Translations under genes and position numbers: made by a program | The notes under the pieces: model-generated | Seen by the model: only the letters and a program-made list of their open reading frames with translations | What the model was told of the DNA's origin: nothing | Databases searched by the model: none | NCBI RefSeq assembly: GCF_018129085.1 | Contig: NZ_JAAGBB010000015.1 | Coordinates: forward strand, 62,001-126,000 | DNA length: 64,000 bases | Direction: 5' to 3' | Source: Plastoroseomonas hellenica | GTDB lineage: Bacteria > Pseudomonadota > Alphaproteobacteria > Acetobacterales > Acetobacteraceae | In this document: positions 1 to 64,000 of the stretch, in pieces | Numbering within the stretch: the first letter of the stretch is position 1 | How the letters are laid out: the number at the start of each line of letters is the position of its first letter

Positions 1-1267
1 CGCGCGGGGCCTTGGCTGCGTGGCGGCAAGGCAGGACGCGGCCGCGCCATCGGAGGTCTCCAACCGATTGTCGGCCTACGGACAGCGGCTGGAGGCTTTC
101 GATCTGCCAGCGGTTCCGGATCGCGGCCTGAGGGTTGCGGACTTCCGCTACGGCGACCTCGCCGCGGCCGACTTCCCCAAGCTCGCCTGGAAGAAGGCAG
201 TGGGTGCCGCCCTGCTGCGCCGGCATGGACGCCTGCGCTACGGCGACCCCAGCGGCTCGTCCGCACTTCGGGTCGCCCTGCAAGGCTACCTGTGGCGGGC
301 GCGTGGGCTTCGCTGTGAGCCGGACCAGATCATTGTGGTGAACGGCTCGCAGCAGGGCCTCGACCTCTGCGCGCGGCTGATGCTCGATCCGCATGACCGG
401 GTGCTCATGGAGAACCCCGGCTACCTCCTCGCGCGGCAGGTCTTTCTGGCATACGGAGCCGAGGTGGTTCCTGTCGCCGTGGACCGGGAGGGAATGCGGA
501 CAGAAGGGCTGCCCGCGGCGCGGCTGGCCTACACCACGCCGTCGCACCAGTTTCCCCTTGGCAGCGTCCTGTCCGCCGGACGCCGGCGGGAGCTTCTCGG
601 CTGGGCGGAGCGCAGCGGCGCCTATGTGATCGAGGACGACTACGACAGCGAGTACCGCTACGACATCGCCCCGATCCCACCGCTGCGGGCCCTGGATGGT
701 GCCGGACGGGTCATTTATCTCGGCACGATCTCGAAGACGCTCTCGCCGACACTGCGCCTCGGTTACCTCGTCGTCCCACCGGCGCTGTCCATGGCTTTCG
801 TGAAGACCAAGCGGCTAACCGACCGCCATTCACCCAGCCTGGAACAGGAAGCCCTGGCGGAGCTTATCGAGAGCGGTGCCTATGAGCGGCATGTCCGCCG
901 CGTCCGCCGCCGCAATGGCGAGCGGCGCGCAGCGCTGCTGACGGCGCTGTCCGACACCGTCAGCGACGCGGTGACGGTGGTCGGCGCCGATGCCGGGCTG
1001 CATGTCGTCGCCTGGCTGAACCGGCTGCCACGATCGGCCGAGGCCGAATTCATCGCGCACGCGCATGCGGCTGGCCTCGGCCTGTATCCCATAGAGCCCC
1101 TGTATGCCTTCGATCCCGCCGTCGGCCCGCCCGACAGTGCAGGCCTCGTGATGGGGTATGCGGGTCTGGATGAGCCGACCATCAGACGCGGCGTGCGAAG
1201 GCTCGGTGAGCTTCTTGAGAAGTTCGGATGCCCGCCCGCCGACCGGGATCCGCTGCGCGCAGCGTAA
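1..1267 (+). CDS. MocR/PdxR-type transcriptional regulator, aminotransferase domain (5' partial)
   Basis: The reading frame is open to the left edge and the first in-window start-like codon is a GTG at 20, so this is the 3' part of a longer gene. What is present is a fold-type I PLP aminotransferase domain: a YGDPSGSSALR segment, NGSQQGLDL, ENPGY, and the PLP lysine in GTISKTLSP (about residue 239 counted from the GTG). MocR regulators carry an N-terminal GntR winged helix joined by a linker to such a domain; the first 30 or so residues here look like that linker, and the helix would lie outside the window. These proteins usually sense PLP or amino-substrate adducts and often control a neighbouring gene. 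Its target cannot be told from this window. A stand-alone aminotransferase is less likely. Confidence 0.85.
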   Translation, partial: ARGLGCVAARQDAAAPSEVSNRLSAYGQRLEAFDLPAVPDRGLRVADFRYGDLAAADFPKLAWKKAVGAALLRRHGRLRYGDPSGSSALRVALQGYLWRARGLRCEPDQIIVVNGSQQGLDLCARLMLDPHDRVLMENPGYLLARQVFLAYGAEVVPVAVDREGMRTEGLPAARLAYTTPSHQFPLGSVLSAGRRRELLGWAERSGAYVIEDDYDSEYRYDIAPIPPLRALDGAGRVIYLGTISKTLSPTLRLGYLVVPPALSMAFVKTKRLTDRHSPSLEQEALAELIESGAYERHVRRVRRRNGERRAALLTALSDTVSDAVTVVGADAGLHVVAWLNRLPRSAEAEFIAHAHAAGLGLYPIEPLYAFDPAVGPPDSAGLVMGYAGLDEPTIRRGVRRLGELLEKFGCPPADRDPLRAA

Positions 1268-1622
1268 ACTGGCGCGCACCGCCGGAGCACGGTGGATGTC
1301 AGCCGGCGGCGTCCATGGCGGTTTGCTCACGATAACCGCGCATAACCACCGACCGCATCGGGACGCATCACCCCGGATCGGCCGCGCTGCGCCGACTGGT
1401 CCAGCGCTATTGCCGGAAACTGGCACTGTCGCCGGCACCTGCCCCGGACGACCGTTGGACGCATCGGCGGGATGCAAGGGCGCGCACCAGCGCTGCTTCG
1501 CACGGCGCGGCAGCGCCGGGCAACTCGCTCGGCTGCGCTCCGGTACACGCCAGGCTGCACGGCAAGACAGCGCGAGGAAGCGCTGCGGTGACTTCGTCCC
1601 ATCACGGTGCAGAGGATCGATC
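1268..1622. other. Intergenic, 355 bp, no gene recognised
   Basis: Open frames cross this stretch on both strands, but they are low-complexity Arg/Ala/Gly-rich translations typical of non-coding high-GC DNA, and none carries a recognisable domain. It should contain the promoter of the downstream Bug-type receptor gene. I see no convincing terminator, operator or riboswitch. Confidence 0.5.
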
Positions 1623-2603
1623 ATGCAGCAGCTCCTTCGCAGGCGGAGTTTCGTTGCCGCCCTTCCCGCGACTCTCGCCGCGCGGGCGGCGGCAGCCCAG
1701 GACGCGTATCCCACGCGCCCTGTGAAGCTGGTCGTCGGTTTCCCGCCCGGCGGTCCAACAGACGTCATCGGGCGCATGATCGCCAGCAACCTGATGGCGG
1801 AACTCGGCCCGCCCGTCGTGATCGAGAATTTGGGTGGCGCGGGCGGCACCATCGCCGCGGCCTATGTCGCAAGGAGCGCCGCGGATGGATACACACTCCT
1901 GGTCAGCGTCGAATCCTCGCAGACCCGCGCGAGGGCTCTGTACCCCGCCATCCGCTACGACCAAGTCGGAAGCTTCACCTTCCTTCGGAAGCTCGCGAAG
2001 CAGCGCAACCTGCTGGTGACCAACCCGAACCTGCCTGTCGCATCCGTGGCCGATCTCATCGCCTATGCAAAGGCACGGCCGGGGCAGCTCAGCTTCGGCG
2101 GCACGGTCGGCGCGACATCCCATGTCGGAGGCACGATCTTCAATCGCCTCAATGACATCGACATGACCTTCATCAGCTACGCGGGCGGCAACCAGCCCGT
2201 GACAGACCTGATGACCGGGACGATTCAGGTCGGCTTCTTCACGGAATCGACGGTGGCCGAGTTGGTGAGGAACGGCAGGATCAGGGCTCTGGCCGTGACG
2301 GCGCTGGAGCGCTCACCCGCTTTCCCAGACCTGCCGACCGTCCAGGAAGCGGGTGGCGGACGGCTCGACATATCCCCCTGGTTCGGCCTGGTGGGGCCTG
2401 CAGGCCTGCCTGCCCCGGTGGTGCGGCGGCTCTTCGAGGCTGCCGAGAGGATCAGCCGAAAAGAGGCGTTCAGGGCGCAGATCGAAACCATCGGCGCATC
2501 GCCGATCAGGGACTCCAACCCGGAGACATTCAGAAGTGAGGTCGAGGAGGAGATCCGCTTCTGGTCGGGCTGGGCCGAGCAACATCGTGCGCAGCTGCCA
2601 TAG
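1623..2603 (+). CDS. Bug-type (TctC family) periplasmic solute receptor
   Basis: 326 aa. The start is the ATG at 1623; longer in-frame starts would add a nonsense extension ahead of the signal peptide. The N-terminus is basic (LLRRRSF), then hydrophobic, ending in an AAAQ cleavage region. The mature part begins with the family hallmark YPTRPVKLVVGFPPGG and contains VIENLGGAGG and AADGYTLL, typical of tripartite tricarboxylate receptors. Such proteins bind carboxylates in the periplasm. No TctA/TctB membrane subunits are nearby, so this is an orphan receptor. It lies 18 bp before an acyl-CoA dehydrogenase and a CoA transferase, suggesting it captures an acid that these enzymes activate and oxidise; the substrate is unknown. 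Confidence 0.9.
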   Translation: MQQLLRRRSFVAALPATLAARAAAAQDAYPTRPVKLVVGFPPGGPTDVIGRMIASNLMAELGPPVVIENLGGAGGTIAAAYVARSAADGYTLLVSVESSQTRARALYPAIRYDQVGSFTFLRKLAKQRNLLVTNPNLPVASVADLIAYAKARPGQLSFGGTVGATSHVGGTIFNRLNDIDMTFISYAGGNQPVTDLMTGTIQVGFFTESTVAELVRNGRIRALAVTALERSPAFPDLPTVQEAGGGRLDISPWFGLVGPAGLPAPVVRRLFEAAERISRKEAFRAQIETIGASPIRDSNPETFRSEVEEEIRFWSGWAEQHRAQLP

Positions 2604-2621
2604 CCGCCCGGATCCGCTGAC

Positions 2622-3806
2622 ATGCCCTTCTTCAGTCAATACGACGAGCAACTGACGCCCGCGGAGATGGAACTGGTCGGACGCGCCCGGCGGTTCTGCG
2701 CAGGGGCGTTCTCCGCTGCCATCCACGAGGCCTATCTCCGCGGCGAGCCCTTCGCACGGGAATGGATCACCGAATGGGCCGCGCTGGGCATGCTCGGCCT
2801 GCAGGCGAAGGCCGAGCATGGCGGCCATGAAGCTTCCTTCCTGTGCAAGATCCGTGTCGCGCAGGAGATGGCGCGACATGGCTTCGCCGCCGCCTTCTGC
2901 CTGAACAACCTTCAGGGTCAGGTCACACGCATTTCGCTGCATGGTTCCGACGAGCAGCGGCGACACGTTCTGGAGCCCCTGCGATCGGGAGCGATCCTCG
3001 CGGCGCCCGCCATGACCGAGCCGAGTGGTGGCAGCGACCTCGGCTCGCTCGCCACGACAGCAAGGCGGGTCGATGGCGGATGGTCGATCAGCGGCACCAA
3101 GTCATGGGTCACCAATGGCACCATCGTCGATGGCATCACCCTGCTCGCCCGAATGGACGAGGGTGGCGAGCTGGCGACCTTCTTCGTGTCTCTCGGCGGC
3201 GGCGATTCCGTCGGGTGTCATGAGATCCTGCTGCCAGGGGCACGCTCATTCCGCCTCGCTGCACTGGAGCTGCGTGACCATTTCGTCCCGGACTGGGCCC
3301 TCCTGAGCAGGCCGGGAGAGGCGCTCCGCGCGGCGATGGAAGCGGTCAACGCGGCGCGCGTGCATGTGGCTGCCATGGCGGTCGCCAGCCTCCATGCCGC
3401 GCTGTGCGAAGCGACGCGCTACTGCTCCTCACGCCAGACCTTCGGCAAGCCGCTGCTGGCGCATCAGGGCCTGCAATGGGAGCTGGCGGAGGTCTCGATC
3501 CGCCTGGAGGCCGCGCACGCCCTCGTCTTCAGGGCGGCGCAACTCGTGAACAGCCGGCTGCCGGCCGTGACTGCTGCGGCGCAGTGCAAGAAGTTCGCGG
3601 TCGACACGGCCATCTGGGGCATCGGCCAGTGCATCCGCACGATGGGGGCGATCGGCGCCAGCGGCACCCAGCGGCTCAGCATGCAGCTCGCGGAGGTGCG
3701 CCTTGCCGCCTTCGGTGACGGCACCAACGAGATCATGCTCGACAGGATCGGACGGAGCCTGGCGAAGGACTACGCCGACCCGGTCGGGTCCGAACACCGG
3801 AGTTAG
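2622..3806 (+). CDS. Acyl-CoA dehydrogenase family flavoprotein
   Basis: 394 aa, usual length. It has the N-terminal helical domain, the FAD/substrate signature MTEPSGGSDL (about residues 127-136) followed by SGTKSWVTNG, and the C-terminal helical domain with RQTFGKPL. The family catalyses FAD-dependent alpha,beta-dehydrogenation of acyl-CoA and passes electrons to ETF. The usual catalytic Glu in YEGT is replaced: the sequence reads FGDGTNEIM, with Asp at about residue 366. The alternative helix-G Glu of isovaleryl/long-chain enzymes is not obvious either (VNAARVH). It lies 6 bp before the CoA transferase genes, so it probably belongs to one catabolic operon. Substrate unknown. Confidence 0.88.
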   Translation: MPFFSQYDEQLTPAEMELVGRARRFCAGAFSAAIHEAYLRGEPFAREWITEWAALGMLGLQAKAEHGGHEASFLCKIRVAQEMARHGFAAAFCLNNLQGQVTRISLHGSDEQRRHVLEPLRSGAILAAPAMTEPSGGSDLGSLATTARRVDGGWSISGTKSWVTNGTIVDGITLLARMDEGGELATFFVSLGGGDSVGCHEILLPGARSFRLAALELRDHFVPDWALLSRPGEALRAAMEAVNAARVHVAAMAVASLHAALCEATRYCSSRQTFGKPLLAHQGLQWELAEVSIRLEAAHALVFRAAQLVNSRLPAVTAAAQCKKFAVDTAIWGIGQCIRTMGAIGASGTQRLSMQLAEVRLAAFGDGTNEIMLDRIGRSLAKDYADPVGSEHRS

Positions 3807-3812
3807 ACGCCA

Positions 3813-4475
3813 ATGAGGAATGTCGTCGTCGGGACAGAAGCGGCGGCGGTCGCCGGATTGCGCGATGGGCACGTCGTCATGGTGGGTGGCTTCGGTGGCG
3901 CCGGCTTGCCACGGAGCATCATCAAGGCCGTGGCCGAGCTGGGTGTACGCGATCTCACGGTCATCTCGAACAATGCCGGGGCCGGGGGCGACGACCTCTC
4001 GCTGTGGTTCCGGCAACGGATGGTCCGCAAGATCATCTGCTCCTATCCACGGAGCGCCAAGGACTTCACGCTGCAGTACCGGGCCGGGACGGTCGAGCTC
4101 GAACTCCTCCCCCAAGGAACGCTCGTCGAGCGTATCAGGGCGGGAGGCGCTGGCCTCGGCGGCTTTCTCAGCCCCGTCGGCGTCGGCACCGTCTTCGAGC
4201 GCGGCAAGGAGAAGATCACGGTCGGCGGCCGCGACTTCCTTCTCGAGCTGCCGCTCCGCGCGGACTTCGCCTTGGTCAAGGGAAGGACGGCGGACACGCT
4301 TGGCAACGTCACCTACAACAAGGCGGCACGGAACCACTGCGCCGTCATGGCGACGGCGGCGGACATCGTCACCGTCGAAGTGGACCGGATCGTGGAGGCC
4401 GGAGGCCTGGATCCGGAAAGCATCGTCACGCCTTGCATCTTCGTTGACCGTGTCTTCGCGAGGGCAGTCGCATGA
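3813..4475 (+). CDS. 3-oxoacid CoA-transferase family, subunit A
   Basis: 220 aa. The N-terminus has the family I CoA-transferase alpha-subunit pattern: LRDGHVVMVGGFGGAGLP followed by a turn containing ISNNAGAG. A GTLVERIRAGGAGLGGF segment and FALVKGRTADTLGN are also typical. With the B subunit that follows (ATGA overlap) it would form a heteromeric transferase moving CoA between an acyl-CoA such as succinyl-CoA and a free acid. Because the operon starts with an acid-binding Bug protein and an acyl-CoA dehydrogenase, the transferase probably activates the imported acid. The acceptor (acetoacetate, 3-oxoadipate or another acid) cannot be decided from sequence alone. Confidence 0.92.
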   Translation: MRNVVVGTEAAAVAGLRDGHVVMVGGFGGAGLPRSIIKAVAELGVRDLTVISNNAGAGGDDLSLWFRQRMVRKIICSYPRSAKDFTLQYRAGTVELELLPQGTLVERIRAGGAGLGGFLSPVGVGTVFERGKEKITVGGRDFLLELPLRADFALVKGRTADTLGNVTYNKAARNHCAVMATAADIVTVEVDRIVEAGGLDPESIVTPCIFVDRVFARAVA

Positions 4476-5161
4476 ATCCGCTCAACCGCCAGGCGCTTGC
4501 CCGCCTGGTCGCATCGCAGCTGCCGCGGGACAGCTTCGTCAATCTCGGCATCGGGGCGCCCACGCAGATCGCCGATTTCGTGGCGCCCGATGCGGGCGTG
4601 ATCCTGCACAGCGAGAACGGGATCCTGAACATGGGCCCCGCGCCCAGGGCAGGCGAGGAAGATCCGGATCTCATCAATGCCGGAAAGTCGCCGGTCACGC
4701 TGGCACTGGGCGGAGCCTTCTTCGACTCATCGCTCGCCTTCGCGATGATGCGCGGCGGGCATATCGACGTCGCCGTCCTCGGGGCGTTCCAGGTTTCCCG
4801 GCGTGGCGACCTCGCCAATTGGACGACCGGCAAGGACGATGGGGAGCCGCCCGGGGTGGGCGGCGCCATCGACCTCGCTGTCGGTGCCAAGGCGATCTGG
4901 GTGATGATGGACCACGTCGCGCGCGATGGCGCGCCGCGGATCGTGTCCGACTGCACGCTGCCGCTCACGGCCACAAACGTCGTCTCTCGCGTGTTCACCA
5001 GCCTCGCCATCATCGAGGTGACAGAGGGCGGCCTACTCGTCTCCGCCATGCTGGAAGGGGCGGAGTTCGACCATGTCCAGGCGGCGACCGGAGCTCCACT
5101 CCGCCTCGCGGAGCGCGTCGGCATGATCACGGCGGATGGTACGCTGATCGGCCGAAGCTAG
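4472..5161 (+). CDS. 3-oxoacid CoA-transferase family, subunit B
   Basis: 229 aa, starting at an ATG that overlaps the A-subunit stop by 4 bp. The catalytic glutamate lies in the conserved HSENGILNMGP motif (about residues 46-56), which forms the glutamyl-CoA thioester. FFDSSLAFAMMRGGHID and the glycine-rich GGAIDLAVGAK also match the beta subunit. It completes the transferase with the upstream gene. Its TAG stop (5159-5161) is also the first part of a dispersed repeat, so the end of the gene may have been set by repeat insertion; the protein otherwise ends at a normal place for the family. Confidence 0.93.
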   Translation: MNPLNRQALARLVASQLPRDSFVNLGIGAPTQIADFVAPDAGVILHSENGILNMGPAPRAGEEDPDLINAGKSPVTLALGGAFFDSSLAFAMMRGGHIDVAVLGAFQVSRRGDLANWTTGKDDGEPPGVGGAIDLAVGAKAIWVMMDHVARDGAPRIVSDCTLPLTATNVVSRVFTSLAIIEVTEGGLLVSAMLEGAEFDHVQAATGAPLRLAERVGMITADGTLIGRS

Positions 5162-5262
5162 AGCGTGATGACTTGAGGCGGAATCGCCGAAAGTCTGAAT
5201 CACGCGATCAAACAAAGTGCTGGAGCGTGATGCGTGAGCACTTGCGAACGCATCACGCTCTA
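5159..5262 (+). repeat. Dispersed intergenic repeat, copy 1, with terminal hairpin
   Basis: About 100 bp beginning within the TAG stop of the CoA-transferase B gene. It shares its first 60 or so bases, nearly unchanged, with copy 2 at 12099. The right end is a perfect 13-bp stem (5223-5235 with 5248-5260) with a 12-nt loop, and the left end GAGCGTGATG is itself an inverted copy of the right end. The pattern resembles REP/MITE-like elements. The hairpin may also end transcription, although no T-tract follows. Confidence 0.75.
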
Positions 5263-5289
5263 GGATGCCGCCAGCGGGACCGGCCGTGG

Positions 5290-6288
5290 CTATTCCCCAT
5301 CAAGCTCCGGCGCCACGGGAACGACGATGCGTCCGCGCACCTGCCCTGCCAGCAGACGGTCGGCGGTCGCTATGGCATCCGCCAGGGCGACCTCCTCCGT
5401 CAGCTCCGCGAAATGGTGGACATCGAGATCGCGCGCCAGGCGCCCCCAGGCTTCCAGCCGCTCCGCCTTCGGACACATCACGCTGTCGATGCCCGCCAGT
5501 GTGATCCCACGCAGGATGAATGGCGCCACAGTGATGGGCAGTGCCATGCCACCGGCAAGTCCGCAGGCGGCCACCACACCGCGGTAGCGCATGGCCGCGC
5601 AGACATTCGCCAGCACCTGTCCACCCACGACATCGACCGCGCCTGCCCAGCGCTCCCGGGCCAGCGGCTTTCCCGGTTCGACGAGGGCCGCCCGGTCCAT
5701 CACCTCGCGGGCTCCAAGACGGGTCAGATACTCAGCTTCCGCCGGCCGGCCGGTGGCGGCCACCACGCTGTAGCCAAGCTTCGATAGGATGGCGACGGCG
5801 ACGCTGCCGACGCCGCCCGCCGCACCCGTGACCAGGACCTCTCCCGCGCCGGGGTAAACGCCGTGCCGCTCGAGCGCCAACACGCAGAGCATGGCAGTGT
5901 AGCCCGCAGTCCCGATCGTCGCGGCCTGGCGCATCGTGAAAGGCGCCTGCAGCGGCACCAGCCATTCGCCCTTCACGCGGGCCCTGGCCGCCAGGCCGCC
6001 CCAATGCGTCTCGCCCACGCCCCAGCCGTTCAGCACGACCCGATCCCCGGGCTTCCAGTCCGGGTTCTCGGATGCTTCGACGACACCGGCGAAGTCGATG
6101 CCGGGCACCATGGGGAAGTTGCGCACCACGGGGCCTTTGCCGGTGATGGCGAGCGCATCCTTGTAGTTCAGCGTCGAATAGGCCACGCGAATTGTCACGT
6201 CGCCGGATGGCAACTGCGCGTCGTCGATCCCAGTGAGGCGGGCGTGGGAAGTGCCCGCTGACTTCTCGATAAGAATGGCGTCGTACAT
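5290..6288 (-). CDS. acuI: AcuI/YhdH-type NADPH-dependent acryloyl-CoA reductase family (MDR)
   Basis: 332 aa. The ATG at 6288 has a GGAG ribosome-binding site about 8 nt upstream; upstream starts would add an unconserved tail. The medium-chain reductase pattern is clear: a GroES-like N-terminus beginning [32 protein letters not shown], then a Rossmann domain with [12 protein letters not shown]. YhdH/AcuI enzymes are zinc-free and reduce acryloyl-CoA or small enones with NADPH. It converges on the CoA-transferase operon, so a role in short acyl-CoA metabolism is plausible but inferred. A general quinone-oxidoreductase function is the alternative. Confidence 0.85.
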
Positions 6289-6348
6289 CGTCAGCTCCAG
6301 GCTGGAAGGGAGATGCGTGTCCGATGGCGCAACCATGCGGACCAAGTG

Positions 6349-7578
6349 TCAGAGGCTGGCCAGGGCCTGGCGAAGATCCTCGATCAGATCGCCGGCATCC
6401 TCCAGACCGACGGACAGGCGGATCAGGTCGTCTCCGACGCCCTCGGCGAGGTGCGCTTCCGGACGGATCGCCCGCCGGGCCCGGTTCAGGCTGGCCGGAT
6501 GCATGATGAGCGATTCGGCATCGCCCAGGCTCACGGCGCGGCCGAACAGCGAAAGCCGGTCCATGAACCGCCGCGCGCCGTCGAACCCTGCATGCAGTCC
6601 GAGCGCCAGCATGCCCGACCCCGCCGACATCTGCCGGACGGCGATGGCGTGGTCCCGGTGCGAGGCCAATTGCGGGTAGCTCACCCAGCGCACGGCCGGA
6701 TGTGCCTCCAGCATCGTGGCGATGGCCAGCGCGTTGCGCCCGTGCCGCTCCATGCGCAGCGGCAGGGTCTTCAGTCCCCGCAGGACCAGCGCGGCTGTCA
6801 TAGGCGACATCGTCGCCCCGGTGAGATAGCGCAGCCCATGATCGTGCAACCGGGCGATGGTCCCGGCACGGCCGAGCACGGCGCCGCCCAGCACGTCGCC
6901 ATGACCGCTGATGTATTTCGTGAGCGAATGCACGACGAGATCGGCCCCATGCTCGATCGGCCGTTGGAGGGCTGGGGACGCGAAGGTGCTGTCCACCGCG
7001 ACGGGAATCCCCAAGGCATGAGCCCGGTTGGCGATCGCCGCGATATCGAGCACCGCGCTGAGCGGGTTCACTGGTGTCTCGAAGTAGACGAGCTTGGTCC
7101 GGCCGGTGGCCACCCTGTCGAGATTGGCCGGATCCGCGAGGTCGACCGGAATGACCTTGATACCGAACCGCGGAAGCCCGGTTTCGGTCAGCGCGACCGT
7201 GTTCGCGTAGAGCGTCCGGTGCACCACCACCTCGTCACCCTGCGACAGCAGCGACAGCATGAGCGTGCCGATGGCAGCCATACCGGTGGAGACCACAAGG
7301 CACGCCTCGGCGCCTTCGAGGTTCGCCAGCCGTGCTTCCAGGATGGCAGTCGTCGGATTGTACTCGCGCGCATAGAGCACGCCGCCGCGCGCCGCCGCCT
7401 CGTCGTTCTCGGCGACGCTGCCGAAGGCATAGGTCGAGGTGAAGTAGACCGGCGGGGCGACCGCGCCATGGTGATCGGCCGGGTCGTAGGCATGATGGAT
7501 GGCGCGGGTCGCGAAACCGAACTGGCGGCCTGCGTGCCGATGATCTGCCTCAGTTGCCCCGGACGCGGTGTGCGGCAT
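6349..7578 (-). CDS. Cys/Met metabolism PLP-dependent enzyme (cystathionine gamma-synthase / methionine gamma-lyase family)
   Basis: 409 aa from the ATG at 7578, preceded by GGGAGG about 13 nt upstream; the open frame extends further but the extra part is not protein-like. Family features: FATRAIHHAYDP near the N-terminus, REYNPTTAILEARLANLEGAE, the STGMAAI PLP-phosphate loop, and the PLP lysine in HSLTKYISGHGD. The family does gamma-elimination or gamma-replacement on homoserine esters, cystathionine or methionine; the exact reaction cannot be called. It is transcribed toward acuI with a 60-bp gap and divergently from the cupin gene. Confidence 0.9.
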   Translation of the reverse strand: MPHTASGATEADHRHAGRQFGFATRAIHHAYDPADHHGAVAPPVYFTSTYAFGSVAENDEAAARGGVLYAREYNPTTAILEARLANLEGAEACLVVSTGMAAIGTLMLSLLSQGDEVVVHRTLYANTVALTETGLPRFGIKVIPVDLADPANLDRVATGRTKLVYFETPVNPLSAVLDIAAIANRAHALGIPVAVDSTFASPALQRPIEHGADLVVHSLTKYISGHGDVLGGAVLGRAGTIARLHDHGLRYLTGATMSPMTAALVLRGLKTLPLRMERHGRNALAIATMLEAHPAVRWVSYPQLASHRDHAIAVRQMSAGSGMLALGLHAGFDGARRFMDRLSLFGRAVSLGDAESLIMHPASLNRARRAIRPEAHLAEGVGDDLIRLSVGLEDAGDLIEDLRQALASL

Positions 7579-7908
7579 GGTCGTCACTGGACCTCCCTGC
7601 GCAGCTGGCCGACGAAACTGGCCTTCAGCTCCACTGTGCCAATCCCACTGTCTTAGGGACGAACCCGCCAGATCGACACGGCCGGTTCTCGCCAATTTCG
7701 GCGGACCAGTTTGGCCGACCCGGCACCGGCACGGGCGCTGCGGCCACGACCGGCTTCCTAGCGACCCAGGCCAAGGGAGCTGCTCGTGGCGGGAACTGGC
7801 TTCTACTTGGCGCAGCATCGCAACGGCACTTGCGTGTTTTCGATTAACATAAGGCGCCCTCCCGATGGCACGCTCGGCGCTCCCAGATCTGGCCCGAGGT
7901 GTTGACGC
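7579..7908. other. Divergent intergenic region, 330 bp
   Basis: It separates the minus-strand PLP enzyme and the plus-strand cupin gene, so it should hold two outward promoters. The only AT-richer patch is near 7836-7853 (TTTTCGATTAACATAA), about 55 bp before the cupin start. I could not fit a confident -35/-10 pair, and saw no SAM-riboswitch-like structure ahead of the PLP enzyme. Confidence 0.4.
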
Positions 7909-8241
7909 ATGGCGAAGGCCCCACCCTATCTCGTGAAGCTGGTCGAGCCTGTGATGATCGGTGCGGACGTCAGCGTGCGTCGTTTCATTCTCGCGCCGGG
8001 GGACGCAATTCCCTGGCACCGCCACAGCACGACCGACGATCTGTGCGTGCTGCTCTCTGGGACGCTATGTGTGCAGACACGGGAGCCGGACGGCGAGCAC
8101 CTGCTCAGGCCCGGTGACACGCACCATACGACGGCCGGTACCCCGCACCGGCTCTCGAATATCAGCGGAGAGGATTGCGGCTTCCTGCTGATCCAAGGTG
8201 TCGGAACGCGGGACTTCGTCAAACTCGAGGTGACGGCGTGA
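7909..8241 (+). CDS. Small single-domain cupin protein
   Basis: 110 aa. Cupin motif 1 reads GDAIPWHRHSTTDDLCVLLSG, with two metal-ligand histidines (WHRH) but Asp where Glu is usual; motif 2 is GDTHHTTAGTPHRLSN with the third histidine. It is a cytosolic beta-barrel with no signal peptide. Small cupins act as dioxygenases, isomerases or ligand sensors, and nothing here separates these. The stop overlaps the GTG start of a Bug receptor gene (GTGA at 8238-8241), so the two are probably translated together and the cupin may handle the ligand that the receptor collects. Confidence 0.85.
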   Translation: MAKAPPYLVKLVEPVMIGADVSVRRFILAPGDAIPWHRHSTTDDLCVLLSGTLCVQTREPDGEHLLRPGDTHHTTAGTPHRLSNISGEDCGFLLIQGVGTRDFVKLEVTA

Positions 8242-9203
8242 TCGCTCGCCGTGGCCTGCTCGCCTTACCGGCCCTGTTGGCGGCAGCGGCGGCCGGTGCG
8301 CAACCCTGGGCGCCCAGTCGGCCGATCCGCTTTGTGCTGCCGCTCGCGGCTGGCGGCAGCCTGGATGCCCTGGCACGTTTGATTGCTGCACATCTCACAC
8401 CGGTCCTGCGCCAACCTGTCGTCGTGGAGCCGCGGCCAGGGGCGGGCGGGAATCTTGCCTTCGAATACGTCGCCCGCGCTGCCGCCGACGGACACACAAT
8501 TCTGGTCGGTTGGGACTCGCTGGTCATCAACCCCCCTTTGTATCGGCGCGTCAATTACGATCCGGTCACCGACTTCAACCCGATAATACAAACAGTCGCT
8601 GCACCGCAGGTGCTTGTCGTTCGGGCGGATGGCGCCGGCGATCTGTCGTCGCTCATCGCTGCCGCAAAGGCCGCGCGACCCGCATTGAGCTGGGCGTCGC
8701 CAGGAAACGGCAGCATCGGCCATATGACAGGGGAACTCTTCCGCCGCGACGCTGAACTTCCGGATTTTGAGCACGTCCCATACCGGGGTGCTGCGCCCGC
8801 AGCGACGGATTTGCTCGCTGGCGTGGTGAGCGCCCTATGGGTGAGTCTCCCTGCCGTCACGGAACATGTCAGAGAGGGCCGCTTCCGCGCTCTTGTGGTC
8901 ACCGGCGCCCGCCGTTCTGCTGTGCTGCCTTCTGTTCCAACAGCAATCGAGGTCGGGCAGACCGCCCTTGAGATTGTCTCGTGGCAAGGATTATTGGCAC
9001 CCGCCGGCACACCGGCCGCTGCGGTGGAAACGCTGAATTCCGAGGTCAACAAGGCTCTCAACAGCGACAACATCAGTCGTTGGATTGCTGCACAGGGATC
9101 GGAGCGAATTGGGGGCGATCCGGGTGTACTAGCGGCTCAGATCAGAGCGGATGTACGTCGCTGGGCGGAGGTGGTTCACCGCACGGGCGCTCGGCCGGAC
9201 TGA
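8238..9203 (+). CDS. Bug-type (TctC family) periplasmic solute receptor
   Basis: 321 aa. The GTG start overlaps the cupin stop by 4 bp. The signal peptide is short (ARRGLLALPALLAAAAAGAQ), followed by RPIRFVLPLAAGGSLDALAR, VVVEPRPGAGGNLA and AADGHTILVG, all Bug hallmarks. The glycine-rich strand reads LAAGGS rather than the usual FPPGG, a mild departure near the ligand pocket. It binds an unknown carboxylate in the periplasm. No TctAB is adjacent. It is one of three such receptors in the window, and the only one coupled to a cupin. Confidence 0.88.
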   Translation: MIARRGLLALPALLAAAAAGAQPWAPSRPIRFVLPLAAGGSLDALARLIAAHLTPVLRQPVVVEPRPGAGGNLAFEYVARAAADGHTILVGWDSLVINPPLYRRVNYDPVTDFNPIIQTVAAPQVLVVRADGAGDLSSLIAAAKAARPALSWASPGNGSIGHMTGELFRRDAELPDFEHVPYRGAAPAATDLLAGVVSALWVSLPAVTEHVREGRFRALVVTGARRSAVLPSVPTAIEVGQTALEIVSWQGLLAPAGTPAAAVETLNSEVNKALNSDNISRWIAAQGSERIGGDPGVLAAQIRADVRRWAEVVHRTGARPD

Positions 9204-9311
9204 CGCAGAGCCGGGTTGCTGCATATCGGGAATCGTGAGCGACCGTTGGGATGGCACTCACGCCTGACATCGCCGCGCAGGAGTCCGGTGACACGATGGA
9301 GAGCGCTCAGC

Positions 9312-10661
9312 TCAGAGCCAGCCCGGCACGACAAGAAGCAGCCATGCCAGCGCGGGCCCGGCCACGACGATCAGGATGCTGTAGAGAAGGAACCGCTTGT
9401 AGATGCTGTCGCGCTGCTCCTCCGGCGCATTGGCCACCACCAGCGCTCCGTTGGTGGAGAACGGGCTGACATCGACAATGGTGGAGGCGATGGCGAGGGC
9501 CGCGATCATCCCCGCGGTCCCTATCTGGCCCTGCTGCAGGAAGGGTACGGCGAGAGGGATCGTCGCGCCGAGGACGGCGACCGAGGACGCAAAGGCCGAA
9601 ACCACACCGCCGATGTAGCAGAGCAGCAATGCCGCCAGCAGCGGCGCGCCGATACCGGAAACCCCCTGTCCGAGCGCATCGATCGCTCCCGAGCGCTGCA
9701 GCACGGCGATGTAGGTGATGACGCCACCGACCAGGAGCACCGTCGACCAGCTGATCTTGTCGACGGCGCTCTTCTGCTCCTGGGGTGAGATGAGGGCCAG
9801 CAGTACCGCGACCACCATGGCAACCAGGCCGACATTGAGACTGAAGGCAAGCGCCCCGATGGCCAGGGCAGCCAGGCCGCAAAGCGTCACCATCTGCGTC
9901 AGTGTGACGCGGTATTCCGACGCGGTGGTCCTTGGTGCCCGGCTCGCGAGCTGCGCAGCCGGGCTCGTGCCATGTCCCTCGATCTGCAGCCGCCTGGCAA
10001 CCTCAGGGGTGCTCATCTCCGCCTCGGGCGAAGCCGGTGCGATCTCGGGGCGGCGTCGCAGCAGCTCCACGCCGCCGAAGGCGAAGAACACACCGATGGC
10101 GATGAGGAGGTTGAAGCCGAGGCTGGCAAGGAACAGCGCGGTCTCGTCACCCGGCAAGCCGGAGCGCGCGACGATCTGGTTCGTGATGCCGCCGTAGATG
10201 CTGATCGGGGAAAAGCCGCCACCCTGCGCCCCGTGGATGACCAGCAGGCCGATCATCAGCGGGCTGATCCGGTACTGGCGGGCGAACTGGAGTGCGACCG
10301 GCGCGAGGATGGCCACCGCCGCGGGGCTGACCGCGCCGACCGCGGTCAGCAAAGCGGCCATGGCGAACATCACCCAGGGGATCGCGGCGATGTGCCCGCG
10401 CACCGCGCGAACCGCGTGATGAACCAGGAGGTCGATCGTGCCGTTCTTCTGGGCGATGGCGAAGAGGTAGGTGATTCCGACGAGGGTGATGAAGAGGTCA
10501 CCCGGAAATCCGGCGATGATCTGCTCGGCACCCATGCCGAGGAAGACCGTGCCGATGAGGAAGGCGAGGGCGAAGGCCACCGCCCCCATGTTGATGGGCA
10601 GCGCCGTCGCGACGACGAACATGAGCACGAGGCCCAGGATGGCTGCGATCTGCGGCGACAT
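9312..10661 (-). CDS. matC: MatC-type malonate/dicarboxylate carrier
   Basis: 449 aa polytopic membrane protein. The N-terminal half matches the MatC_N signature: PINMGAVAFA, AGFPGDLFITLVGITYLFAI, QKNGTIDLLV, and HGAQGGGFSPISIYGGITNQ. The C-terminal half has FASSVAVLGATIPLAVPFL and SPFSTNGALVVANAP, as in Rhizobium MatC. The family is a proton- or sodium-coupled dicarboxylate importer. It lies 189 bp downstream of a CoA transferase and in the same direction as malonyl-CoA decarboxylase, so malonate is the likely substrate. Confidence 0.9.
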   Translation of the reverse strand: MSPQIAAILGLVLMFVVATALPINMGAVAFALAFLIGTVFLGMGAEQIIAGFPGDLFITLVGITYLFAIAQKNGTIDLLVHHAVRAVRGHIAAIPWVMFAMAALLTAVGAVSPAAVAILAPVALQFARQYRISPLMIGLLVIHGAQGGGFSPISIYGGITNQIVARSGLPGDETALFLASLGFNLLIAIGVFFAFGGVELLRRRPEIAPASPEAEMSTPEVARRLQIEGHGTSPAAQLASRAPRTTASEYRVTLTQMVTLCGLAALAIGALAFSLNVGLVAMVVAVLLALISPQEQKSAVDKISWSTVLLVGGVITYIAVLQRSGAIDALGQGVSGIGAPLLAALLLCYIGGVVSAFASSVAVLGATIPLAVPFLQQGQIGTAGMIAALAIASTIVDVSPFSTNGALVVANAPEEQRDSIYKRFLLYSILIVVAGPALAWLLLVVPGWL

Positions 10662-10850
10662 GGCTCAATGCCTCGAAGCGACAGAGCGATATGGGCGCGA
10701 GGTGGGCTTCATTGGCGTTTCCTCCTGACGTGCGTTGGCGTTGCGGGCCGTGCCTGCCGGCCGGCGCCACAGGCTTTGCCTGAGTGAGCTGCGTGCCGCT
10801 CGCCCGCCGCCATCAAGTCGAGGGCAGCGAGGACGGGCCCGCGCGCCGCA

Positions 10851-12059
10851 TCAGATGATCTCTTTGATGCGCAAGGCGGCGAGCTCCGCATCCGTCATCC
10901 CGATCGTCTCGCGCAGAACGATATGGGTGTGTTCGCCAAGGGCGGGTGGCGGCAGGCGGTACTGCGGCGGCGTTCCTGAAAGCCGCACGGGATTGGCGAT
11001 CACCTGGATGATCTCGCCGCTGGCGTGCCGCATCTGCACCACGCAGTTGCGCGCTTTGATCTGTGCGTCGGCGAAGACCTGATCCAGCGTGTTGATCGGG
11101 CCGCAACCGATCTTCAGCGCCTCCAGCTGCTCGATCCACTCCGCGGTCGTCAGCGAGCGCATCACCGGCGTCAACGTGTCGGTCACGAGCTGCCGGTTCT
11201 CGACACGCCGCGCATTGGTGGCGAAGCGCTCGTCCGAGAGCAGCGCCTCCTGGCCGAAGCTCCTGCAGAAGCGCTCGAAAGTGGGGTCGTTCCCGATCGC
11301 CAGGATGATGTAGCCATCCTTCGTGGGGAATTCCTGATAGGGGGCAATGTTGGGGTGCTGATTGCCCAGGCGCTGCGGGTCCTCGCCGGTCGCCAGATAG
11401 TTCATCGCCTGGTTCCCGAGCCAGGCGACATGGGCATCCAGCATGCCGATGTCGATGCGCTGGACTTCGCCGGTGGCGTTGCGGTGGTTCAGTGCCGCCA
11501 GCACGCCGATGCAGCCATAGAGGCCCGCGAAGAGGTCGGCGATGGGCACGCCGACCTTCTGCGGCGGGCCATCCGACTCTCCGGTCAGGGACATGATGCC
11601 GCCCATGGCCTGGACCAGCGCGTCGTAGCCCGGGCGCGGCGCGTAGGGGCCGGTCTGCCCGAAGCCGGTGATGGAGCAGTAGATCAGCCGCGGGTATTTC
11701 TGCCGGAGCTGCTCCCAGGCGAGGCCGTATTTGGCCAGAGCGCCGACCTTGAAATTCTCGACCAGGATGTCGCAGCCACCGTCCAGCAGCCGATGGATGA
11801 TCGCCTGGCCCTCGGGCTTCGCGATGTCCAGGGTGACCGACTTCTTGTTGCGGTTGGCGCCCAGGAAGTAGGCGCTCTCCCTGGTCCTGGGCCAGAAGGG
11901 CGGCGCGAAAGCCCGGGTGTCATCGCCGGCGTCCGGCCGCTCGATCTTGATCACCTCGGCACCGAGGTCACCGAGCATCTGCGTGCAGGTCGGCCCTGCC
12001 AGCACGCGGGTGAGATCGAGCACGCGCACGCCCGTCAGCGCACCTTTCGGTTGCGTCAT
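10851..12059 (-). CDS. CaiB/BaiF family III CoA transferase, probably malonate-activating
   Basis: 402 aa from the ATG at 12059, with a GGGAGA site 8-9 nt upstream; an upstream ATG at 12080 would add seven residues. Family III signatures: VLDLTRVLAGP, LGDLGAEVIKIE, NRNKKSVTLD, and the catalytic Asp in IDIGMLDAHVAWL. These enzymes transfer CoA between acids through aspartyl-CoA intermediates. The position between MatC and malonyl-CoA decarboxylase, where MatB malonyl-CoA synthetase sits in Rhizobium, suggests it makes malonyl-CoA from malonate using acetyl- or succinyl-CoA. That assignment rests on context. Confidence 0.9.
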   Translation of the reverse strand: MTQPKGALTGVRVLDLTRVLAGPTCTQMLGDLGAEVIKIERPDAGDDTRAFAPPFWPRTRESAYFLGANRNKKSVTLDIAKPEGQAIIHRLLDGGCDILVENFKVGALAKYGLAWEQLRQKYPRLIYCSITGFGQTGPYAPRPGYDALVQAMGGIMSLTGESDGPPQKVGVPIADLFAGLYGCIGVLAALNHRNATGEVQRIDIGMLDAHVAWLGNQAMNYLATGEDPQRLGNQHPNIAPYQEFPTKDGYIILAIGNDPTFERFCRSFGQEALLSDERFATNARRVENRQLVTDTLTPVMRSLTTAEWIEQLEALKIGCGPINTLDQVFADAQIKARNCVVQMRHASGEIIQVIANPVRLSGTPPQYRLPPPALGEHTHIVLRETIGMTDAELAALRIKEII

Positions 12060-12098
12060 CCGCTTTCTCCCTGTGAACAAGTCGATGAAGCCGTAGGC

Positions 12099-12202
12099 GA
12101 GCGTGATGACTTGAGGCGGAATCGCCGAAAAGTCTGAATCACGCGATCAAACAAAGGGCTAGAGCATGATGCGTGAGCGCAAGCGAACGCATCATGCTCT
12201 AG
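12099..12202 (+). repeat. Dispersed intergenic repeat, copy 2, with terminal hairpin
   Basis: Same element as at 5159, in the same orientation, with one extra A in the left part. The terminal hairpin is longer here: a perfect 16-bp stem (12159-12174 with 12187-12202) and a 12-nt loop. Compensating changes (CGTG/CACG becoming CATG/CATG) keep both arms paired, which argues that the structure is maintained. It sits between malonyl-CoA decarboxylase and the CoA transferase. Confidence 0.78.
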
Positions 12203-12205
12203 CGT

Positions 12206-13690
12206 TCAGCCGCCCCGGATGCGGGCAAGGCGGCGCTTCGGTGACGGCGATGTCGGCACCGGCGCGGGCAGCGACAGCAGCGCATCCACCTGCGGCGAGC
12301 GTGCGACCAGGCCGCTATGCACGAAGGCCTCGTGGTTCGCCTCGATGGCGTCGGGGTCGTAGAGGTAGTTCACCATGACGCCAAAGGACTCCCTGAGACC
12401 TCGGGATGACACGTCACCCAGCCAGTTCACGCGTTCCAGCCGCGCGCCATTGCCCAGGTGGAAACGGGCGACCGGATCGATGGCGCCGATGCCCTTGTTC
12501 GGCCGCGTCAGATATTCGGCGCAGAGCCGCAGGAGGGGAGCCTTGAGCAGCTCGGCGCGCGCCGTGTCGCGCCACCAATCCGCGCCTTCGGTGATGGCGC
12601 GGAACGCCTCGACTGCTCCGGCCTTCTCATCCCCCGCCGTCGCGATCAGCTGCGCGGCCTCTTCCTCGGGGAATGCCGGGTTGGCCGCGTCCCCACCCGA
12701 GGCGGCAAGGCGCCGTTCGAGCCAGCGCCGGAAGCCCGGAACCGGCGACAATGTCGAGAACCGGACGAGCTGCGGCAGCTCCAGCTTCAGTTCCTCGACG
12801 ACCTGCTTGATGAGGAAGTTGCCGAAGGAGATGCCTCGCAGTCCGTCCTGGCAATTGGAGATCGAGTAGAAGATGGCGGTGTCGGCCTGTGACGGGTCGC
12901 CCGCGGGGTCATCGCGCGACAGCAAGGGCTGCACCGCGGATGCCAGCCCCTGCACCAGCGCCACCTCCACGAAGATCAAGGGTTCTCCGGGCAGTGCCGG
13001 GTGGAAGAAGCCGAAGCAGCGGCGATCGGCGGCGAGCCTGCGGCGCAGATCGTCCCATCCCTGGATTTCGTGCACCGCCTCATAGGCGATCAGTTTCTCG
13101 AGCGCCGCGGCGGGCGTCTGCCAGTCGATACGCCGCAGATCGAGGAAGCCACGGTTGAACCAGGAGCCCAGGAGATGGCGCAGATCCGCGTCGAGCGGCT
13201 GCAACTCGGTCGATTGCCTGAGCATGCCGAGAAGCTCTTTGCGCATGGCGACCAGGGCGGCGGTGCCGCCGGGCGCCATGTTCATGCGCCGAAACAGCTC
13301 CTGGCGAGGCGGTTCGGCCGCCGAAGCGAGCTGCATGGCATGCTCGGGCGTGGGCTCTGCGAGATACGCTTCCGCGGCGCTGCGCAGTGCCCGCTCCGCA
13401 GGCCCGAACCGGTCGGCCAGGAAGCGATAGAACGCTGTCCGGTCATCGGGATCGAGGCCGCGCAGCGACGCGTGCAGCTCTCGCGCCACCGCCGCGCCGG
13501 AGGCTTCGCCACGCTCGGAGAGCAAGGCTTCGGCGAGGCGCATGGCGCGATCGAGCGGCGGTGCCGAGGCCTCCGGCACCTGCGCATAGGCCCTCCCCCG
13601 GTCGGCGATGCTGGACCACAACCGCTCCAGCCAGGAGCGAGCTTCCGGCAGCGCGGTGGCGACGGTCTGAAGGCGGGTATTGGGGGGCAC
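12206..13690 (-). CDS. matA: Malonyl-CoA decarboxylase
   Basis: 494 aa. The start is GTG at 13690 with GGGAGA 7 nt upstream. The N-terminal half is the helical MCD_N-like region; the C-terminal catalytic domain contains FSTLSPVPGFRRWL, with the conserved catalytic Ser, and FHLGNGARLERVNWLGD, with the catalytic His, then GVMVNYLYD. It converts malonyl-CoA to acetyl-CoA and CO2. It is the first gene of the minus-strand mat group and is divergent from a GntR regulator, as in Rhizobium matRABC. The CoA transferase that would supply its substrate lies 146 bp downstream, beyond a repeat element. Confidence 0.95.
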   Translation of the reverse strand: MPPNTRLQTVATALPEARSWLERLWSSIADRGRAYAQVPEASAPPLDRAMRLAEALLSERGEASGAAVARELHASLRGLDPDDRTAFYRFLADRFGPAERALRSAAEAYLAEPTPEHAMQLASAAEPPRQELFRRMNMAPGGTAALVAMRKELLGMLRQSTELQPLDADLRHLLGSWFNRGFLDLRRIDWQTPAAALEKLIAYEAVHEIQGWDDLRRRLAADRRCFGFFHPALPGEPLIFVEVALVQGLASAVQPLLSRDDPAGDPSQADTAIFYSISNCQDGLRGISFGNFLIKQVVEELKLELPQLVRFSTLSPVPGFRRWLERRLAASGGDAANPAFPEEEAAQLIATAGDEKAGAVEAFRAITEGADWWRDTARAELLKAPLLRLCAEYLTRPNKGIGAIDPVARFHLGNGARLERVNWLGDVSSRGLRESFGVMVNYLYDPDAIEANHEAFVHSGLVARSPQVDALLSLPAPVPTSPSPKRRLARIRGG

Positions 13691-13740
13691 GCCACTCTCC
13701 CTATAAGGTCACGCGTTATGCGAAACCGTCAGTTTCCGGC

Positions 13741-13793
13741 CGTTTATTATTCTGAAAAGCTTGTATGAGTCTGGAATGTATAATAGCAAGTAT
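13741..13793. promoter_or_regulatory. AT-rich control region with candidate GntR operator between matA and matR
   Basis: This patch is far richer in A/T than its surroundings and lies 50-100 bp upstream of the matA start. It contains CTTGTATG at 13760 and, on the other arm, ATAGCAAG at 13783, an imperfect inverted repeat, plus a second TGTATAAT at 13777. MatR of Rhizobium is reported to bind a TCTTGTA/TACACGA inverted repeat, so the CTTGTAT half-site is a sensible operator candidate. Promoter hexamers are not certain. Confidence 0.45.
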
Positions 13794-13988
13794 CTCAGCC
13801 TGACGTTTCCGCGATCCACGCTCCGGCGGCGTGCGATGCCGGTGCTCGGGAGAGCCTGCGCTGCAGGCGTCGCCGGTCGCTGTCTCGCGCGACCGCGCTG
13901 CTGATAGGATGGCCCGCCCCTGCCTCCCGCCGCGCAACTGGGCCGGCGAGGCACAGTCCTGGGTCGCCGCAGAAGAGAAGGAAACGCC

Positions 13989-14738
13989 GTGCCGCCAAGG
14001 CGCCACAACGAAGAAGAGGGCAAGCTGGTGATGCTGGCCTCGGCGGCGACGGCAGCGTCACCGACCCTTTCCGAATCCATCCGTGTCAGGCTCGCCGACG
14101 AGATCACCTCCGGCGAACTGGCGCCAGGCGCCGAAATCGACGAGCTGCGCGTCGCCGAGCGCTTCGGTGTCTCGCGGACGCCGGTTCGGGAAGCGCTGCG
14201 CGACCTGGCCGCGGTTGGCCTGGTCGACATAGAGCCGCGTCGCGGCGTGCGGGTCGCGACCCTTACCGCGGACCGTCTCGGTGAGATGTTCGAGGTCATG
14301 GCCGAGACCGAGGCGATGTGCGCCAGGCTCGCGACCTACCGCATGACCGCCGTGGAGCGGCTTGCGCTGCAAGCCCTGCACCTCCGATCGCTCGAGGCTG
14401 TCGAGCGAGGCGATGTCGACAGCTACGACGCGCTCAACCGGGACTTCCACTCCGCACTGTATCGTGGAACCCACAATGCCTTCCTCGCCGACCATGCCGC
14501 CGCGCTTCGGTTGCGGATCGCGCCCTTCCGCCGGGCGCAGTTCCGGGGCAGGCAGCGGCTCGCGCGCTCATACGAGGAGCATGAGTTCCTGATGCAGCAG
14601 ATACTGCGTGGGGACGGCGAAGAGGTTGCCCGCCTGATGCGCGCCCACATGATGACCGCCAGCGCGACCCTGTTGGACTACCTGGGAGAAGGCGCGATCA
14701 ACGCCCCGCCGAAAGCGGGATCGCCGCCACCTCCGTAG
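13989..14738 (+). CDS. matR: GntR/FadR-subfamily regulator of the malonate locus
   Basis: 249 aa; GTG start at 13989 with AAGGA 6-7 nt upstream. A start near 14031 (ATG, MLASAATA) is also possible. An N-terminal winged helix spans about residues 25-95 and includes ELRVAERFGVSRTPVREALRDL, the GntR recognition helix. The C-terminal all-helical FCD ligand domain follows, with Asp and His residues (NRDFHSALY, EEHEFLMQQ) that usually bind metal and a carboxylate. Position divergent from malonyl-CoA decarboxylase fits a MatR-type malonate-responsive repressor. The effector is inferred from context. Confidence 0.85.
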   Translation: MPPRRHNEEEGKLVMLASAATAASPTLSESIRVRLADEITSGELAPGAEIDELRVAERFGVSRTPVREALRDLAAVGLVDIEPRRGVRVATLTADRLGEMFEVMAETEAMCARLATYRMTAVERLALQALHLRSLEAVERGDVDSYDALNRDFHSALYRGTHNAFLADHAAALRLRIAPFRRAQFRGRQRLARSYEEHEFLMQQILRGDGEEVARLMRAHMMTASATLLDYLGEGAINAPPKAGSPPPP

Positions 14739-14915
14739 AATGGCGCCCCGATGCGGGTGGGCGCCCTACGACCTCTGCCTTCGAAGGGCGGCGCTTCCGG
14801 AATCCGCAAGGAGGAGGCGCTGCCTGCGTGACCGGCCATCGCGACCCCGTGCGGGGCGTGGTCGTCGACCTGGCCCTGGTCTTCTGGAACATGGAGCTGG
14901 CCTGAGCCACCCGAC

Positions 14916-16901
14916 TCAGCGCCAGGTGATGGCATCCTCGGCGCCGGTTGCGGCGATGCGGTTGCGGCCCATCCGCTTGGCATCGTAGAGGCTGTGGTCG
15001 GCCTGCTGGATCAAGGCTTCCCGGACCGCCGCCACCGCATCGGCCTGCGGCACCGCCGCGGCCAGGCCGATGCTCACCGTCACCACCGCGTGGCCAGGGC
15101 CGGCGCCGCGATGGGGAATGGCCAGCGCCTCCACCGCGGCGCGGACCGTCTCCGCCCGCCGCGCGGCGTCGCGCAGCAACAGGCCGGGCAGCAGCAGGAT
15201 GAACTCCTCCCCGCCATAGCGGGCCGCCAGGTCCAGCGGATGGATGGCGGAGGCGGCGATCGCGGACGCGACGCGGCGGAGGCAGGCATCGCCCTCGGGA
15301 TGCCCGTATTCATCATTGTACGGCTTGAAGTGATCGACATCGATCAGGAGGATCGCGACCGGCAGCCCGCGCCCGGCGCAGCGATGCAGCTCGCGCTCAA
15401 AACCCGCATCGAAGGCGCGGCGATTGGCGAGGCCGGTCAGCGGATCCTCGGTAGCGACCCGCGCGAGCTCCGCCTCCAGCCGCTTGCGCTCGGTGATGTC
15501 GCGCGCAATGGCGACGACGCCATCCGGCAGCCCCGTCGCGGGATCGCGCACCGACCGCACCATGGCTTCGAGCCAGATCCAGCGGCCATCGCTGTGGCGG
15601 ATGCGATAGACGGAAGTCGCTTCCTCCAGCGCCCCATCATAGACCGGGCGTAGTGTCTCGATCATCTGCTGCCGGTCATCCGGATGCGTGACGTCGCGCG
15701 GTGCATTGCCGATCAACGCGGAGGGCTCCTGCCCCAGGATCCGGCGGCAGGCGGGGGAGATGTAGCGCCGCGTCCGGTCGGGGCCGATGCGCGAGACCAT
15801 GTCGCCGCTGTTCTCGGCCAGCATCCGGAATTCGTCGCTGTTGCGCCGCGCCTCCAGCTCCGCCGTGCGGCGCCGGGCCACCTCGCGCTGCAGCAGCAGG
15901 ATGGGCGTGAGGAGTGCGGCGAGCAGGCCGAGCATCGTCAGGCCCGTGGTGATGGCATGGGCGCGCCACTCGGCCTCGATATCAGCCGACTCGCGCGTCA
16001 CGCTGACCAGCAGCGGCTGCGCGCCCACCCAGGCGAAGGCACCCAGCAGATGGTCTTCCGCCGGCGCGCGCAGGGCGAAGGCGTCATTCGGCTTCCAGGC
16101 CGCCTCGGCGATGATCTCGGCCATGGCCTCGTCATGCTGGCGGGTGATGGCGCCGGAGGCGACGCTGAGCAGGCGGAGGCCGTCCTGGCGATGCAGGCCC
16201 AGGGTGAAGCCGCCTTCCACGCCCTGCAGATGGACTTCGAGCCGCCGCTGGATGCGGCCGAGATCGAGCAGGGCGACGACCGCGCCCGCGAAGCTGTCAT
16301 CCGCCTGCGCCAGGTGCCGGCTGAGCGCCACGACCGGCTGGCCATCGGGGCCTGGGAACGGGGCGCTGATGTAGAGACCGCCCCAGCTCCGGTCGCGGTG
16401 CACGCGGACGTAATCCATCGCCGCCTGGTCCGGCGGCAGGCCTGCATCCGCGCGCGACGCGAGCGCGATGCGTCCTTCGGCGTCGACGAGGAAAATCAGC
16501 CTGACATGCGCCTGGGCGACGGCGCGGTCGAAGAGGAAAGCGCGCCGCAGGGCCGGCGGCATGGCCGCGATCTCGGCCGAGGCCCGTCGTTCCGCGGCGA
16601 GCTGCAGCGTGGCATCGAGCTGCCCGACGGTCTCGCCGACCTCCTGGCCGATCAGCTGGCTGAGCTGCCGTGCCTGGTCCGATGCCTGCTGCCAGCTTCG
16701 CTGGCGGCTGCCGAGCAGATCATCCGCCGCCATCGCGCCGAAGATGCCGGCAGCTACCAGGCAGATGGCCGTCAGCCGGCCCACCCGCCCCAGCAAGCCC
16801 TTCCAGGCCTGAGCAACGCGGCGCGCGGGATCGGGCTTCGCGGCAGGCATGCGTGTCGTCACCCGGGTTTCCGATGGGGCGCGGCGGTGGAAGGTTTCCA
16901 C
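14916..16901 (-). CDS. Membrane diguanylate cyclase with periplasmic sensor and PAS domain
   Basis: 661 aa from the GTG at 16901; an ATG at 16850 preceded by GGGTGA is an equally good start. There is a membrane segment near residues 40-62, a periplasmic dCACHE-like sensor (SQLIGQEVGETVGQLDATLQ and a double PAS-like fold), a second membrane segment near 320-340, a PAS/PAC domain (ISPACRRILGQEPSALIG to DITERKRLE) and a C-terminal GGDEF domain. The active loop is ARYGGEEF, an active-type sequence. The product-inhibition RxxD site is degenerate (HPLD), so feedback inhibition by c-di-GMP may be absent. It is followed by the GGDEF-EAL gene in the same orientation, 94 bp apart. Confidence 0.9.
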   Translation of the reverse strand: METFHRRAPSETRVTTRMPAAKPDPARRVAQAWKGLLGRVGRLTAICLVAAGIFGAMAADDLLGSRQRSWQQASDQARQLSQLIGQEVGETVGQLDATLQLAAERRASAEIAAMPPALRRAFLFDRAVAQAHVRLIFLVDAEGRIALASRADAGLPPDQAAMDYVRVHRDRSWGGLYISAPFPGPDGQPVVALSRHLAQADDSFAGAVVALLDLGRIQRRLEVHLQGVEGGFTLGLHRQDGLRLLSVASGAITRQHDEAMAEIIAEAAWKPNDAFALRAPAEDHLLGAFAWVGAQPLLVSVTRESADIEAEWRAHAITTGLTMLGLLAALLTPILLLQREVARRRTAELEARRNSDEFRMLAENSGDMVSRIGPDRTRRYISPACRRILGQEPSALIGNAPRDVTHPDDRQQMIETLRPVYDGALEEATSVYRIRHSDGRWIWLEAMVRSVRDPATGLPDGVVAIARDITERKRLEAELARVATEDPLTGLANRRAFDAGFERELHRCAGRGLPVAILLIDVDHFKPYNDEYGHPEGDACLRRVASAIAASAIHPLDLAARYGGEEFILLLPGLLLRDAARRAETVRAAVEALAIPHRGAGPGHAVVTVSIGLAAAVPQADAVAAVREALIQQADHSLYDAKRMGRNRIAATGAEDAITWR

Positions 16902-16995
16902 AGACTAGACGGAATTCGGCAACGGCGTCTTACCGCCGTGCCGGCGCCCCGGGAACCGTTGGCGGCGCGTCAACCGGGCCCGGATCGGCGCGCGG

Positions 16996-18828
16996 TCACG
17001 ACCGCGTCTCCACCGCAGCCCTCCGTGCGAAGAAGGCATCGATCTGGTCGGCCGGCATCGGCCTGCCGATGTGATAGCCCTGGATCTCCTCGCAGCCTTG
17101 CTCGCGCAGCAGCGCCTCCTCAAGGGCGTCCTCCACGCCTTCGGCATTGGAGCGGATGCCGAGCGAATGGCAGAGCGCGACCACCGCGCTGACGATCGCC
17201 GCCGCATCGCCGCCCTTCGCCAGCTCATGCACGAAGGACCTGTCGATCTTGATCTTGTCGAAGCGGAACTTCAGGAGATAGCCGAGGCTCGAATAGCCGG
17301 TGCCGAAATCGTCCATCGCCAGCGAGACGCCGAGCGTCCGCAGCCTGCCGAGGGTGACGAGCGTCTCATCCGTGTCGGTCAACAGGATGCCTTCGGTCAC
17401 CTCCAGCTCCAGGCGCCCCGGCTCGAGCCCGGACGCCAGCAAGGCCTGCTGCACGCGTTCCACGAAAGCCGCCTCACGGAACTGGACGGGAGAGACATTC
17501 ACCGCGACCCGCAATCCCGGCGGCCACGTCGCAGCCTGCCGGCAGGCTTCGCGCAGCACCCAGTCCCCGATCGGGATGATGAGCCCGGTCTCCTCGGTAA
17601 GCGGGATGAACGCCTCCGGCAGGATGATGCCGCGCACCGCGTGGTGCCACCGTATCAGCGCCTCCGCACCGACGACACAGTCCCCGGCCAGGGAGAATTG
17701 CGGCTGGTACTGCAGCGTGAACGCCCCCGTCCTGAGCGCCGCGCGCAGGTCGGCCTGCATCGCCTTCCTCTCGCGGAGCCGCGCGTGCATCGCCGCCTCG
17801 AAGAAGCGGTAGGTGCCGCGGCCCTCGCCCTTGGAGCGGTAGAGCGCGACGTCGGCTTCCTGCTGCAGAGCGTTCACATCGGAAGCGGTGGCGTCGCCCC
17901 CGCGCATCGCGATGCCGACGCTTGCGCCGATGACGGCCTGATGGCCATCGAGGTCGTAGGGGATGGAGAGCTCCTCGATCAGCCGCTGCGCGAGGGCTTC
18001 CGCATCGCCGGGTTGCCGGGTGCCGCTCTGGATGATCGCGAACTCGTCGCCGCCGAGCCGCGCCAGCGTGTCCGTCTCGCGGACCGTCGCGGCGAGGCGC
18101 GCCGCCACGACCTGCAGCAGGCGGTCGCCCGCTGCATGGCCGAGGCTATCGTTGATTTCCTTGAACTGATCGAGGTCGAGATAGAGCACGGCGACGGCGC
18201 CACCCTCGCGCCTTGCGCGCGAGAGCGCCTGGCCCAGCCGGTCGCGGAACAGCAGCCGGTTGGGCAGCCCGGTCAGCGCGTCATGGGTGGCGAGATGCGC
18301 GGCGCGGGACAGGGACCGCTGCAGCAGCCTGAGCGGCAGCAGCCGCAGGCCGACGAAGGCGACGACCGCGAGGAGGAGAGCGAGAGCGCCGACCTGCGCC
18401 GTCTCCAGCAGGGTCTCCCGGAGCGGATGCGTGACCTCGACACGGCCGACCTGCCGCCCGGCATCGAGCACCGGGGCGCTGGCGGTGATCTCCGGACCGG
18501 GCTGCCGCCGCTGCAGGACGAGCTCTGTGACGACGACGCCATCCATGGTCAGGACGCGCCGGCGGCCCTTCTCGGCGCCGATCGACAGCAGGCCCTGCAG
18601 CCGGTGCTCCTGGTATTCCCAGAGACCGGGCGTCCGGCTGGCGAGCGCGGAGACCTCCGCCGCCGCGAGGGTCGCCTCGGCATTCACCGTCGCGAATTCG
18701 CGGTGCCAGGCGCTCCAGAAGTGGACGGCGGGCAGGGTCAGCGCGATCGCGATGGAAATCGCCGCCGCCAGGCCCGTGACGAAGCGAACGAGCCTGGGGC
18801 CCGGCATGCCTGGGCGGTCGCCGGTCAT
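16996..18828 (-). CDS. Membrane GGDEF-EAL c-di-GMP turnover protein
   Basis: 610 aa. An N-terminal membrane segment (about 15-37), a short periplasmic domain, a second membrane segment near 145-165, then GGDEF and EAL domains. The cyclase loop is intact (ARLGGDEFAI, about residue 258) with a canonical I-site RETD just upstream. The phosphodiesterase motifs are also intact: EALIRW near 387, DDFGTGYSSL and a KIDRSFV strand. It could therefore make or destroy c-di-GMP, or use one domain for regulation. Its start overlaps the stop of a PstS-like binding-protein gene by 4 bp, implying that the periplasmic protein controls it. Confidence 0.93.
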   Translation of the reverse strand: MTGDRPGMPGPRLVRFVTGLAAAISIAIALTLPAVHFWSAWHREFATVNAEATLAAAEVSALASRTPGLWEYQEHRLQGLLSIGAEKGRRRVLTMDGVVVTELVLQRRQPGPEITASAPVLDAGRQVGRVEVTHPLRETLLETAQVGALALLLAVVAFVGLRLLPLRLLQRSLSRAAHLATHDALTGLPNRLLFRDRLGQALSRARREGGAVAVLYLDLDQFKEINDSLGHAAGDRLLQVVAARLAATVRETDTLARLGGDEFAIIQSGTRQPGDAEALAQRLIEELSIPYDLDGHQAVIGASVGIAMRGGDATASDVNALQQEADVALYRSKGEGRGTYRFFEAAMHARLRERKAMQADLRAALRTGAFTLQYQPQFSLAGDCVVGAEALIRWHHAVRGIILPEAFIPLTEETGLIIPIGDWVLREACRQAATWPPGLRVAVNVSPVQFREAAFVERVQQALLASGLEPGRLELEVTEGILLTDTDETLVTLGRLRTLGVSLAMDDFGTGYSSLGYLLKFRFDKIKIDRSFVHELAKGGDAAAIVSAVVALCHSLGIRSNAEGVEDALEEALLREQGCEEIQGYHIGRPMPADQIDAFFARRAAVETRS

Positions 18829-19727
18829 CCCCGGGCCTCACCCGTCGGTACATGGCCACAGCCGGCGAGCACGGCGCCGGCGGCCGGACCCGACACGAAG
18901 TCCGCGAAGGCCCGCGCCTCGGCCGGGGTCCGGCTGCTGGTGACGATGTGCAGGCTGCGCACCAGGCGCCAACGCTCCAACTCGGCGAGCGCCGCGTCCG
19001 GGCCGATGCCATCAAGGGCGAAGGGCACCAGCCTGCGCCGCTCCGACAGCATCTGGCCGAGTGCCAGAAGCCCGAAGGAGCCGCGCACGGTTTCGATCGC
19101 GTCGGCATTGTCCTGGTCGCTCGCGGCGGTGATCAGGCCAGGCCGGCGCATCGCAAGGTCGATCGCCCGCGCCATCGCCGGCGAGAGGCCGCCGAGGGCT
19201 GCCCAGTCCGCCTCCGTCGGCGGCCGGCGGATCAGGCGGACCGGCGTTCCATCCGGCCATTCCGTCATCTCGCCGGCATAGATCTGCGCCACATCGTCGC
19301 AGGACAGGTCGCGGCGGCCGATATCGGAACCGGTTGCGAAGACGAGCGGCGTGCGCGCGTATTCCCGTTCCTGCAGCCCCGCTGCGCGTTCGCCCGCCGT
19401 CAGGGTCCGGGCGGTGACGGCCAGGTCGATGACACTCGCCTGCAGGGCGCGGAGGCCACCGCTCGTGCCGAGGCTCGGCAGCACGCTGATCTCGATACCC
19501 GGCGCGATGTCGCGAAAGGCGGTGGCGAGCAGGTGCAGGGCGCCGAGGGCGCTGCCGGTGCCGCCGACGCGGATGGGGGCCGCAGCACGGACCGGGCGCA
19601 GCGCCGCGAAGCCCAGCAGGATCCCCGCCAGGACGGAACGCCTGGCGAGGCGGTGCCGGCTCTGCACGGCCTGGGGCGACGGCAGAGACGAAGCCATTGC
19701 TTTCCAGCCTTGGGATTCTGCGCGCAT
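18825..19727 (-). CDS. PstS-like periplasmic binding protein coupled to c-di-GMP protein
   Basis: 300 aa from the ATG at 19727 with GGAGG 5 nt upstream. A twin-arginine-like signal is present (LARRSVLAGILLGFAAL), cleaved near VRA. The mature protein starts IRVGGTGSALGALHLL, the oxyanion-binding loop of PstS/PBP-like proteins, and has LPSLGTSGGLRAL and DLAVTAR. It is shorter than transport PstS and no pst transporter genes are near. Because it overlaps the GGDEF-EAL gene by 4 bp, I infer a sensor role: a ligand, perhaps phosphate or another oxyanion, alters c-di-GMP turnover. Confidence 0.85.
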   Translation of the reverse strand: MRAESQGWKAMASSLPSPQAVQSRHRLARRSVLAGILLGFAALRPVRAAAPIRVGGTGSALGALHLLATAFRDIAPGIEISVLPSLGTSGGLRALQASVIDLAVTARTLTAGERAAGLQEREYARTPLVFATGSDIGRRDLSCDDVAQIYAGEMTEWPDGTPVRLIRRPPTEADWAALGGLSPAMARAIDLAMRRPGLITAASDQDNADAIETVRGSFGLLALGQMLSERRRLVPFALDGIGPDAALAELERWRLVRSLHIVTSSRTPAEARAFADFVSGPAAGAVLAGCGHVPTGEARG

Positions 19728-20005
19728 GGGGGCCTCCGGCACCGCGCATCACGCGCGTAGCGCCGCCGCCATAAAGCCGCCGCTGCGTAAAAAACTCCTG
19801 AACCGCCGGGATGCCGCGCCGGCATCGGCCGGGCGTCGCGGTGAACGCCGATGCCGGCGACCACCTGTGCAGCGCAGCATGCGCGACATGCGATTGCGTC
19901 GCAGAGTGAGAACCTTTCACTTAACTACGGGATTCACATCTTAGCAAGGGCGGCTCGCTAAGCCTGACGCATGCATCGCTGAAGCATTCATCGAAGGTGG
20001 GTTCC

Positions 20006-21691
20006 ATGGCTCTCCGTGCTGGCTGGTCGGTCAAGGGTCGTCTCTGGGCAACCTTCGCCGCGCTTCTCCTCACCCTGGCCGCGGTCGGCGGGATCTCGAT
20101 GATGGAGACGCGGCGCATCATCAATCTGGCCGATGACATCGGCACGCATGCGCTGCCCAGCGTGAAGTTCCTGGGGCGCTTCAGCGAAAGCATCGAGGCC
20201 CATCGGCGGCTGCGCCTGACCCTGCTGGCGGCGGATGAGCAGGAGCGGCAGCGCGCCTTGCCGCGTGCGCCCCAGATGCTGGCGCGCGCCGAGGCGCAAT
20301 GGGTCGCCTACCAGCCACTCATTCTCAGCCCGGAAGAGCGTGGGCTTGCGGAGGCGATCGCCGCGGCCTGGGCCGCCTATCGCCGCGCGGACGACGAGTA
20401 TGGCGCGCTCTACGGCGCAGGCCGGGCGGAGCAGGCGGCGCGCTTCTTCGCCGCGACGCTGAATCCCGCCGGCATCGCGTTGCGCAATGCCATCGGCCGG
20501 GCGCAGGACCTTAGCGAGGCGACTGCGGAGCGAGATCTGAGCGAGATCCGCGCCGCGGAGCGGCAATCGGCCTGGCTGCTCGGCGCGGTGACCCTCTTCG
20601 GGCTCGGCCTCGGCTGTGGCGCCGGCTTCTGGCTGAACCGCTCCGTCACCTCCCGCGTGATCGGCATGGCCGGCGTCATGCGCCAGTTGGCCAAGCGCGA
20701 CTATGCCTTCGCCCTGCCCGATGCCACACGGAGCGACGAGATCGGCGACCTCGCGCGCGGCATCGAGGAATGCCGCACCGGGTTGCAGGAGGCGGATCGC
20801 CTCGCCGCCGCCCAGGCTGCCGAGCAGCAGGCCAAGGCCGCCCGCGCCGAGCGCGTCAACACACTGGTACAAGGCTTCGAGGCCGAAACCGCCGGCGTGC
20901 TCCGCGCCGTCGCCGCTGCCGCCACCGAGCTCGACACCACCGCCCAGGAGATGGGCAGCGCCGCCGAGCGCGGGACGGACAAGGCGACCTCCGTCGCCGC
21001 CGCCTCCGAGCAGGCCAGCGGCAATGTCCAGACCGTGGCCGCCGCCACCGAAGAGCTCACCGCCTCGATCGCCGAGGTGGCGCGCCAGGTGCAGACCAGC
21101 GCCGAGGTCGCGCAGCGCGCCAGCGAGCATGCGCGGGCCACCGACGACACCGTCCGGGCGCTGGCCGGCAGTGCGGCGCGCATTGGCGATGTGGTGAAGC
21201 TGATCGGGGAGATCGCCGGCCAGACCAACCTGCTCGCGCTCAACGCGACGATCGAGGCGGCGCGCGCCGGCGACGCCGGCAAGGGCTTCGCGGTCGTGGC
21301 GTCGGAGGTGAAGCAGCTCGCGGCGCAGACCGCCAAGGCGACCACCGAGATCGGCGCCCAGATCGCGCAGATGCAGGCCGACACCAACTTGGCGGTGGCG
21401 GCGATCAGCAGCATCGCCAGCACCATCGGGACCTTGACCACGACCACCATGCAGGTAGCGGCGGTGGCCGAGCAGCAGGCGGCCGCGACGCAGGAGATCG
21501 GCCGCGCGGTCGCCGAGGCGGCGAGCGGCACCCAGGAAGTCTCCCGCCACACGGTCGGGCTGCGCGAGGATGCGGAGAATACCGGTGCCACCGCCGGCCA
21601 ACTCCGCACCGCCTCCGGCGAGCTCGCCCGGCAGGCCGAGACCCTGCGCGGTCGGGTCGACGGCTTCCTCGGTGATATCCGCGCCGCCTGA
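20006..21691 (+). CDS. Methyl-accepting chemotaxis protein
   Basis: 561 aa; ATG at 20006 with AAGGTGG 5 nt upstream, preferred over a GTG nine bases earlier. It has a membrane segment at about 13-35, a periplasmic four-helix-bundle-type sensor to about 185, a second membrane segment ([18 protein letters not shown]), a HAMP domain, and a long signalling coiled coil. The hairpin tip that contacts CheA/CheW is canonical ([19 protein letters not shown]). There is no C-terminal CheR-binding pentapeptide. No che genes are nearby. It faces away from the c-di-GMP operon, suggesting joint control of motility and attachment. Confidence 0.94.
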
Positions 21692-21867
21692 CGACGGTCA
21701 CTCGGCCCTTCTGCCTAGCGAGCAGGCGTCCCAGCGCAATCGCGCCGGCGACGAACCGATCCGCTCCGGCGCGGGATGCCGGATCTCTTGATCTGTCGCA
21801 TCGGCAACCGGGGCATGGAGGCCGATGTTGACCGATGACCTTCCACTAACCGCGCAGGAGGAAAGTC

Positions 21868-22245
21868 ATGATCGAGATCTTGCCCGCGCCCGACCATGTC
21901 TTCGCAGCACGCATGGCCGGTACGCTGACCGGCGAGGACTTCGACCGCATGGCCAGTGAGATCGAGGCGAAGCTCAAGCGTCACGACCGCATCGGCGTTT
22001 TCGTGGACGCGACCGGCTTCGATGACATGACCGGCGAGGCGGCCGCCAAGGATCTCAGCTACAGCTTCGGCAAGCTCCGCGACTGGCACCGCTTCCCGCG
22101 CGAGGCGGTGGTCACCGACAAGCAGTGGATGCGCAGCCTGATCACTCTCGTCGACCCGCTCATTCCGCAGGTCGAGGTCCGGTCCTTCACACCGGCGGAA
22201 CGCGGGCAGGCCCTGGCCTGGGCGTCCGACGTGCAGCCCCACTGA
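21868..22245 (+). CDS. SpoIIAA-like (STAS/CRAL-TRIO-like) small protein
   Basis: 125 aa; ATG preceded by CAGGAGGAAAG, a strong ribosome-binding site. The pattern of alternating strands and helices, with IGVFVDATGFDDMTGEAAAKD and a central RFPREAVVTDK, matches the SpoIIAA-like family of soluble cytoplasmic proteins. The family is widespread beside stress or sigma-factor genes but its biochemical role is not established. Here it lies between a chemoreceptor and a sigma-70 gene. A direct anti-anti-sigma action is not supported, because sigma-70 family members lack such partners. Confidence 0.75.
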   Translation: MIEILPAPDHVFAARMAGTLTGEDFDRMASEIEAKLKRHDRIGVFVDATGFDDMTGEAAAKDLSYSFGKLRDWHRFPREAVVTDKQWMRSLITLVDPLIPQVEVRSFTPAERGQALAWASDVQPH

Positions 22246-22554
22246 TCGAGCGGCGCTCCGCGAGGCTTGAAGAGCAAGGATCGTCTTCCCAATTGGCTGG
22301 TGCGGCGGCGCCAGAGATGGCGCACGCAGGCGGGCCGGGGCTTCGGCCCGGGTCGGAGCGCGTCATCGCGGAAAGCTGGTCCGCGCGGCCCGCGCTTCCC
22401 ATATGAGTGCAGTGCGCTGCGACGGCGCGCCTTCCCACAGGCCAGATCCGCCCTTCGTGCTCGTTCGCGGGCCCGCGGCCGTGAGGCCGTGAGGCCGTGG
22501 CAGGCGTCCGGCGCTGACGGCGGCGGCGGCAGGCCGCGCAGGAGTTCATTGAGA
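22246..22554. other. Intergenic, 309 bp, upstream of sigma factor gene
   Basis: Open frames cross it but show no domain. A UUCG-capped GC hairpin lies at 22338-22349 (GGGC-TTCG-GCCC), which might end transcription from the SpoIIAA-like gene, although no T-run follows. Three near-copies of GCCGTGAG occur at about 22478-22499. The sigma-factor promoter is expected here but not identified. Confidence 0.4.
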
Positions 22555-24222
22555 ATGGATGGTTCTTTCAGAGGTGACATGCCGGGCGTGGCGGTGCTCG
22601 AGCGCGTGCCGAGCCGGCGCCCGGCGACGGCGGCCGAGGATATCCTGACCCGCACCCCGGGCGCCGAGCCGCTTGTCCGGGAAGAGGCCGAGGACGCGCA
22701 GGAGGCGCGGCGGGAAGGCGCGGAGCCGGAGCATGCGGCGCCGCCGCCCGTCGCGCCGGGCAGCGGAAACCTGGGCGCGGCCATACTCGGCCGGAGCACG
22801 GATCCCGAGCACCTCTTCCTGCGCGAAGTGTCCCGCACCGCCCTGCTCTCGCGCGAGGAGGAAGTGGTCCTCGCCCAACGCATCGAGGCAGGGCGCGAGG
22901 CCATGCTCCTCGCCATCAGCGAGAGCCCGACCACGCTCGCGATGATCACCGCCTGGCGCGAGGCGATCGCGGAGGGCCGCCTGCCGTTGCGCGAAATCAC
23001 CGAGTTCGAGACGCCTACGGCGGCCTCCGACAGCGAGGAGGAGATGGAGGGCGAGCCGGCGGCCGCCACACCCGGGCAGCAGCCCAGGTCCGAAGCCCTT
23101 GCCGGCTTCGATGCCGTCATCGCGGCGGGCCTGCCATCCGGGGCGGACGACAGGCGCCGCATCGCGGCCCTGATCGGCACGCTGCGGCTGCGGCCCGATC
23201 GCCTGGACGCGCTCGCCGGATGCCTCCGCGATGCCCATCGCCGCCTGACGGCGCTGGATGGGCGCGCGCTCCGCCTCGCGCAGGCGGCGGGCGTGGCGCG
23301 GGAGGACTTCCTGCGCCACTGGACCGGCGCCGCGGAAGCTGCCGAGCGCCTCGTGCGCCGGCTGCCGAAGCCATCGGCGCGGGACCTCGTCGCGATCCGC
23401 GCTGATATCGCCGGGCTGGAGCGCCAGGTCGGGCTCGCGGCGGCCGGGATCCGGCGCATCCACGCCGAGATGATGCGTGGCGAGCGCGAGATGCAGCGCG
23501 CCAAGGAGGCGCTGACGCGGGCCAACCTGCGTCTCGTCGTGCATATCGCGCGGCGCTACCGCAACCGCGGGCTGATGGTGAACGACCTGATCCAGGAGGG
23601 GAATATCGGCCTGATGCGTGCCGTCGAGAAGTTCGACTGGCGCAGGGGCTTCAAATTCGCGACCTATGCGACCTGGTGGGTGCGGCAGTCCATCAGCCGT
23701 GCGATCATTGACCAGGCGCGCACCATCCGCGTCCCCGTGCACATGACGGAGACGGTGACGAAGATCGCGCGCGCCAGCCGGAGCCTGGCGCAACAGACCG
23801 GCCGTGAGCCGACGCCCGAGGAGCTGGCCGCGCGCCTCGGGATGCCGCTCGACAAGGTGCAGGCCGTGCGGCGGCTCGCGCACGAGCCGGTCAGCCTCGA
23901 TACGCCGATCGGCGAGGACGAGGATGCGCGGCTTGGCGACCTGATCGAGGACCGGAACGCCGTGCAGCCCTTCGAGGCGACGGCGAAGGCGGACATGCGG
24001 GCCGCCACGATGCAGGTCCTGTCCGGCCTGTCCCCGCGCGAGGAGCGCATCCTGCGCATGCGCTTCGGCATCGGCACGGATCGCGACCACACGCTGGAAG
24101 AGGTTGGGCGGACCTTCAGCGTGACGCGCGAGCGGATCCGCCAGATCGAGGCCAAGGCGCTGCAGAAGCTGAAGAAGGAAGCGAACCGGCGCGCGCTGCG
24201 CAGCTTTCTCGCCAGCGAGTAG
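22555..24222 (+). CDS. RpoD-like sigma-70 factor lacking region 1.1 (group 2 type)
   Basis: 555 aa from the ATG at 22555; an ATG at 22579 with AGAGGTGAC directly upstream is also possible. Region 1.2 starts at [21 protein letters not shown], followed by an RpoD-type non-conserved region ([14 protein letters not shown]), region 2 ([35 protein letters not shown]), region 3 and region 4 ([33 protein letters not shown]). The N-terminal 70 or so residues are Pro/Glu/Ala-rich and do not resemble region 1.1, which primary RpoD carries. This suggests a second, RpoD-related factor rather than the housekeeping one. Confidence 0.88.
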
Positions 24223-24292
24223 AGCGTGATGACCAAAGCCTGAATCACGCGATAGAACAAAGTGCCGGGAGCATGAAGCGCGAGCGCATGTC
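24220..24292 (+). repeat. Dispersed intergenic repeat, copy 3, degenerate
   Basis: It begins within the TAG stop of the sigma-factor gene, as copy 1 does for the CoA-transferase gene. It keeps GAGCGTGATGA and the core CTGAATCACGCGAT followed by GAACAAAGTGC, but lacks about 20 bp of the left part, and its terminal hairpin is eroded. It is an older or truncated copy. Confidence 0.65.
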
Positions 24293-24305
24293 GCGCGCGC
24301 CGGTC

Positions 24306-24998
24306 TCAGTCCTCGCCGGCCAGGTGGCGCAGAAGCCAGCGCGCGGCGAGATCCGCGACGTCGTCCAGCGCGCCAGGCTCCTGGAAGAGATGCGTCGCGC
24401 CGGAGATGATCGCGATCTCCTTCTCGCAGCGAAGCGCCGTCAGCGCGGTGCGGTTGAGCGCGATCACCTCCCGGTCCGCGCCACCCACGATAAGCAATGT
24501 CGGCGCCTCGACACGCGGCAGCGCCGGCCCGGCGAGATCCGGGCGCCCGCCGCGCGAGACGACAGCGCGGACCTGCCTCCGCTCGGCCGCGGCCGCCAGC
24601 GCCGCGCCGGCCCCGGTACTGGCGCCGAAATAGCCAAGGCGCAGCCTGGATGTGTCCTGCAGCCCGGATGTGTCCTGTCGCTCCTGCAGCCAGTCGGTGG
24701 TGCGGACGAGGCGATCGGCGAGGAGGACGATGTTGAAGCGGAACTGCGCCGTGATCTCATCGATCCGCTCCTCCTCCGGCGTCAGCAGATCGACGAGCAG
24801 GGTGGCGAGTCCGGCATCGTTCAGCCGCCTGGCGACATAGCGGTTGCGAGGGCTGTGCCGGCTGCTGCCGCTGCCATGCGCAAACAGCACGAGCCCGCGG
24901 GCATCCGCGGGCAGCGACAGATTGCCTTCGAGCACGGCCGGGCCCAGCGGGACCTTCACGTCATGCTCATTCATGGGCATGGTCGCGACTGGGCTCAT
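24306..24998 (-). CDS. Dienelactone hydrolase / alpha-beta hydrolase family protein
   Basis: 230 aa, ATG at 24998 with GGAGG 6 nt upstream. The fold is visible: LVLFAHGSGSSRHSPRN (oxyanion region), the nucleophile in GYFGASTGAGAAL (Ser), an Asp in VGGADREV, and a late His in SGATHLFQEPG. It has no signal peptide. This type is often found beside or fused to phosphoribosyltransferase domains, as here, where the fusion protein starts upstream on the same strand. An 18-bp unit is partly duplicated near 24648-24677, giving DTSGLQ-DTSRL in the protein. Substrate unknown. Confidence 0.85.
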   Translation of the reverse strand: MSPVATMPMNEHDVKVPLGPAVLEGNLSLPADARGLVLFAHGSGSSRHSPRNRYVARRLNDAGLATLLVDLLTPEEERIDEITAQFRFNIVLLADRLVRTTDWLQERQDTSGLQDTSRLRLGYFGASTGAGAALAAAAERRQVRAVVSRGGRPDLAGPALPRVEAPTLLIVGGADREVIALNRTALTALRCEKEIAIISGATHLFQEPGALDDVADLAARWLLRHLAGED

Positions 24999-25025
24999 CT
25001 TCGCCTCCGCACAGGCTCGCTGTCC

Positions 25026-26987
25026 CTACAGGCCGAAGGGGTAGGTTTCGGCGAGCTCGCCCGAATCCCATTCCGATGTGCGCTCCAGCGGCTCCACCGC
25101 GCGGGTTTCGTCGAAATGCAGCACCGCGTCGAACTGCCCGGCGAGGTCGGCGTGGAAGTAATGGCTGAGCCGCTCGGTCTCGGGCCGGTAGATGACGCCG
25201 ATGGCCCGCTCCAGCAGCCGCTGGGGAAAGGCTTCGCCGTCACCGCGCAGATCGAGGTGGAAGCGGTCGGGACCGACCGCGTGGAGCAGCGCCTCGTGGC
25301 TTTGCGCGAGCGCCGGGCGCACGGTCTTGCGCTCCGCCCGGCCGCCCCAGTGCGACGCGGCCGTGACGGTGCCGTGGTGGGTCGTGAAGCCGATGAGGAA
25401 GGCCTCACGCCCATGTTTCTCGCGGATGAGCTGGCCGAGATTGATCTCGCCGCGCTGGGCCCGGTCCGTCGCCCTGGCATCGCCCAGATGGGAGTTGTGC
25501 GCCCAGACCACCAGCTTCGCCGGATCGGCCCGATGGCCGAGATGCGCGAGGAGTGCCTCGAAACTCTCCGCCATGTGCCGGTCGCGCAGGTTCCAGGTCG
25601 ATTCCGGCGCCAGGAACATGGCGCGGTAATAGGCCTCGGCGCTCTTCACCAGACGGGCATTCTGCTGGGCGGCGAAGAGCTCGTCCTGGGCGAGACCCGA
25701 ATCCCGCTCCTGGCCCGCCGCAGGACGGCGCTTCAGCATCTCCACGAGCTGCGCCACCACCGCATCCCGGCAGGATTGCTCGACCTCGGCGCCGGCGATG
25801 AAGCCGTAGCTCTGCGGGTCCGGCCCGAAATGGTCGAAGCAGGCATAGCGCCGGCGCGCGGCCTCGGCGGCAGCCGGGTCGACCCCTTCAAGGTACTGAA
25901 GCACGGCCTTCATCGCGCCATGCAGGCTGTAGAGGTCGAGACCGTAGAAGCCAGCCCTGGGCCGGCCCTCGCCGCGCGCAGCGTTGTGGCGGCGCAGCCA
26001 TTCGACGAAGTCGACGACCACCTGGTTCCGCCACATCCAGGTCGGGAAACGGCGAAAATCCATGAGCGCCGCCCCGGCGTCGAGATCTTCACCGGCGCCC
26101 TGGACGTAGCGATTGACCCGGTAGGCATCCGGCCAGTCGGCCTCGACCGCCACCGCCGCAAAGCCCTTCTCCTCGATCAGGCGCCGGGTGATCCGGGCCC
26201 GCTCCTCATAGAATTCATGCGTGCCGTGCGAGGCTTCGCCGAGGAGGACGAAGCGCGCCTCCCCGATCGCCTCCAGCAGCTCGTCGTAATCCTGCGCACC
26301 GCCCGAGAGCGGCGTGATGCGCCGACGCGGCGGGCCATCCGCCGCCTCCCGCGCGCCGGCAAGGAGGTCACGGACCTCGTCATCCTCGGTCTGGGAGAAG
26401 TCCCGATACCAGCGTCCGACGGCGAGGAGCGGCTGCGGCGTCGTTGCGCAGGCCACCTCATCGGCCTCGGCCCGCATCGCCTCGCAGGTGTCGGGGCTGC
26501 CGACCGGGACCGCAGCGAGGATGCGCGCCGGCCGCAGCGCCCGGATCGCCCGGATCGCGGCTCGCATAGTGGCGCCGGTGGCCAGGCCATCATCGATCAG
26601 GATGACGATGCGTCCGCTCACCGGCAGCGCCGGTCGGCCGTCGCGATAGAGCTGCTCGCGCCGCGCCAGCTCCTGCACCTCCCGCGCGGCGACGGCATCG
26701 ACGACATGGGCCGGCAACGCGAGCTCGTCCAGGATGTCCTGGTTCAGCACGCGCATGCCGCCGCTCGCGATCGCGCCCATCGCCAGCTCCTCATAGCCGG
26801 GGACGCCGAGCTTGCGCACGACGAAGACGTCGAGCGGCGCCTTGAGCGCGCGCGCCACCTCATAGGCGACGGGCACGCCGCCGCGCGGCAGGGCCAGCAC
26901 GACGACGTCGTCGCGCCCGGCGTGATGGAGGAGCTGGCCGGCGAGGTGCCGGCCGGCCTCACGGCGGTCCGGAAAGACGATGGCCAT
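25026..26987 (-). CDS. Phosphoribosyltransferase-erythromycin esterase fusion protein
   Basis: 653 aa from the ATG at 26987, with GGGGAA 4 nt upstream. Residues about 1-215 form a type I phosphoribosyltransferase domain: LALPRGGVPVAYEVA and the PRPP loop VILIDDGLATGAT. Residues about 235-640 match the erythromycin esterase family: LLGEASHGTHEFYEERA with a conserved Glu and His, AVAVEADWPDAYRVNRYV, and VVWAHNSHLGDARAT. Esterase members hydrolyse macrolide lactones, but many homologues have other substrates. Fusion to a PRTase argues for a nucleotide-related or stress function rather than drug resistance. The alpha/beta hydrolase gene follows after 27 bp. Confidence 0.92.
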   Translation of the reverse strand: MAIVFPDRREAGRHLAGQLLHHAGRDDVVVLALPRGGVPVAYEVARALKAPLDVFVVRKLGVPGYEELAMGAIASGGMRVLNQDILDELALPAHVVDAVAAREVQELARREQLYRDGRPALPVSGRIVILIDDGLATGATMRAAIRAIRALRPARILAAVPVGSPDTCEAMRAEADEVACATTPQPLLAVGRWYRDFSQTEDDEVRDLLAGAREAADGPPRRRITPLSGGAQDYDELLEAIGEARFVLLGEASHGTHEFYEERARITRRLIEEKGFAAVAVEADWPDAYRVNRYVQGAGEDLDAGAALMDFRRFPTWMWRNQVVVDFVEWLRRHNAARGEGRPRAGFYGLDLYSLHGAMKAVLQYLEGVDPAAAEAARRRYACFDHFGPDPQSYGFIAGAEVEQSCRDAVVAQLVEMLKRRPAAGQERDSGLAQDELFAAQQNARLVKSAEAYYRAMFLAPESTWNLRDRHMAESFEALLAHLGHRADPAKLVVWAHNSHLGDARATDRAQRGEINLGQLIREKHGREAFLIGFTTHHGTVTAASHWGGRAERKTVRPALAQSHEALLHAVGPDRFHLDLRGDGEAFPQRLLERAIGVIYRPETERLSHYFHADLAGQFDAVLHFDETRAVEPLERTSEWDSGELAETYPFGL

Positions 26988-27064
26988 GGTTCCCCGCCAA
27001 CGCGCCGCCGCCGCCGCCGTTTCCCCATGGCGCGCCGGTCGCAAGGAACTGAACGCACAACTGA

Positions 27065-27118
27065 GATGCTCAGAACGCCGGCTGCCGCCGCGATGCTCAG
27101 AACGCCGGCTGCCGCCGC
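27065..27118. repeat. Perfect 27-bp tandem duplication
   Basis: Two identical 27-bp units, beginning GATGCTCAGAACGCC, at 27065-27091 and 27092-27118. They lie in the gap between the SDR gene's stop and the PRTase-esterase gene, upstream of the latter. Unit number could vary between strains. The role is unknown. Confidence 0.85.
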
Positions 27119-27128
27119 GGTTCCGAGG

Positions 27129-27875
27129 TCAGGACGCGGGAATCCAGTTGTAGAGCGCGAGGCCGCCATCGACGGCGACCGTCGTGCCCGTGACGTAACG
27201 TGAGAAGCGATCGCTCAGCAGCGCCACCGCCATGCCCGCGATATCCTCGGGCGTGCCCGCGCGCCCCAGCGGGATCTTCTTCTCGAGCGCCGCGACATCC
27301 GCCGCGAAGCCGCCGCCCGGGATGGCGCCGGGCGCGATGGCGTTGACGCGGATGCCATCGCCCCCGAGCGCCCGGGCAAGCTCCTTCACCAGCATGGTCT
27401 GCCCTGCCTTCGTCGCGCTGTAATGCGGCAGGTTGCGCGGCGAATGGGCGTGCAGCGAGGTGATGAAGAGCATGCGCCCATTCACGCCCCGCGCCTTCAT
27501 ATGCACGCCCGCCGCCTGCCCGAGCACGAAGCCCGCGCGCAGGCCGACATTGACCATGGCATCCCATTCCGCTTCGGTCACCGCCAGCATGGTCTGCTCC
27601 TCCCGCCGGCGGGGCGAGGCGCTGTGCACCAGGATGGAGACGGTGCCGAGCGCCCGCTCCGCCTCCACGAAAAGCGCGCGTGCCGCGGCGGGATCGGTGA
27701 GGTCGGCCGCGATGAATGCCGCGCCGAGCTCCTGCGCCAGCGCCTGCCCCGCATCACCAGAGACATCGCTGAGCAGGAGCCGCGCCCCCTCCCCGGCCAG
27801 GGCGCGCGCAATGCCGCGCCCGATCCCGGAGGCGGCGCCCGTCACCAGCGCCGTGTCGCCATCGAGCAGACCCAT
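27129..27875 (-). CDS. Short-chain dehydrogenase/reductase
   Basis: 248 aa from the ATG at 27875 with a GGGGAGGAC site. The cofactor motif is TGAASGIGRG, there is an Asp in LLLSDVSG at the end of strand 2 (suggesting NAD), and catalytic Ser, Tyr and Lys in ITSLHAHSP and YSATKAG. The C-terminal AVDGGLALYNW is typical of classical SDRs. Substrate cannot be assigned. It reads toward the PRTase-esterase gene with a 141-bp gap containing the 27-bp tandem repeat, and is divergent from a secreted hydrolase. Confidence 0.92.
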   Translation of the reverse strand: MGLLDGDTALVTGAASGIGRGIARALAGEGARLLLSDVSGDAGQALAQELGAAFIAADLTDPAAARALFVEAERALGTVSILVHSASPRRREEQTMLAVTEAEWDAMVNVGLRAGFVLGQAAGVHMKARGVNGRMLFITSLHAHSPRNLPHYSATKAGQTMLVKELARALGGDGIRVNAIAPGAIPGGGFAADVAALEKKIPLGRAGTPEDIAGMAVALLSDRFSRYVTGTTVAVDGGLALYNWIPAS

Positions 27876-28012
27876 GCTGTCCTCCCCGCCCTTGCCCACG
27901 GGATCGCAGCACCGCGACAGCGCCGGCGGCAAGGGGCGATGCTCGCACGCCTGTGTGTGACGATAGGCGCCGCAACGCCTAGGCTTGGTGGATGCGCCTC
28001 GAAGGGGACGGC

Positions 28013-29053
28013 ATGCGGCGGACGCGCAACCTGATGCTGGCCAGTCTGGTCCTGCTCGGCCTGCTCTGCGGCGGGCCCAGGGCCGATGCCTGGCAGCTCG
28101 CGGATCCATGGCCCGCCGATGCCGCCACCACGACGATCCGCGGCACGCCCGTCACTTTCCCGAGCAGCAGCCCCTTCACGCCGCGCGACGCGTCCGCGGC
28201 GGCGCCGGCGACCGCGATCGGCACGCTGTACCTGCCGTCCGGCATCGGCCGGGATGCGCCGCCGCATTCCGTGCCGGCCGTCATCATGCTCCACGGCGCC
28301 GGCGGTGTGCTCACGGCGCGCGAGCACAGTTATGGCCGCCAGTTCGCGGCGATGGGCGCCGCCGCGCTGGTCGTCGATGTCTTCGCAGCGCGCAGGGAGC
28401 GCGGCATCGGCTTCACCGAACGCCTGCTCGAGATCACCGAGAGCATGGCGATGGCCGATGCCTATGCCGGCCTCCGTTTCCTGCTGCTACGGCCGGAGAT
28501 CGACCCGGACCGCATCGCGCTGATCGGCTTCTCCTATGGCGCGATGGCGACGATGTACGCGCTCTCGGCGCGGGTCGCGGCGCTGATGGCGCCGGGGGGC
28601 GAACGCTTCGCGGCGCATGCCGCCTTCTATGGCCCCTGCATCGCGGATTTCGCCGATCCCCGCACCACCGGCGCGCCGCTCCTGATGCTCTACGGCACCG
28701 GCGATGCGCTGATCGACCCCGGGCGCTGCGAGGCCTTCGCCGCGGAAGCACGCCGCGGCGGCTCCGCGGTCGAGGTCATCGCCTATGCCGATGCGCTGCA
28801 CCAATGGGATGGCGGGCAGCCGCGGCGCCTGATCGGGCGGCTGCTGAACGGCTGCCGCCTGCGCGTGGAGGAGGATGGCGGCGTGCAGGACCTGCGTAGC
28901 GGGCTGCCGATGTCCGGCCCGCTGCTGCGGCGCGCGATCCTGGCGCTCTGCGTCACGGACGAGCCCTACATGATCGGCGCGGACGCCGTGGTGCGCGCGC
29001 GTTCGAACCGCGACCTCGGCCGTTTCCTGGACCGCGTCTTCGCGCCGCGCTGA
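28013..29053 (+). CDS. Exported dienelactone hydrolase family protein
   Basis: 346 aa; ATG at 28013 preceded by AAGGGGA. A Sec signal peptide (RRTRNLMLASLVLLGLLCGG, cleaved near ADA) indicates periplasmic export. The hydrolase domain has VIMLHGAGGVLT, the nucleophile in GFSYGAMATM (Ser rather than the Cys of true dienelactone hydrolases), an Asp in GTGDALID and a His in DALHQWDGG. The C-terminal 80 or so residues continue past the usual fold. The substrate is unknown; an ester or lactone in the periplasm is the best guess. Confidence 0.85.
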   Translation: MRRTRNLMLASLVLLGLLCGGPRADAWQLADPWPADAATTTIRGTPVTFPSSSPFTPRDASAAAPATAIGTLYLPSGIGRDAPPHSVPAVIMLHGAGGVLTAREHSYGRQFAAMGAAALVVDVFAARRERGIGFTERLLEITESMAMADAYAGLRFLLLRPEIDPDRIALIGFSYGAMATMYALSARVAALMAPGGERFAAHAAFYGPCIADFADPRTTGAPLLMLYGTGDALIDPGRCEAFAAEARRGGSAVEVIAYADALHQWDGGQPRRLIGRLLNGCRLRVEEDGGVQDLRSGLPMSGPLLRRAILALCVTDEPYMIGADAVVRARSNRDLGRFLDRVFAPR

Positions 29054-29143
29054 GCAGAGCTGCAACGGACCGTAACACGGCCCGGCTTGCTGCACCTCGA
29101 CAGCCCCGCATAGGCTGCGCGCGGGCAACAGGGATCCCGTCCG

Positions 29144-30274
29144 ATGAACCGCCGCCACCTCCTCGGCGCCAGCACTGCCTTGCTCGCGGCGCCGGCCATC
29201 GCCCAGACCCAGCCGCATCAGCACCAGCATCCGGCCTTGCCGCCGATGCAGCCCTCCCCGCAGCCCTATGCGAACATCACCCAGGGCGGCGCGGCGCATC
29301 ACATCACGCCGGAGCAGGCAGCGCAGCGCGTCACCGATAGCCCCGCACCCGCGGGACCGCTGGGCCGCTGGATGGCGCGGGCCGACATGCCGATCCCGCG
29401 CAGCGAGATGGCCTGGGCGACGGCCTGGGCCGGGCGCATGCATGTGATCGGCGGCTATGGCGAGGGCCGCTTCAATCAGGCCTACCACACGGTCTACGAC
29501 CCCGGTGCCGACCGCTGGTTCAACGCGGCGCCGCTGCCGCGCGGCGCCAACCATGTCGCGGTCGCGGCCGATGCCGGACGCGTCTACGCGCTCGGCGGCT
29601 TCATCGAGCAGAACCGGCGCTGCGACGACCTCGCCTTCGCCTATGACGTGGCGGGCGATCGCTGGAGCGAGATCGCGCGCCTGCCGCGCGGGCGCGCCGC
29701 CTCCGCCGCCGTGGTGCTGGGCGGCAAGGTGCACCTGATCGGCGGCGCGACCGATCCCGCCGACGAACGCGCCAGCATCGGCTGGCACGAGGTCTATGAC
29801 CCCGCGGCCGACCGCTGGGAGCGCCGCCGCCCGTTGCCCGGCGCCCGCGACCATGTCGGCTGCGTCGCGCATAATGGCCTGATCCATGTCGTCGGCGGGC
29901 GCTTCAACACCTTCCAGTACAACACGGACCTGCACCACGTGTACCTGCCGGACCGCGACACCTGGGAAGTGCGGGCGCCGCTACCCACCACGCGCTCGGG
30001 CCATGGCATGGTGGTCTATCGCGACCGCTTTTTCTGCATGGGCGGCGAGGGCGGCATCATCGAACGCGGCGTATCGCGCGATGCCAAGGTGTTCGGCCAG
30101 ATGGAGAGCTACGACCCGGCCACGGACACCTGGCAGAAGCACGCGCCGATGCCGACGCCGCGCCATGCGGTGGCCGCGACCGCGATCGGCGACTGGGTCT
30201 ATGTGGCGGGCGGCGGCGCCGTGCTGGGCGGCATGGTGCAATCTGCGATCCATGAGGCCTTCACGCTCGGGTAG
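29144..30274 (+). CDS. Exported kelch-repeat beta-propeller protein
   Basis: 376 aa. The signal peptide begins MNRRHLLGASTALLAAPAIA and is cleaved before QTQ. The next stretch is His/Pro/Gln-rich (HQHQH) and could bind metal. From about residue 75 there are roughly six kelch blades, recognisable by repeats such as MHVIGGYGE, VYALGGFIE, VHLIGGATD, IHVVGGRFN and VYVAGGGAV, each followed by YDPAADRW-like segments. Propellers of this type act as binding scaffolds or as oxidases; no copper-radical motif is evident. It is convergent with the AraC-TPR gene, 19 bp away. Confidence 0.9.
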   Translation: MNRRHLLGASTALLAAPAIAQTQPHQHQHPALPPMQPSPQPYANITQGGAAHHITPEQAAQRVTDSPAPAGPLGRWMARADMPIPRSEMAWATAWAGRMHVIGGYGEGRFNQAYHTVYDPGADRWFNAAPLPRGANHVAVAADAGRVYALGGFIEQNRRCDDLAFAYDVAGDRWSEIARLPRGRAASAAVVLGGKVHLIGGATDPADERASIGWHEVYDPAADRWERRRPLPGARDHVGCVAHNGLIHVVGGRFNTFQYNTDLHHVYLPDRDTWEVRAPLPTTRSGHGMVVYRDRFFCMGGEGGIIERGVSRDAKVFGQMESYDPATDTWQKHAPMPTPRHAVAATAIGDWVYVAGGGAVLGGMVQSAIHEAFTLG

Positions 30275-30293
30275 ATCCCGATGGCTTGCGGCG

Positions 30294-31856
30294 TCAGCGC
30301 GGCAGCCCGGCGCGGGCCAGCCCGTCGAGCAGGCGGTGCTTCGCCTCCGGCTGCAGCGCGTCCGCACGCTCGCACAGCCCGAGGGTCAGGTCCGGAAAGG
30401 CACGCCTGAGCGACGCCAGGGAACGCTCTGCCTGCTGGCCTGCGCCGGCATGCATCGCGGCTGCGGTCAGGAAGCGGTTTGGCCAGGCCCGGAAGGGCTG
30501 CTGATCCAAGGCGCGGGCCAGGACGCGCGCGGCGCGCGGATAATTGCCGAGGACGAATTCCGCGATCCCGAGCTGGATCATCGCCATGTTGCCTTCGTTC
30601 CCGGCCGGCCAGGCCCGCAACAGGCGCCGGAAGGTCGCAGCCGCCGCCCGTGCCTCGCCGCGAAAGACCTGGATGACGCCCAGGCGCCGCCAGGCCTCGG
30701 GCTGCTCCGGATCGAGGGCCAGCGCGCGCGTGACCAGGAACCCGGCCTCCCGCAGGTCGCCGGCGAGCGACATCACGCCGGCCGCCAAGGTCAGCACCTC
30801 GGGATCGTCCTCGGCGAGCGCCAGGGCGCGGCGCGCATGCTCGATGGCCCCTTCGCGGCGGCCGGCGGGGTCCGGCGTGAAGCCGTGGTTGGCGGTCACG
30901 GCGTAGCCGAAGCCGGCCAGCGCATTGGCGCGCGCATGCGCGGGGTCCCGGTGCAGGGCTTCCCCCAGCAGGTCGAGCGCCACGCGGGTCAGGGCCGGAT
31001 CCTGCGTCAGCATCGCCGGGCGGGCGCGCAGGACGAGCGTCTCGACATCCGCGTGGCGGCGCGGTGTGCGGCGCGCCCGCTCCATCTGCTCCGCCGCGAC
31101 CGCAGCACCGACGGCACGTGCGGCGCGGTCGGCCCAGGCCAGGCTGGCGGCGCGCTGCGGCAGCGCCTCGCGGATCGTCGCGACCACCGCGCCGCGCGCC
31201 GGATCGACCACCGACAGCACGACGCAATCCGCCTCCACCCGCCCGTCCAGCCGGAGCGCGCGCGCCATGTCCGGCGCCGGGCCGGGCTCAGGGCTGGCCA
31301 GCACCAGGTCCCGCACGCGCCCAAGCGCGATCGTCAGATCATCGGTCAGGCGCCGGGCGCGTGCTGCCTCCGCGGAGTTGGCGGGCAACAGCGCGCGCAG
31401 CAGGATCGGCGTGCCGAAGCGGGGTGCCGCGGCCGGTGCCGCCCGGCGGGCCGCGCGCAGGGTCGCCGAGGGTGCTTCCCCGAAGGCACGGGCATAGGCG
31501 ATGGCGAAGCGGCCGGGATGGTCGAAGCCGTGGCGCAGCGCCACGTCCAGCACCGAGCGCGCCTCGCCCGCGGTGAGCACCTCCCGCGCCGCGGCCAGCC
31601 GGAGCCGCAGAACCGCCGCCTGCGGCGTGACGCCCAGCACGCGGGCGAAGTGGCGTTGCAGGCTCCGCGGCGAGACGCCCGCGGCGGCTGCGAGATGGGA
31701 GAGGTCCGGCGCGGCGGCGGCGTCCTGCGCCAAGGCGGCCTTCGCGGCGTCCATCGCCTGCCGCACGCAGCGCTCCCGTCCGAGCGGCGCGCGCGCAGCA
31801 TCCGGCCCCTCCTGAGCCGCAGCGATACCGGTGCCTGCCTGCCAGCGCCCGCGCAT
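30294..31856 (-). CDS. AraC-type HTH regulator with TPR output/sensor domain
   Basis: 520 aa from the ATG at 31856; no strong ribosome-binding site is seen, and an upstream in-frame TTG is possible. The AraC DNA-binding domain is at the N-terminus (about residues 40-135: LAAAAGVSPRSLQRHFARVLG, then VLDVALRHGFDHPGRFAIAYARAFG). A FlgO/TolB-like segment (TDDLTIALGRVRDLVLA and VVDPARGAVVATI) and C-terminal TPR helices (LALDPEQPEAWRRLGV) follow. This order is common with winged-helix or cyclase N-termini, but unusual with an AraC domain. It is divergent from the haloperoxidase-like gene, which it may regulate. Confidence 0.82.
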   Translation of the reverse strand: MRGRWQAGTGIAAAQEGPDAARAPLGRERCVRQAMDAAKAALAQDAAAAPDLSHLAAAAGVSPRSLQRHFARVLGVTPQAAVLRLRLAAAREVLTAGEARSVLDVALRHGFDHPGRFAIAYARAFGEAPSATLRAARRAAPAAAPRFGTPILLRALLPANSAEAARARRLTDDLTIALGRVRDLVLASPEPGPAPDMARALRLDGRVEADCVVLSVVDPARGAVVATIREALPQRAASLAWADRAARAVGAAVAAEQMERARRTPRRHADVETLVLRARPAMLTQDPALTRVALDLLGEALHRDPAHARANALAGFGYAVTANHGFTPDPAGRREGAIEHARRALALAEDDPEVLTLAAGVMSLAGDLREAGFLVTRALALDPEQPEAWRRLGVIQVFRGEARAAAATFRRLLRAWPAGNEGNMAMIQLGIAEFVLGNYPRAARVLARALDQQPFRAWPNRFLTAAAMHAGAGQQAERSLASLRRAFPDLTLGLCERADALQPEAKHRLLDGLARAGLPR

Positions 31857-31979
31857 GCACGCATCGTCGCGCAATGACGCTGACGGGTCCAGGACAGGTT
31901 GTCGCAATCCGGACAGAGCGACTCCCGCAGACCGTCTTCCATGCCGTCCCGGAAGACGCCCTTGGGAAGGAGCCCACCG

Positions 31980-33377
31980 ATGCGCCGTCGCCCCCTGCTG
32001 CTCGCAGCGCTGCCCGCGACCGCCGCCCTCACCCTGCCCGCCGCCGATGCCCCGGCATCCGAGGTCATCGCGCCGCGCGGGCCCGTCGAGCCCGGCGCCG
32101 GCACCTGGCGGAGCTGGGTGATCGCCTCGGGCAGCGCGTTCCGCCTGCCGCCGCCGCCGAATGCGGACGCGTCCGGCGACGAGATCGCGCAACTGAAGGC
32201 GCTGGCCGGGCGGCGCGATGCCGCGGCCCTCGAGCGCATCGGCTACTGGGACACCGGCGCGCCGTCCTACCGCTGGAACCAGATCCTGACCGAGGCGCTG
32301 GTGCGGAACGGGACGCCCGCGAACCTGGCCTACCGACACCTGAGCGTGCTGCACATCGCGATCCATGACGCGATGATCGCGGCCTGGGACAGCAAGCACG
32401 CGCATGGCCGGCCGCAGCCAAGCGCGCTGGATCCCGACCTGCAGACGGCGATCCCGAACCCACCGAGCCCGTCCTATCCTGCCGAACATGCCGTCGCCGC
32501 CGGCGCCGCGGGCGCGGTGCTCGGCACTCTCTTCCCGCAGCGCAGCGATGCCTTCCGCGCCCTGGCCGAAGAGGCCGCGGCGTCCCGCCTGCTGGCCGGC
32601 GTCGCCTATCCCAGCGATGTCGCGGCCGGCCTCGCGCTCGGCCGGCAGGTGGCGGCGAAAGTGATCGAGCACGCGGCCGCCGATCGCTCCGCCGAGCCCT
32701 GGACCGGCACGGTCCCCGCCGGACCCGGCCTCTGGCGCGGCACCAACCCTGCCATGCCGCAGGCGGCGACCTGGCGGGGTTGGGTGCTGGAGCGCCCGGA
32801 CGAGTTCCGCCCGCCGCCGCCGAGCGCTCCTGATTCAGCCGAGCGGCGGGCCGAGCTGGCCGAGCTCCGCGACTACCGCCGCACGCCGAAGAGCAATGCG
32901 GATGCCGGCTTCTGGGAATATGCGGTCGGCGGCTTGCGGCAATACCAGTTCTGGGGCGGGCAACTCGCGCGGCTGACGCTTGAGCATCGCCTGGATGCCA
33001 ATGCACCGCGCATCGCGCGCGCCTTCGCGCTGACCTATGCGGCGCTGCATGACACTGGCGTCGCCTGCTGGGATGCCAAATACGCCTATTGGACGATCCG
33101 GCCCTTCCAGCTCGATCCGGAGCTGCGGACCGTCTTCCCCAGCCCGAACCACCCGAGCTATCCGGCCGCGCATGCCTGCTACTCCGTGGCGGCCGCGACA
33201 ATGCTCGGCCACCTCTTTCCGCGCGACGCCGAAGCCATGGCGGCGCTCGCGACGGATGCGGCGGAGTCGCGCATCTGGGCTGGCATTCACTATCGCAGCG
33301 ACATCGTGGTTGGCGCCGAGCTGGCGCGGGCGGTGGCCGGCAAGGTCATCGATCGGGCGCGAGCCGACGGGGCCTGA
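31980..33377 (+). CDS. Exported vanadium-dependent haloperoxidase/PAP2-like protein with two lobes
   Basis: 465 aa; ATG at 31980 with AAGGAG 8 nt upstream and a short signal peptide (RRRPLLLAALPATAALTL). Two homologous lobes are seen. Lobe 2 holds a full vanadate/phosphate site: K-x6-RP in KYAYWTIRP, PSYPAAH, and SRIWAGIHYRSD (from residue 430). Lobe 1 has the matching KHAHGRP, PSYPAEH and SRLLAGVAYPSD (from residue 202), where the catalytic His is Ala. Only lobe 2 should be active. Activity may be halide oxidation or phosphatase; sequence does not decide. Confidence 0.88.
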   Translation: MRRRPLLLAALPATAALTLPAADAPASEVIAPRGPVEPGAGTWRSWVIASGSAFRLPPPPNADASGDEIAQLKALAGRRDAAALERIGYWDTGAPSYRWNQILTEALVRNGTPANLAYRHLSVLHIAIHDAMIAAWDSKHAHGRPQPSALDPDLQTAIPNPPSPSYPAEHAVAAGAAGAVLGTLFPQRSDAFRALAEEAAASRLLAGVAYPSDVAAGLALGRQVAAKVIEHAAADRSAEPWTGTVPAGPGLWRGTNPAMPQAATWRGWVLERPDEFRPPPPSAPDSAERRAELAELRDYRRTPKSNADAGFWEYAVGGLRQYQFWGGQLARLTLEHRLDANAPRIARAFALTYAALHDTGVACWDAKYAYWTIRPFQLDPELRTVFPSPNHPSYPAAHACYSVAAATMLGHLFPRDAEAMAALATDAAESRIWAGIHYRSDIVVGAELARAVAGKVIDRARADGA

Positions 33378-33406
33378 GAGATCGTTTGAAAGCAGCGACG
33401 GGCCGG

Positions 33407-34309
33407 TCAGGCGAGGCTGCGACGGAAGAAAGCGAGCGTCCGGTCCCAGGCGAGCTTCGCCGCCGCCTCGTCGTAGCGCGGCGTCGAGTTGTTGTGGAAG
33501 CCGTGCTGGGTGCCCGGATAGATGTGCGTCTCATAGGCCGTGCCATTGGCCTTCAGCGCCGCTTCATAGCCCGGCCACATCGCGTTGATGCGCGCATCGT
33601 GCTCGGCATAGTGGACCAGCAGCGGCGCCCGGATGGTAGCGACCGCGGCGGTATCGGGTGCTGCGCCATAGAAGGGCACTGCCGCCTTCAACTCGGTGCC
33701 GAGGGCGCAGGCGAGGGCATTGGTCGTGCTGCCGCCCCAGCAGAAGCCGGTGATGCCGAGGCTGCCGGTCGAGAGCGCATGGGCCTTCACGAAGCGCGCG
33801 CCGTTCAGCATGTCGGCGCGCAGCTTGCCCTGGTCGAGCCGTGCCTGGAGGTCGCGGCCGTCATCATCATTGCCCGGATAGCCGCCGACCGGCGAGAGCC
33901 CATCGGGGGCGAGCGCCAGGAAGCCCTCCGCCGCGAGGCGCCGCGCCACATCCTCGATATAGGGGTTCAGGCCGCGGTTCTCGTGGATGACGAGCACCGC
34001 CGGGAAGGGCCCCGCGCCGCTCGGCTGCACGAGATAGCCGCGCATGCTGCCGGAGGTGCCGCCGGGCGAGTCGTAATTGACATAGCGCGCGCGGATCCGT
34101 GGATCGGTGAAGGATATGGTCTGCGCCACCGCGTAGCGCGGCAGCAGCGCCTGGGCCATGGCCAGGCCGCCGGCGATCAGCGCCGCCTGCTGGAGGAAGC
34201 CGCGGCGGTCGAGCCGGCCGTGGCAATATTCGTCGTAGAGGTCGAAGACGCGCTGGTCGATCTCGGCCTGGGTCAGGCGCGGATAGGCAATGTCCTGGGT
34301 GTCCGGCAT
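33407..34309 (-). CDS. Exported dienelactone hydrolase (carboxymethylenebutenolidase type), Tat substrate
   Basis: 300 aa; ATG at 34309 with GGGAGG about 8 nt upstream. A twin-arginine motif (DRRGFLQQAALIAGG) precedes a hydrophobic stretch ending AVAQ, so it is probably Tat-exported. The fold carries the true dienelactone hydrolase nucleophile GFCWGGSTT (Cys), with Asp in YAEHDARIN and His in GTQHGFHNN completing a triad, and VIHENRGLNPY near the oxyanion site. The longer open frame upstream is not protein-like. It is divergent from a Bug receptor gene, so the ligand of that receptor might be a product of this enzyme. Confidence 0.92.
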   Translation of the reverse strand: MPDTQDIAYPRLTQAEIDQRVFDLYDEYCHGRLDRRGFLQQAALIAGGLAMAQALLPRYAVAQTISFTDPRIRARYVNYDSPGGTSGSMRGYLVQPSGAGPFPAVLVIHENRGLNPYIEDVARRLAAEGFLALAPDGLSPVGGYPGNDDDGRDLQARLDQGKLRADMLNGARFVKAHALSTGSLGITGFCWGGSTTNALACALGTELKAAVPFYGAAPDTAAVATIRAPLLVHYAEHDARINAMWPGYEAALKANGTAYETHIYPGTQHGFHNNSTPRYDEAAAKLAWDRTLAFFRRSLA

Positions 34310-34453
34310 CGGGCGTCCCTCCCTCGCTGCACGCACCAGTCTAGCCGGTCGCGGCATCTGCGGCAGGACCTGTTTCCGGTTGGAGGGGCTGCCGTACCCC
34401 TTTGCAACGGCCCCGAAAACCTTGACCCTCGCGGGAAACGCAGGAGACGAAGG

Positions 34454-35443
34454 ATGTTGAGGAATGCTCGCCGCGGCCTGGTCGCGGCCGCGCTGGCCAT
34501 GGGCTGCGCGGGGGTCGCGGCCGCGCAGGAGGCGCCGGCCGCCTTCCCGCTGCGCCCCATCACCATGGTCGTCGGTTTCGCGCCCGGGGGGCCGGCCGAT
34601 GTCATCGCCCGCCTCATCGCGCCCAGCCTCGGCGCCGATCTCGGCCAGACGGTCGTGGTGGAGAACGCCTCCGGCGCCGGTGGTTCGATCGGCCAGGGCC
34701 GCGTCGCCGCCACGCGCCCGGACGGCCACACGATCCTGTTCGGCAGCCTGGCGCAGGCCACAATCCCGACACTGCACCGCAATCCCGGCTTCGACCCGAC
34801 GGCGCTGCAGGCGATCGGCATGGTGAATGAGGTGCCGATGGCGATCATCGCGCGCCGCGACTTTCCCGCGGCGAACCTCGTGGAGTTCGCGGCCGCCGTG
34901 CGCCGCGACGGGCGGCGCTTCAACCTCGGCAATGCCGGCGTCGGCTCGACCAGCCATCTGTGCAGCCTGCTGCTGGTCTCCGCGATCGGCACGCCGGTGA
35001 CGCTGGTTCCCTATCGCGGCAATGCGCCTGTCATGAACGACCTGATGGCCGGCACGCTCGACATGGGCTGCGACCAGACGACGAACAACGCCGAGCAGAT
35101 CCGGGCCGGTGCGATCCGCGCCTATGCGATCAGCACGCCGGCGCGCGCCGCCGCGCTGCCGGACGTGCCGACGACGGAGGAGGCGGGGCTGCCGGCGATG
35201 CGCATGTCCGGCTGGAACATGCTCTTCGCCCGCGCCGGCACGCCGGGGCCGGTCGTCGAGCGGCTGAACCGCGCGCTGCTGGCGGTGCTGCGGGATGAGA
35301 CCGTGTCGCGGCGCATGGTCGAGCTCGGCAGCATGCCGGCCGCCGGGGACCGCACCACGCCGGAGGGCGCACAGGCCTTCTGGCGTGCCGAGACCGCGCG
35401 CTGGAAGCCGCTGATCGAGGCGGCGGGACAGGTCGTTGACTGA
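34454..35443 (+). CDS. Bug-type (TctC family) periplasmic solute receptor
   Basis: 329 aa from the ATG at 34454. Signal peptide: NARRGLVAAALAMGCAGVAAAQ. Family hallmarks: LRPITMVVGFAPGGPADV, VVVENASGAGGSIG and RPDGHTILFG. The domain-2 hinge VPYRGNAPVMNDLMAGTLD is typical. It binds a carboxylate in the periplasm; no TctA/TctB genes are adjacent, so it is the third orphan receptor here. It is divergent from the Tat-exported dienelactone hydrolase, with 144 bp between starts. Confidence 0.92.
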   Translation: MLRNARRGLVAAALAMGCAGVAAAQEAPAAFPLRPITMVVGFAPGGPADVIARLIAPSLGADLGQTVVVENASGAGGSIGQGRVAATRPDGHTILFGSLAQATIPTLHRNPGFDPTALQAIGMVNEVPMAIIARRDFPAANLVEFAAAVRRDGRRFNLGNAGVGSTSHLCSLLLVSAIGTPVTLVPYRGNAPVMNDLMAGTLDMGCDQTTNNAEQIRAGAIRAYAISTPARAAALPDVPTTEEAGLPAMRMSGWNMLFARAGTPGPVVERLNRALLAVLRDETVSRRMVELGSMPAAGDRTTPEGAQAFWRAETARWKPLIEAAGQVVD

Positions 35444-35573
35444 GCGCGGCGGCGCCTCAGCCGCCCGCTTGCGGCTTCCAGCCGTTTGCTGCGTTTCCAT
35501 ACCGGTCCGCAGCGATGTCGGGACGAGGCGCCGGCAGAGGTTCCGATGGCGAAGGCCTTCTCGGCGGAGCCTT

Positions 35574-35948
35574 TCAGGCGGTGGTCCTGCCGGCATCAGC
35601 GTCGGGGAGCCCGATGCATTCGCAGGAAATGCCGATAATGCGGTTCCGGTGGAAGACCGTGCAGTAGCCGCCCCCTTCGGTTCCGCTGACCACTTCACAG
35701 CCGAGGTTCGTCGCGACGCAACCCCAACCGGCTGGATCCGACCGGAATTTCCTGATGTCGATGGCCTTCCCGGCAGACATCATGATGTTTTTGTATTCAT
35801 CGGCGCTGAGCGGCGTCAGCACCCTTTCGCCATTCCATTCGATGATCCGGAACCCGAATGGCGACACGATTTTCGGTGAATTTTCGACCTTCGCGACAAT
35901 TTCGAGCAGCGCGCCGATGACCACGCCTTCTTCGTTCGTTTTCGGCAT
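35574..35948 (-). CDS. Hypothetical protein, lower-GC gene
   Basis: 124 aa; ATG at 35948, with a GGGGGACG site upstream. I do not recognise the family. It begins MPKTNEEGVVIGALLEIVAKVEN and has a central mixed alpha/beta region with a PFGFRIIEWNGER strand; the C-terminal half has five cysteines (GCVATNLGCE, GYCT, SCECI), which could form disulfides or bind metal, but there is no signal peptide. Its third positions use A and T far more often than flanking genes (AAT, ATT, TTT, GAA), suggesting recent transfer. No neighbour is in the same operon. Confidence 0.6.
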   Translation of the reverse strand: MPKTNEEGVVIGALLEIVAKVENSPKIVSPFGFRIIEWNGERVLTPLSADEYKNIMMSAGKAIDIRKFRSDPAGWGCVATNLGCEVVSGTEGGGYCTVFHRNRIIGISCECIGLPDADAGRTTA

Positions 35949-36178
35949 CGTGACGTCCCCCGCTTGGCCCAGCCACAGGCGGCCGGCCGGGCGATGAACC
36001 TTCGCGGGCAGCCAGGGTTGCACTTGCCCGGACCCGGCGGTCTGCACCGTGGCCGAGCGACATGGGGCCGCTTCCGCACACGACCCGGTGAACCGATGAA
36101 ACCGCGCGGGAGGGTGGGGCGATAAGGAAGCGTTGGCGCGTGTCGCGCGGATGCCGAGCCCCTGGAGGCACCACCGGG

Positions 36179-36712
36179 ATGATGAGTTCCGACGCCAAGT
36201 ACCGCGATCGCCTGGATAAGCTTGCCGATGAGTTGCAGCGCGCCCGTGAAGCGCAGCAGAGAATGCCGCCGGGCCCGGCTCGCGTGAGGAGAGCGCGGCA
36301 GTTGCTCGCGCTCGAACGGCAGCAGGACACCGTCCGCCGCACCCTCGGGATGCCGCCGTGCCGGGAGCGGGCGGAGCAGGTTGCGGCCGACGAGCTTGCG
36401 CGCGCCCAGGCCGCCCTCGCCGATGCCGCCCGGGCCCGGATGGAGCGGCGGCGCCTGACGCCCACCCGGAGGCTGCGCCGGCTGCTGTCGTGGCGTCGCG
36501 GGCGGGGCCGGCGTTCTGGCGCTCGTCCTGCCGTGGGCGCGGATGCGCCCTCGCCGGGAAGGAGGATGATGACGCGCTTCATCCTGGGCTGGATCACCAT
36601 CACCCTCATCGGGATGGCGACCTATGCCGGCCTGGTTTCTGAAGCGACCTGGTCCCTCGGTACGTTCGTCGAGATCGCCGAGGCCCCTCCAGTTCCGGCA
36701 AGCGCCGATTGA
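36179..36712 (+). CDS. Hypothetical protein: coiled coil plus C-terminal membrane segment
   Basis: 177 aa; the start is one of two adjacent ATGs at 36179/36182 with GGAGG about 10 nt upstream. The N-terminal two thirds is strongly charged and helical (KYRDRLDKLADELQRAREAQ; many Arg, Gln and Ala) and probably forms a coiled coil. A basic stretch (RRLLSWRRGRGRRSG) is followed by a single hydrophobic segment, ILGWITITLIGMATYAGLV, near residues 142-160. The topology suggests a tail-anchored cytoplasmic protein. No family recognised. Confidence 0.55.
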   Translation: MMSSDAKYRDRLDKLADELQRAREAQQRMPPGPARVRRARQLLALERQQDTVRRTLGMPPCRERAEQVAADELARAQAALADAARARMERRRLTPTRRLRRLLSWRRGRGRRSGARPAVGADAPSPGRRMMTRFILGWITITLIGMATYAGLVSEATWSLGTFVEIAEAPPVPASAD

Positions 36713-36830
36713 ACGCGCCACCCGCCGATCCCTGATCGGGCTTTCGTCCTGGACGGATCCGAGGCGCGCAACCTGCCATCCCACGGCGCGTTCTTCCTGA
36801 CAGCTCGCGCCGGAAAGGCAGGAGGACGCC

Positions 36831-37391
36831 ATGCCGAAAGCAACCGATCGCCCGCTCGGCGCCGGCGCTGGACAGGAGCCGGCAGCACCCTCGGCAACCG
36901 CTCCGCAAATCTGTGGCGAATTCCACGACAAGGAGCAGCTCGACACGGCCCTGTCCCGGCTGGAAGGGTCCCACTTCCAGCGCGCGGACCTCTCCGTGCG
37001 CTATGCCGGACATGCCGAGCCTGGGCGGCCGGACTCCACCGCGGAAGAACCGATGCGTGGTGACGAGGCGCGCAACCTGCGGCAGCTCGGCGCCGGCGTC
37101 GCGACGGCCGCGGTCGCCATGGCCGCCGCGGGCGGCGTCGTGGCGAGCGGGGGCACGCTGCTGCCCGCGGTTGCCGCGGCGGCGGCATCGGGCGGTGCGA
37201 CGCTCGCGGCGATCGAAGCCGTCGGCATCGCGCGCGCGCCGGATGGCGAGACCGCCATGCACCGAGAGGCGGAGCATGGCGCAGGCGTGGTGCTGCTGGT
37301 CCATGCTGACACGCCCGAGAAGCGCCAGCAGGCGCGCGAGATCCTGCAGAGCTGCGGCGCGGTCCGGGTCTGGGAGGTGGCGGAGGCCTAG
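36831..37391 (+). CDS. Hypothetical protein with glycine/alanine-rich membrane-like core
   Basis: 186 aa, ATG preceded by CAGGAGG. An N-terminal alpha/beta half (EFHDKEQLDTALSRLEGSHF followed by DLSVRYAG) resembles the strand-helix repeats of small stress proteins; a Gly/Ala-rich hydrophobic middle (about 90-130) looks like a membrane or packing hairpin; the C-terminal segment (GVVLLVHADTPEKRQQAREILQ, then VRVWEV) repeats the first half's fold. It may belong to the general-stress 17M/DUF1269-like group, but this is uncertain. It is convergent with the cox operon. Confidence 0.6.
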   Translation: MPKATDRPLGAGAGQEPAAPSATAPQICGEFHDKEQLDTALSRLEGSHFQRADLSVRYAGHAEPGRPDSTAEEPMRGDEARNLRQLGAGVATAAVAMAAAGGVVASGGTLLPAVAAAAASGGATLAAIEAVGIARAPDGETAMHREAEHGAGVVLLVHADTPEKRQQAREILQSCGAVRVWEVAEA

Positions 37392-37396
37392 AGACC

Positions 37397-37753
37397 TCAG
37401 CCACATGGCCCGACCAGCAGGACCGCGGCACCTTCCCAAGTGACGGCAAGCGCCGCCAGGAGTGTGGTGGCGAGGGTGAGCCGTGCCAGGAAGTGCCGCA
37501 CGCCCGCGCCGTCGCGCACGCGCGGCCGGCGCCGGGCGCGCATCCCGATGCCGAGGAGAAGCAGGAGCGCCAACGCCGTCGCGGCGAGGATCAGCACGGG
37601 AATGATGGGCTGGCCGAACAGCCTGTGCCCCGCCAGCCCACGCCCGCAGGCGATGGCGTTCGCGAGATAGATCGCCCCGAAATGCAAGGCCCACACGATC
37701 AGCCCGGCCGTGGCGCCGATGAGGGGGGCAAGGCCTGCTGCGCGCCCGCTCAC
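37397..37753 (-). CDS. Small membrane protein of the cytochrome oxidase operon
   Basis: 118 aa with three hydrophobic segments (about 9-31, 45-68 and 90-113), separated by a basic loop (RARRRPRVRDG). Its ATG overlaps the stop of the fused subunit I/III gene by 4 bp, so it is translated with the oxidase. No cofactor motif is visible. Small hydrophobic proteins at this place in SUI-SUIII oxidase operons are often accessory or subunit IV-like; that role is inferred from position only. Confidence 0.75.
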   Translation of the reverse strand: MSGRAAGLAPLIGATAGLIVWALHFGAIYLANAIACGRGLAGHRLFGQPIIPVLILAATALALLLLLGIGMRARRRPRVRDGAGVRHFLARLTLATTLLAALAVTWEGAAVLLVGPCG

Positions 37754-40284
37754 GCCCAGAGCCCGCGCGGGAAGAGGTGGGTGAGCGCCATGCCGGCCAG
37801 GGCCTGGACCGCGGTGTAGGACCAGAACAGGCGGACATTGTCGAAGGTCAGGCGTCGGACGGGATCGATCAGGCCGGCGCCGATACGCGCGACCAAGTAG
37901 AGCGTCATGACCGTCGCGGCCGCCGCATGCAGCCCCTGCCAGAACTGATTGGCATAGATGGCGGCGCCGAAGCTATGGGCGGTGGGCCGCAGCCCGGCCC
38001 GCCACAAGGCGAGTAGGTCGGCCCCGAGGCCGAGCAGCAGCAACACGAGCGCCGCCAGCACGGCGAGGATCATCAATCCGGAATGTCCGCGGCGCAGCAA
38101 TGGCTCGGCCAGCCGCATCGCGCCCCCGCTCGCCGCGACGAGCACGGCCGCGAGCGCGGGCGCCGCCGGGTCCGGCAGCGCGGTACCCGCGGGCGGCCAG
38201 GCCGCGTCCCCGCCCACCAGCCAGAGATAGCCATGGGTGAAGGCGAGGCAGGCGAAGATGACGCCATCCACGATCAGCAGCACGGCCATCGCCCATTGGC
38301 CGACCGCCTCGCGCCCTGTGACATAGACGGGCAGGCGCAGCCCGCCGCCGATATCCACCTGGTCACGGATCGGGCCGAGATCGGTGCCGGTCCAAAGCCA
38401 ATGGAGCATCGCCGCCACCGCCACGGCGCCGAAGGCAGCCGCCAGCCAGACCAGTTCGACGGTGAGGGAAAGGAAGAACCCCGCGGTGCCGATCGCAGCG
38501 ATCACATGCGCCCAGCCGGGGCCCGGGATGATCGCCACATATTGCGGCTCCGCCTCGAGCGGGCTGGTGACCAGGGTTTCGCGCCGGCCCGTCGCGGTGC
38601 CAGGCAGGAAATGCTGCCCCTGCCGGACCTGCTCCGGCAGCGCGGGATCATCCCAGAGCGGCTCCAGGCTGGAGACCCGCGGGATGCTGCGTGCCGCGTA
38701 GCTGCCCTGCGGCAGCCATTCCAGCGTGCCGGCGCCGTCGGGATTGACGCCGGCATGGTTCGTCACGCGGAAGTTCCGGATCAAATCCCAGACGATGACG
38801 GCGATGCCGGCTGCTGCGATGACCGCGCCCGCGGTCGAAAGCTGGTTCCAGAGATCGAGGCCCATGCCCGCCGGATAGGTGTAGATGCGCCGCGGCATGC
38901 CCATCAGTCCGCTGATGTGCATCGGGAAGAAGGTCAGGTTGATGCCGAGGAACAGCAGCCAGAAAGCGGTGGTGCCGAGCCGCTTCGACAGCGGCCTGCC
39001 GGCGGGCAGCGGCGCCCAATAGTAAAGGGCGGCGATCAGCGGAAAGACCATGCCGCCGATCAGCACGTAGTGCAGATGGGCCACGATGAAATGGGTGTCG
39101 TGCGCCTGCCAGTCGAAGGGCACGACCGCCACCATCACGCCGGTCAGCCCGCCCAGCACGAAGATGAAGAGGAAGCCGAGGATGAACAGCATCGGCACCT
39201 CGGCACGCGGCCGGCCGAGCGCGATGGTGCCGATCCAGGCGAAGACCTGGATGCCGGTCGGCACCGCGACCGCGAAGGAGGCGGCCGAGAAGAAGGAGAG
39301 CGAGAGCGGCGGGATGCCCGTGGCGTACATGTGGTGGACCCAGAGCCCGAAGCTCAGGAACCCCGTTCCGACCAGCGCCATCGCGACCAGGCCGTAGCCG
39401 AGCAGCCGCGCCCGAACCATCGTCGGCAGGATCATCGAGACCATGCCGGCCGCGGGCAGGAAGATGATGTAGACCTCGGGGTGGCCGAAGAACCAGAAGA
39501 GGTGCTGCCAGAGCAGCGGGTCGCCGCCGCGCTCGGCGCGGAAGAAGGGCCAGTCGAAGGCGCGCTCCAGCTCCAGCAGGATGGTGCCCCAGATCACCGC
39601 CGGGAAGGCGAAGACGATCATCCCCGCGAAGACCAGCATCGCCCAGGCGAAGATCGGCATGCGCGCCAGCGTCATCCCCGGCGCGCGGTTGCGCAGGATG
39701 CCGATGATGATCTCGATGGCGCCGGCGATCGCCGAGATCTCGATGAAGCCGATGCCGAGCAGCCAGAAATCGGCGTTGACGCCGGGCGAGTACTGCTTGC
39801 TGGTCAGCGGCGGGTTCATGAACCAGCCGCCATCCGGCGCCGCGCCGTAGAAGATCGAAGAGAAGAAGACGAGGCCGCCGATCGCGTAGGCCCAGTAGGC
39901 GAAGGCGGAGAGGCGCGGGAAGGGCAGATCGCGCGCCGCCAGCATCGCGGGCAGCAGATAGACGCCCATCGCCTCCATCGCCGGCACGGCGAAGAGGAAC
40001 ATCATCACCGTGCCGTGGGTGGTGAAGAGCTGGTTGTAGAGATCGTGGCCGATCAGGTCGTTCCCCGCGACCGAGAGCTGGACCCGCATCAGCAGCGCCA
40101 GCAGGCCGGCCAGCACGAAGAACAGCAGCGCGGTGCCGAGGTAGAGCACGCCGATCCAGGCATTGTTGACCTCGGTCGGGAAGCGCCAGCCGCGCGGCCC
40201 TTCCCAGGCGCGCTCCAGCGCCGCCAGCTCGCCATCCGGCCGCGGCAGCGGATTGGGCAGCGGACCCGCCGACGGACCGCTCAC
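37750..40284 (-). CDS. ctaD: Cytochrome c oxidase subunit I-subunit III fusion
   Basis: 844 aa. Residues 1-about 570 are subunit I: heme ligand His in LFTTHGTVMMF, the HxxxY crosslink motif in FFGHPEVYIIFLP, CuB histidines in WVHHMYATG, and the heme a and a3 ligands in DTHFIVAHLHYVL. About 600-844 is a subunit III-like domain with further membrane helices. The K-channel lysine of A1-type oxidases is replaced by Gln (residue 346, in PTGIQVFAW). It is the terminal oxygen-reducing, proton-pumping subunit and is translationally coupled to subunit II by ATGA. Confidence 0.96.
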   Translation of the reverse strand: MSGPSAGPLPNPLPRPDGELAALERAWEGPRGWRFPTEVNNAWIGVLYLGTALLFFVLAGLLALLMRVQLSVAGNDLIGHDLYNQLFTTHGTVMMFLFAVPAMEAMGVYLLPAMLAARDLPFPRLSAFAYWAYAIGGLVFFSSIFYGAAPDGGWFMNPPLTSKQYSPGVNADFWLLGIGFIEISAIAGAIEIIIGILRNRAPGMTLARMPIFAWAMLVFAGMIVFAFPAVIWGTILLELERAFDWPFFRAERGGDPLLWQHLFWFFGHPEVYIIFLPAAGMVSMILPTMVRARLLGYGLVAMALVGTGFLSFGLWVHHMYATGIPPLSLSFFSAASFAVAVPTGIQVFAWIGTIALGRPRAEVPMLFILGFLFIFVLGGLTGVMVAVVPFDWQAHDTHFIVAHLHYVLIGGMVFPLIAALYYWAPLPAGRPLSKRLGTTAFWLLFLGINLTFFPMHISGLMGMPRRIYTYPAGMGLDLWNQLSTAGAVIAAAGIAVIVWDLIRNFRVTNHAGVNPDGAGTLEWLPQGSYAARSIPRVSSLEPLWDDPALPEQVRQGQHFLPGTATGRRETLVTSPLEAEPQYVAIIPGPGWAHVIAAIGTAGFFLSLTVELVWLAAAFGAVAVAAMLHWLWTGTDLGPIRDQVDIGGGLRLPVYVTGREAVGQWAMAVLLIVDGVIFACLAFTHGYLWLVGGDAAWPPAGTALPDPAAPALAAVLVAASGGAMRLAEPLLRRGHSGLMILAVLAALVLLLLGLGADLLALWRAGLRPTAHSFGAAIYANQFWQGLHAAAATVMTLYLVARIGAGLIDPVRRLTFDNVRLFWSYTAVQALAGMALTHLFPRGLWA

Positions 40285-41243
40285 CGCAGGCTCCCCAGCC
40301 AGGCCGCGAGCGCCTGCAGATCCGCCGGCGCCAGCACCGCGCCGAAGCCGGGCATGGCACTCGCCGGCTTGATCGCCTGCGGGTCCGCGATCCAGGCACG
40401 CAGCGCGTCGCGGTGATTGGGCAGGGTGCCGGCGGCCAGGCTGAGCCGGGCGCCGATCCGGGTCAGGTCAGGTCCGTTGCGGCCGCTCCATTCGGTGCCG
40501 CGCAACGCGTGGCAGGCGCCGCAGCCGGCGCTGGCGAAGGCGCGCCGGCCTTGCGCCAGCAGCGGGTCCTCCGGCGCCGGCACCGCTGTGCGCTGGCGCT
40601 CGATCCACGTCGCGAATCCCGCTTCCGTCGTCGCTACCGCAAAGAGCGCCATGCGCGTGTGCTGCGCACCGCAGAACTCCGCGCATTGCCCGCGCATCAC
40701 GCCGGGCCGATCGGCCGTGAAGCGCAGCCGGTTCAGATGCCCTGGGATCATGTCCCGCTTGCCGTGCAGCGCCGGGATCCAGAGGCTGTGGAGGACGTCC
40801 GTGCTGGTCAGCAGCAGCTCCACCGGACGCCCGACGGGGATATGGATCTCGTTCGCGGTGACCACGTCGTGGTCCGGGTAGCGCACCTCCCACCAGAATT
40901 GCCGACCGGTGACCTCGATGCGCAGCGGGTCCGCGCTGCGTCCGCCGAGGGCATCGGCCAGACCGAGCGTGTGGATGAGCAGCGCGCTGAGCAGCAGGGT
41001 GGGCAGGACGGCGCCGCCCGCCAGGATGGCACCGCGCGAGCCGAGCCGGCGCCGCAGGCGGGCGCCGCCGCGAAAGGCGAGCAGCAACAGCAGCATGGTG
41101 AGCAGGAAGATCGCCGCGCCACCGATGATGAGCAGCCAGCTCAGCCCGGCGATCCCAGCCGCCTCCGGCCCCATCGGCGCGAGGGCGGATTGCTGCCCCG
41201 AGCAGGCGGCGAGCGGCAGCGCCAGGAGGGCGGCGGGCCGCAT
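40281..41243 (-). CDS. ctaC: Cytochrome c oxidase subunit II with C-terminal cytochrome c domain
   Basis: 320 aa; its ATG at 41243 shares one base with the ctaG stop. A lipobox (LPLAACSG) suggests a lipid-anchored N-terminus. Two membrane helices (about 30-60, 72-95) precede the periplasmic CuA domain, with ligands in GQCAEFCGAQHTRM. The last 90 residues hold a class I cytochrome c domain (CGACHAL) with Met ligand in SAMPGFG. This caa3-type layout passes electrons from cytochrome c through the fused heme to CuA. Coupled downstream to subunit I by a 4-bp overlap. Confidence 0.95.
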   Translation of the reverse strand: MRPAALLALPLAACSGQQSALAPMGPEAAGIAGLSWLLIIGGAAIFLLTMLLLLLAFRGGARLRRRLGSRGAILAGGAVLPTLLLSALLIHTLGLADALGGRSADPLRIEVTGRQFWWEVRYPDHDVVTANEIHIPVGRPVELLLTSTDVLHSLWIPALHGKRDMIPGHLNRLRFTADRPGVMRGQCAEFCGAQHTRMALFAVATTEAGFATWIERQRTAVPAPEDPLLAQGRRAFASAGCGACHALRGTEWSGRNGPDLTRIGARLSLAAGTLPNHRDALRAWIADPQAIKPASAMPGFGAVLAPADLQALAAWLGSLR

Positions 41244-41974
41244 CAGGCCCGCGCCCGCCGCAGCGCGATGCCGAGCCCGGCGACGCAGAGGGCCGCGAAG
41301 ACCAGCCCGCCCGGCACCCACATCAGCAGGCCGCCGAGTTGCTGATCCTCGAGCGGGCTGAGCCCCCAGGGCGCCGTCACGCCCGGCGCATGCACGGCGA
41401 GGAAGAGCGGCCGTGGCGCCAGAGTGAGCAGCGCGCCGAGCAGCCCCATCTGCACCGCCGTCGCGAGCGCCGCGAGGGCCGCGGCATCCGGCCGCACCGA
41501 CGCGCGGAACCCGAGCGCCGCCCAGAGCCAGAGCGCGGTCCCGAACAGCGAGGCGTGCATCGCCCAATAGATCGAATCGCGCGCGAAGCTCGCGGCATAG
41601 GGACCCGGCAGGTGCCAGGCCCAGAGCGCCAGCGCAAACAAGGCCGCCGGCGCGGCGAGATTTGGGGCTCGCTGCCGATCCGGGCCGATCATGCCGAAGG
41701 CGATGAGCGGTGCCGCGACCAGGATCAGCAGCAGGTGCTGCGCGACCCGCGCCGAGAACAATGCGACCGAGAGGTTGCAGAGGGGCGAGACCAAGGCGAG
41801 GACAAGCACTGCCCAGCCGAGTGCGGACGCAGCCTGCCGCCGGGCGCCGGCATCGCGCAGCCGCGGCATCGCCAGTCCCCCCATAACGAGCAGGGTGGCG
41901 ATCAGCACCGGATCCGGGTTCCAGGCGACGCCGCCCGGGACGGGCGGTGTTCCGCAATAGGGGATCTCGGGCAT
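41243..41974 (-). CDS. ctaG: CtaG-type cytochrome oxidase assembly protein (caa3_CtaG)
   Basis: 243 aa from the ATG at 41974, which has GGAG 7 nt upstream; a GTG two codons earlier is less likely. It is polytopic, with about seven membrane segments, and has the family's conserved pieces: LALVSPLCNLSVALFSARV, then QHLLLILVAAPLIAFG, and APRPLFLAVH with QQLGGLLMWVPGG. CtaG proteins of this family help assemble caa3-type oxidases, probably in copper delivery. It sits directly upstream of subunit II in the operon, as expected. Confidence 0.93.
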   Translation of the reverse strand: MPEIPYCGTPPVPGGVAWNPDPVLIATLLVMGGLAMPRLRDAGARRQAASALGWAVLVLALVSPLCNLSVALFSARVAQHLLLILVAAPLIAFGMIGPDRQRAPNLAAPAALFALALWAWHLPGPYAASFARDSIYWAMHASLFGTALWLWAALGFRASVRPDAAALAALATAVQMGLLGALLTLAPRPLFLAVHAPGVTAPWGLSPLEDQQLGGLLMWVPGGLVFAALCVAGLGIALRRARA

Positions 41975-42031
41975 CGGCACGCTCCTCTCCGGGAGGGCAA
42001 CCGATGTGCTGCCGTTCGGGTTGCGCGCGCC

Positions 42032-43180
42032 TCAACGCGCCCCGGCCGGCTGGGCGGCATACCAGAGCGCCACCGCCCGGACCTCGTCCGGGCGCAGGGG
42101 CCAGAGCGACGGCCGCGCCGGCAGCCTCTCCCGATGCACGCCGAGCGCCCGGGCCATGATGCCGGCACGCGGCCCTTCCGCCTCCGGCCCGCGCACGCCG
42201 GTCATGAACAGGGTGAGCTGGGTCGCGATATAGCCGGCCTGCTGCCCGGAGAGGCGCGGATACAGGAGGTTCGGCGCGCCCGGTCCCGGGCCATGGCAGG
42301 TCGCGCAGGCGGCGACGCCCCGATCGGGCAGCCCGTCGCGGGCGATCCGGCCGCCGAGGGCCAGGTCCTCCTCCGCCACCTCCGGCGGGTTCGGGACGGT
42401 CGGCTGCTGACCGGCGTAATGCGCGGCCAGCAGCCGGATCTGCATGGGATCAAGCGCCGCCGCCACCGGCTGCATGACCCCACTCGGCCGGGTGCTGCGG
42501 GCATAGGCTTCCAGCGCCGCGGCCAGGTACTCGGCGGACTGGCCTTGCAGCCGCGGGAAGGCGCCGTCCCCGCCGCCGTCCCGGCCATGGCAGCGCGCGC
42601 AGGCCGCCAGGCCATTCCCCGTCGGGCCGGTCAGCAGCAGGAGGCGAAGCTCCTCATCCGCACGGGCAACCGCCGCCTCGGTCTCGCCGAGGGCGAGGCG
42701 GCGATACGCCGCCGCGTCCATGCCCGGCAGCCGCAGCAGGAAGGCGACGACATCCCAGACCTCATCCGCGCGCTGCGGCGCCGGCCAGGCCGGCATGCCC
42801 GTGTATTTGATGCCGTGCCGGACGATCCAGAAGAGCTGGGCGGGCGTCCATTCCCCGATCTGGGGCCCGAGATCGGGCGGCTCGGGCAGCATGCCGCGGC
42901 TGACCGGGCTGCGCGCCTCCCCGGGCGCTCCGTGGCAGGGCGCGCAGCCGCCATGGTAGTGCCCTGCTCCCCGGCGGATCATCATGGGATCGTCGAGCGG
43001 GGGTGCCGCGATGCCGCGCGCCTGCGTCGCGACCGACTGGCGCAAGGCGAAGTCGAGGAAGGTGCTGAAGAAGGGATAGTGCCCGCTGGTCGCCGCGACG
43101 CTGTAGACACCCGACCAGGCGAACAGCGCTGCCGCTGCCAGCGCCGTGCCGACGAGGCCGAGGATCAGCCGCCAATGCAT
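42032..43180 (-). CDS. Triheme c-type cytochrome of the oxidase operon
   Basis: 382 aa. One N-terminal membrane anchor (RLILGLVGTALAAAALFAW), then three CxxCH heme sites: CAPCH near residue 80, CARCH near 195 and CATCH near 295. Each lies in a class I cytochrome c domain with a later Met (e.g. TGMPAW). The ATG has no good ribosome-binding site and the frame stays open upstream with no alternative start codon, so a slightly longer N-terminus is possible. It is transcribed toward ctaG with a 57-bp gap and probably donates electrons to the caa3-type oxidase. Confidence 0.92.
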   Translation of the reverse strand: MHWRLILGLVGTALAAAALFAWSGVYSVAATSGHYPFFSTFLDFALRQSVATQARGIAAPPLDDPMMIRRGAGHYHGGCAPCHGAPGEARSPVSRGMLPEPPDLGPQIGEWTPAQLFWIVRHGIKYTGMPAWPAPQRADEVWDVVAFLLRLPGMDAAAYRRLALGETEAAVARADEELRLLLLTGPTGNGLAACARCHGRDGGGDGAFPRLQGQSAEYLAAALEAYARSTRPSGVMQPVAAALDPMQIRLLAAHYAGQQPTVPNPPEVAEEDLALGGRIARDGLPDRGVAACATCHGPGPGAPNLLYPRLSGQQAGYIATQLTLFMTGVRGPEAEGPRAGIMARALGVHRERLPARPSLWPLRPDEVRAVALWYAAQPAGAR

Positions 43181-43281
43181 CCGGAGATGCAGGACGAGAT
43201 CGCCGGCATTCTCCCGGAAGGCCGCCAGCGTCCGGCGCAGCCAATCGCGCCCGCGAAGGCGCCAGCCGCGCCGTTCCGCCG

Positions 43282-43692
43282 TCAGTGGTGCAGCGCTCGC
43301 TCGAGCTGAGCCTTCGACATGGTCGAGCGGCCCTGCAGGTTCCGGCGCTTCGCTTCCGCGTAGAGCTGCTGCTTCGTCCTGCCGGCCGCGCCGCGTGCCG
43401 CGCCCTTGCGCGCGGTGGCGCGCCGCATGGTGCGGTCCTGTGCGCGCTTGCCTTCCTTCTCCGCCTCCGCGGTCTGGCCCCTGCGCTCCTTCGCCTTGGT
43501 CCTGCGCAGGGCCTCCTTGTTCTTCGCGCGGCTCTCCTGCCGGGTGGCGCCGGCTTCGTGCAGCGCGACCGCGATCGCCTGCTTGCGGCTCTTCACCTTG
43601 GGCCCGGATCCGCGGATCCGGAGTTCGCCATGCTTGAACTCATGCATGACGCGCCCGACGGTTTCCTTCTGCGGCCTCGATTGCTGTGCCAT
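43282..43692 (-). CDS. DUF6496 family protein with C-terminal SAP/Rho_N-like motif
   Basis: 136 aa, ATG at 43692 with GGAG 7 nt upstream. The N-terminal part (VGRVMHEFKHGELRIRGSGP then KVKSRKQAIAVALHEAG) is the recognisable DUF6496 pattern, followed by a long Lys/Arg/Glu-rich helix. The C-terminus (TKQQLYAEAKRRNLQGRSTM, MSKAQLERAL) resembles the Rho_N/SAP helix-turn used for nucleic-acid binding. A nucleoid- or RNA-associated role is plausible; function is not established. It precedes the triheme cytochrome on the same strand, 101 bp away. Confidence 0.85.
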   Translation of the reverse strand: MAQQSRPQKETVGRVMHEFKHGELRIRGSGPKVKSRKQAIAVALHEAGATRQESRAKNKEALRRTKAKERRGQTAEAEKEGKRAQDRTMRRATARKGAARGAAGRTKQQLYAEAKRRNLQGRSTMSKAQLERALHH

Positions 43693-43847
43693 GGAGGGGC
43701 TCCGTTTCTCCTTCACTGTCAACGCTTTGGCGCCGGCCTGGTTTCGGCCCTGGATCGCCGCAACGGCCGCGCTGTTCACTTGGGTGGAGGCATCGGAACC
43801 TGCCCCACCCCCGCCCGTTATCCCGGGATCCAGCACGGGAGGGAGCG

Positions 43848-44087
43848 ATGACCCGTTCGAAGCACGCCGACAGCCTGCTCAGCCGCGCCGCCAGAAAGAA
43901 CCTGGCGCAGGGCGAAGCCGGGGAGCTCGGGCGCGACCCCGGCATCAACACCTCCAAGGGTGTCTTCGGCCGCGGCACCGATCCGCGGGTCCTGCAGGCC
44001 GACAGCACGGATGAGGGTGACATCCTGAGCGACACCACGCGTGAGGGCGCGGTCGATCCCGGGCAGCGCGGCCGCACCAACAAATAG
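43848..44087 (+). CDS. Small hydrophilic hypothetical protein
   Basis: 79 aa; ATG preceded by GGGAGGGAGCG, a strong ribosome-binding site. The sequence is polar, with conserved-looking pieces LLSRAARKNLAQGEAGELGR and NTSKGVFGRGTDPR and a Gly/Asp/Thr-rich tail. I recognise no domain. It is probably disordered. It may be cotranscribed with the next small frame, which starts 11 bp beyond its stop, and with the DUF2171 gene. Confidence 0.65.
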   Translation: MTRSKHADSLLSRAARKNLAQGEAGELGRDPGINTSKGVFGRGTDPRVLQADSTDEGDILSDTTREGAVDPGQRGRTNK

Positions 44088-44097
44088 GGGCGCGATC

Positions 44098-44294
44098 ATG
44101 GAGCAGCCGAACCAGTCACCATCCAGATCGGTGGCACCGTCCATACCGGCAGCTACCGCGTGGATGGAAACCGCGTGACGGTGACCGCCGACGCCTATGG
44201 CAGCACGGAAGCAGCCCGCATCGACGAAGCGGATCCGCATGATCTCGCGCAGGTCCTGCTGCGCGAGATGGTCCGCCGCAAGGAAGACCTCTGA
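44098..44294 (+). pseudogene. Small protein gene with apparent frame disruption
   Basis: The frame ending at the TGA 44292-44294 encodes a convincing small protein: VTIQIGGTVHTGSYRVDGN, RVTVTADAYGST, then DLAQVLLREMVRRKEDL, a pattern I know from short alphaproteobacterial hypothetical proteins. That frame has no start codon at its beginning. The only ATG in place, at 44098, reads in another frame and stops at 44176-44178. A one-base change near 44116 would join them. Either the gene is frameshifted, or translation begins at the internal GTG 44160, giving 44 residues. A sequencing error is also possible. Confidence 0.5.
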
Positions 44295-44312
44295 ACCGGA
44301 GGAGAACAGCAG

Positions 44313-44750
44313 ATGACCAATGCAGCGCGCATGGAGAGAGGCGAGATTCAGGAGCACATGCCGGTGGTCGGCAGCGATGGGCGCCCCTTCGGCACCGTCG
44401 ACCGGATCGCGGGCGCCTACATCAAGCTCAGCAAATCCGACCCGCTGGCCGAGGGCGAGCATCGCTACCTGCCGCGTAGCACCGTGGCCGGACTGGATGG
44501 CGGTCTGGTGAGGCTGTCGATGCCGGCGAGGCAGGCGTGGCAGGCGACGCTCACCGAGGCGGAGATGGAGCAGCGGCTGACCCTGGATGCCGCCGAGAGA
44601 GCCGATCTGGGCGTGGAGCCGGATACCCGGCCGCATGGCAGCCGCGCCCATGCCCATGGTGGCCCCAAGGGTCAGCGGCAGCACGGGACCAGCGGGCAGG
44701 CGCCCGGGCCGGGCGGGCGGCTTTCCTTCGGCGCGAAGAACATCGGCTGA
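44313..44750 (+). CDS. DUF2171 domain protein
   Basis: 145 aa; ATG preceded by GGAGGAG. The N-terminal part has the DUF2171 pattern: IQEHMPVVGSDGRPFGTVDR, then IKLSKSDP, and a RYLPRSTVAGLDGG strand, a PRC-barrel-like beta fold. The C-terminal 50 residues are Gly/His/Pro-rich and probably disordered. The family is small, cytosolic and of unknown function, often beside stress genes. It follows the two small genes upstream and may share their transcript. Confidence 0.85.
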   Translation: MTNAARMERGEIQEHMPVVGSDGRPFGTVDRIAGAYIKLSKSDPLAEGEHRYLPRSTVAGLDGGLVRLSMPARQAWQATLTEAEMEQRLTLDAAERADLGVEPDTRPHGSRAHAHGGPKGQRQHGTSGQAPGPGGRLSFGAKNIG

Positions 44751-44940
44751 GGCTTTGTCAGCGGGCGGCGGGCGTGACGCCCGGAGATGGCCGCCGCACC
44801 TCCCTCAGGCTGCCGATCTTCAGGCTGCCGATGCCGGACCAGCGGCCTGCAACGCTGCTGCTTCCGCTGCGTTCGCTGCGGCAGTGAGGGAGAGTCGAAG
44901 TGCGGGATGAACATTCCGACGGCCTGCCGGGCCCGTGGCC

Positions 44941-45906
44941 ATGAGCGGGCGCATGCGGGCCGCGGTAGTCGTCGGCCCGAACCAGTTCCGGGTGGATCAC
45001 GTCCCGATTCCCGAACCCGGGACAGGGCAGGTGCGCCTGCGGCTGGAAGGCTGCGGCGTCTGTGCCTCGAACCTGACGCCTTGGGCCGGCCCGGAATGGA
45101 TGCGGTTCCCGACCGCGCCCGGCGAGCTCGGGCATGAGGCCTGGGGCGTGGTCGACGCCCTGGGCGAGGGCGTCCAGGGGATCGCGGTCGGCGATCGCGT
45201 GGCGGCCCTCACCTACAGGGGCTATGCGGAGTACGACCTGGCGGACGCCAACGCGGTATTGCGGCTGCCGGATGCACTGGCCGGCCAGCCTTTCCCGGGC
45301 GAGCCGCTCGGATGCGCCATGAACATCCTCGATCGCTGCGGCATCGCGGCGGGGCACACGGTTGCGATCATCGGCATCGGATTCCTCGGCGCGATCCTGA
45401 CCCGGCTCGCCACGGATGCCGGGGCGCGCGTGATCGCCATCTCGCGCCGGGAATTCGCATGCGACCTGGCCCGCAGCATGGGCGCCGCGGCGACGATCCG
45501 GATGGATGACCACAGCCGCGTCATCGAACAGGTGAAGGCGCAGACCGACGGCGCCCTGTGTAGCCACGTCATCGAAGCGGTGGGCAAGCAATGGCCGCTC
45601 GATCTCGCGGCGGAGCTGACGCGCGAGCGCGGCAGGCTGATCGTCGCCGGCTACCATCAGGACGGCCCGCGGCAGGTGAACATGTGGCTCTGGAACTGGC
45701 GCGGGCTCGATGTCATCAACGCCCATGAGCGTGACCCGGCGTGCTACATGCAGGGCATGCGGCAGGCGGTCGCGGCAGTCGGCTCCGGCCGCCTCGACCC
45801 GACGCCGCTCTATACGCATCGCTTTCCGCTGGAGCGGCTGGACGAGGCGCTCGATGCGACGCGCGATCGGCCGGACGGCTTCCTGAAGGCCCTGGTGACC
45901 TTCTGA
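44941..45906 (+). CDS. Zinc-type alcohol/sugar dehydrogenase (MDR)
   Basis: 321 aa from the ATG at 44941; a GTG at 44935 and an ATG at 44953 are alternatives and no strong ribosome-binding site separates them. Catalytic zinc ligands appear as GCGVCASNL (Cys) and GHEAWG (His-Glu). The structural-zinc cysteine lobe is missing, so only one zinc is expected. The Rossmann motif is IIGIGFLGAI. It overlaps the next Gfo/Idh gene by one base (TGATG), so the two probably act on the same sugar or cyclitol. The nearby inositol-phosphate synthase makes a cyclitol substrate possible, but this is inference. Confidence 0.85.
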   Translation: MSGRMRAAVVVGPNQFRVDHVPIPEPGTGQVRLRLEGCGVCASNLTPWAGPEWMRFPTAPGELGHEAWGVVDALGEGVQGIAVGDRVAALTYRGYAEYDLADANAVLRLPDALAGQPFPGEPLGCAMNILDRCGIAAGHTVAIIGIGFLGAILTRLATDAGARVIAISRREFACDLARSMGAAATIRMDDHSRVIEQVKAQTDGALCSHVIEAVGKQWPLDLAAELTRERGRLIVAGYHQDGPRQVNMWLWNWRGLDVINAHERDPACYMQGMRQAVAAVGSGRLDPTPLYTHRFPLERLDEALDATRDRPDGFLKALVTF

Positions 45907-46904
45907 TGGCCGCTGCCGCGATGCGCCCGCGCCTCGGCTTCCTCGGTGTCGGCTGGATCGGCCGGCACCGTATGCAGGCGATCCTGGAGACGGGCGCCGC
46001 CGACGCCGCGGCAATCCTCGATCCCTCCTCCGAAGCCGTTGAAGCGGCGTTGCGCCTCGCGCCCCGGGCGCGGCGGGTCGCAGATTTCAACGCACTGCTC
46101 GACCTGGATCTGGATGGCGTGGTGATCGCCTCGCCCAGTGCCGCGCATGCCGAGCAGTCCATCGCGGCGCTGCGGCGCGGCGCGGCGGTGTTCTGCCAGA
46201 AACCGCTCGGCCGCGACGCGGCCGAGGTCGGGGCGGTGCTGGATGCGGCGCGGCGCGCGGACCGGTTGCTCGGCGTCGACCTGTCCTACCGCTTCACCGC
46301 CGCCATGCGCTCCATCCGCGGCCTGGTCGAGGCGGGCGAGCTCGGCCGCATCTATGCGGTGGACCTCCTGTTCCACAATGCCTATGGGCCCGACAAGCCA
46401 TGGTTCTACGATCCCGCTTTGTCGGGTGGCGGTTGCGTGATGGATCTCGGCGTGCATCTGGTGGATCTGGCGCTCTGGACCCTCGGCTTTCCGAAGGTCG
46501 TCGATGTGTCCGCGAGCCTGCTGGCCGGAGGCGCGCCGCTGGGGCCGCGGCCGGATCGGGTAGAGGACTATGCCAGCGCGATGATGACGCTGGCGGGCGG
46601 CGCGACGCTGCGCATGGCTTGTTCGTGGAAGCTGCAGGCGGGATGCGACGCGGTCATCTCCGCAGCCTTCCACGGTACCGAGGGCGGCGCCGCGTTGCGC
46701 AACATCGGTGGGTCCTTCTACGACTTCGTCGCAGAGCGCTATCGCGGCACCGCCAGCGAAACCCTGGTGACGCCGCCGGATGCCTGGGGGGGCAGGGCGG
46801 CGGCGGACTGGGCAACCCGCCTCGCCACCGGCGCCGGCTTCGATGCCGCCGCCGCGGAGCATCTGGCAGTGGCCCAGGTGCTGGACCGCATCTACGGGCG
46901 CTGA
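45906..46904 (+). CDS. Gfo/Idh/MocA family oxidoreductase
   Basis: 332 aa; ATG shares one base with the upstream stop. N-terminal Rossmann motif LGFLGVGWIGRHR, the family's QKPLGRD (EKP-like, with catalytic Lys; about residue 98), then the C-terminal alpha/beta domain with GGGCVMDLGVHLVD. Members oxidise or reduce sugars and inositols with NAD(P). Neighbouring MDR dehydrogenase and cyclitol/UDP-sugar genes suggest a sugar or inositol substrate. Longer upstream in-frame starts would run into the previous gene. Confidence 0.92.
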   Translation: MAAAAMRPRLGFLGVGWIGRHRMQAILETGAADAAAILDPSSEAVEAALRLAPRARRVADFNALLDLDLDGVVIASPSAAHAEQSIAALRRGAAVFCQKPLGRDAAEVGAVLDAARRADRLLGVDLSYRFTAAMRSIRGLVEAGELGRIYAVDLLFHNAYGPDKPWFYDPALSGGGCVMDLGVHLVDLALWTLGFPKVVDVSASLLAGGAPLGPRPDRVEDYASAMMTLAGGATLRMACSWKLQAGCDAVISAAFHGTEGGAALRNIGGSFYDFVAERYRGTASETLVTPPDAWGGRAAADWATRLATGAGFDAAAAEHLAVAQVLDRIYGR

Positions 46905-46948
46905 GCCGCGCCTCAGGCGATCGATGCTAATCTTGTGGGGGAGTTGAA

Positions 46949-47512
46949 TTGGCCGAAATCCTGTCCACCGAAGTGGCTTACAGCCGCTGGTCGACGATGA
47001 TACTCGCGACGATCCGCCTACCCGACGGGCAAGTGACGAAGCGCGACATCGAGGACCACGGCGAGGCGGCGATGGTGCTCCCCTATGATCCGGAGCGCCG
47101 CGTTGCGCTGGTGATCCGCCAATTCCGCACGCCCGTCCATTTTGTCACGGGTGAGGGCATGGTGCTGGAAGCCACTGCCGGGCGCCTGGACGGGGAGGAA
47201 CCGGAGGCCTGCGCACGGCGCGAGGCCATGGAAGAGGCGGGCGTGCGGCTCGCAATCCTGGAGCCGGTGGCATGCACCTGGTCGATGCCGGCACTTTCGA
47301 CGGAGCGCATTTCCCTGTTCCTTGCTCCATACGCGGCCGCGGACCGCATGGCAGAAGGTGGCGGCCTCGCCGAGGAGCATGAGGAGATCTCCGTGGCCGA
47401 GATGCCGTTGCAGCAGCTTGCCGCAATGGCCGATGCGGGCACACCGATGGACCTTAAGCTTTTCGCGCTGATACAGACGCTGCGAATACGGCGGCCACAG
47501 CTTTTTGCCTGA
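46949..47512 (+). CDS. NudK-like Nudix hydrolase (GDP-mannose/ADP-sugar pyrophosphatase type)
   Basis: 187 aa; the start is TTG at 46949 with GGGGGAG about 5 nt upstream. The Nudix box is AGRLDGEEPEACARREAMEE with the REAMEEAGV core, one residue shorter in the first loop, as in NudK and ADP-ribose pyrophosphatases. VALVIRQFRTPV upstream and a LSTERISLFLAPY strand downstream also fit NudK. It would split a nucleoside diphosphate sugar into sugar phosphate and nucleotide. It lies among nucleotide-sugar genes, where it could recycle or control such pools. Confidence 0.88.
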   Translation: MAEILSTEVAYSRWSTMILATIRLPDGQVTKRDIEDHGEAAMVLPYDPERRVALVIRQFRTPVHFVTGEGMVLEATAGRLDGEEPEACARREAMEEAGVRLAILEPVACTWSMPALSTERISLFLAPYAAADRMAEGGGLAEEHEEISVAEMPLQQLAAMADAGTPMDLKLFALIQTLRIRRPQLFA

Positions 47513-47520
47513 AGCATGAT

Positions 47521-47535
47521 CGCGCAATTTGCGCG
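47521..47535. terminator. Candidate bidirectional hairpin between convergent genes
   Basis: CGCGCAA-T-TTGCGCG is a near-perfect palindrome with 7-bp arms, 9 bp beyond the Nudix gene's stop and in the only gap between two convergent genes. There is no T-tract, and the loop is one base, so a real hairpin would lose some arm pairs. It could also be a protein-binding site. Confidence 0.3.
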
Positions 47536-47576
47536 TTCGGTTGGCCCACCTCGGCGGCTGAAGGCCCAGCCACGCC

Positions 47577-48605
47577 TCAGGCCAGGCGCAGGCTCGCACT
47601 ATCCGGCGCCGGCGCCGCTGGCATCGGAAGTGTGAGGTCCTTCTCCGCGGCGAACCAGCGGATCGTCGCGGGCAGGCCGGTTTCGAGGGCGATGCGCGGC
47701 GACCAATTCAGCAATTGCTGGGCGCGGGTGATATCCGGCCGCCGGCGACGAGGATCGTCCTGCGGCAGCGTCTGGTTGGTCACGCGCGACGAAGAACCGG
47801 TCAGCGCCAACACGCGCGCCACCAGGTCGAGGACCCGGATCTCGGACGGATTGCCGAGATTGACGGCGCCCGGCGGCTCCTTCTCCAACGCCATCAGCCG
47901 CACCAAGCCATCCACCAGATCATCGACGTAGCAGAAGGAACGCGTCTGGCTGCCATCGCCGTAGATGGTGATGTCGTCGCCGGCGAGCGCCTGGCTGATG
48001 ACGTTGGACACCACGCGCCCGTCATCGGCGCGCATGCGCGGACCATAGGTGTTGAAGATGCGCGCGACCCGGACCTGGGCCCGGCCGGCACGGCCGAAAT
48101 CGAAGGCGAGCGTCTCCGCAGCACGCTTGCCTTCGTCGTAGCAGGCGCGGGGGCCCGTCGGGTTGACATTGCCCCAATAGTCCTCCTGCTGCGGATGGAC
48201 ATCGGGGTCGCCATAGATCTCGCTGGTCGACGCCAGCAGGAAACGCGCGCCGGCATCCTCGGCAAGGCGCAGCAGGTTCCGCGTGCCGAGGACGTTGGTG
48301 AGCATCGTGTGCTCCGGATCGGCCTGGTAATGGGGCGGCGATGCCGCGCAGGCCAGGTTGAAGATGGCGCCACCGCGCAGCCGGGACGGTGTGAGATGCG
48401 CAGTGAGCGGCTCACTGATATCCGCCTTGATGAAGTCAAAGCGAGGTTCGCGCTCGAGGTGGCGAAGATTCTGAAGCCGGCCGGTCAGGAGATTGTCGAT
48501 ACAAAGAACCTCGGCGCCCTCGGAGAGCAGCAGGTCACAGAGATGCGACCCGAGGAAGCCGGCACCACCGGGCACAACATAGCGCTTGACCTTGCCGTTC
48601 TTCAC
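47577..48605 (-). CDS. uxs: UDP-glucuronate decarboxylase (UDP-xylose synthase) family
   Basis: 342 aa extended SDR. The Rossmann motif reads VPGGAGFLGSHL, with Pro where Thr is usual. ASPPHYQADP, the catalytic region ASTSEIYGDP, YWGNVNPTGPRACYDEGKR (Tyr and Lys of the YxxxK) and GDGSQTRSFCYVDDLVDGL match UXS enzymes, which convert UDP-glucuronate to UDP-xylose via a 4-keto intermediate. It is the last gene of a coupled minus-strand operon (ATGA overlap with a glycosyltransferase), so it probably supplies xylose for that transferase. No UDP-glucose dehydrogenase is in the window. Confidence 0.92.
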   Translation of the reverse strand: MKNGKVKRYVVPGGAGFLGSHLCDLLLSEGAEVLCIDNLLTGRLQNLRHLEREPRFDFIKADISEPLTAHLTPSRLRGGAIFNLACAASPPHYQADPEHTMLTNVLGTRNLLRLAEDAGARFLLASTSEIYGDPDVHPQQEDYWGNVNPTGPRACYDEGKRAAETLAFDFGRAGRAQVRVARIFNTYGPRMRADDGRVVSNVISQALAGDDITIYGDGSQTRSFCYVDDLVDGLVRLMALEKEPPGAVNLGNPSEIRVLDLVARVLALTGSSSRVTNQTLPQDDPRRRRPDITRAQQLLNWSPRIALETGLPATIRWFAAEKDLTLPMPAAPAPDSASLRLA

Positions 48606-49747
48606 GTTGGCACCTGCATGCTGAGGGTCTGTCCGGCATCGCGCGGCGCGCCCGCGAAGGCGCCGGCGCGGCCTGCGATGGCCTGGCGGAGATGGCTCTC
48701 CAGCTCGGCTGCCCGCCGCGCGGCGGTGTGATCGCGCAGGACATGCGCTCGCGCCGCCTGTCCGATGGCACGCCGTCGCGCCTCGGGAAGCTGTCGCAGG
48801 ATGTCGAGGACATCGTCCGGGTTCTGCGCCAGCAGGATCTCGCTGCCCGGCGTCAGGATGGTGTCAACGCCGTCCCAGATGTCGGAGATGATCGCGGTAC
48901 CGCAGGCACCGGCTTCGAAGAGACGCACGCTCGGGCTGTAGCCATGTTGCACCATGGCGGCGCGCGTGACGTTCAGGGTGAAGCGGCTCCGCGTATAGAA
49001 GACGGCGTGCTCCGCCGGCGGGAGGTGGTCGATGCGCTGCACATTCGCAGGCCACCGGATTTCGCCGGGGTACTGCGGACCAGCGACGACGAACCGCAGA
49101 TCGGGCGCCCGCCGCGCCGGCTCCAGCAACAGCCGCTCCAGCGCCGGCTGCCGATCCGGACTATAGGTGCCGAGGTAGCTGAGGTCCCAGCGCGGCGCCC
49201 GCTCGATCGGGCGATAGGCCTCCGCATCCGCCGAGCAATAAAGTTGGCGCGCCGCCCTGGCATGGTAGCGGCGCTCCAGCAGATCGAGCGTCGGGCCGCC
49301 GGTGAAGGAGAGATAGAGGTCGTAGCCCGGGATCTGCCGCGCCGCGATGTAGGCCACCTCCCCGCGCTCGAGCCCGGAGAGGGTGACCGGCGTGTCGATG
49401 TCGTAGAAGGCCGTGACTCCCCTGGCCATCTTCAGCACCAGATCGCCGACCGCGACGCCGTCCGGCACATAGGAGCCGAGGATGACCGCATCCGCATCCG
49501 CGATCGCGCCGCCCCACACCTGCAGGCCCATGAGGTCGTCGTAGAAGGCGAGCGTGCAGAACCCGGGAGCCTCCAGGTCGCGATGACGCGCGTACCAGGG
49601 GGTATCGCGTTCCAGGAACAACACCTCGTGCCCCCGCGCAGCGAAGGCGCGGAGCAGGGCGCGGTAGGTGGTCGCGTGGCCATTCCCCCAGGAGGAGGAC
49701 AGGCTGAGGCCGAGCACGACGATACGGAGCGGCGGAGCGGCGCTCAT
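48602..49747 (-). CDS. CgeB-like glycosyltransferase (paralogue A)
   Basis: 381 aa; ATG at 49747 overlaps the upstream stop, and its own stop overlaps uxs. A GT-B fold is inferred: N-terminal IVVLGLSLSSSWGNGHATTY, ERDTPWYARHRDL, FYDIDTPVTLSGLE, and C-terminal LSYLGTYSPDRQPALE, LNVTRAAMVQHGYSPSVRLF, EAGACGTAIISDIW. This is the Glyco_trans_1_2/CgeB group, cytosolic, donor unknown. It is strongly alike to the gene at 59473 in the same cluster. With uxs next to it, UDP-xylose is a reasonable donor guess. Confidence 0.88.
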   Translation of the reverse strand: MSAAPPLRIVVLGLSLSSSWGNGHATTYRALLRAFAARGHEVLFLERDTPWYARHRDLEAPGFCTLAFYDDLMGLQVWGGAIADADAVILGSYVPDGVAVGDLVLKMARGVTAFYDIDTPVTLSGLERGEVAYIAARQIPGYDLYLSFTGGPTLDLLERRYHARAARQLYCSADAEAYRPIERAPRWDLSYLGTYSPDRQPALERLLLEPARRAPDLRFVVAGPQYPGEIRWPANVQRIDHLPPAEHAVFYTRSRFTLNVTRAAMVQHGYSPSVRLFEAGACGTAIISDIWDGVDTILTPGSEILLAQNPDDVLDILRQLPEARRRAIGQAARAHVLRDHTAARRAAELESHLRQAIAGRAGAFAGAPRDAGQTLSMQVPT

Positions 49748-50835
49748 GCCGGTACGCTCCGGGCCCGCGCCCTCTCCCGGCGGAGAATGGCGTCGACCTC
49801 GACGCCGCGATGGGCATAGGTGTGTCCCGCCAGAATGCGCGCCTGGGCTGCGGCACCGATCGCCTTCGCGCGCTCGGGCGTCAGTGCCGCGAGTTGCTGC
49901 GCCACGTCGCGGCCGTCGCGCGCGACCAGCACCTCTTCTCCCTCCTTCAGGAAGAGCTCGAGCCCGGTCCAGGCATCGGTGATCAGGCAGGCGCCGGCGC
50001 CCGCCGCTTCGAAGACCCGCGTCGCCGGCGAATAGCCGACGGCCGCCATGCTGTCGCGGGCGATGTTCAGGACGGCAAGGGCCGTCACATTGAACGCGTT
50101 GTGGTCGCGCGTATAGACATGGCCGAGCGACCGCACGTTCGGCGGCATCGGCCGCGTGTCCCAACCATTGCCGCCGATCAGGAACTGGCGTTCCGGCAGG
50201 AGCGCCGCGGCTTGCAGGAAGAAGGCGTCCACCCGCGCTTCCCGGTCGGGCAGACGGTTGCCCAGGAAGGCGAGATCGGCGGCGAAACGCGGATCGGGTG
50301 GAACCGGGTGATGGGTTTCCGGATCGAGCGCGTTGTAGATCGGAATGCAGCACCGCGCGCCGAAGCTTTCATAGGCGCGCACGACGGGGGGCCCGCCACC
50401 ATAGGTCAGCACCAGGTCCAGCCCCGGCAGGGCCCGGCGCATCGGATGATCCGGGGCGGCGGCGATGTCCGCGAGGGTCGCGGGAGCGTCGACATCCCAG
50501 AAGATGCGGATCGCCTCCGGACGCGCGGCCATCATCACGCCTTCCAGCAGGTCTTCGTCGAAGACGCCAACACCACTCGTCTTCACGACCACATCGGCCT
50601 GAGCGGCTTCCGCAATCGCAGCATGCAGTGCTGCCTCCGTCGCCTCATAGACCCGGACCTCCGCCCAGGCAGGGGGTTCGATATCGCGATGCTGCTGCCT
50701 GTTATAGGCGTCGGGCTCGAAGAAGGTGATCGTGTAGCCCCGCGACGCCAGGTCGCGCAGGAGGCCGCGGTAATAGGTGGCGGCCCCATTCCAATAGGAG
50801 GACAGGAGGCTCGATCCGTAGAACGCGATCCTCAT
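49744..50835 (-). CDS. CgeB-like glycosyltransferase (paralogue B)
   Basis: 363 aa; ATG overlaps the phosphatase stop and the stop overlaps paralogue A. Begins [20 protein letters not shown], then YYRGLLRDLASRGY, FFEPDAYNRQQHRD, a central FWDVDAPATLADIA, and the C-terminal VTALAVLNIARDSM, GYSPATRVFEAAGAGACLI. Same GT-B family as the neighbours but clearly diverged from paralogues A and D. The acceptor may be an inositol or lipid-linked sugar made upstream; this is inference from operon context. Confidence 0.87.
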   Translation of the reverse strand: MRIAFYGSSLLSSYWNGAATYYRGLLRDLASRGYTITFFEPDAYNRQQHRDIEPPAWAEVRVYEATEAALHAAIAEAAQADVVVKTSGVGVFDEDLLEGVMMAARPEAIRIFWDVDAPATLADIAAAPDHPMRRALPGLDLVLTYGGGPPVVRAYESFGARCCIPIYNALDPETHHPVPPDPRFAADLAFLGNRLPDREARVDAFFLQAAALLPERQFLIGGNGWDTRPMPPNVRSLGHVYTRDHNAFNVTALAVLNIARDSMAAVGYSPATRVFEAAGAGACLITDAWTGLELFLKEGEEVLVARDGRDVAQQLAALTPERAKAIGAAAQARILAGHTYAHRGVEVDAILRRERARARSVPA

Positions 50836-51437
50836 GCCGCCACCTCGTTCATCGTCAGCACCTTGCCGCCGCCCGGCCACAGCACGACGGAGCTCATCGA
50901 GCCCGGAGCTATTTCGAAGCGCGTATAGGCGTCGAGCGGCATCGAGAGACAGCTCATCAGGGCGGCCTTGATCACGTCGCCATGGCTGACCAGCGCCACT
51001 CGGCCTTGGGGATGGGCATCGCGGATACGCCCGATCGCCGCGACGACGCGCCGCTGCACTTCCGCCATCGTCTCGCCGGCGGGGGCACGCGTGACGGCGC
51101 GCTCCGCGTTCCAACGGGCCCAGAGTGGGTCATCACGCAGAGCCGTGAAGCTGCGGCCGGCCCAGTCCCCGAAGTCGATCTCGGTGAGCCCGTCATCGAT
51201 GGCAACCGGAAGCCCCAGCCGGCCGGCGATGATGCCGGCCGTTTCCCGGGCACGCTCGACCGGGCTGCTGTAGATGGCCTGGAGCGACTCTTCCGCCAGC
51301 CGCTCGGCAAGGCTCTGCGCCTGGCGCCTGCCGGACTGGCTCAGGCAGATCCCGGAGTCGCGCCCGCAGAGCACCTGGTCCAGGGCATCATGGGCGGCGT
51401 GCCGCAGGAGGAGGATGGTGGTGACCTCGGTCGTCAT
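50832..51437 (-). CDS. Histidine phosphatase superfamily protein
   Basis: 201 aa. The catalytic RH motif is [11 protein letters not shown] near residue 12, with [11 protein letters not shown] (second Arg), [15 protein letters not shown] and the second catalytic His in [12 protein letters not shown]. This is the phosphoglycerate mutase-like fold (CobC/broad phosphatase type). It overlaps both the upstream inositol-phosphate synthase stop and the downstream GT start, so it may dephosphorylate inositol-3-phosphate or a later glycosyl-phosphate, replacing the usual inositol monophosphatase. That role is inferred only from coupling. Confidence 0.9.
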
Positions 51438-52519
51438 CCCGGATGTCCGTCCGCGATGAAGGCCTGCAGGCGGCGCCGCGCCTCATGGTCGCGGTACTGC
51501 TCGGGCGGCGACTTCATGAAGTAGCCGGATGGTGCCGACAGCGCGCCGGCGATGCCGCGATCGAGGGCGAGCTTGGCGCAGCGCACCGCATCGATGACGA
51601 CACCCGCCGAATTGGGCGAATCCCAGACTTCGAGCTTCAGCTCCACATTGATCGGCAGCCCGCCGAAGCCGGTACCTTCCAGCCGGATATGCGCCCACTT
51701 CCGGTCGGTCAGCCAAGGCACGTGATCGCTCGGCCCGATATGGACGTCCTGCGCGGCTGGGGGAATGTCGTACTGGCTGGTCACCGCGCGGGTCTTGGAG
51801 ATCTTCTTCGACTCGAGCCGATCACGCTCCAGCATGTTGAGGAAATCGGTATTGCCGCCGAAGTTGAGCTGGTAGGTGCGATCGAGCCGCACGCCGCGGT
51901 CGCGATAGAGATTGGCCAGGGTGCGATGGATGATGGTGGCGCCGACCTGGCTCTTGATGTCGTCGCCGATGATCGGCAGGCCCCGCTGCTCGAAGCGGCG
52001 CCGCCAGGTGGGATCGGATGCGATGAAGACCGGGATGCAGTTGACGAAGGCGCAGCCGGCGTTCAGCGCCTGCTCGGCATACCATTCGGTCGCGTGCTGG
52101 GATCCGACCGGCAGATAGGAGACCAGGACCTCGGTGCCGGACCGGGCCAGCACGTCCGCCACATCGGCCTCAGGCCCATCATCCTCCTCGATCCAGTCGC
52201 GGAGATAGTGGCCGATGCCGTCGAGCGTCTTGCCGCGCTGAACGACCACGCCCGTTTCCGGCACCTCGGCGAAGCGCGCGGTGTTGTTGGGGGGCGCGAA
52301 GATGGCCTCCGCCACATCGCGGCCGACCTTTGCCGCATTTACATCGAAGGCGGCGGAGAGCGTGACGTCGCGTACGTGATAGCCGCCGAGCTCGACGCTC
52401 ATCAGGCCCGGCACCGGCTCATTCGCGGGGGCATCCCGGTAGTAGGTCAGCCCTTGCACGAAGGAGGATGCGCAGTTGCCGACGCCAACGATACCCACCC
52501 GCAGGGCAGGCCGGCTCAT
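51434..52519 (-). CDS. ino1: Inositol-3-phosphate synthase
   Basis: 361 aa from the ATG at 52519; it is the first gene of the minus-strand operon. N-terminal Rossmann motif [16 protein letters not shown], then [15 protein letters not shown], and the catalytic [15 protein letters not shown] followed by [10 protein letters not shown] and [10 protein letters not shown] with conserved lysines. Length fits the short bacterial/actinobacterial Ino1. The enzyme cyclises glucose-6-phosphate to inositol-3-phosphate with NAD. Such a gene is rare in alphaproteobacteria outside thermophiles and special glycolipid producers, so its place at the head of a glycosyltransferase operon is notable. Confidence 0.95.
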
Positions 52520-52856
52520 GATCCGCGCGCCTCGGCCAGCATCGTCGTTCGGGGAGCCGGAGCGGAGAGCTTGCGCATGATGTCGACGATCAAGGTCCAC
52601 TCTCCGCTGCTCGTTGGCTGGCGATCGATGCGCACCTTCGGGTCCACCGATCTCGAAAGCGGGAACGTTCATTCCTCGTAGGCGGCTGCACGGAATTGCC
52701 ATGATTCGCCACAACTCAATGTGAGTGCGACTTTTTCGCGTTCGAACGTTGATGCCCTGGACAGCCGCCGGCGCCGCGGCGGGCATCGGCACGGCACGCG
52801 CCTGCCGTCGCGGCCGGTTGGCCTGCCCTGTCGATTGTTCGAAGGGGAGACCTGGC
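52520..52856. promoter_or_regulatory. Divergent control region, 337 bp, of the glycoconjugate cluster
   Basis: It holds the promoters of ino1 (minus) and the first epimerase operon (plus). Two palindromes stand out: GAACGTTC at 52663-52670 and CGTTCGAACG at 52739-52748, both built from GTTC/GAAC half-sites. The second sits beside an AT-rich stretch (CTTTTTCGCG). These could be operators for one shared regulator, but none is encoded nearby and I found no confident -35/-10 boxes. Confidence 0.4.
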
Positions 52857-53972
52857 GTGACGGACACCATCCTGATCACCGGCGGCGCCGGCTTCATCGG
52901 CCGCCACCTCGCGCATGCCCTGCTCAAGAAAGGCCATCATGTGCGCGTGCTCGACAGCTTCATCGCGCAGGTGCACGGCGACCGCGGACAGGACGGCCTG
53001 GACCCGGATGTCGAAGTGATCCGGGGCGATGTGCGGGACGGCGATCTGGTGCGACAGGCGCTCGCTGGGGTCGACAGGGTGGTGCACCTCGCCGCCGAGG
53101 TCGGCGTCGGGCAGAGCATGTATGCGGTGGACCAGTATGTCTCCGTCAACGATCACGGCACCGCGGTACTGTTCCAGCAGCTCATCGCCAAGCCGGTGCG
53201 GCGCGTCGTGGTCGCATCCTCCATGAGCATCTATGGCGAAGGCCTCTACCGCGACGCCGATGGCGCGCTGATCGAGGACGCGGTCCGGCAGCCGCGTAGC
53301 GGCGCCGGCGCGTCCTGGGATCCGCTGGACGCGCAGCGACGGCCGCTGGTGCCGCTGCCGACGCCGGAGTGGAAGCGGCCGAACCTCGCCTCGGTCTATG
53401 CCATCACGAAATTCACGCAGGAGCGGCTGACGCTGACCCTGGCGCCGGCCTATGGCATGGAGGGCGCCGCGCTCAGGCTATGGAATGTGTATGGTCCGGG
53501 CCAGGCGCTTTCCAACCCCTATACGGGCGTGCTGGCCATCTTCGCGGCGCGGCTGCATGGCGGGCAGCCGCCGCTGATCTTCGAGGATGGCCTGCAACGC
53601 CGCGACTTCGTGCATGTGGAGGATGTCGCGCGGGCCTTCATGCTCGCGCTGGAGCATCCGAAGGCGTCGGGCGAGGTCTTCAACATCGCAAGCGGCGTCG
53701 ATCGCACGGTGCAGGAGGTCGCCGCCGATCTGGCGCGGGCCATGGCGCGCCCGGGTATTGCACCACTCATCACCGGCAAGGCCCGCACCGGCGATATCCG
53801 GCACAATATCGCCGATATCACCAAGGCCCGGACGGCGTTGGGCTATGCCGCGCAACGCCTGGACTTCACCGCCGATCTTGCGGAACTCGCGGAATGGGTG
53901 GCGCGCCAGCAGGTGAAGGATCGTGTCGGCCAGGCCCGAAGCGAGCTGGAAGCGCGGGGGCTGGTCGCATGA
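52857..53972 (+). CDS. NAD-dependent epimerase, dTDP-L-rhamnose 4-epimerase type
   Basis: 371 aa; GTG at 52857 with GGGGAG 8 nt upstream. Extended [33 protein letters not shown], active-site strand [13 protein letters not shown] and [12 protein letters not shown] (Tyr-x3-Lys), then [19 protein letters not shown] and [15 protein letters not shown]. The [10 protein letters not shown] and [15 protein letters not shown] segments are characteristic of the dTDP-L-rhamnose 4-epimerase/WbiB group. It is the first gene of the plus-strand operon and overlaps the next epimerase gene by 4 bp. Substrate sugar not proved. Confidence 0.88.
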
Positions 53973-55057
53973 ACGGCCTCGCGGCGCCACCCCTCGCCGG
54001 GGCGCGGCCGGTCCTGGTCACCGGCGGTGCCGGCTTCATCGGCTCCAACCTCGCCGACCGGCTCGCGCAGGAAGGCCACCACGTCCTCATCTATGATGCG
54101 CTGCTGCGGCCGGGGGTGGAGGCCAATCTGGATTGGCTGAAGCAACGCCATCCGCGGCACATCGCCGCCAGCATCGCCGATATCCGGGACGCCAGCGCGC
54201 TGGCAGCCGCAGTGGCCGAGGCGCAGGCGGTCTTCCATCTGGCGGCGCAGGTCGCGGTCACCACCAGCCTTTCGGATCCGCGCCTGGATTTCGAGGTCAA
54301 CCTCGGCGGCAGCTTCAACCTGCTGGACGCGCTGCGCCGGCGCGGCGCGCCGGTGCCGCTCATCTTCGCCAGCACCAACAAGGTCTACGGCGACCTCGCC
54401 GACATCGCGCTGGAATGCGTCGGCGACGCCTATCTGCCGAAGGATCCCGCGCTCCGCGCCACCGGCATCGGAGAGGAGCGCCCGCTCGATTTCCACACGC
54501 CCTATGGCTGCTCGAAAGGTGCGGCCGATCAGTATGTGCTGGATTTCGGCCGCGCCTATGGCTTCCCGACAACGGTGCTGCGCATGAGCTGCATCTACGG
54601 CCCACGGCAGATGGGGACCGAGGACCAGGGCTGGGTGGCGCATTTCCTGATCCGTGCCCTGCGCGGGGAGCCGATCAGCATCTATGGCGACGGCTGCCAG
54701 GTGCGCGATGTGCTGGACGTGCACGACGCGGTGTCCGCCTATCTGGAGGCTTGGCGCCGTATCGACCAGGTGCGTGGCCGCAGCTTCAACCTCGGCGGCG
54801 GTCCCACGAATGCCATCAGCCTGCGCCAGCTCGTGGCGCATATGGGGACGCTCGTCGACCATCCGGTGGAGACCCGCCACGGGGACTGGCGTGCGGGCGA
54901 CCAGCGCTACTACGTCTCCGATACCCGGAGCGTAAGGGCGGCGCTCGGTCTGCCGGCACCGCGGCCATGGCGTGAGGGCGTATCGGCGCTCGCCGAATGG
55001 CTGCGCGGGCAGGCCAGCAAAGCGGCGGCAGCGAGGATGGAGGCCGCGGTCCCGTGA
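53969..55057 (+). CDS. NAD-dependent epimerase, CDP-paratose 2-epimerase-like
   Basis: 362 aa; ATG overlaps the upstream stop. [44 protein letters not shown] and HTPYGCSKGAADQYVLDFGR (Tyr-x3-Lys) match the CDP-paratose 2-epimerase/RfbE-like branch, as does YGPRQMGTEDQGWVAHFL. These enzymes invert C2 of a nucleotide-linked sugar through a transient oxidation. No CDP-glucose pathway gene is in the window, so the natural substrate may be a different nucleotide sugar. Coupled to the following GT4 by a GTGA overlap. Confidence 0.87.
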   Translation: MNGLAAPPLAGARPVLVTGGAGFIGSNLADRLAQEGHHVLIYDALLRPGVEANLDWLKQRHPRHIAASIADIRDASALAAAVAEAQAVFHLAAQVAVTTSLSDPRLDFEVNLGGSFNLLDALRRRGAPVPLIFASTNKVYGDLADIALECVGDAYLPKDPALRATGIGEERPLDFHTPYGCSKGAADQYVLDFGRAYGFPTTVLRMSCIYGPRQMGTEDQGWVAHFLIRALRGEPISIYGDGCQVRDVLDVHDAVSAYLEAWRRIDQVRGRSFNLGGGPTNAISLRQLVAHMGTLVDHPVETRHGDWRAGDQRYYVSDTRSVRAALGLPAPRPWREGVSALAEWLRGQASKAAAARMEAAVP

Positions 55058-56190
55058 CGGCCCGGCGTGGACGGGAAGGTGGCATCCGCCTGTTCATGAC
55101 CGCGGACGCGGTTGGTGGCGTCTGGACCTACGCGCTGGACCTGGCGCAAGGCCTTGCCGCGCATGGCGTCACGACGACCCTGGCCGTTCTCGGCCCGGCG
55201 CCCGGCACCGACCAGATCGCGCTCGCCGATGCCGTCCCGGGCCTCTCGCTGCAGGTCACGGCGCTGCCGCTCGACTGGCTCGCCGCGCATGATGGGGAGG
55301 TTCTGGCGGCGGGCGCGGAGATCGCCGCCGCCGCCCGCGCCGCCGGGGCCGATATCGTCCATCTGAACAGCCCCGCCCTGGCGGCGGCGGGCGGCTTTCC
55401 CGCACCGGTCGTGGGTGCCTGCCACTCCTGCCTCGCGACCTGGTGGGCGGCCGTGCGCAACGGTCCGATGCCGCCCGACTTCGCGTGGCGGACCGATCTG
55501 CTCCGGCGCGGCTATGCCACAGCGACGGCGCTGGTGACGCCGAGCCAAGCCTTCGCGCGGGCGACGACGGAGGCCTACGCATTGCCGCTGCCGCCGCACG
55601 CGATCCACAATGGCCGGAGCCCGGCGCGGATAGGCGGGGCCGCGCCGACGGCGGTGCCGGACTTCGTCTTCACCGCCGGTCGGCTTTGGGATCCCGGCAA
55701 GAACCTGTTGGCGCTGGATCGCGCCGCCGCCCGCCTGCCGGTCCCCGTCCTGGCGGCAGGGCCATTGCGCGGCCCGGAGGGCAGCGAAGTCGCGCCGAAG
55801 CACCTCATCGCGCTCGGCCCGCTCGACGCGCGGGCCATGACGGAGAGGCTGCGGGCCAGGCCGATCTATGCCGCCCTGGCCCGCTATGAGCCCTTCGGTC
55901 TTGCAGTGCTGGAAGCGGCGCAGGCCGGCTGCCCGCTGGTGCTGTCCGACATCCCGACCTTCCGGGAGCTCTGGGACGACGCTGCCCTCTTCGTCCCGGC
56001 CGATGATGACGAAGCCGCCGCAGCAGCGATCATCCGGCTTCTGGCCGACAAGCCGATGCGCTCGAGGCTCGGCCTGGCCGCGCAGCGCCGGGCACGTCGC
56101 TACAGCGTCAGCGCCATGGCAGCCGCGACATTCGAGCTCTACCGATCGCTGCTCCGCCGCACCGGCCGGAGCGAGGAGGCGGCTGCATGA
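55054..56190 (+). CDS. Family 4 glycosyltransferase
   Basis: 378 aa; GTG at 55054 overlaps the epimerase stop (GTGA). GT-B fold: N-terminal RLFMTADAVGGVWTYALDLAQ (glycine-rich acceptor loop), central VVGACHSC and VTPSQAFAR, C-terminal FTAGRLWDPGKNL and the donor-binding ARYEPFGLAVLEAAQAG (E-x7-E motif), with LSDIPTFREL. This is a retaining enzyme using a nucleotide sugar. It resembles GT4 proteins of polysaccharide and glycolipid clusters; the donor and acceptor are unknown. Coupled by ATGA to the next transferase. Confidence 0.9.
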   Translation: MTARRGREGGIRLFMTADAVGGVWTYALDLAQGLAAHGVTTTLAVLGPAPGTDQIALADAVPGLSLQVTALPLDWLAAHDGEVLAAGAEIAAAARAAGADIVHLNSPALAAAGGFPAPVVGACHSCLATWWAAVRNGPMPPDFAWRTDLLRRGYATATALVTPSQAFARATTEAYALPLPPHAIHNGRSPARIGGAAPTAVPDFVFTAGRLWDPGKNLLALDRAAARLPVPVLAAGPLRGPEGSEVAPKHLIALGPLDARAMTERLRARPIYAALARYEPFGLAVLEAAQAGCPLVLSDIPTFRELWDDAALFVPADDDEAAAAAIIRLLADKPMRSRLGLAAQRRARRYSVSAMAAATFELYRSLLRRTGRSEEAAA

Positions 56191-57338
56191 GGATCGTCTA
56201 CTTCACCCATTCCCTCCTCTCCTGCTGGAACCACGGCAACGCGCATTTCCTGCGCGGCATGCTGCGTGAGCTGGCGCAGCGGGGCCATGACGTCCTCGCC
56301 TGCGAGCCGATGCAGGCCTGGAGCCTGGAGAACCTGCTGCGCGATCATGGGCAAGCGGGGCTCGGCGCATATTACGCCGCCTATCCCGAGTTGCGGTCGC
56401 AGCTCATCGCATCGGAGGAGGATATCGGGGCGGCGCTGTCCGGCGCCGACCTGGTGCTCGTGCACGAATGGAACGAACCGGCGTTGGTCGCGCGCATCGG
56501 CAGGGCGCGGCGGCAGGGTGGCCGCTTCACGCTGCTGTTCCACGACACGCATCACCGCGCGGTCAGTGACCCCGACGCCATCCGCCGCTTCGACCTCGAC
56601 GGCTATGATGGTGTCCTCGCCTTTGGGGAGACCCTGGCGGCTGTATATCGGCGCTGGGGCTGGGGCGATCGCGTCTTCGTCTGGCACGAAGCCGCCGATA
56701 CCAGGTTGTTCCATCCGCCGGCGCGGGAGCGGCGGCGGGATGGCCTGGTCTGGATCGGCAACTGGGGCGACGACGAACGCAGCGCGGAGCTGGAAGGCTT
56801 TCTGCTGCAGCCAGCGCACGCCGTCGGCATGCCGCTCGACATCTATGGCGTGCGCTATCCCGAAGCGGCGCGGCTCGCTCTGGACCGCCATGGCGCGCGG
56901 TTCCGCGGCTGGCTGCCGAATGCGCGCGTGCCGGAGGTCTTCGCACACCACTTGGCGACCGTGCATGTCCCGCGCCGCTTCTACGTGACGATGCTGCCGG
57001 GCATTCCGACCATCCGGGTATTCGAAGCCCTGGCCTGCGGCATCCCGCTGGTCTCCGCGCCCTGGGAGGATTCGGAAACGCTGTTCCGCCCCGGCCGCGA
57101 TTATCTCGTCGCCCGGACGGAGGCCCGCATGGTCCAGCATCTGCGGACGCTGCGCGAGGACGCCGCACTTCGCCAGTCGCTCGCCGCCAGCGGGCTGGAG
57201 ACGATCCGGGCCCGGCATGGCTGTGCCCATAGGGTCGACGAACTGCTGACAATCCTGACGCGGCTGCAACGCGCGCCCACCGATCCGGGTGCCGCCACCA
57301 GCACGCCGGGAGAGCGAGAGGGAGCGCTGCTGTCATGA
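56187..57338 (+). CDS. CgeB-like glycosyltransferase (paralogue C)
   Basis: 383 aa; ATG overlaps the GT4 stop. Begins MRIVYFTHSLLSCWNHGNAH and has LVLVHEWNEPALVARIGR, LLFHDTHHRAVSD, WIGNWGDDERSAEL, then the C-terminal LPGIPTIRVFEALACGIPLV and FRPGRDYLVA. The same CgeB/Glyco_trans_1_2 family as paralogues A, B and D, but more distant in the N-terminal half. The acceptor-binding part has a distinctive His-rich loop. Donor unknown. Its stop overlaps the methyltransferase start, so sugar transfer and methylation are probably linked. Confidence 0.86.
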   Translation: MRIVYFTHSLLSCWNHGNAHFLRGMLRELAQRGHDVLACEPMQAWSLENLLRDHGQAGLGAYYAAYPELRSQLIASEEDIGAALSGADLVLVHEWNEPALVARIGRARRQGGRFTLLFHDTHHRAVSDPDAIRRFDLDGYDGVLAFGETLAAVYRRWGWGDRVFVWHEAADTRLFHPPARERRRDGLVWIGNWGDDERSAELEGFLLQPAHAVGMPLDIYGVRYPEAARLALDRHGARFRGWLPNARVPEVFAHHLATVHVPRRFYVTMLPGIPTIRVFEALACGIPLVSAPWEDSETLFRPGRDYLVARTEARMVQHLRTLREDAALRQSLAASGLETIRARHGCAHRVDELLTILTRLQRAPTDPGAATSTPGEREGALLS

Positions 57339-58105
57339 ACCGGATCCAACCCTGGTCGCGCGAGGAGATCCAGCAGCGCGTGGAAGCGCTCGGCCCCTGG
57401 TTCCACAACCTCGACCTCCAGGGCGTGCGCACCGCGCCGGAGCATTTCCTCGGCGACTATCCGGCGATCAAGTGGGGCCGCTTCGCGCATGCCATTCCCC
57501 AGGACCTCACCGGGCTCAGCGTGCTCGATATCGGCTGCAATGCCGGCTTCTATTCCATCGAGATGAAGCGCCGCGGTGCCGAGCGCGTGCTCGGCATCGA
57601 CTCGGATGAGGAGTATCTGGAGCAGGCCCGCTTCGCCGCGGATGTCAGCGGCGCCCGGATCGAGTTCCGGAAGCTGTCCGTCTATGACCTGGGCGCGCTC
57701 GGCGAGCGCTTCGATCTCGTGCTCTTCATGGGCGTGCTCTACCACCTCCGGCACCCGCTGCTGGCCCTGGATTTGATCCATGAGCACGTGGCCCGCGACC
57801 TGCTGGTCTTCCAGTCGATGCAGCGCGGCGCATCCACGGTCGAGCCGGTGCTGGAAGACTACGAATTCTGGGACGAGGCGCTCTTCGATCGGCCGAGCTT
57901 CCCACGCCTGCATTTCATCGAACATCGCTATGCGCATGATCCGACCAACTGGTGGGTGCCGAACCGGGCCTGCGCAGAGGCCATGCTACGCAGTGCCGGC
58001 TTCGCCATCACCGAGCGAGCCGAGGACGAAGTCTATGTTTGCCGACGCGTCGACGCGCCTGACGGCGCCGGCGCCGTCTATCCGGCCAGGGGGAGAGAGC
58101 CGTGA
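57335..58105 (+). CDS. TIGR04290-like SAM-dependent methyltransferase
   Basis: 256 aa; ATG overlaps the GT stop. N-terminal WFHNLDLQGVRTAPEHFLGDYP is typical of the Rta_06860/TIGR04290 family, followed by class I motifs: VLDIGCNAGFYSIEMKRRG (SAM loop), LGIDSDEEYLEQAR (acidic end of strand 2) and LVLFMGVLYHLRHPLLALD. Family members occur in glycosyltransferase clusters and resemble CmoA/CmoB-like fold enzymes; the substrate is not established, probably a sugar hydroxyl. The next gene overlaps by GTGA. Confidence 0.86.
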   Translation: MNRIQPWSREEIQQRVEALGPWFHNLDLQGVRTAPEHFLGDYPAIKWGRFAHAIPQDLTGLSVLDIGCNAGFYSIEMKRRGAERVLGIDSDEEYLEQARFAADVSGARIEFRKLSVYDLGALGERFDLVLFMGVLYHLRHPLLALDLIHEHVARDLLVFQSMQRGASTVEPVLEDYEFWDEALFDRPSFPRLHFIEHRYAHDPTNWWVPNRACAEAMLRSAGFAITERAEDEVYVCRRVDAPDGAGAVYPARGREP

Positions 58106-58992
58106 TCGAAGCCGCGATGATCTGGAACGAACCCAACAACAAGTCGCATTGGGATCCGGAGGTGGATCCAGGCTGGGGGCTGTTCGCCGATATGGCGAAG
58201 GTGGCAGGGCAAGCGATCCGGGCGGAGCATTCGACCCTGCCGCGGGTGCTCGGCGGCATCTCTCCCATCGATCCCGACTTCATCCGAAACATGGCCGGCA
58301 AGGGTGTTCTGGATCAGATGGACGCGGTCGCGGTGCACGGCTTCCCGCTCGACTGGAATCTCTGGCAGATCGGCGAATGGCCGGCGAAGCTGCGTGAGAT
58401 CCAGGCGGTGACGGACCTGCCGGTCTGGGTCTCCGAGGTCGGCGTCTCCTCCTTCGGGGCCGAGGAGGTACAGGCCTGGGGCCTCGATCGCACCGCCGAG
58501 CTGCTCAAAGGCCGCGCACCGCGCATCCATTGGTACAGCCTTTGCGATCTGCCGCGCGCCTGGGGAGCGACAACGCGGCATCGCGAGGCCGAGGGATCCT
58601 CCTATTACCGCCATTTCTACATGGGGCTGCTGCGGGAGGACGGGACGCCGAAGCCATCCTTCGATGCCTTCGCCGCGCACACGCCGGAGCTCGGCCTCTG
58701 CCAGTGGTTCCATTTCGAAGATCATCGGTTGGACGACGCGGTCGCCTGGATGCGGCAACTCGGCGTGCGCTATCTCCGCACCGGGCTATCCTGGGCCGAC
58801 AGCTTCCGCCCCGACGCGCTGGCCTGGTTCGACCGGCAGATGCAGGCGCTTGAGGAGTTCGACGTCACCGTCACCTTCTGCTTCACGCCGGAGCATCGCG
58901 GCATCGCTCCGCACCACACCAGTGCGCCGCTGATGAAGGAGGAGTTCGCGGAGTTCTGCGCGGCGATGGTGCGGCGCTACGCCAAAGGCTGA
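58102..58992 (+). CDS. Glycoside hydrolase clan A-like protein with circularly permuted barrel order
   Basis: 296 aa; GTG overlaps the methyltransferase stop. It begins directly at a strand-4-like acid/base motif, IEAAMIWNEPNN (Glu10), then VLGGISPID, MDAVAVHGF, the nucleophile strand VWVSEVGVSS (Glu112) and RIHWYSLCDLP. After a loop, the C-terminal third looks like strands 1-3 of the same barrel: LGLCQWFHFED, RYLRTGLSWAD, VTVTFCFTP and EFAEFCAAMVRRYA, the last being the helix that normally precedes strand 4. So the order is 4-8 then 1-3. Proteins like this are annotated as beta-xylosidases near similar clusters; no signal peptide, so it acts in the cytosol. Hydrolysis or transglycosylation is unproven. 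Confidence 0.78.
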   Translation: MIEAAMIWNEPNNKSHWDPEVDPGWGLFADMAKVAGQAIRAEHSTLPRVLGGISPIDPDFIRNMAGKGVLDQMDAVAVHGFPLDWNLWQIGEWPAKLREIQAVTDLPVWVSEVGVSSFGAEEVQAWGLDRTAELLKGRAPRIHWYSLCDLPRAWGATTRHREAEGSSYYRHFYMGLLREDGTPKPSFDAFAAHTPELGLCQWFHFEDHRLDDAVAWMRQLGVRYLRTGLSWADSFRPDALAWFDRQMQALEEFDVTVTFCFTPEHRGIAPHHTSAPLMKEEFAEFCAAMVRRYAKG

Positions 58993-59009
58993 GCGTCGCG
59001 CCGGCCGGA

Positions 59010-59240
59010 TCATCGCGCGGCGTCGTGGTCGCCGTGCTGACGACGCTCCAGCGTGTCGCGACCGATGATCTTGCTGAACATGCTGTCCTTCTCATAGAGC
59101 AGGGCGAGGTTAGCCTTGTCGAACTGCTCGAAGAACTCCTCCCAGGCGATCTCCGTCAACACCTCGTGCTCCGACCGCGGCACGTCGGGAAACATGATGC
59201 GTATGACGCCGATGGAATCCCCGGTGTGAGTGCGTTTCAC
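59010..59240 (-). CDS. Small conserved hypothetical protein
   Basis: 76 aa from GTG at 59240; no strong ribosome-binding site. It begins MKRTHTGDSIGVIRIMFPDV and continues with SEHEVLTEIAWEEFFEQFD, FDKANLALLYEKDS and SKIIGRDTLE. I have seen this pattern as a small alphaproteobacterial hypothetical protein, often near stress or cell-surface genes. It is acidic and cytosolic. It lies opposite to the glyco-operons between two of their runs, so it may be an unrelated insertion. Confidence 0.7.
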   Translation of the reverse strand: MKRTHTGDSIGVIRIMFPDVPRSEHEVLTEIAWEEFFEQFDKANLALLYEKDSMFSKIIGRDTLERRQHGDHDAAR

Positions 59241-59472
59241 CGTGGCGGGTCTGCGGGCGCTCCTTCCCTCCGCGGGCGCTCTGCAGCTAACGCATCAGAC
59301 AGCCGCCGGTTCACGACGGGCATGTGAACGAGGGAACCGAGCGGGCTCCTCGCGCGTTCAGGAACAACATGTCACCGGGCGTCGCCATGCTCCTCGACCA
59401 TGATCCTGGCCTGTCCTCCCATCTGGCTGATCCGCTGTTGCTGGAAAGACCGGGCCGGCAGAGGGGCAGCCC

Positions 59473-60558
59473 ATGAAGCTGGTCATCTTCGGCCTCAGCA
59501 TCACCTCCTCCTGGGGCAACGGTCATGCCACGCTCTGGCGCTCCCTCTGTCGCGCCCTGACGCGACGGGGGCATCGCATCACCTTCTTCGAACGCGACGT
59601 CTCTTGGTACGCCGGTGCCCGCGACCTGGAGGAGATGCCGGGCCTCGAGATCGTCCTCTACGCGGACTGGGAGAGCCTGCGGCCTCGTGCCGCTCGGGAG
59701 GTGATGGAGGCGGATGTGGCCATGGTCACATCCTATTGTCCGGATGGCATCGCGGCCTCTGCCCTGGTGCTGGCGTCGCGGGCCGCGCGCGTCTTCTATG
59801 ATCTCGATACGCCGGTGACCCTGGCGGCGCTGGCCACCGGTGACAGGCCGGCCTATCTCCCGCCCGAAGGCCTCGGCGATTTCGACCTCGTGCTCAGCTT
59901 CACCGGCGGCGCGACGCTCGAGCGGCTGCGGAAGGAACTCGGCGCCCACCACGTCCTGCCGCTCTATGGCAGCGTCGATCCGCTGGCCCATCGGCCCGTC
60001 GCGCCGATGGCGGAGTACCGTGCCGACCTTTCCTATCTCGGCACCTATGCCGCCGATCGCCAGCCGGCCCTGGAAGCGTTCCTGATCGAGCCGGCGCGGC
60101 GATTGCCGCAGCACCGCTTTCTGATCGGTGGCGCCCAATACCCTTCGGACTTCCCGTGGACGGAGAACATCCACTTCGTCCGCCATATGCCGCCGCAGCA
60201 GCATCCAGCATTCTTCTCATCCTCCCGCATCACGCTGAACGTCACGCGGCGCGCCATGGCGGAGGCAGGATGGTGCCCATCCGGGCGGCTGTTCGAAGCC
60301 GCCGCCTGCGGCACGCCCCTGCTCAGCGATGCCTGGCCCGGCCTGTCGGACTTCTACACGCCGGGGCAGGAGATCCTGATCGCCCGCGACACCGCCGACG
60401 CCATGATGGCAATCCGGTGCGACGATGCCGAACTGAGACGGATCGCCGACCGCGCGCGCGAACGCACCCTCGATGAACACAGCGGGGACCGCCGTGCCCA
60501 GGACCTGGAAGCGGCGCTCGGGACGATCGCGGCAACCGCGATGCAGACGGAGGCCTGA
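59473..60558 (+). CDS. CgeB-like glycosyltransferase (paralogue D)
   Basis: 361 aa; first gene of the third glyco-operon, ATG at 59473 after GGGGCAGCCC. It mirrors paralogue A throughout: FGLSITSSWGNGHATLW, ERDVSWYAGARDL, FYDLDTPVTLAALATGD, LSYLGTYAADRQPALEAFL, LNVTRRAMAEAGWCPSGRLF, EAAACGTPLLSDAWPGL. The two are probably products of an internal duplication and may add similar sugars. Donor unknown. The nucleotidyltransferase gene starts 3 bp past its stop. Confidence 0.89.
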   Translation: MKLVIFGLSITSSWGNGHATLWRSLCRALTRRGHRITFFERDVSWYAGARDLEEMPGLEIVLYADWESLRPRAAREVMEADVAMVTSYCPDGIAASALVLASRAARVFYDLDTPVTLAALATGDRPAYLPPEGLGDFDLVLSFTGGATLERLRKELGAHHVLPLYGSVDPLAHRPVAPMAEYRADLSYLGTYAADRQPALEAFLIEPARRLPQHRFLIGGAQYPSDFPWTENIHFVRHMPPQQHPAFFSSSRITLNVTRRAMAEAGWCPSGRLFEAAACGTPLLSDAWPGLSDFYTPGQEILIARDTADAMMAIRCDDAELRRIADRARERTLDEHSGDRRAQDLEAALGTIAATAMQTEA

Positions 60559-60560
60559 CC

Positions 60561-61412
60561 ATGTGGGGCATCATCCCGGCCGCCGGAATCGGCAGCCGCA
60601 TCCAGCCGCTGGCTTTTTCCAAGGAGCTGCTGCCTGTCGGCAGCCGCCTGGAGGACGGCGTCGAGCGACCGCGCGCGGTCAGCGAACACCTGATCGAGCG
60701 CATGATCGCGGCTGGCGTCGACAAGCTCTGCTTCGTCATCGCGCCCGGCAAGAGCGACATCGTGAACTACTACGGTTCGCGCATCGGGTCGGCCCAGATC
60801 ACCTATGTGGTGCAGGCCGAGCCAGCCGGGCTTTGCGACGCGATCTTCTGCGCCTGCCCTTGCATCGCCCCGGGGGAACAGGTCGTGGTCGGGCTGCCGG
60901 ACACGATCTGGTTTCCCCGAAGCGGCCTCGCCCTGCTGCCGGATCACGCGCTCTCCTTCCTGCTGTTCCCCGTCGAGCATCCGGAATTCTTCGACGCCGT
61001 CGTCACCGATGGCGCGGGGATGGTGCAGGAGATCCAGGTGAAGCAGCCGGATGCGCGATCGCATTGGGTCTGGGGCGCCTTCCGCATGCCCGGGCATGTC
61101 CTGCACGAGCTGCATGCGCTATGGCAGGAGCCCGGCCGCGGCGACGAGTATGTCGGCACCTTGGTCAATGCCTGGCTGGCGCGCGGCGGGCGCGCCCACG
61201 GCGTTTGTGCCGGCGAAACCTATGTCGATGTCGGCACCATGCATGGCTGGCGGGAGGCGGTGGCGCTGCTCGGCGCCCGCCCGGCCGAAGCGCCCGTACT
61301 GGTGCCGTTCCGGGCCTTGCAGCAGACCTCGCTCACGCATGCGGCGGCCCGGCGCTCCGACCAGATCCCGGCACAGGGCGCAGGCGGCGCCTCCCGGATA
61401 GGCGCGGACTGA
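60561..61412 (+). CDS. Sugar-phosphate nucleotidyltransferase
   Basis: 283 aa. N-terminal nucleotide-binding signature IIPAAGIGSRIQPLAFSKELL (GxGxR and the following Lys) and the metal-binding Asp in VVGLPDTIWFP. It matches the glucose-1-phosphate thymidylyl/cytidylyl/uridylyl-transferase group. The C-terminal 30 residues (HAAARRSDQIPAQGAGG) look like a disordered tail. It would activate a sugar-1-phosphate for the neighbouring transferases. Nucleotide preference cannot be read from sequence; the rml genes for dTDP-rhamnose are not present in this window. Confidence 0.9.
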   Translation: MWGIIPAAGIGSRIQPLAFSKELLPVGSRLEDGVERPRAVSEHLIERMIAAGVDKLCFVIAPGKSDIVNYYGSRIGSAQITYVVQAEPAGLCDAIFCACPCIAPGEQVVVGLPDTIWFPRSGLALLPDHALSFLLFPVEHPEFFDAVVTDGAGMVQEIQVKQPDARSHWVWGAFRMPGHVLHELHALWQEPGRGDEYVGTLVNAWLARGGRAHGVCAGETYVDVGTMHGWREAVALLGARPAEAPVLVPFRALQQTSLTHAAARRSDQIPAQGAGGASRIGAD

Positions 61413-61414
61413 GG

Positions 61415-62227
61415 ATGGTGGCGGCGGAGCCTTTGCTCGCGCTGCTCGCCGACGGAGAGGCACCGGTCGACCTCCCCGCGCTGCTCGTCGCCGCGCATCC
61501 GGATGACGAGGTCATCGGCATCGGTGCTCAGCTATCGCGGTTCCGCGACATCACGCTGCTGCATGCGACGGATGGCGCGCCGCGCGACGGGCGTGACGCG
61601 GCAATGCATGGCTTCGCCGACGTCGAATCCTATGCCGCCGCGCGCCGGCGAGAGCTGCTGGAAGCGATCGCCGTCGCCGGGATCGCAGCCGATCGCGCGC
61701 TGGCATGCGGCATCCCGGATCAGCAGGCAACGCTGCGGCTCGCGGATCTCACGCGGCAACTCGCGGCACTCATCGCCGCGCGGCGTCCGGCGGCGCTCAT
61801 CACCCATGCCTATGAAGGTGGTCATCCCGATCATGACGCGACCGCCTTCGCCGTGCACGCCGCGCTGCGTCTGACGGATGCCCCGCGGCCGACGCTGCTG
61901 GAGATGGCCGGCTACTACGCAGGGCCGCAAGGGATGGAGACGGGCTGCTTCCTGCCGATGGCCGGATGCGCGCCGGTCCGCCTCCCCGTCTCACCCGCGG
62001 CGCGGGAGAGCAAGCTGCGGATGATCGCCTGCTTCGCCACGCAGGCGCGGGTGCTGGCGGGCTTTCCGGTCGACGTCGAAGCCCTGCGCCCGGCGCCGCG
62101 ATACGACTTCACGCGGCCGCCGCATCCCGGGCGGCTGCACTATGAAAATCATCCCTGGGGCATGACCGGCGGAATCTTCCGCCGGATGGCCGCGGAGGCC
62201 TTGCAGGCGCTGGAGGGCAACCGATGA
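61415..62227 (+). CDS. PIG-L/LmbE family deacetylase
   Basis: 270 aa; ATG at 61415, 2 bp past the upstream stop. Zinc-site motifs are intact: LLVAAHPDDEVIGIG (AHPDDE) near residue 27 and GGHPDHDATAF (HPDH) near 134. The family removes N-acetyl groups from GlcNAc-inositol, GlcNAc-PI or similar. It is followed, by 4-bp overlap, by a GT4 and then a CelD-like acyltransferase. With inositol-3-phosphate synthase in the same cluster, the set recalls mycothiol's MshA/MshB/MshD logic, but no MshC is seen and homology to MshB is only at family level. Confidence 0.91.
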   Translation: MVAAEPLLALLADGEAPVDLPALLVAAHPDDEVIGIGAQLSRFRDITLLHATDGAPRDGRDAAMHGFADVESYAAARRRELLEAIAVAGIAADRALACGIPDQQATLRLADLTRQLAALIAARRPAALITHAYEGGHPDHDATAFAVHAALRLTDAPRPTLLEMAGYYAGPQGMETGCFLPMAGCAPVRLPVSPAARESKLRMIACFATQARVLAGFPVDVEALRPAPRYDFTRPPHPGRLHYENHPWGMTGGIFRRMAAEALQALEGNR

Positions 62228-63285
62228 GCCTCACGGTGCTGCAGGTCGCCTATCCCTTCGCCCCGATCGGCCCCGATGCGGTCGGCGGCGCGGAGCAGGT
62301 CCTGTCGCAGCTCGACCGCGCGGTGGAAGCGTCTGGCGGCCGTTCCATCGTCCTCGCCGCAGCCGGCTCCGCCGCGGCGGGCGAGCTGCTCGCGACGCCG
62401 CTGCCTCGCGGCGCGATCGCGGAGGAGGATCGCGACACGGTGCACGCCACCTACCGCGCCAGCATCGCCCGGCTGCTGCACAGCCGCCGCATCGATCTGG
62501 TGCACATGCATGGGCTGGATTTCGATCGCTATTTGCCCCCGCCCGGGCCGCCCACCCTGGTGACGCTGCATCTGCCGGCAGCCTGGTACCCGCCCGCCGC
62601 CTTGCGGCCGCAGCGGCCGGGGACCTGGCTGCACCCGGTGTCGCAGGCGCAGGGCCGGACCTGCCCGCCTTCCCCCGCCTTGCTGCCGCCAATCCCCAAC
62701 GGCGTGCCCGTGGCGGATCTGCCGACACCGGTCTCCCGACGCGGCTTCGCGCTCTGCCTTGGCCGCATCTGCCCCGAGAAGAACCAGCACGCGGCCTTGC
62801 AAGCCGGCAGCCTCGCCGGGATGACGGTGCTGCTCGGCGGCCAGGTCTTCGCCTATGCGGAGCATGAACGGTATTGGCGGCAAGCCGTGCTGCCGCTGCT
62901 CGCGCACGGGCCGCACCGCTTTCTCGGGCCTGTCGGCTTCGCACGCAAACGCCGGCTGCTCAACGCCGCGCGCTGCCTGATCTCGGCGAGCATCGCACCG
63001 GAGACCAGCTCCCTCGTCGCCATGGAGGCGCTGGCCTGCGGCACGCCGGTGGTCGCCTTCCCATCCGGCGCGCTGCCGGAGATCGTCGAGCACGGGGTGA
63101 CCGGCTACCTGGTCCAGGATGTGCAGGAGATGGCGGAGGCGATCCGGATGGTGCACCGGATCGATCCGGAGGCCTGCCGCGCGGCCGCGCGCACGCGCTT
63201 CTCCGCGGCCACTATGGCGGCCGCCTATCTCGACCTCTATGCGCGGCTCGTCGGACGGAGGCAGATGCATGCTGTCGTCGCCTGA
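62224..63285 (+). CDS. Family 4 glycosyltransferase
   Basis: 353 aa; ATG overlaps the deacetylase stop. GT-B fold: VLQVAYPFAPIGPDAVGGAE (glycine loop), LVHMHGLDFDR, TLVTLHLPAAWY, PIPNGVPVADLP, CLGRICPEKNQHAAL, and the C-terminal E-x7-E-like TSSLVAMEALACGTPVVAFP with GALPEIVEHGVTGYLV. Retaining enzyme, donor unknown. It follows the usual order of transferase after deacetylase in conserved PIG-L/GT4/CelD groups. The next gene begins 17 bp before its stop. Confidence 0.92.
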   Translation: MSLTVLQVAYPFAPIGPDAVGGAEQVLSQLDRAVEASGGRSIVLAAAGSAAAGELLATPLPRGAIAEEDRDTVHATYRASIARLLHSRRIDLVHMHGLDFDRYLPPPGPPTLVTLHLPAAWYPPAALRPQRPGTWLHPVSQAQGRTCPPSPALLPPIPNGVPVADLPTPVSRRGFALCLGRICPEKNQHAALQAGSLAGMTVLLGGQVFAYAEHERYWRQAVLPLLAHGPHRFLGPVGFARKRRLLNAARCLISASIAPETSSLVAMEALACGTPVVAFPSGALPEIVEHGVTGYLVQDVQEMAEAIRMVHRIDPEACRAAARTRFSAATMAAAYLDLYARLVGRRQMHAVVA

Positions 63286-64000
63286 TGCCGCGCTCGATGT
63301 CGCCCTGGTCACGCAGACCGCCGGCTTGGAAGCGCTGCGGCCGGAATGGGAGCGGCTCTGGCTCCGATCCACCGGGGCGACGCCGTTTCAGTCGCCGGCC
63401 TGGCTGATCCCCTGGTGGCGGCACATCGGAGAAGGGGAGCTTCTGACGCTCGCCTTGCGGGCGCATGGTGCCCTGGTGGGGCTGCTGCCGTTCTATGTCT
63501 ACGCCGCCGATGACGGTAGGCGTCACCTGTTTCCGCTGGGCATCGGGACGACCGATTATCTGGACGCGCTCGCCAGTCCCGGCAGCGAAGCCGCTGTCAT
63601 GGCGACCGGGTTCCGGCAGCTTGCGGCGCTGGCCGACCGCTTCGACATCGCGGAATGGCCGCAGCTCCGGCCCGACGCGACGCTGCTGGAAGCGGCGCCG
63701 GCGGATTGGATGTCGCAGGTCGAGTCGGGCGACATCTGCCCCGCCACGCCGTTGCCGCCGGACCTGGACACCTTGGGTGCCGTGGTGTCCCGCAAGACGC
63801 TGCGCGACCTCCGCACTGCCCGCAGGCGGGCGGCAGAAGCCGGTGCTCTCCGCTGGGAGGATGCGGGCGCGCGGGATCTCGACACCGTCTTCGACGCCCT
63901 GCTGCGCCTGCACACCGCGCAATGGGAAAGGCGGGGGAAAGCCGGGGTTCTGGCTGCGCCAGCGGTCCAGGCGGCGCACCGGGCGGCTCTGCCGGAGCTC
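63269..64000 (+). CDS. CelD/BcsL-like GNAT acyltransferase (3' partial)
   Basis: 244 codons to the right edge with no stop; the gene continues outside. The ATG at 63269 overlaps the GT4 by 17 bp, with GGAGG about 9 nt upstream. Recognisable pieces: EWERLWLRSTGATPFQSPAWL, PWWRHIGE, LTLALRAHGALVGLLPFYVY, then SRKTLRDLRTARRRAAEAGA, which match the Acetyltransf_6/CelD (FemAB-related) fold. Such proteins transfer an acyl or aminoacyl group, often to an amine. After a PIG-L deacetylase, the natural idea is N-acylation of the exposed amino sugar; this is inferred. Confidence 0.85.
   Translation, partial: MLSSPDAALDVALVTQTAGLEALRPEWERLWLRSTGATPFQSPAWLIPWWRHIGEGELLTLALRAHGALVGLLPFYVYAADDGRRHLFPLGIGTTDYLDALASPGSEAAVMATGFRQLAALADRFDIAEWPQLRPDATLLEAAPADWMSQVESGDICPATPLPPDLDTLGAVVSRKTLRDLRTARRRAAEAGALRWEDAGARDLDTVFDALLRLHTAQWERRGKAGVLAAPAVQAAHRAALPEL

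Follow-up and report, generated by a model that had tools for sequence, protein, structure and literature searches.

The open reading frame at positions 58102–58992 (plus strand, 296 residues, single domain) of the window, i.e. the whole 64,000-nucleotide stretch of Plastoroseomonas hellenica DNA analysed here, very probably encodes a naturally circularly permuted glycosidase of the clan GH-A type, whose closest solved relative is the GH39-like enzyme PslG; the case is built on sequence comparisons and on a predicted structure. As read from the sequence, strands 4–8 of the barrel come first and strands 1–3 last. A linker of about 12 residues connects the old C- and N-termini, and the new chain ends lie in the loop that separates helix 3 from strand 4, immediately ahead of the acid/base motif. 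The corresponding parts of the gene, all on the plus strand, are (i) the ancestral C-terminal part with strands 4–8 (58102–58656; residues 1–185, which match PslG chain 132–320); (ii) the short linker that connects the ancestral C-terminus with the N-terminus (58657–58692; residues 186–197, limits approximate and drawn from a rotation scan and the predicted structure); (iii) the ancestral N-terminal part with strands 1–3 and helix 3 (58693–58986; residues 198–295).

Boundaries of the permuted gene

The frame reported by the first-pass annotation is real. It starts with a GTG codon that overlaps by four bases the stop of the upstream methyltransferase gene (Methyltransf_9/25; 57335–58105, plus strand), and the two motifs from which that annotation set out, a MIWNEPNN start and a VWVSEVGV segment reached by residue 112, are located at residues 6–13 and 108–115. 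They contain E10, the predicted acid/base (codon 58129–58131, plus strand; WNEP motif, after strand 4), and E112, the predicted nucleophile (codon 58435–58437, plus strand; strand 7). This boundary is stable across the family: the first codon at the matched position is ATG in 71, GTG in 8 and GTC in 1 of 80 homologous loci, and there is no room ahead of strand 4 for a signal peptide.

Full-length normal-order relatives with N-terminal strands 1–3 exist (see below), as would be expected if the frame were truncated or misannotated, the true gene starting upstream with strands 1–3 and the C-terminal third being something else. This explanation is refuted by three observations: the same frame is open upstream for 13 codons only, inside the methyltransferase gene, so that no N-terminal domain has been missed; each half of the protein is present in exactly one copy, and in the permuted order, in 80/80 loci (forward frames, 1500 bases either side of the match); and the C-terminal piece itself matches strands 1–3 of the relatives.

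Sequence similarity rises when the two halves are rejoined

Searches of genome contigs returned at least 585 relatives among 596 pattern matches. The best 80 of these, which were kept, all match essentially over their full length with 77–85% identity, and the genera represented among them are Roseomonas, Belnapia, Microvirga, Methylobacterium, Bradyrhizobium, Mesorhizobium, Chelativorans, Inquilinus, Peristeroidobacter and the gammaproteobacterial Steroidobacter. The permuted family is strikingly conserved, with a mean column identity of 84%.

A first sign of permutation came from a single-sequence search of the PDB, which gave an order-reversed pair of matches, with query residues 3–189 on PslG 132–324 and query residues 200–262 on PslG 25–90, weakly (E 0.41). 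Six-frame genome searches revealed two kinds of relatives, namely full-length ones in the order seen in the window (61 distinct genomes) and two-piece ones (16 distinct genomes), where query residues ~190–295 lie upstream of query residues ~3–187 in one reading frame. Fourteen of the 16 two-piece, or normal-order, genomes were taken for analysis, G330 and G555 being left out. A profile of 81 permuted sequences matches all 14 normal-order loci in two pieces, C-terminal piece first, with 2–8 residues between them. The strand 4–8 piece does so with i-E values of 3e-21 to 9e-33 and the strand 1–3 piece (residues 198–294) with i-E values of 2e-7 to 7e-14, so that the latter alone is far beyond chance in every locus. 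Two contiguous segments that have swapped places and are each homologous in their own right, the hallmark of a circular permutant, are thus found relative to 14/14 relatives, and the proposal that the C-terminal third corresponds to strands 1–3 holds in all of these loci. Homologues carrying strands 1–3 at their N-terminus, the finding that was to count against permutation, do occur, but solely as this separate normal-order sister group, and extra half-copies were seen in 0/80 permuted loci.

For symmetric TIM barrels, the claim of a permutation depends on sequence similarity rising after rejoining, according to an excerpt of PMC2395249. Such a rise is observed (i) in a rotation scan with 46 cut points against the 14 normal-order loci, where the mean best single-domain score goes from 93.0 bits in the native order to 149.0 bits after rotation, with a peak at a rotated start of 190–191, a plateau at 186–194, and 284 profile positions spanned versus 181; (ii) against PslG, which six diverse permuted sequences match with E 4.1e-11 over profile positions 11–272 when rejoined (alignment A2) and with E 7.5e-6 over positions 3–186 in their native order (alignment A3); (iii) in hhalign comparisons with A4, a profile of 13 of the 14 normal-order barrels (locus L162 left out), which cover 276 columns with E 1.3e-44 for the rejoined form and 174 columns with E 2.3e-30 for the native one. 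The rejoined order hence outscores the native order against PslG and against natural normal-order relatives, as the first-pass annotation had anticipated. Searching 385 class genomes with the rejoined profile at E ≤ 1e-8 gave matches in 14 of them (permuted form in 8, normal-order form in 6) and no tandem-duplication intermediate; one of the permuted-form genomes, G572, additionally carries a more distant glycoside hydrolase.

The permuted chain is predicted to close one barrel

AlphaFold2, run on an alignment built from the permuted family itself (A1), yielded a model with a mean pLDDT of 89.5 and a pTM of 0.89, in which all eight strands (residues 4–7, 48–53, 75–80, 108–113, 142–145, 198–200, 224–230 and 254–260) are arranged in permuted order in one barrel, with helices between them and a helix at the chain end (279–293). 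The pLDDT drops below 50 only at residues 155–167, in the loop after strand 8. The model contains the eight strands, three of them from the C-terminal third, in one confidently predicted barrel, as the structural check suggested with the initial claim called for. An intact fold with the old termini joined is thus what we see, in the AlphaFold2 prediction only. Consistently, the top ten VIA-align matches superimpose the chain from end to end on complete TIM barrels (219–240 residues, Z 13.0–13.8), which supports a closed barrel and does not identify a family. Note that TIM barrels are pseudo-symmetric, so that a permutation cannot be demonstrated from structure alone; it is the comparison of sequences that demonstrates it.

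Identifying the family with Foldseek or VIA-align was tried and rejected, as unrelated TIM barrels (GH20, MTHFR, sugar epimerases) are ranked as high as clan GH-A enzymes or higher, in our reading because both aligners follow the order of the chain and the barrel has pseudo-symmetry; fold searches were therefore taken only as evidence for a single closed barrel made by the entire chain. Among 50 Foldseek matches, those to GH2-type glucuronidase and GH10 proteins mostly cover about 177–213 columns, the matches to phage GH5 proteins in the viral library are partial, and PslG is absent from the fold-search matches listed.

Catalytic residues and family assignment

Enzymes of clan GH-A carry an Asn-Glu acid/base pair ending strand 4 and a Glu nucleophile ending strand 7. 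The permuted protein displays these features: a predicted (β/α)8 barrel, N9-E10 just after the predicted strand 4–7 and E112 at the end of the predicted strand 108–113. Both glutamates, as well as N9 and the WNEPNN context, are invariant in 81/81 permuted sequences. E10 and E112 align with chain indices 139 and 250 of PslG, a spacing of 111 that is also that of E165 and E276, the PslG residues with which they are paired. These two residues are key to hydrolytic activity, according to an excerpt of PMC9075953, and the recombinant PslG described in an excerpt of PMC7237758 comprises residues 31–442. Judging from their invariance, E10 as acid/base and E112 as nucleophile would carry out a retaining double-displacement reaction.

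Profile libraries recognize the protein poorly. In the native order, no Pfam model scores above its cut-off, with a weak match to Glyco_hydro_cc only, and NCBIfam gives no match. After rejoining, sub-threshold matches are obtained with Cellulase (PF00150; 20.4 of 23.5 bits) and Glyco_hydro_cc (15.9 of 21). The GH39 model PF01229 was not reported at E ≤ 1 for either form (HMMER filters drop weak matches), and the best PDB match is PslG, described as resembling GH39. GH70 and GH13 families are absent from the Pfam results and from the PDB matches of the general searches. The lack of a Pfam model above cut-off and of an NCBIfam match is what one would expect if the permutation were real and the barrel non-catalytic or differently acting, e.g. 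lectin-like or a scaffold, and the striking conservation of the family could also reflect such an unusual role. We consider this improbable, given the invariance of both glutamates and of their WNEPNN context; moreover, both glutamates are lost in three of the four readable normal-order barrels left in permuted-form genomes (see below), which suggests that the pair is kept where it is needed.

A glycan assembly cluster with and without a normal-order barrel

In the window, the permuted gene is part of a gene run that encodes epimerases, glycosyltransferases, a methyltransferase and a nucleotidyltransferase. Upstream of the methyltransferase gene lie, on the plus strand, epimerase 1 (EPI1, 52860–53972), which overlaps epimerase 2 (EPI2, 53969–55057) with no barrel between them, a GT4 glycosyltransferase (54997–56190) and a PF13524 glycosyltransferase that serves as cluster marker (GTc, 56187–57338). 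On the other side lie, also on the plus strand, a second PF13524 glycosyltransferase (GTd, 59473–60558) and a nucleotidyl transferase (NTP_transferase, 60561–61412), which have homologues in 43/80 and 44/80 permuted loci, respectively. An Inos-1-P_synth family protein is encoded on the minus strand (51434–52645). These neighbourhoods were compared by mapping 13 window proteins onto the 80 permuted and the 14 normal-order loci. The nearest same-strand gene upstream of the permuted one (within 300 nt) encodes the methyltransferase in 65 of the 80 loci, the nucleotidyltransferase in nine and GTc in one, with another gene or none in five.

Together with the GT4 genes, the Inos-1-P_synth gene and the 61511–62227 frame, which by eye we take to encode a PIG-L-type deacetylase, recall the assembly of inositol glycosides (mycothiol-like). 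Elsewhere in the window, three frames (1158–2603, 8175–9203 and 33089–35443) look by eye like Bug/TctC-type periplasmic substrate-binding proteins. The 37750–42035 region, set in a stretch with a strong AT skew (0.22–0.29), contains a long frame resembling, again by eye, a fused cytochrome c oxidase subunit I/III (37750–40284) and an adjacent subunit II-like protein.

The normal-order barrel occupies a definite place, between EPI1 and EPI2, in a glycosyltransferase cluster with the same core genes: EPI1, EPI2, GT4 and GTc are common to both cluster types. The EPI1–EPI2 gap is 924–1068 nt, i.e. one barrel long, in 13 of the 14 normal-order loci, and 4314 nt, with other genes in between, in the remaining one (L166). 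In the permuted loci that hold both epimerases, 0–81 nt separate the aligned segments and the barrel slot is empty (50/50). Downstream of the normal-order barrel, which lies directly ahead of EPI2, the open frame continues far enough for EPI2 in 14/14 loci, and Pfam places an epimerase domain after the barrel in the four frames scanned (4/4).

These neighbours, together with the lack of a leader, suggest that the permuted enzyme works in the cytoplasm, where it would trim or transfer an oligosaccharide or glycan intermediate supplied by the epimerases and glycosyltransferases encoded nearby. Its most likely function is that of a retaining glycosidase or transglycosidase of the cytoplasm, with an intermediate of the cluster's glycan as its substrate.

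The two forms rarely coexist

In a family sample of 299 genomes, 44 carry the permuted form, nine the normal-order form and two weak matches only. With GTc as a marker (E ≤ 1e-60), 52 genomes of this sample are positive: 42 permuted, nine normal-order and one (G154) with neither form, where GTc and GT4 are present and neither EPI1 nor EPI2 was found in the 16 kb examined. Two permuted genomes without GTc, G163 and G187, are 72–73% complete. At the initial thresholds, none of the 52 GTc-positive genomes has both forms; the chance of zero overlap between 42 and 9 at random is P = 2.7e-9, kinship being ignored. A more sensitive search with the A4 profile disclosed decayed normal-order copies in two of them, G074 and G152.

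The split is also seen between plasmids. Sinorhizobium meliloti pSymB encodes a permuted orthologue (WKL39990.1; 79% identical over 294 residues), annotated as a beta-xylosidase, which is a name only, the permutation going unmentioned in the record table. Rhizobium etli, R. phaseoli and R. leguminosarum, including plasmids of R. etli and R. phaseoli, have the normal-order form as one continuous match, with epimerase annotations where annotated. A search of the literature on pSymB and on the xylosidase returned nothing on function.

The A4 search (E ≤ 1e-5) covered the 61 genomes with the permuted form, plus those to which 48 of the 80 loci belong; three of the 48 were already among the 61 (identical coordinates), which makes at most 106 distinct genomes. 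This normal-order profile detected decayed copies that the permuted query had missed, and five permuted-form genomes turned out to have an additional normal-order barrel. Both catalytic glutamates are lost in three of the four readable ones: (i) in G642 (L172:5835–7781), the acid/base motif is replaced, ITE reads ITG, and the barrel is in one open frame with EPI2; (ii) in G152 (L196:1652–4189), the acid/base region is largely deleted, ITE again reads ITG, and the frame runs on into further sequence; (iii) in G074 (L195:841–3855), the aligned positions read WTDS and ITQ, also in one open frame with further sequence. G1066, the genome of L093, has a divergent normal-order barrel (L198:2558–4660) with both glutamates kept, WTEP in place of WNEP and diverged neighbouring motifs; it is possibly in the middle of displacement. 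The G501 barrel breaks off with its contig at the nucleophile, and this residue is still present. In comparison, WNEP and (I/L/V)W(I/L/V)TE are kept in 14/14 normal-order barrels where no permuted gene was found. Weaker matches in G572 (C73), G026 (C47) and G1066 (C10) were set aside as presumably other glycoside hydrolases, that of G572 falling in the outgroup of the tree described next.

A tree of 44 sequences was built from the rejoined alignment and rooted at its midpoint. In it, all permuted sequences group together with a support of 94/96, just under the tool's mark of 95/80, and the normal-order sequences make up a second group with the remnants (99/98), whose branches are long and whose exact place is unsure. 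Eight more distant normal-order glycoside hydrolases split off at 100/99.

Likely displacement of the normal-order enzyme

Permutations are usually proposed to arise by duplication and fusion followed by loss of the outer parts. Here, one permutation event may have made a stand-alone gene, which would then have displaced the normal-order enzyme. In nearly all permuted-form genomes examined, the normal-order barrel was not found or has lost its catalytic glutamates, and we lean towards the view that a permuted GH-A barrel, which arose once, has taken over the function of its normal-order counterpart in a glycan assembly cluster. In this view, the permuted form is now widespread, being found in Alphaproteobacteria on both chromosomes and megaplasmids as well as in Steroidobacter-type Gammaproteobacteria, and some genomes retain the counterpart as a catalytically dead barrel linked to an epimerase. 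The displacement is not absolute, as the normal-order barrels of G1066 and G501 show.

The cluster types differ in content: a homologue of the Inos-1-P_synth protein is found in 71/80 permuted loci versus 2/14 normal-order genomes, and a homologue of the methyltransferase is present in 6/14 normal-order genomes. The substrates of the two forms may hence differ, and one may go further and suppose that the forms are not interchangeable but belong to variant pathways with a shared core, so that their mutual exclusion would reflect cluster type and lineage and no functional displacement. The exclusivity statistic, which ignores kinship, leaves room for this explanation, which is possible, if rather unlikely: the EPI1, EPI2, GT4 and GTc core is present in both types, the normal-order slot is empty in the 50/50 permuted loci in view, three of the four readable extra barrels are without both catalytic glutamates, and a single genus (g119) holds permuted (G176, G285, G310) and normal-order (G218) genomes. 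We thus favour displacement, the two forms probably performing the same step, with variant substrates possible.

Comparison with known systems

If this reading is true, the family described here would be a new glycosidase family and would offer a natural experiment in which a permuted enzyme takes over from a normal-order one. The case unites a permuted enzyme with a normal-order sister whose cluster shares the core genes, and it includes genomes having either form or both, as well as remnants without catalytic residues. Fitness, folding order and replacement of the permuted enzyme are directly testable in laboratory rhizobia, since S. meliloti pSymB carries the permuted gene and R. etli/phaseoli plasmids the normal-order one. 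It is also a warning that profiles built in the normal order see such permuted enzymes only in pieces.

To our knowledge, naturally occurring circular permutants are rare among catalytic TIM barrels, and permuted beta-glucosidases are probably cases of GH3 domain order. Beta-glucosidases are listed among natural permutants in an excerpt of PMC2395249, and GH70, compared to GH13, provides a natural precedent of a permuted catalytic barrel among glycosidases, as an excerpt of PMC5216370 reports. GH70 glucansucrases differ from the protein described here in that they belong to clan GH-H, act on alpha-glucans and have extra interrupted domains, and no homology between them and the permuted protein was seen in the general Pfam and PDB searches. 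A search of the full-text literature, with few subscription journals covered, found no natural permutation in clan GH-A, which is weak evidence of absence.

The closest relatives found are the normal-order GH–epimerase proteins of Alphaproteobacteria (L156–L169; 32% identity over 276 columns), which share core cluster genes and catalytic motifs with the permuted protein and differ from it by their normal order, their position between EPI1 and EPI2 and their single open frame with EPI2. Finally, Pseudomonas aeruginosa PslG (PDB codes: 4zn2, 5bx9) is homologous over nearly the whole barrel after rejoining, with the same catalytic pair and spacing. It is a glycosidase whose gene belongs to a cluster for polysaccharide synthesis, as would be the case for the permuted protein, and its hydrolytic activity is reported to be important for Psl production in spite of this gene location (excerpt of PMC9075953). 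PslG differs from the permuted protein by its normal strand order, by a predicted signal peptide (residues 1–30) and by a second, carbohydrate-binding domain (excerpt of PMC7237758), the permuted protein having neither of the latter two.
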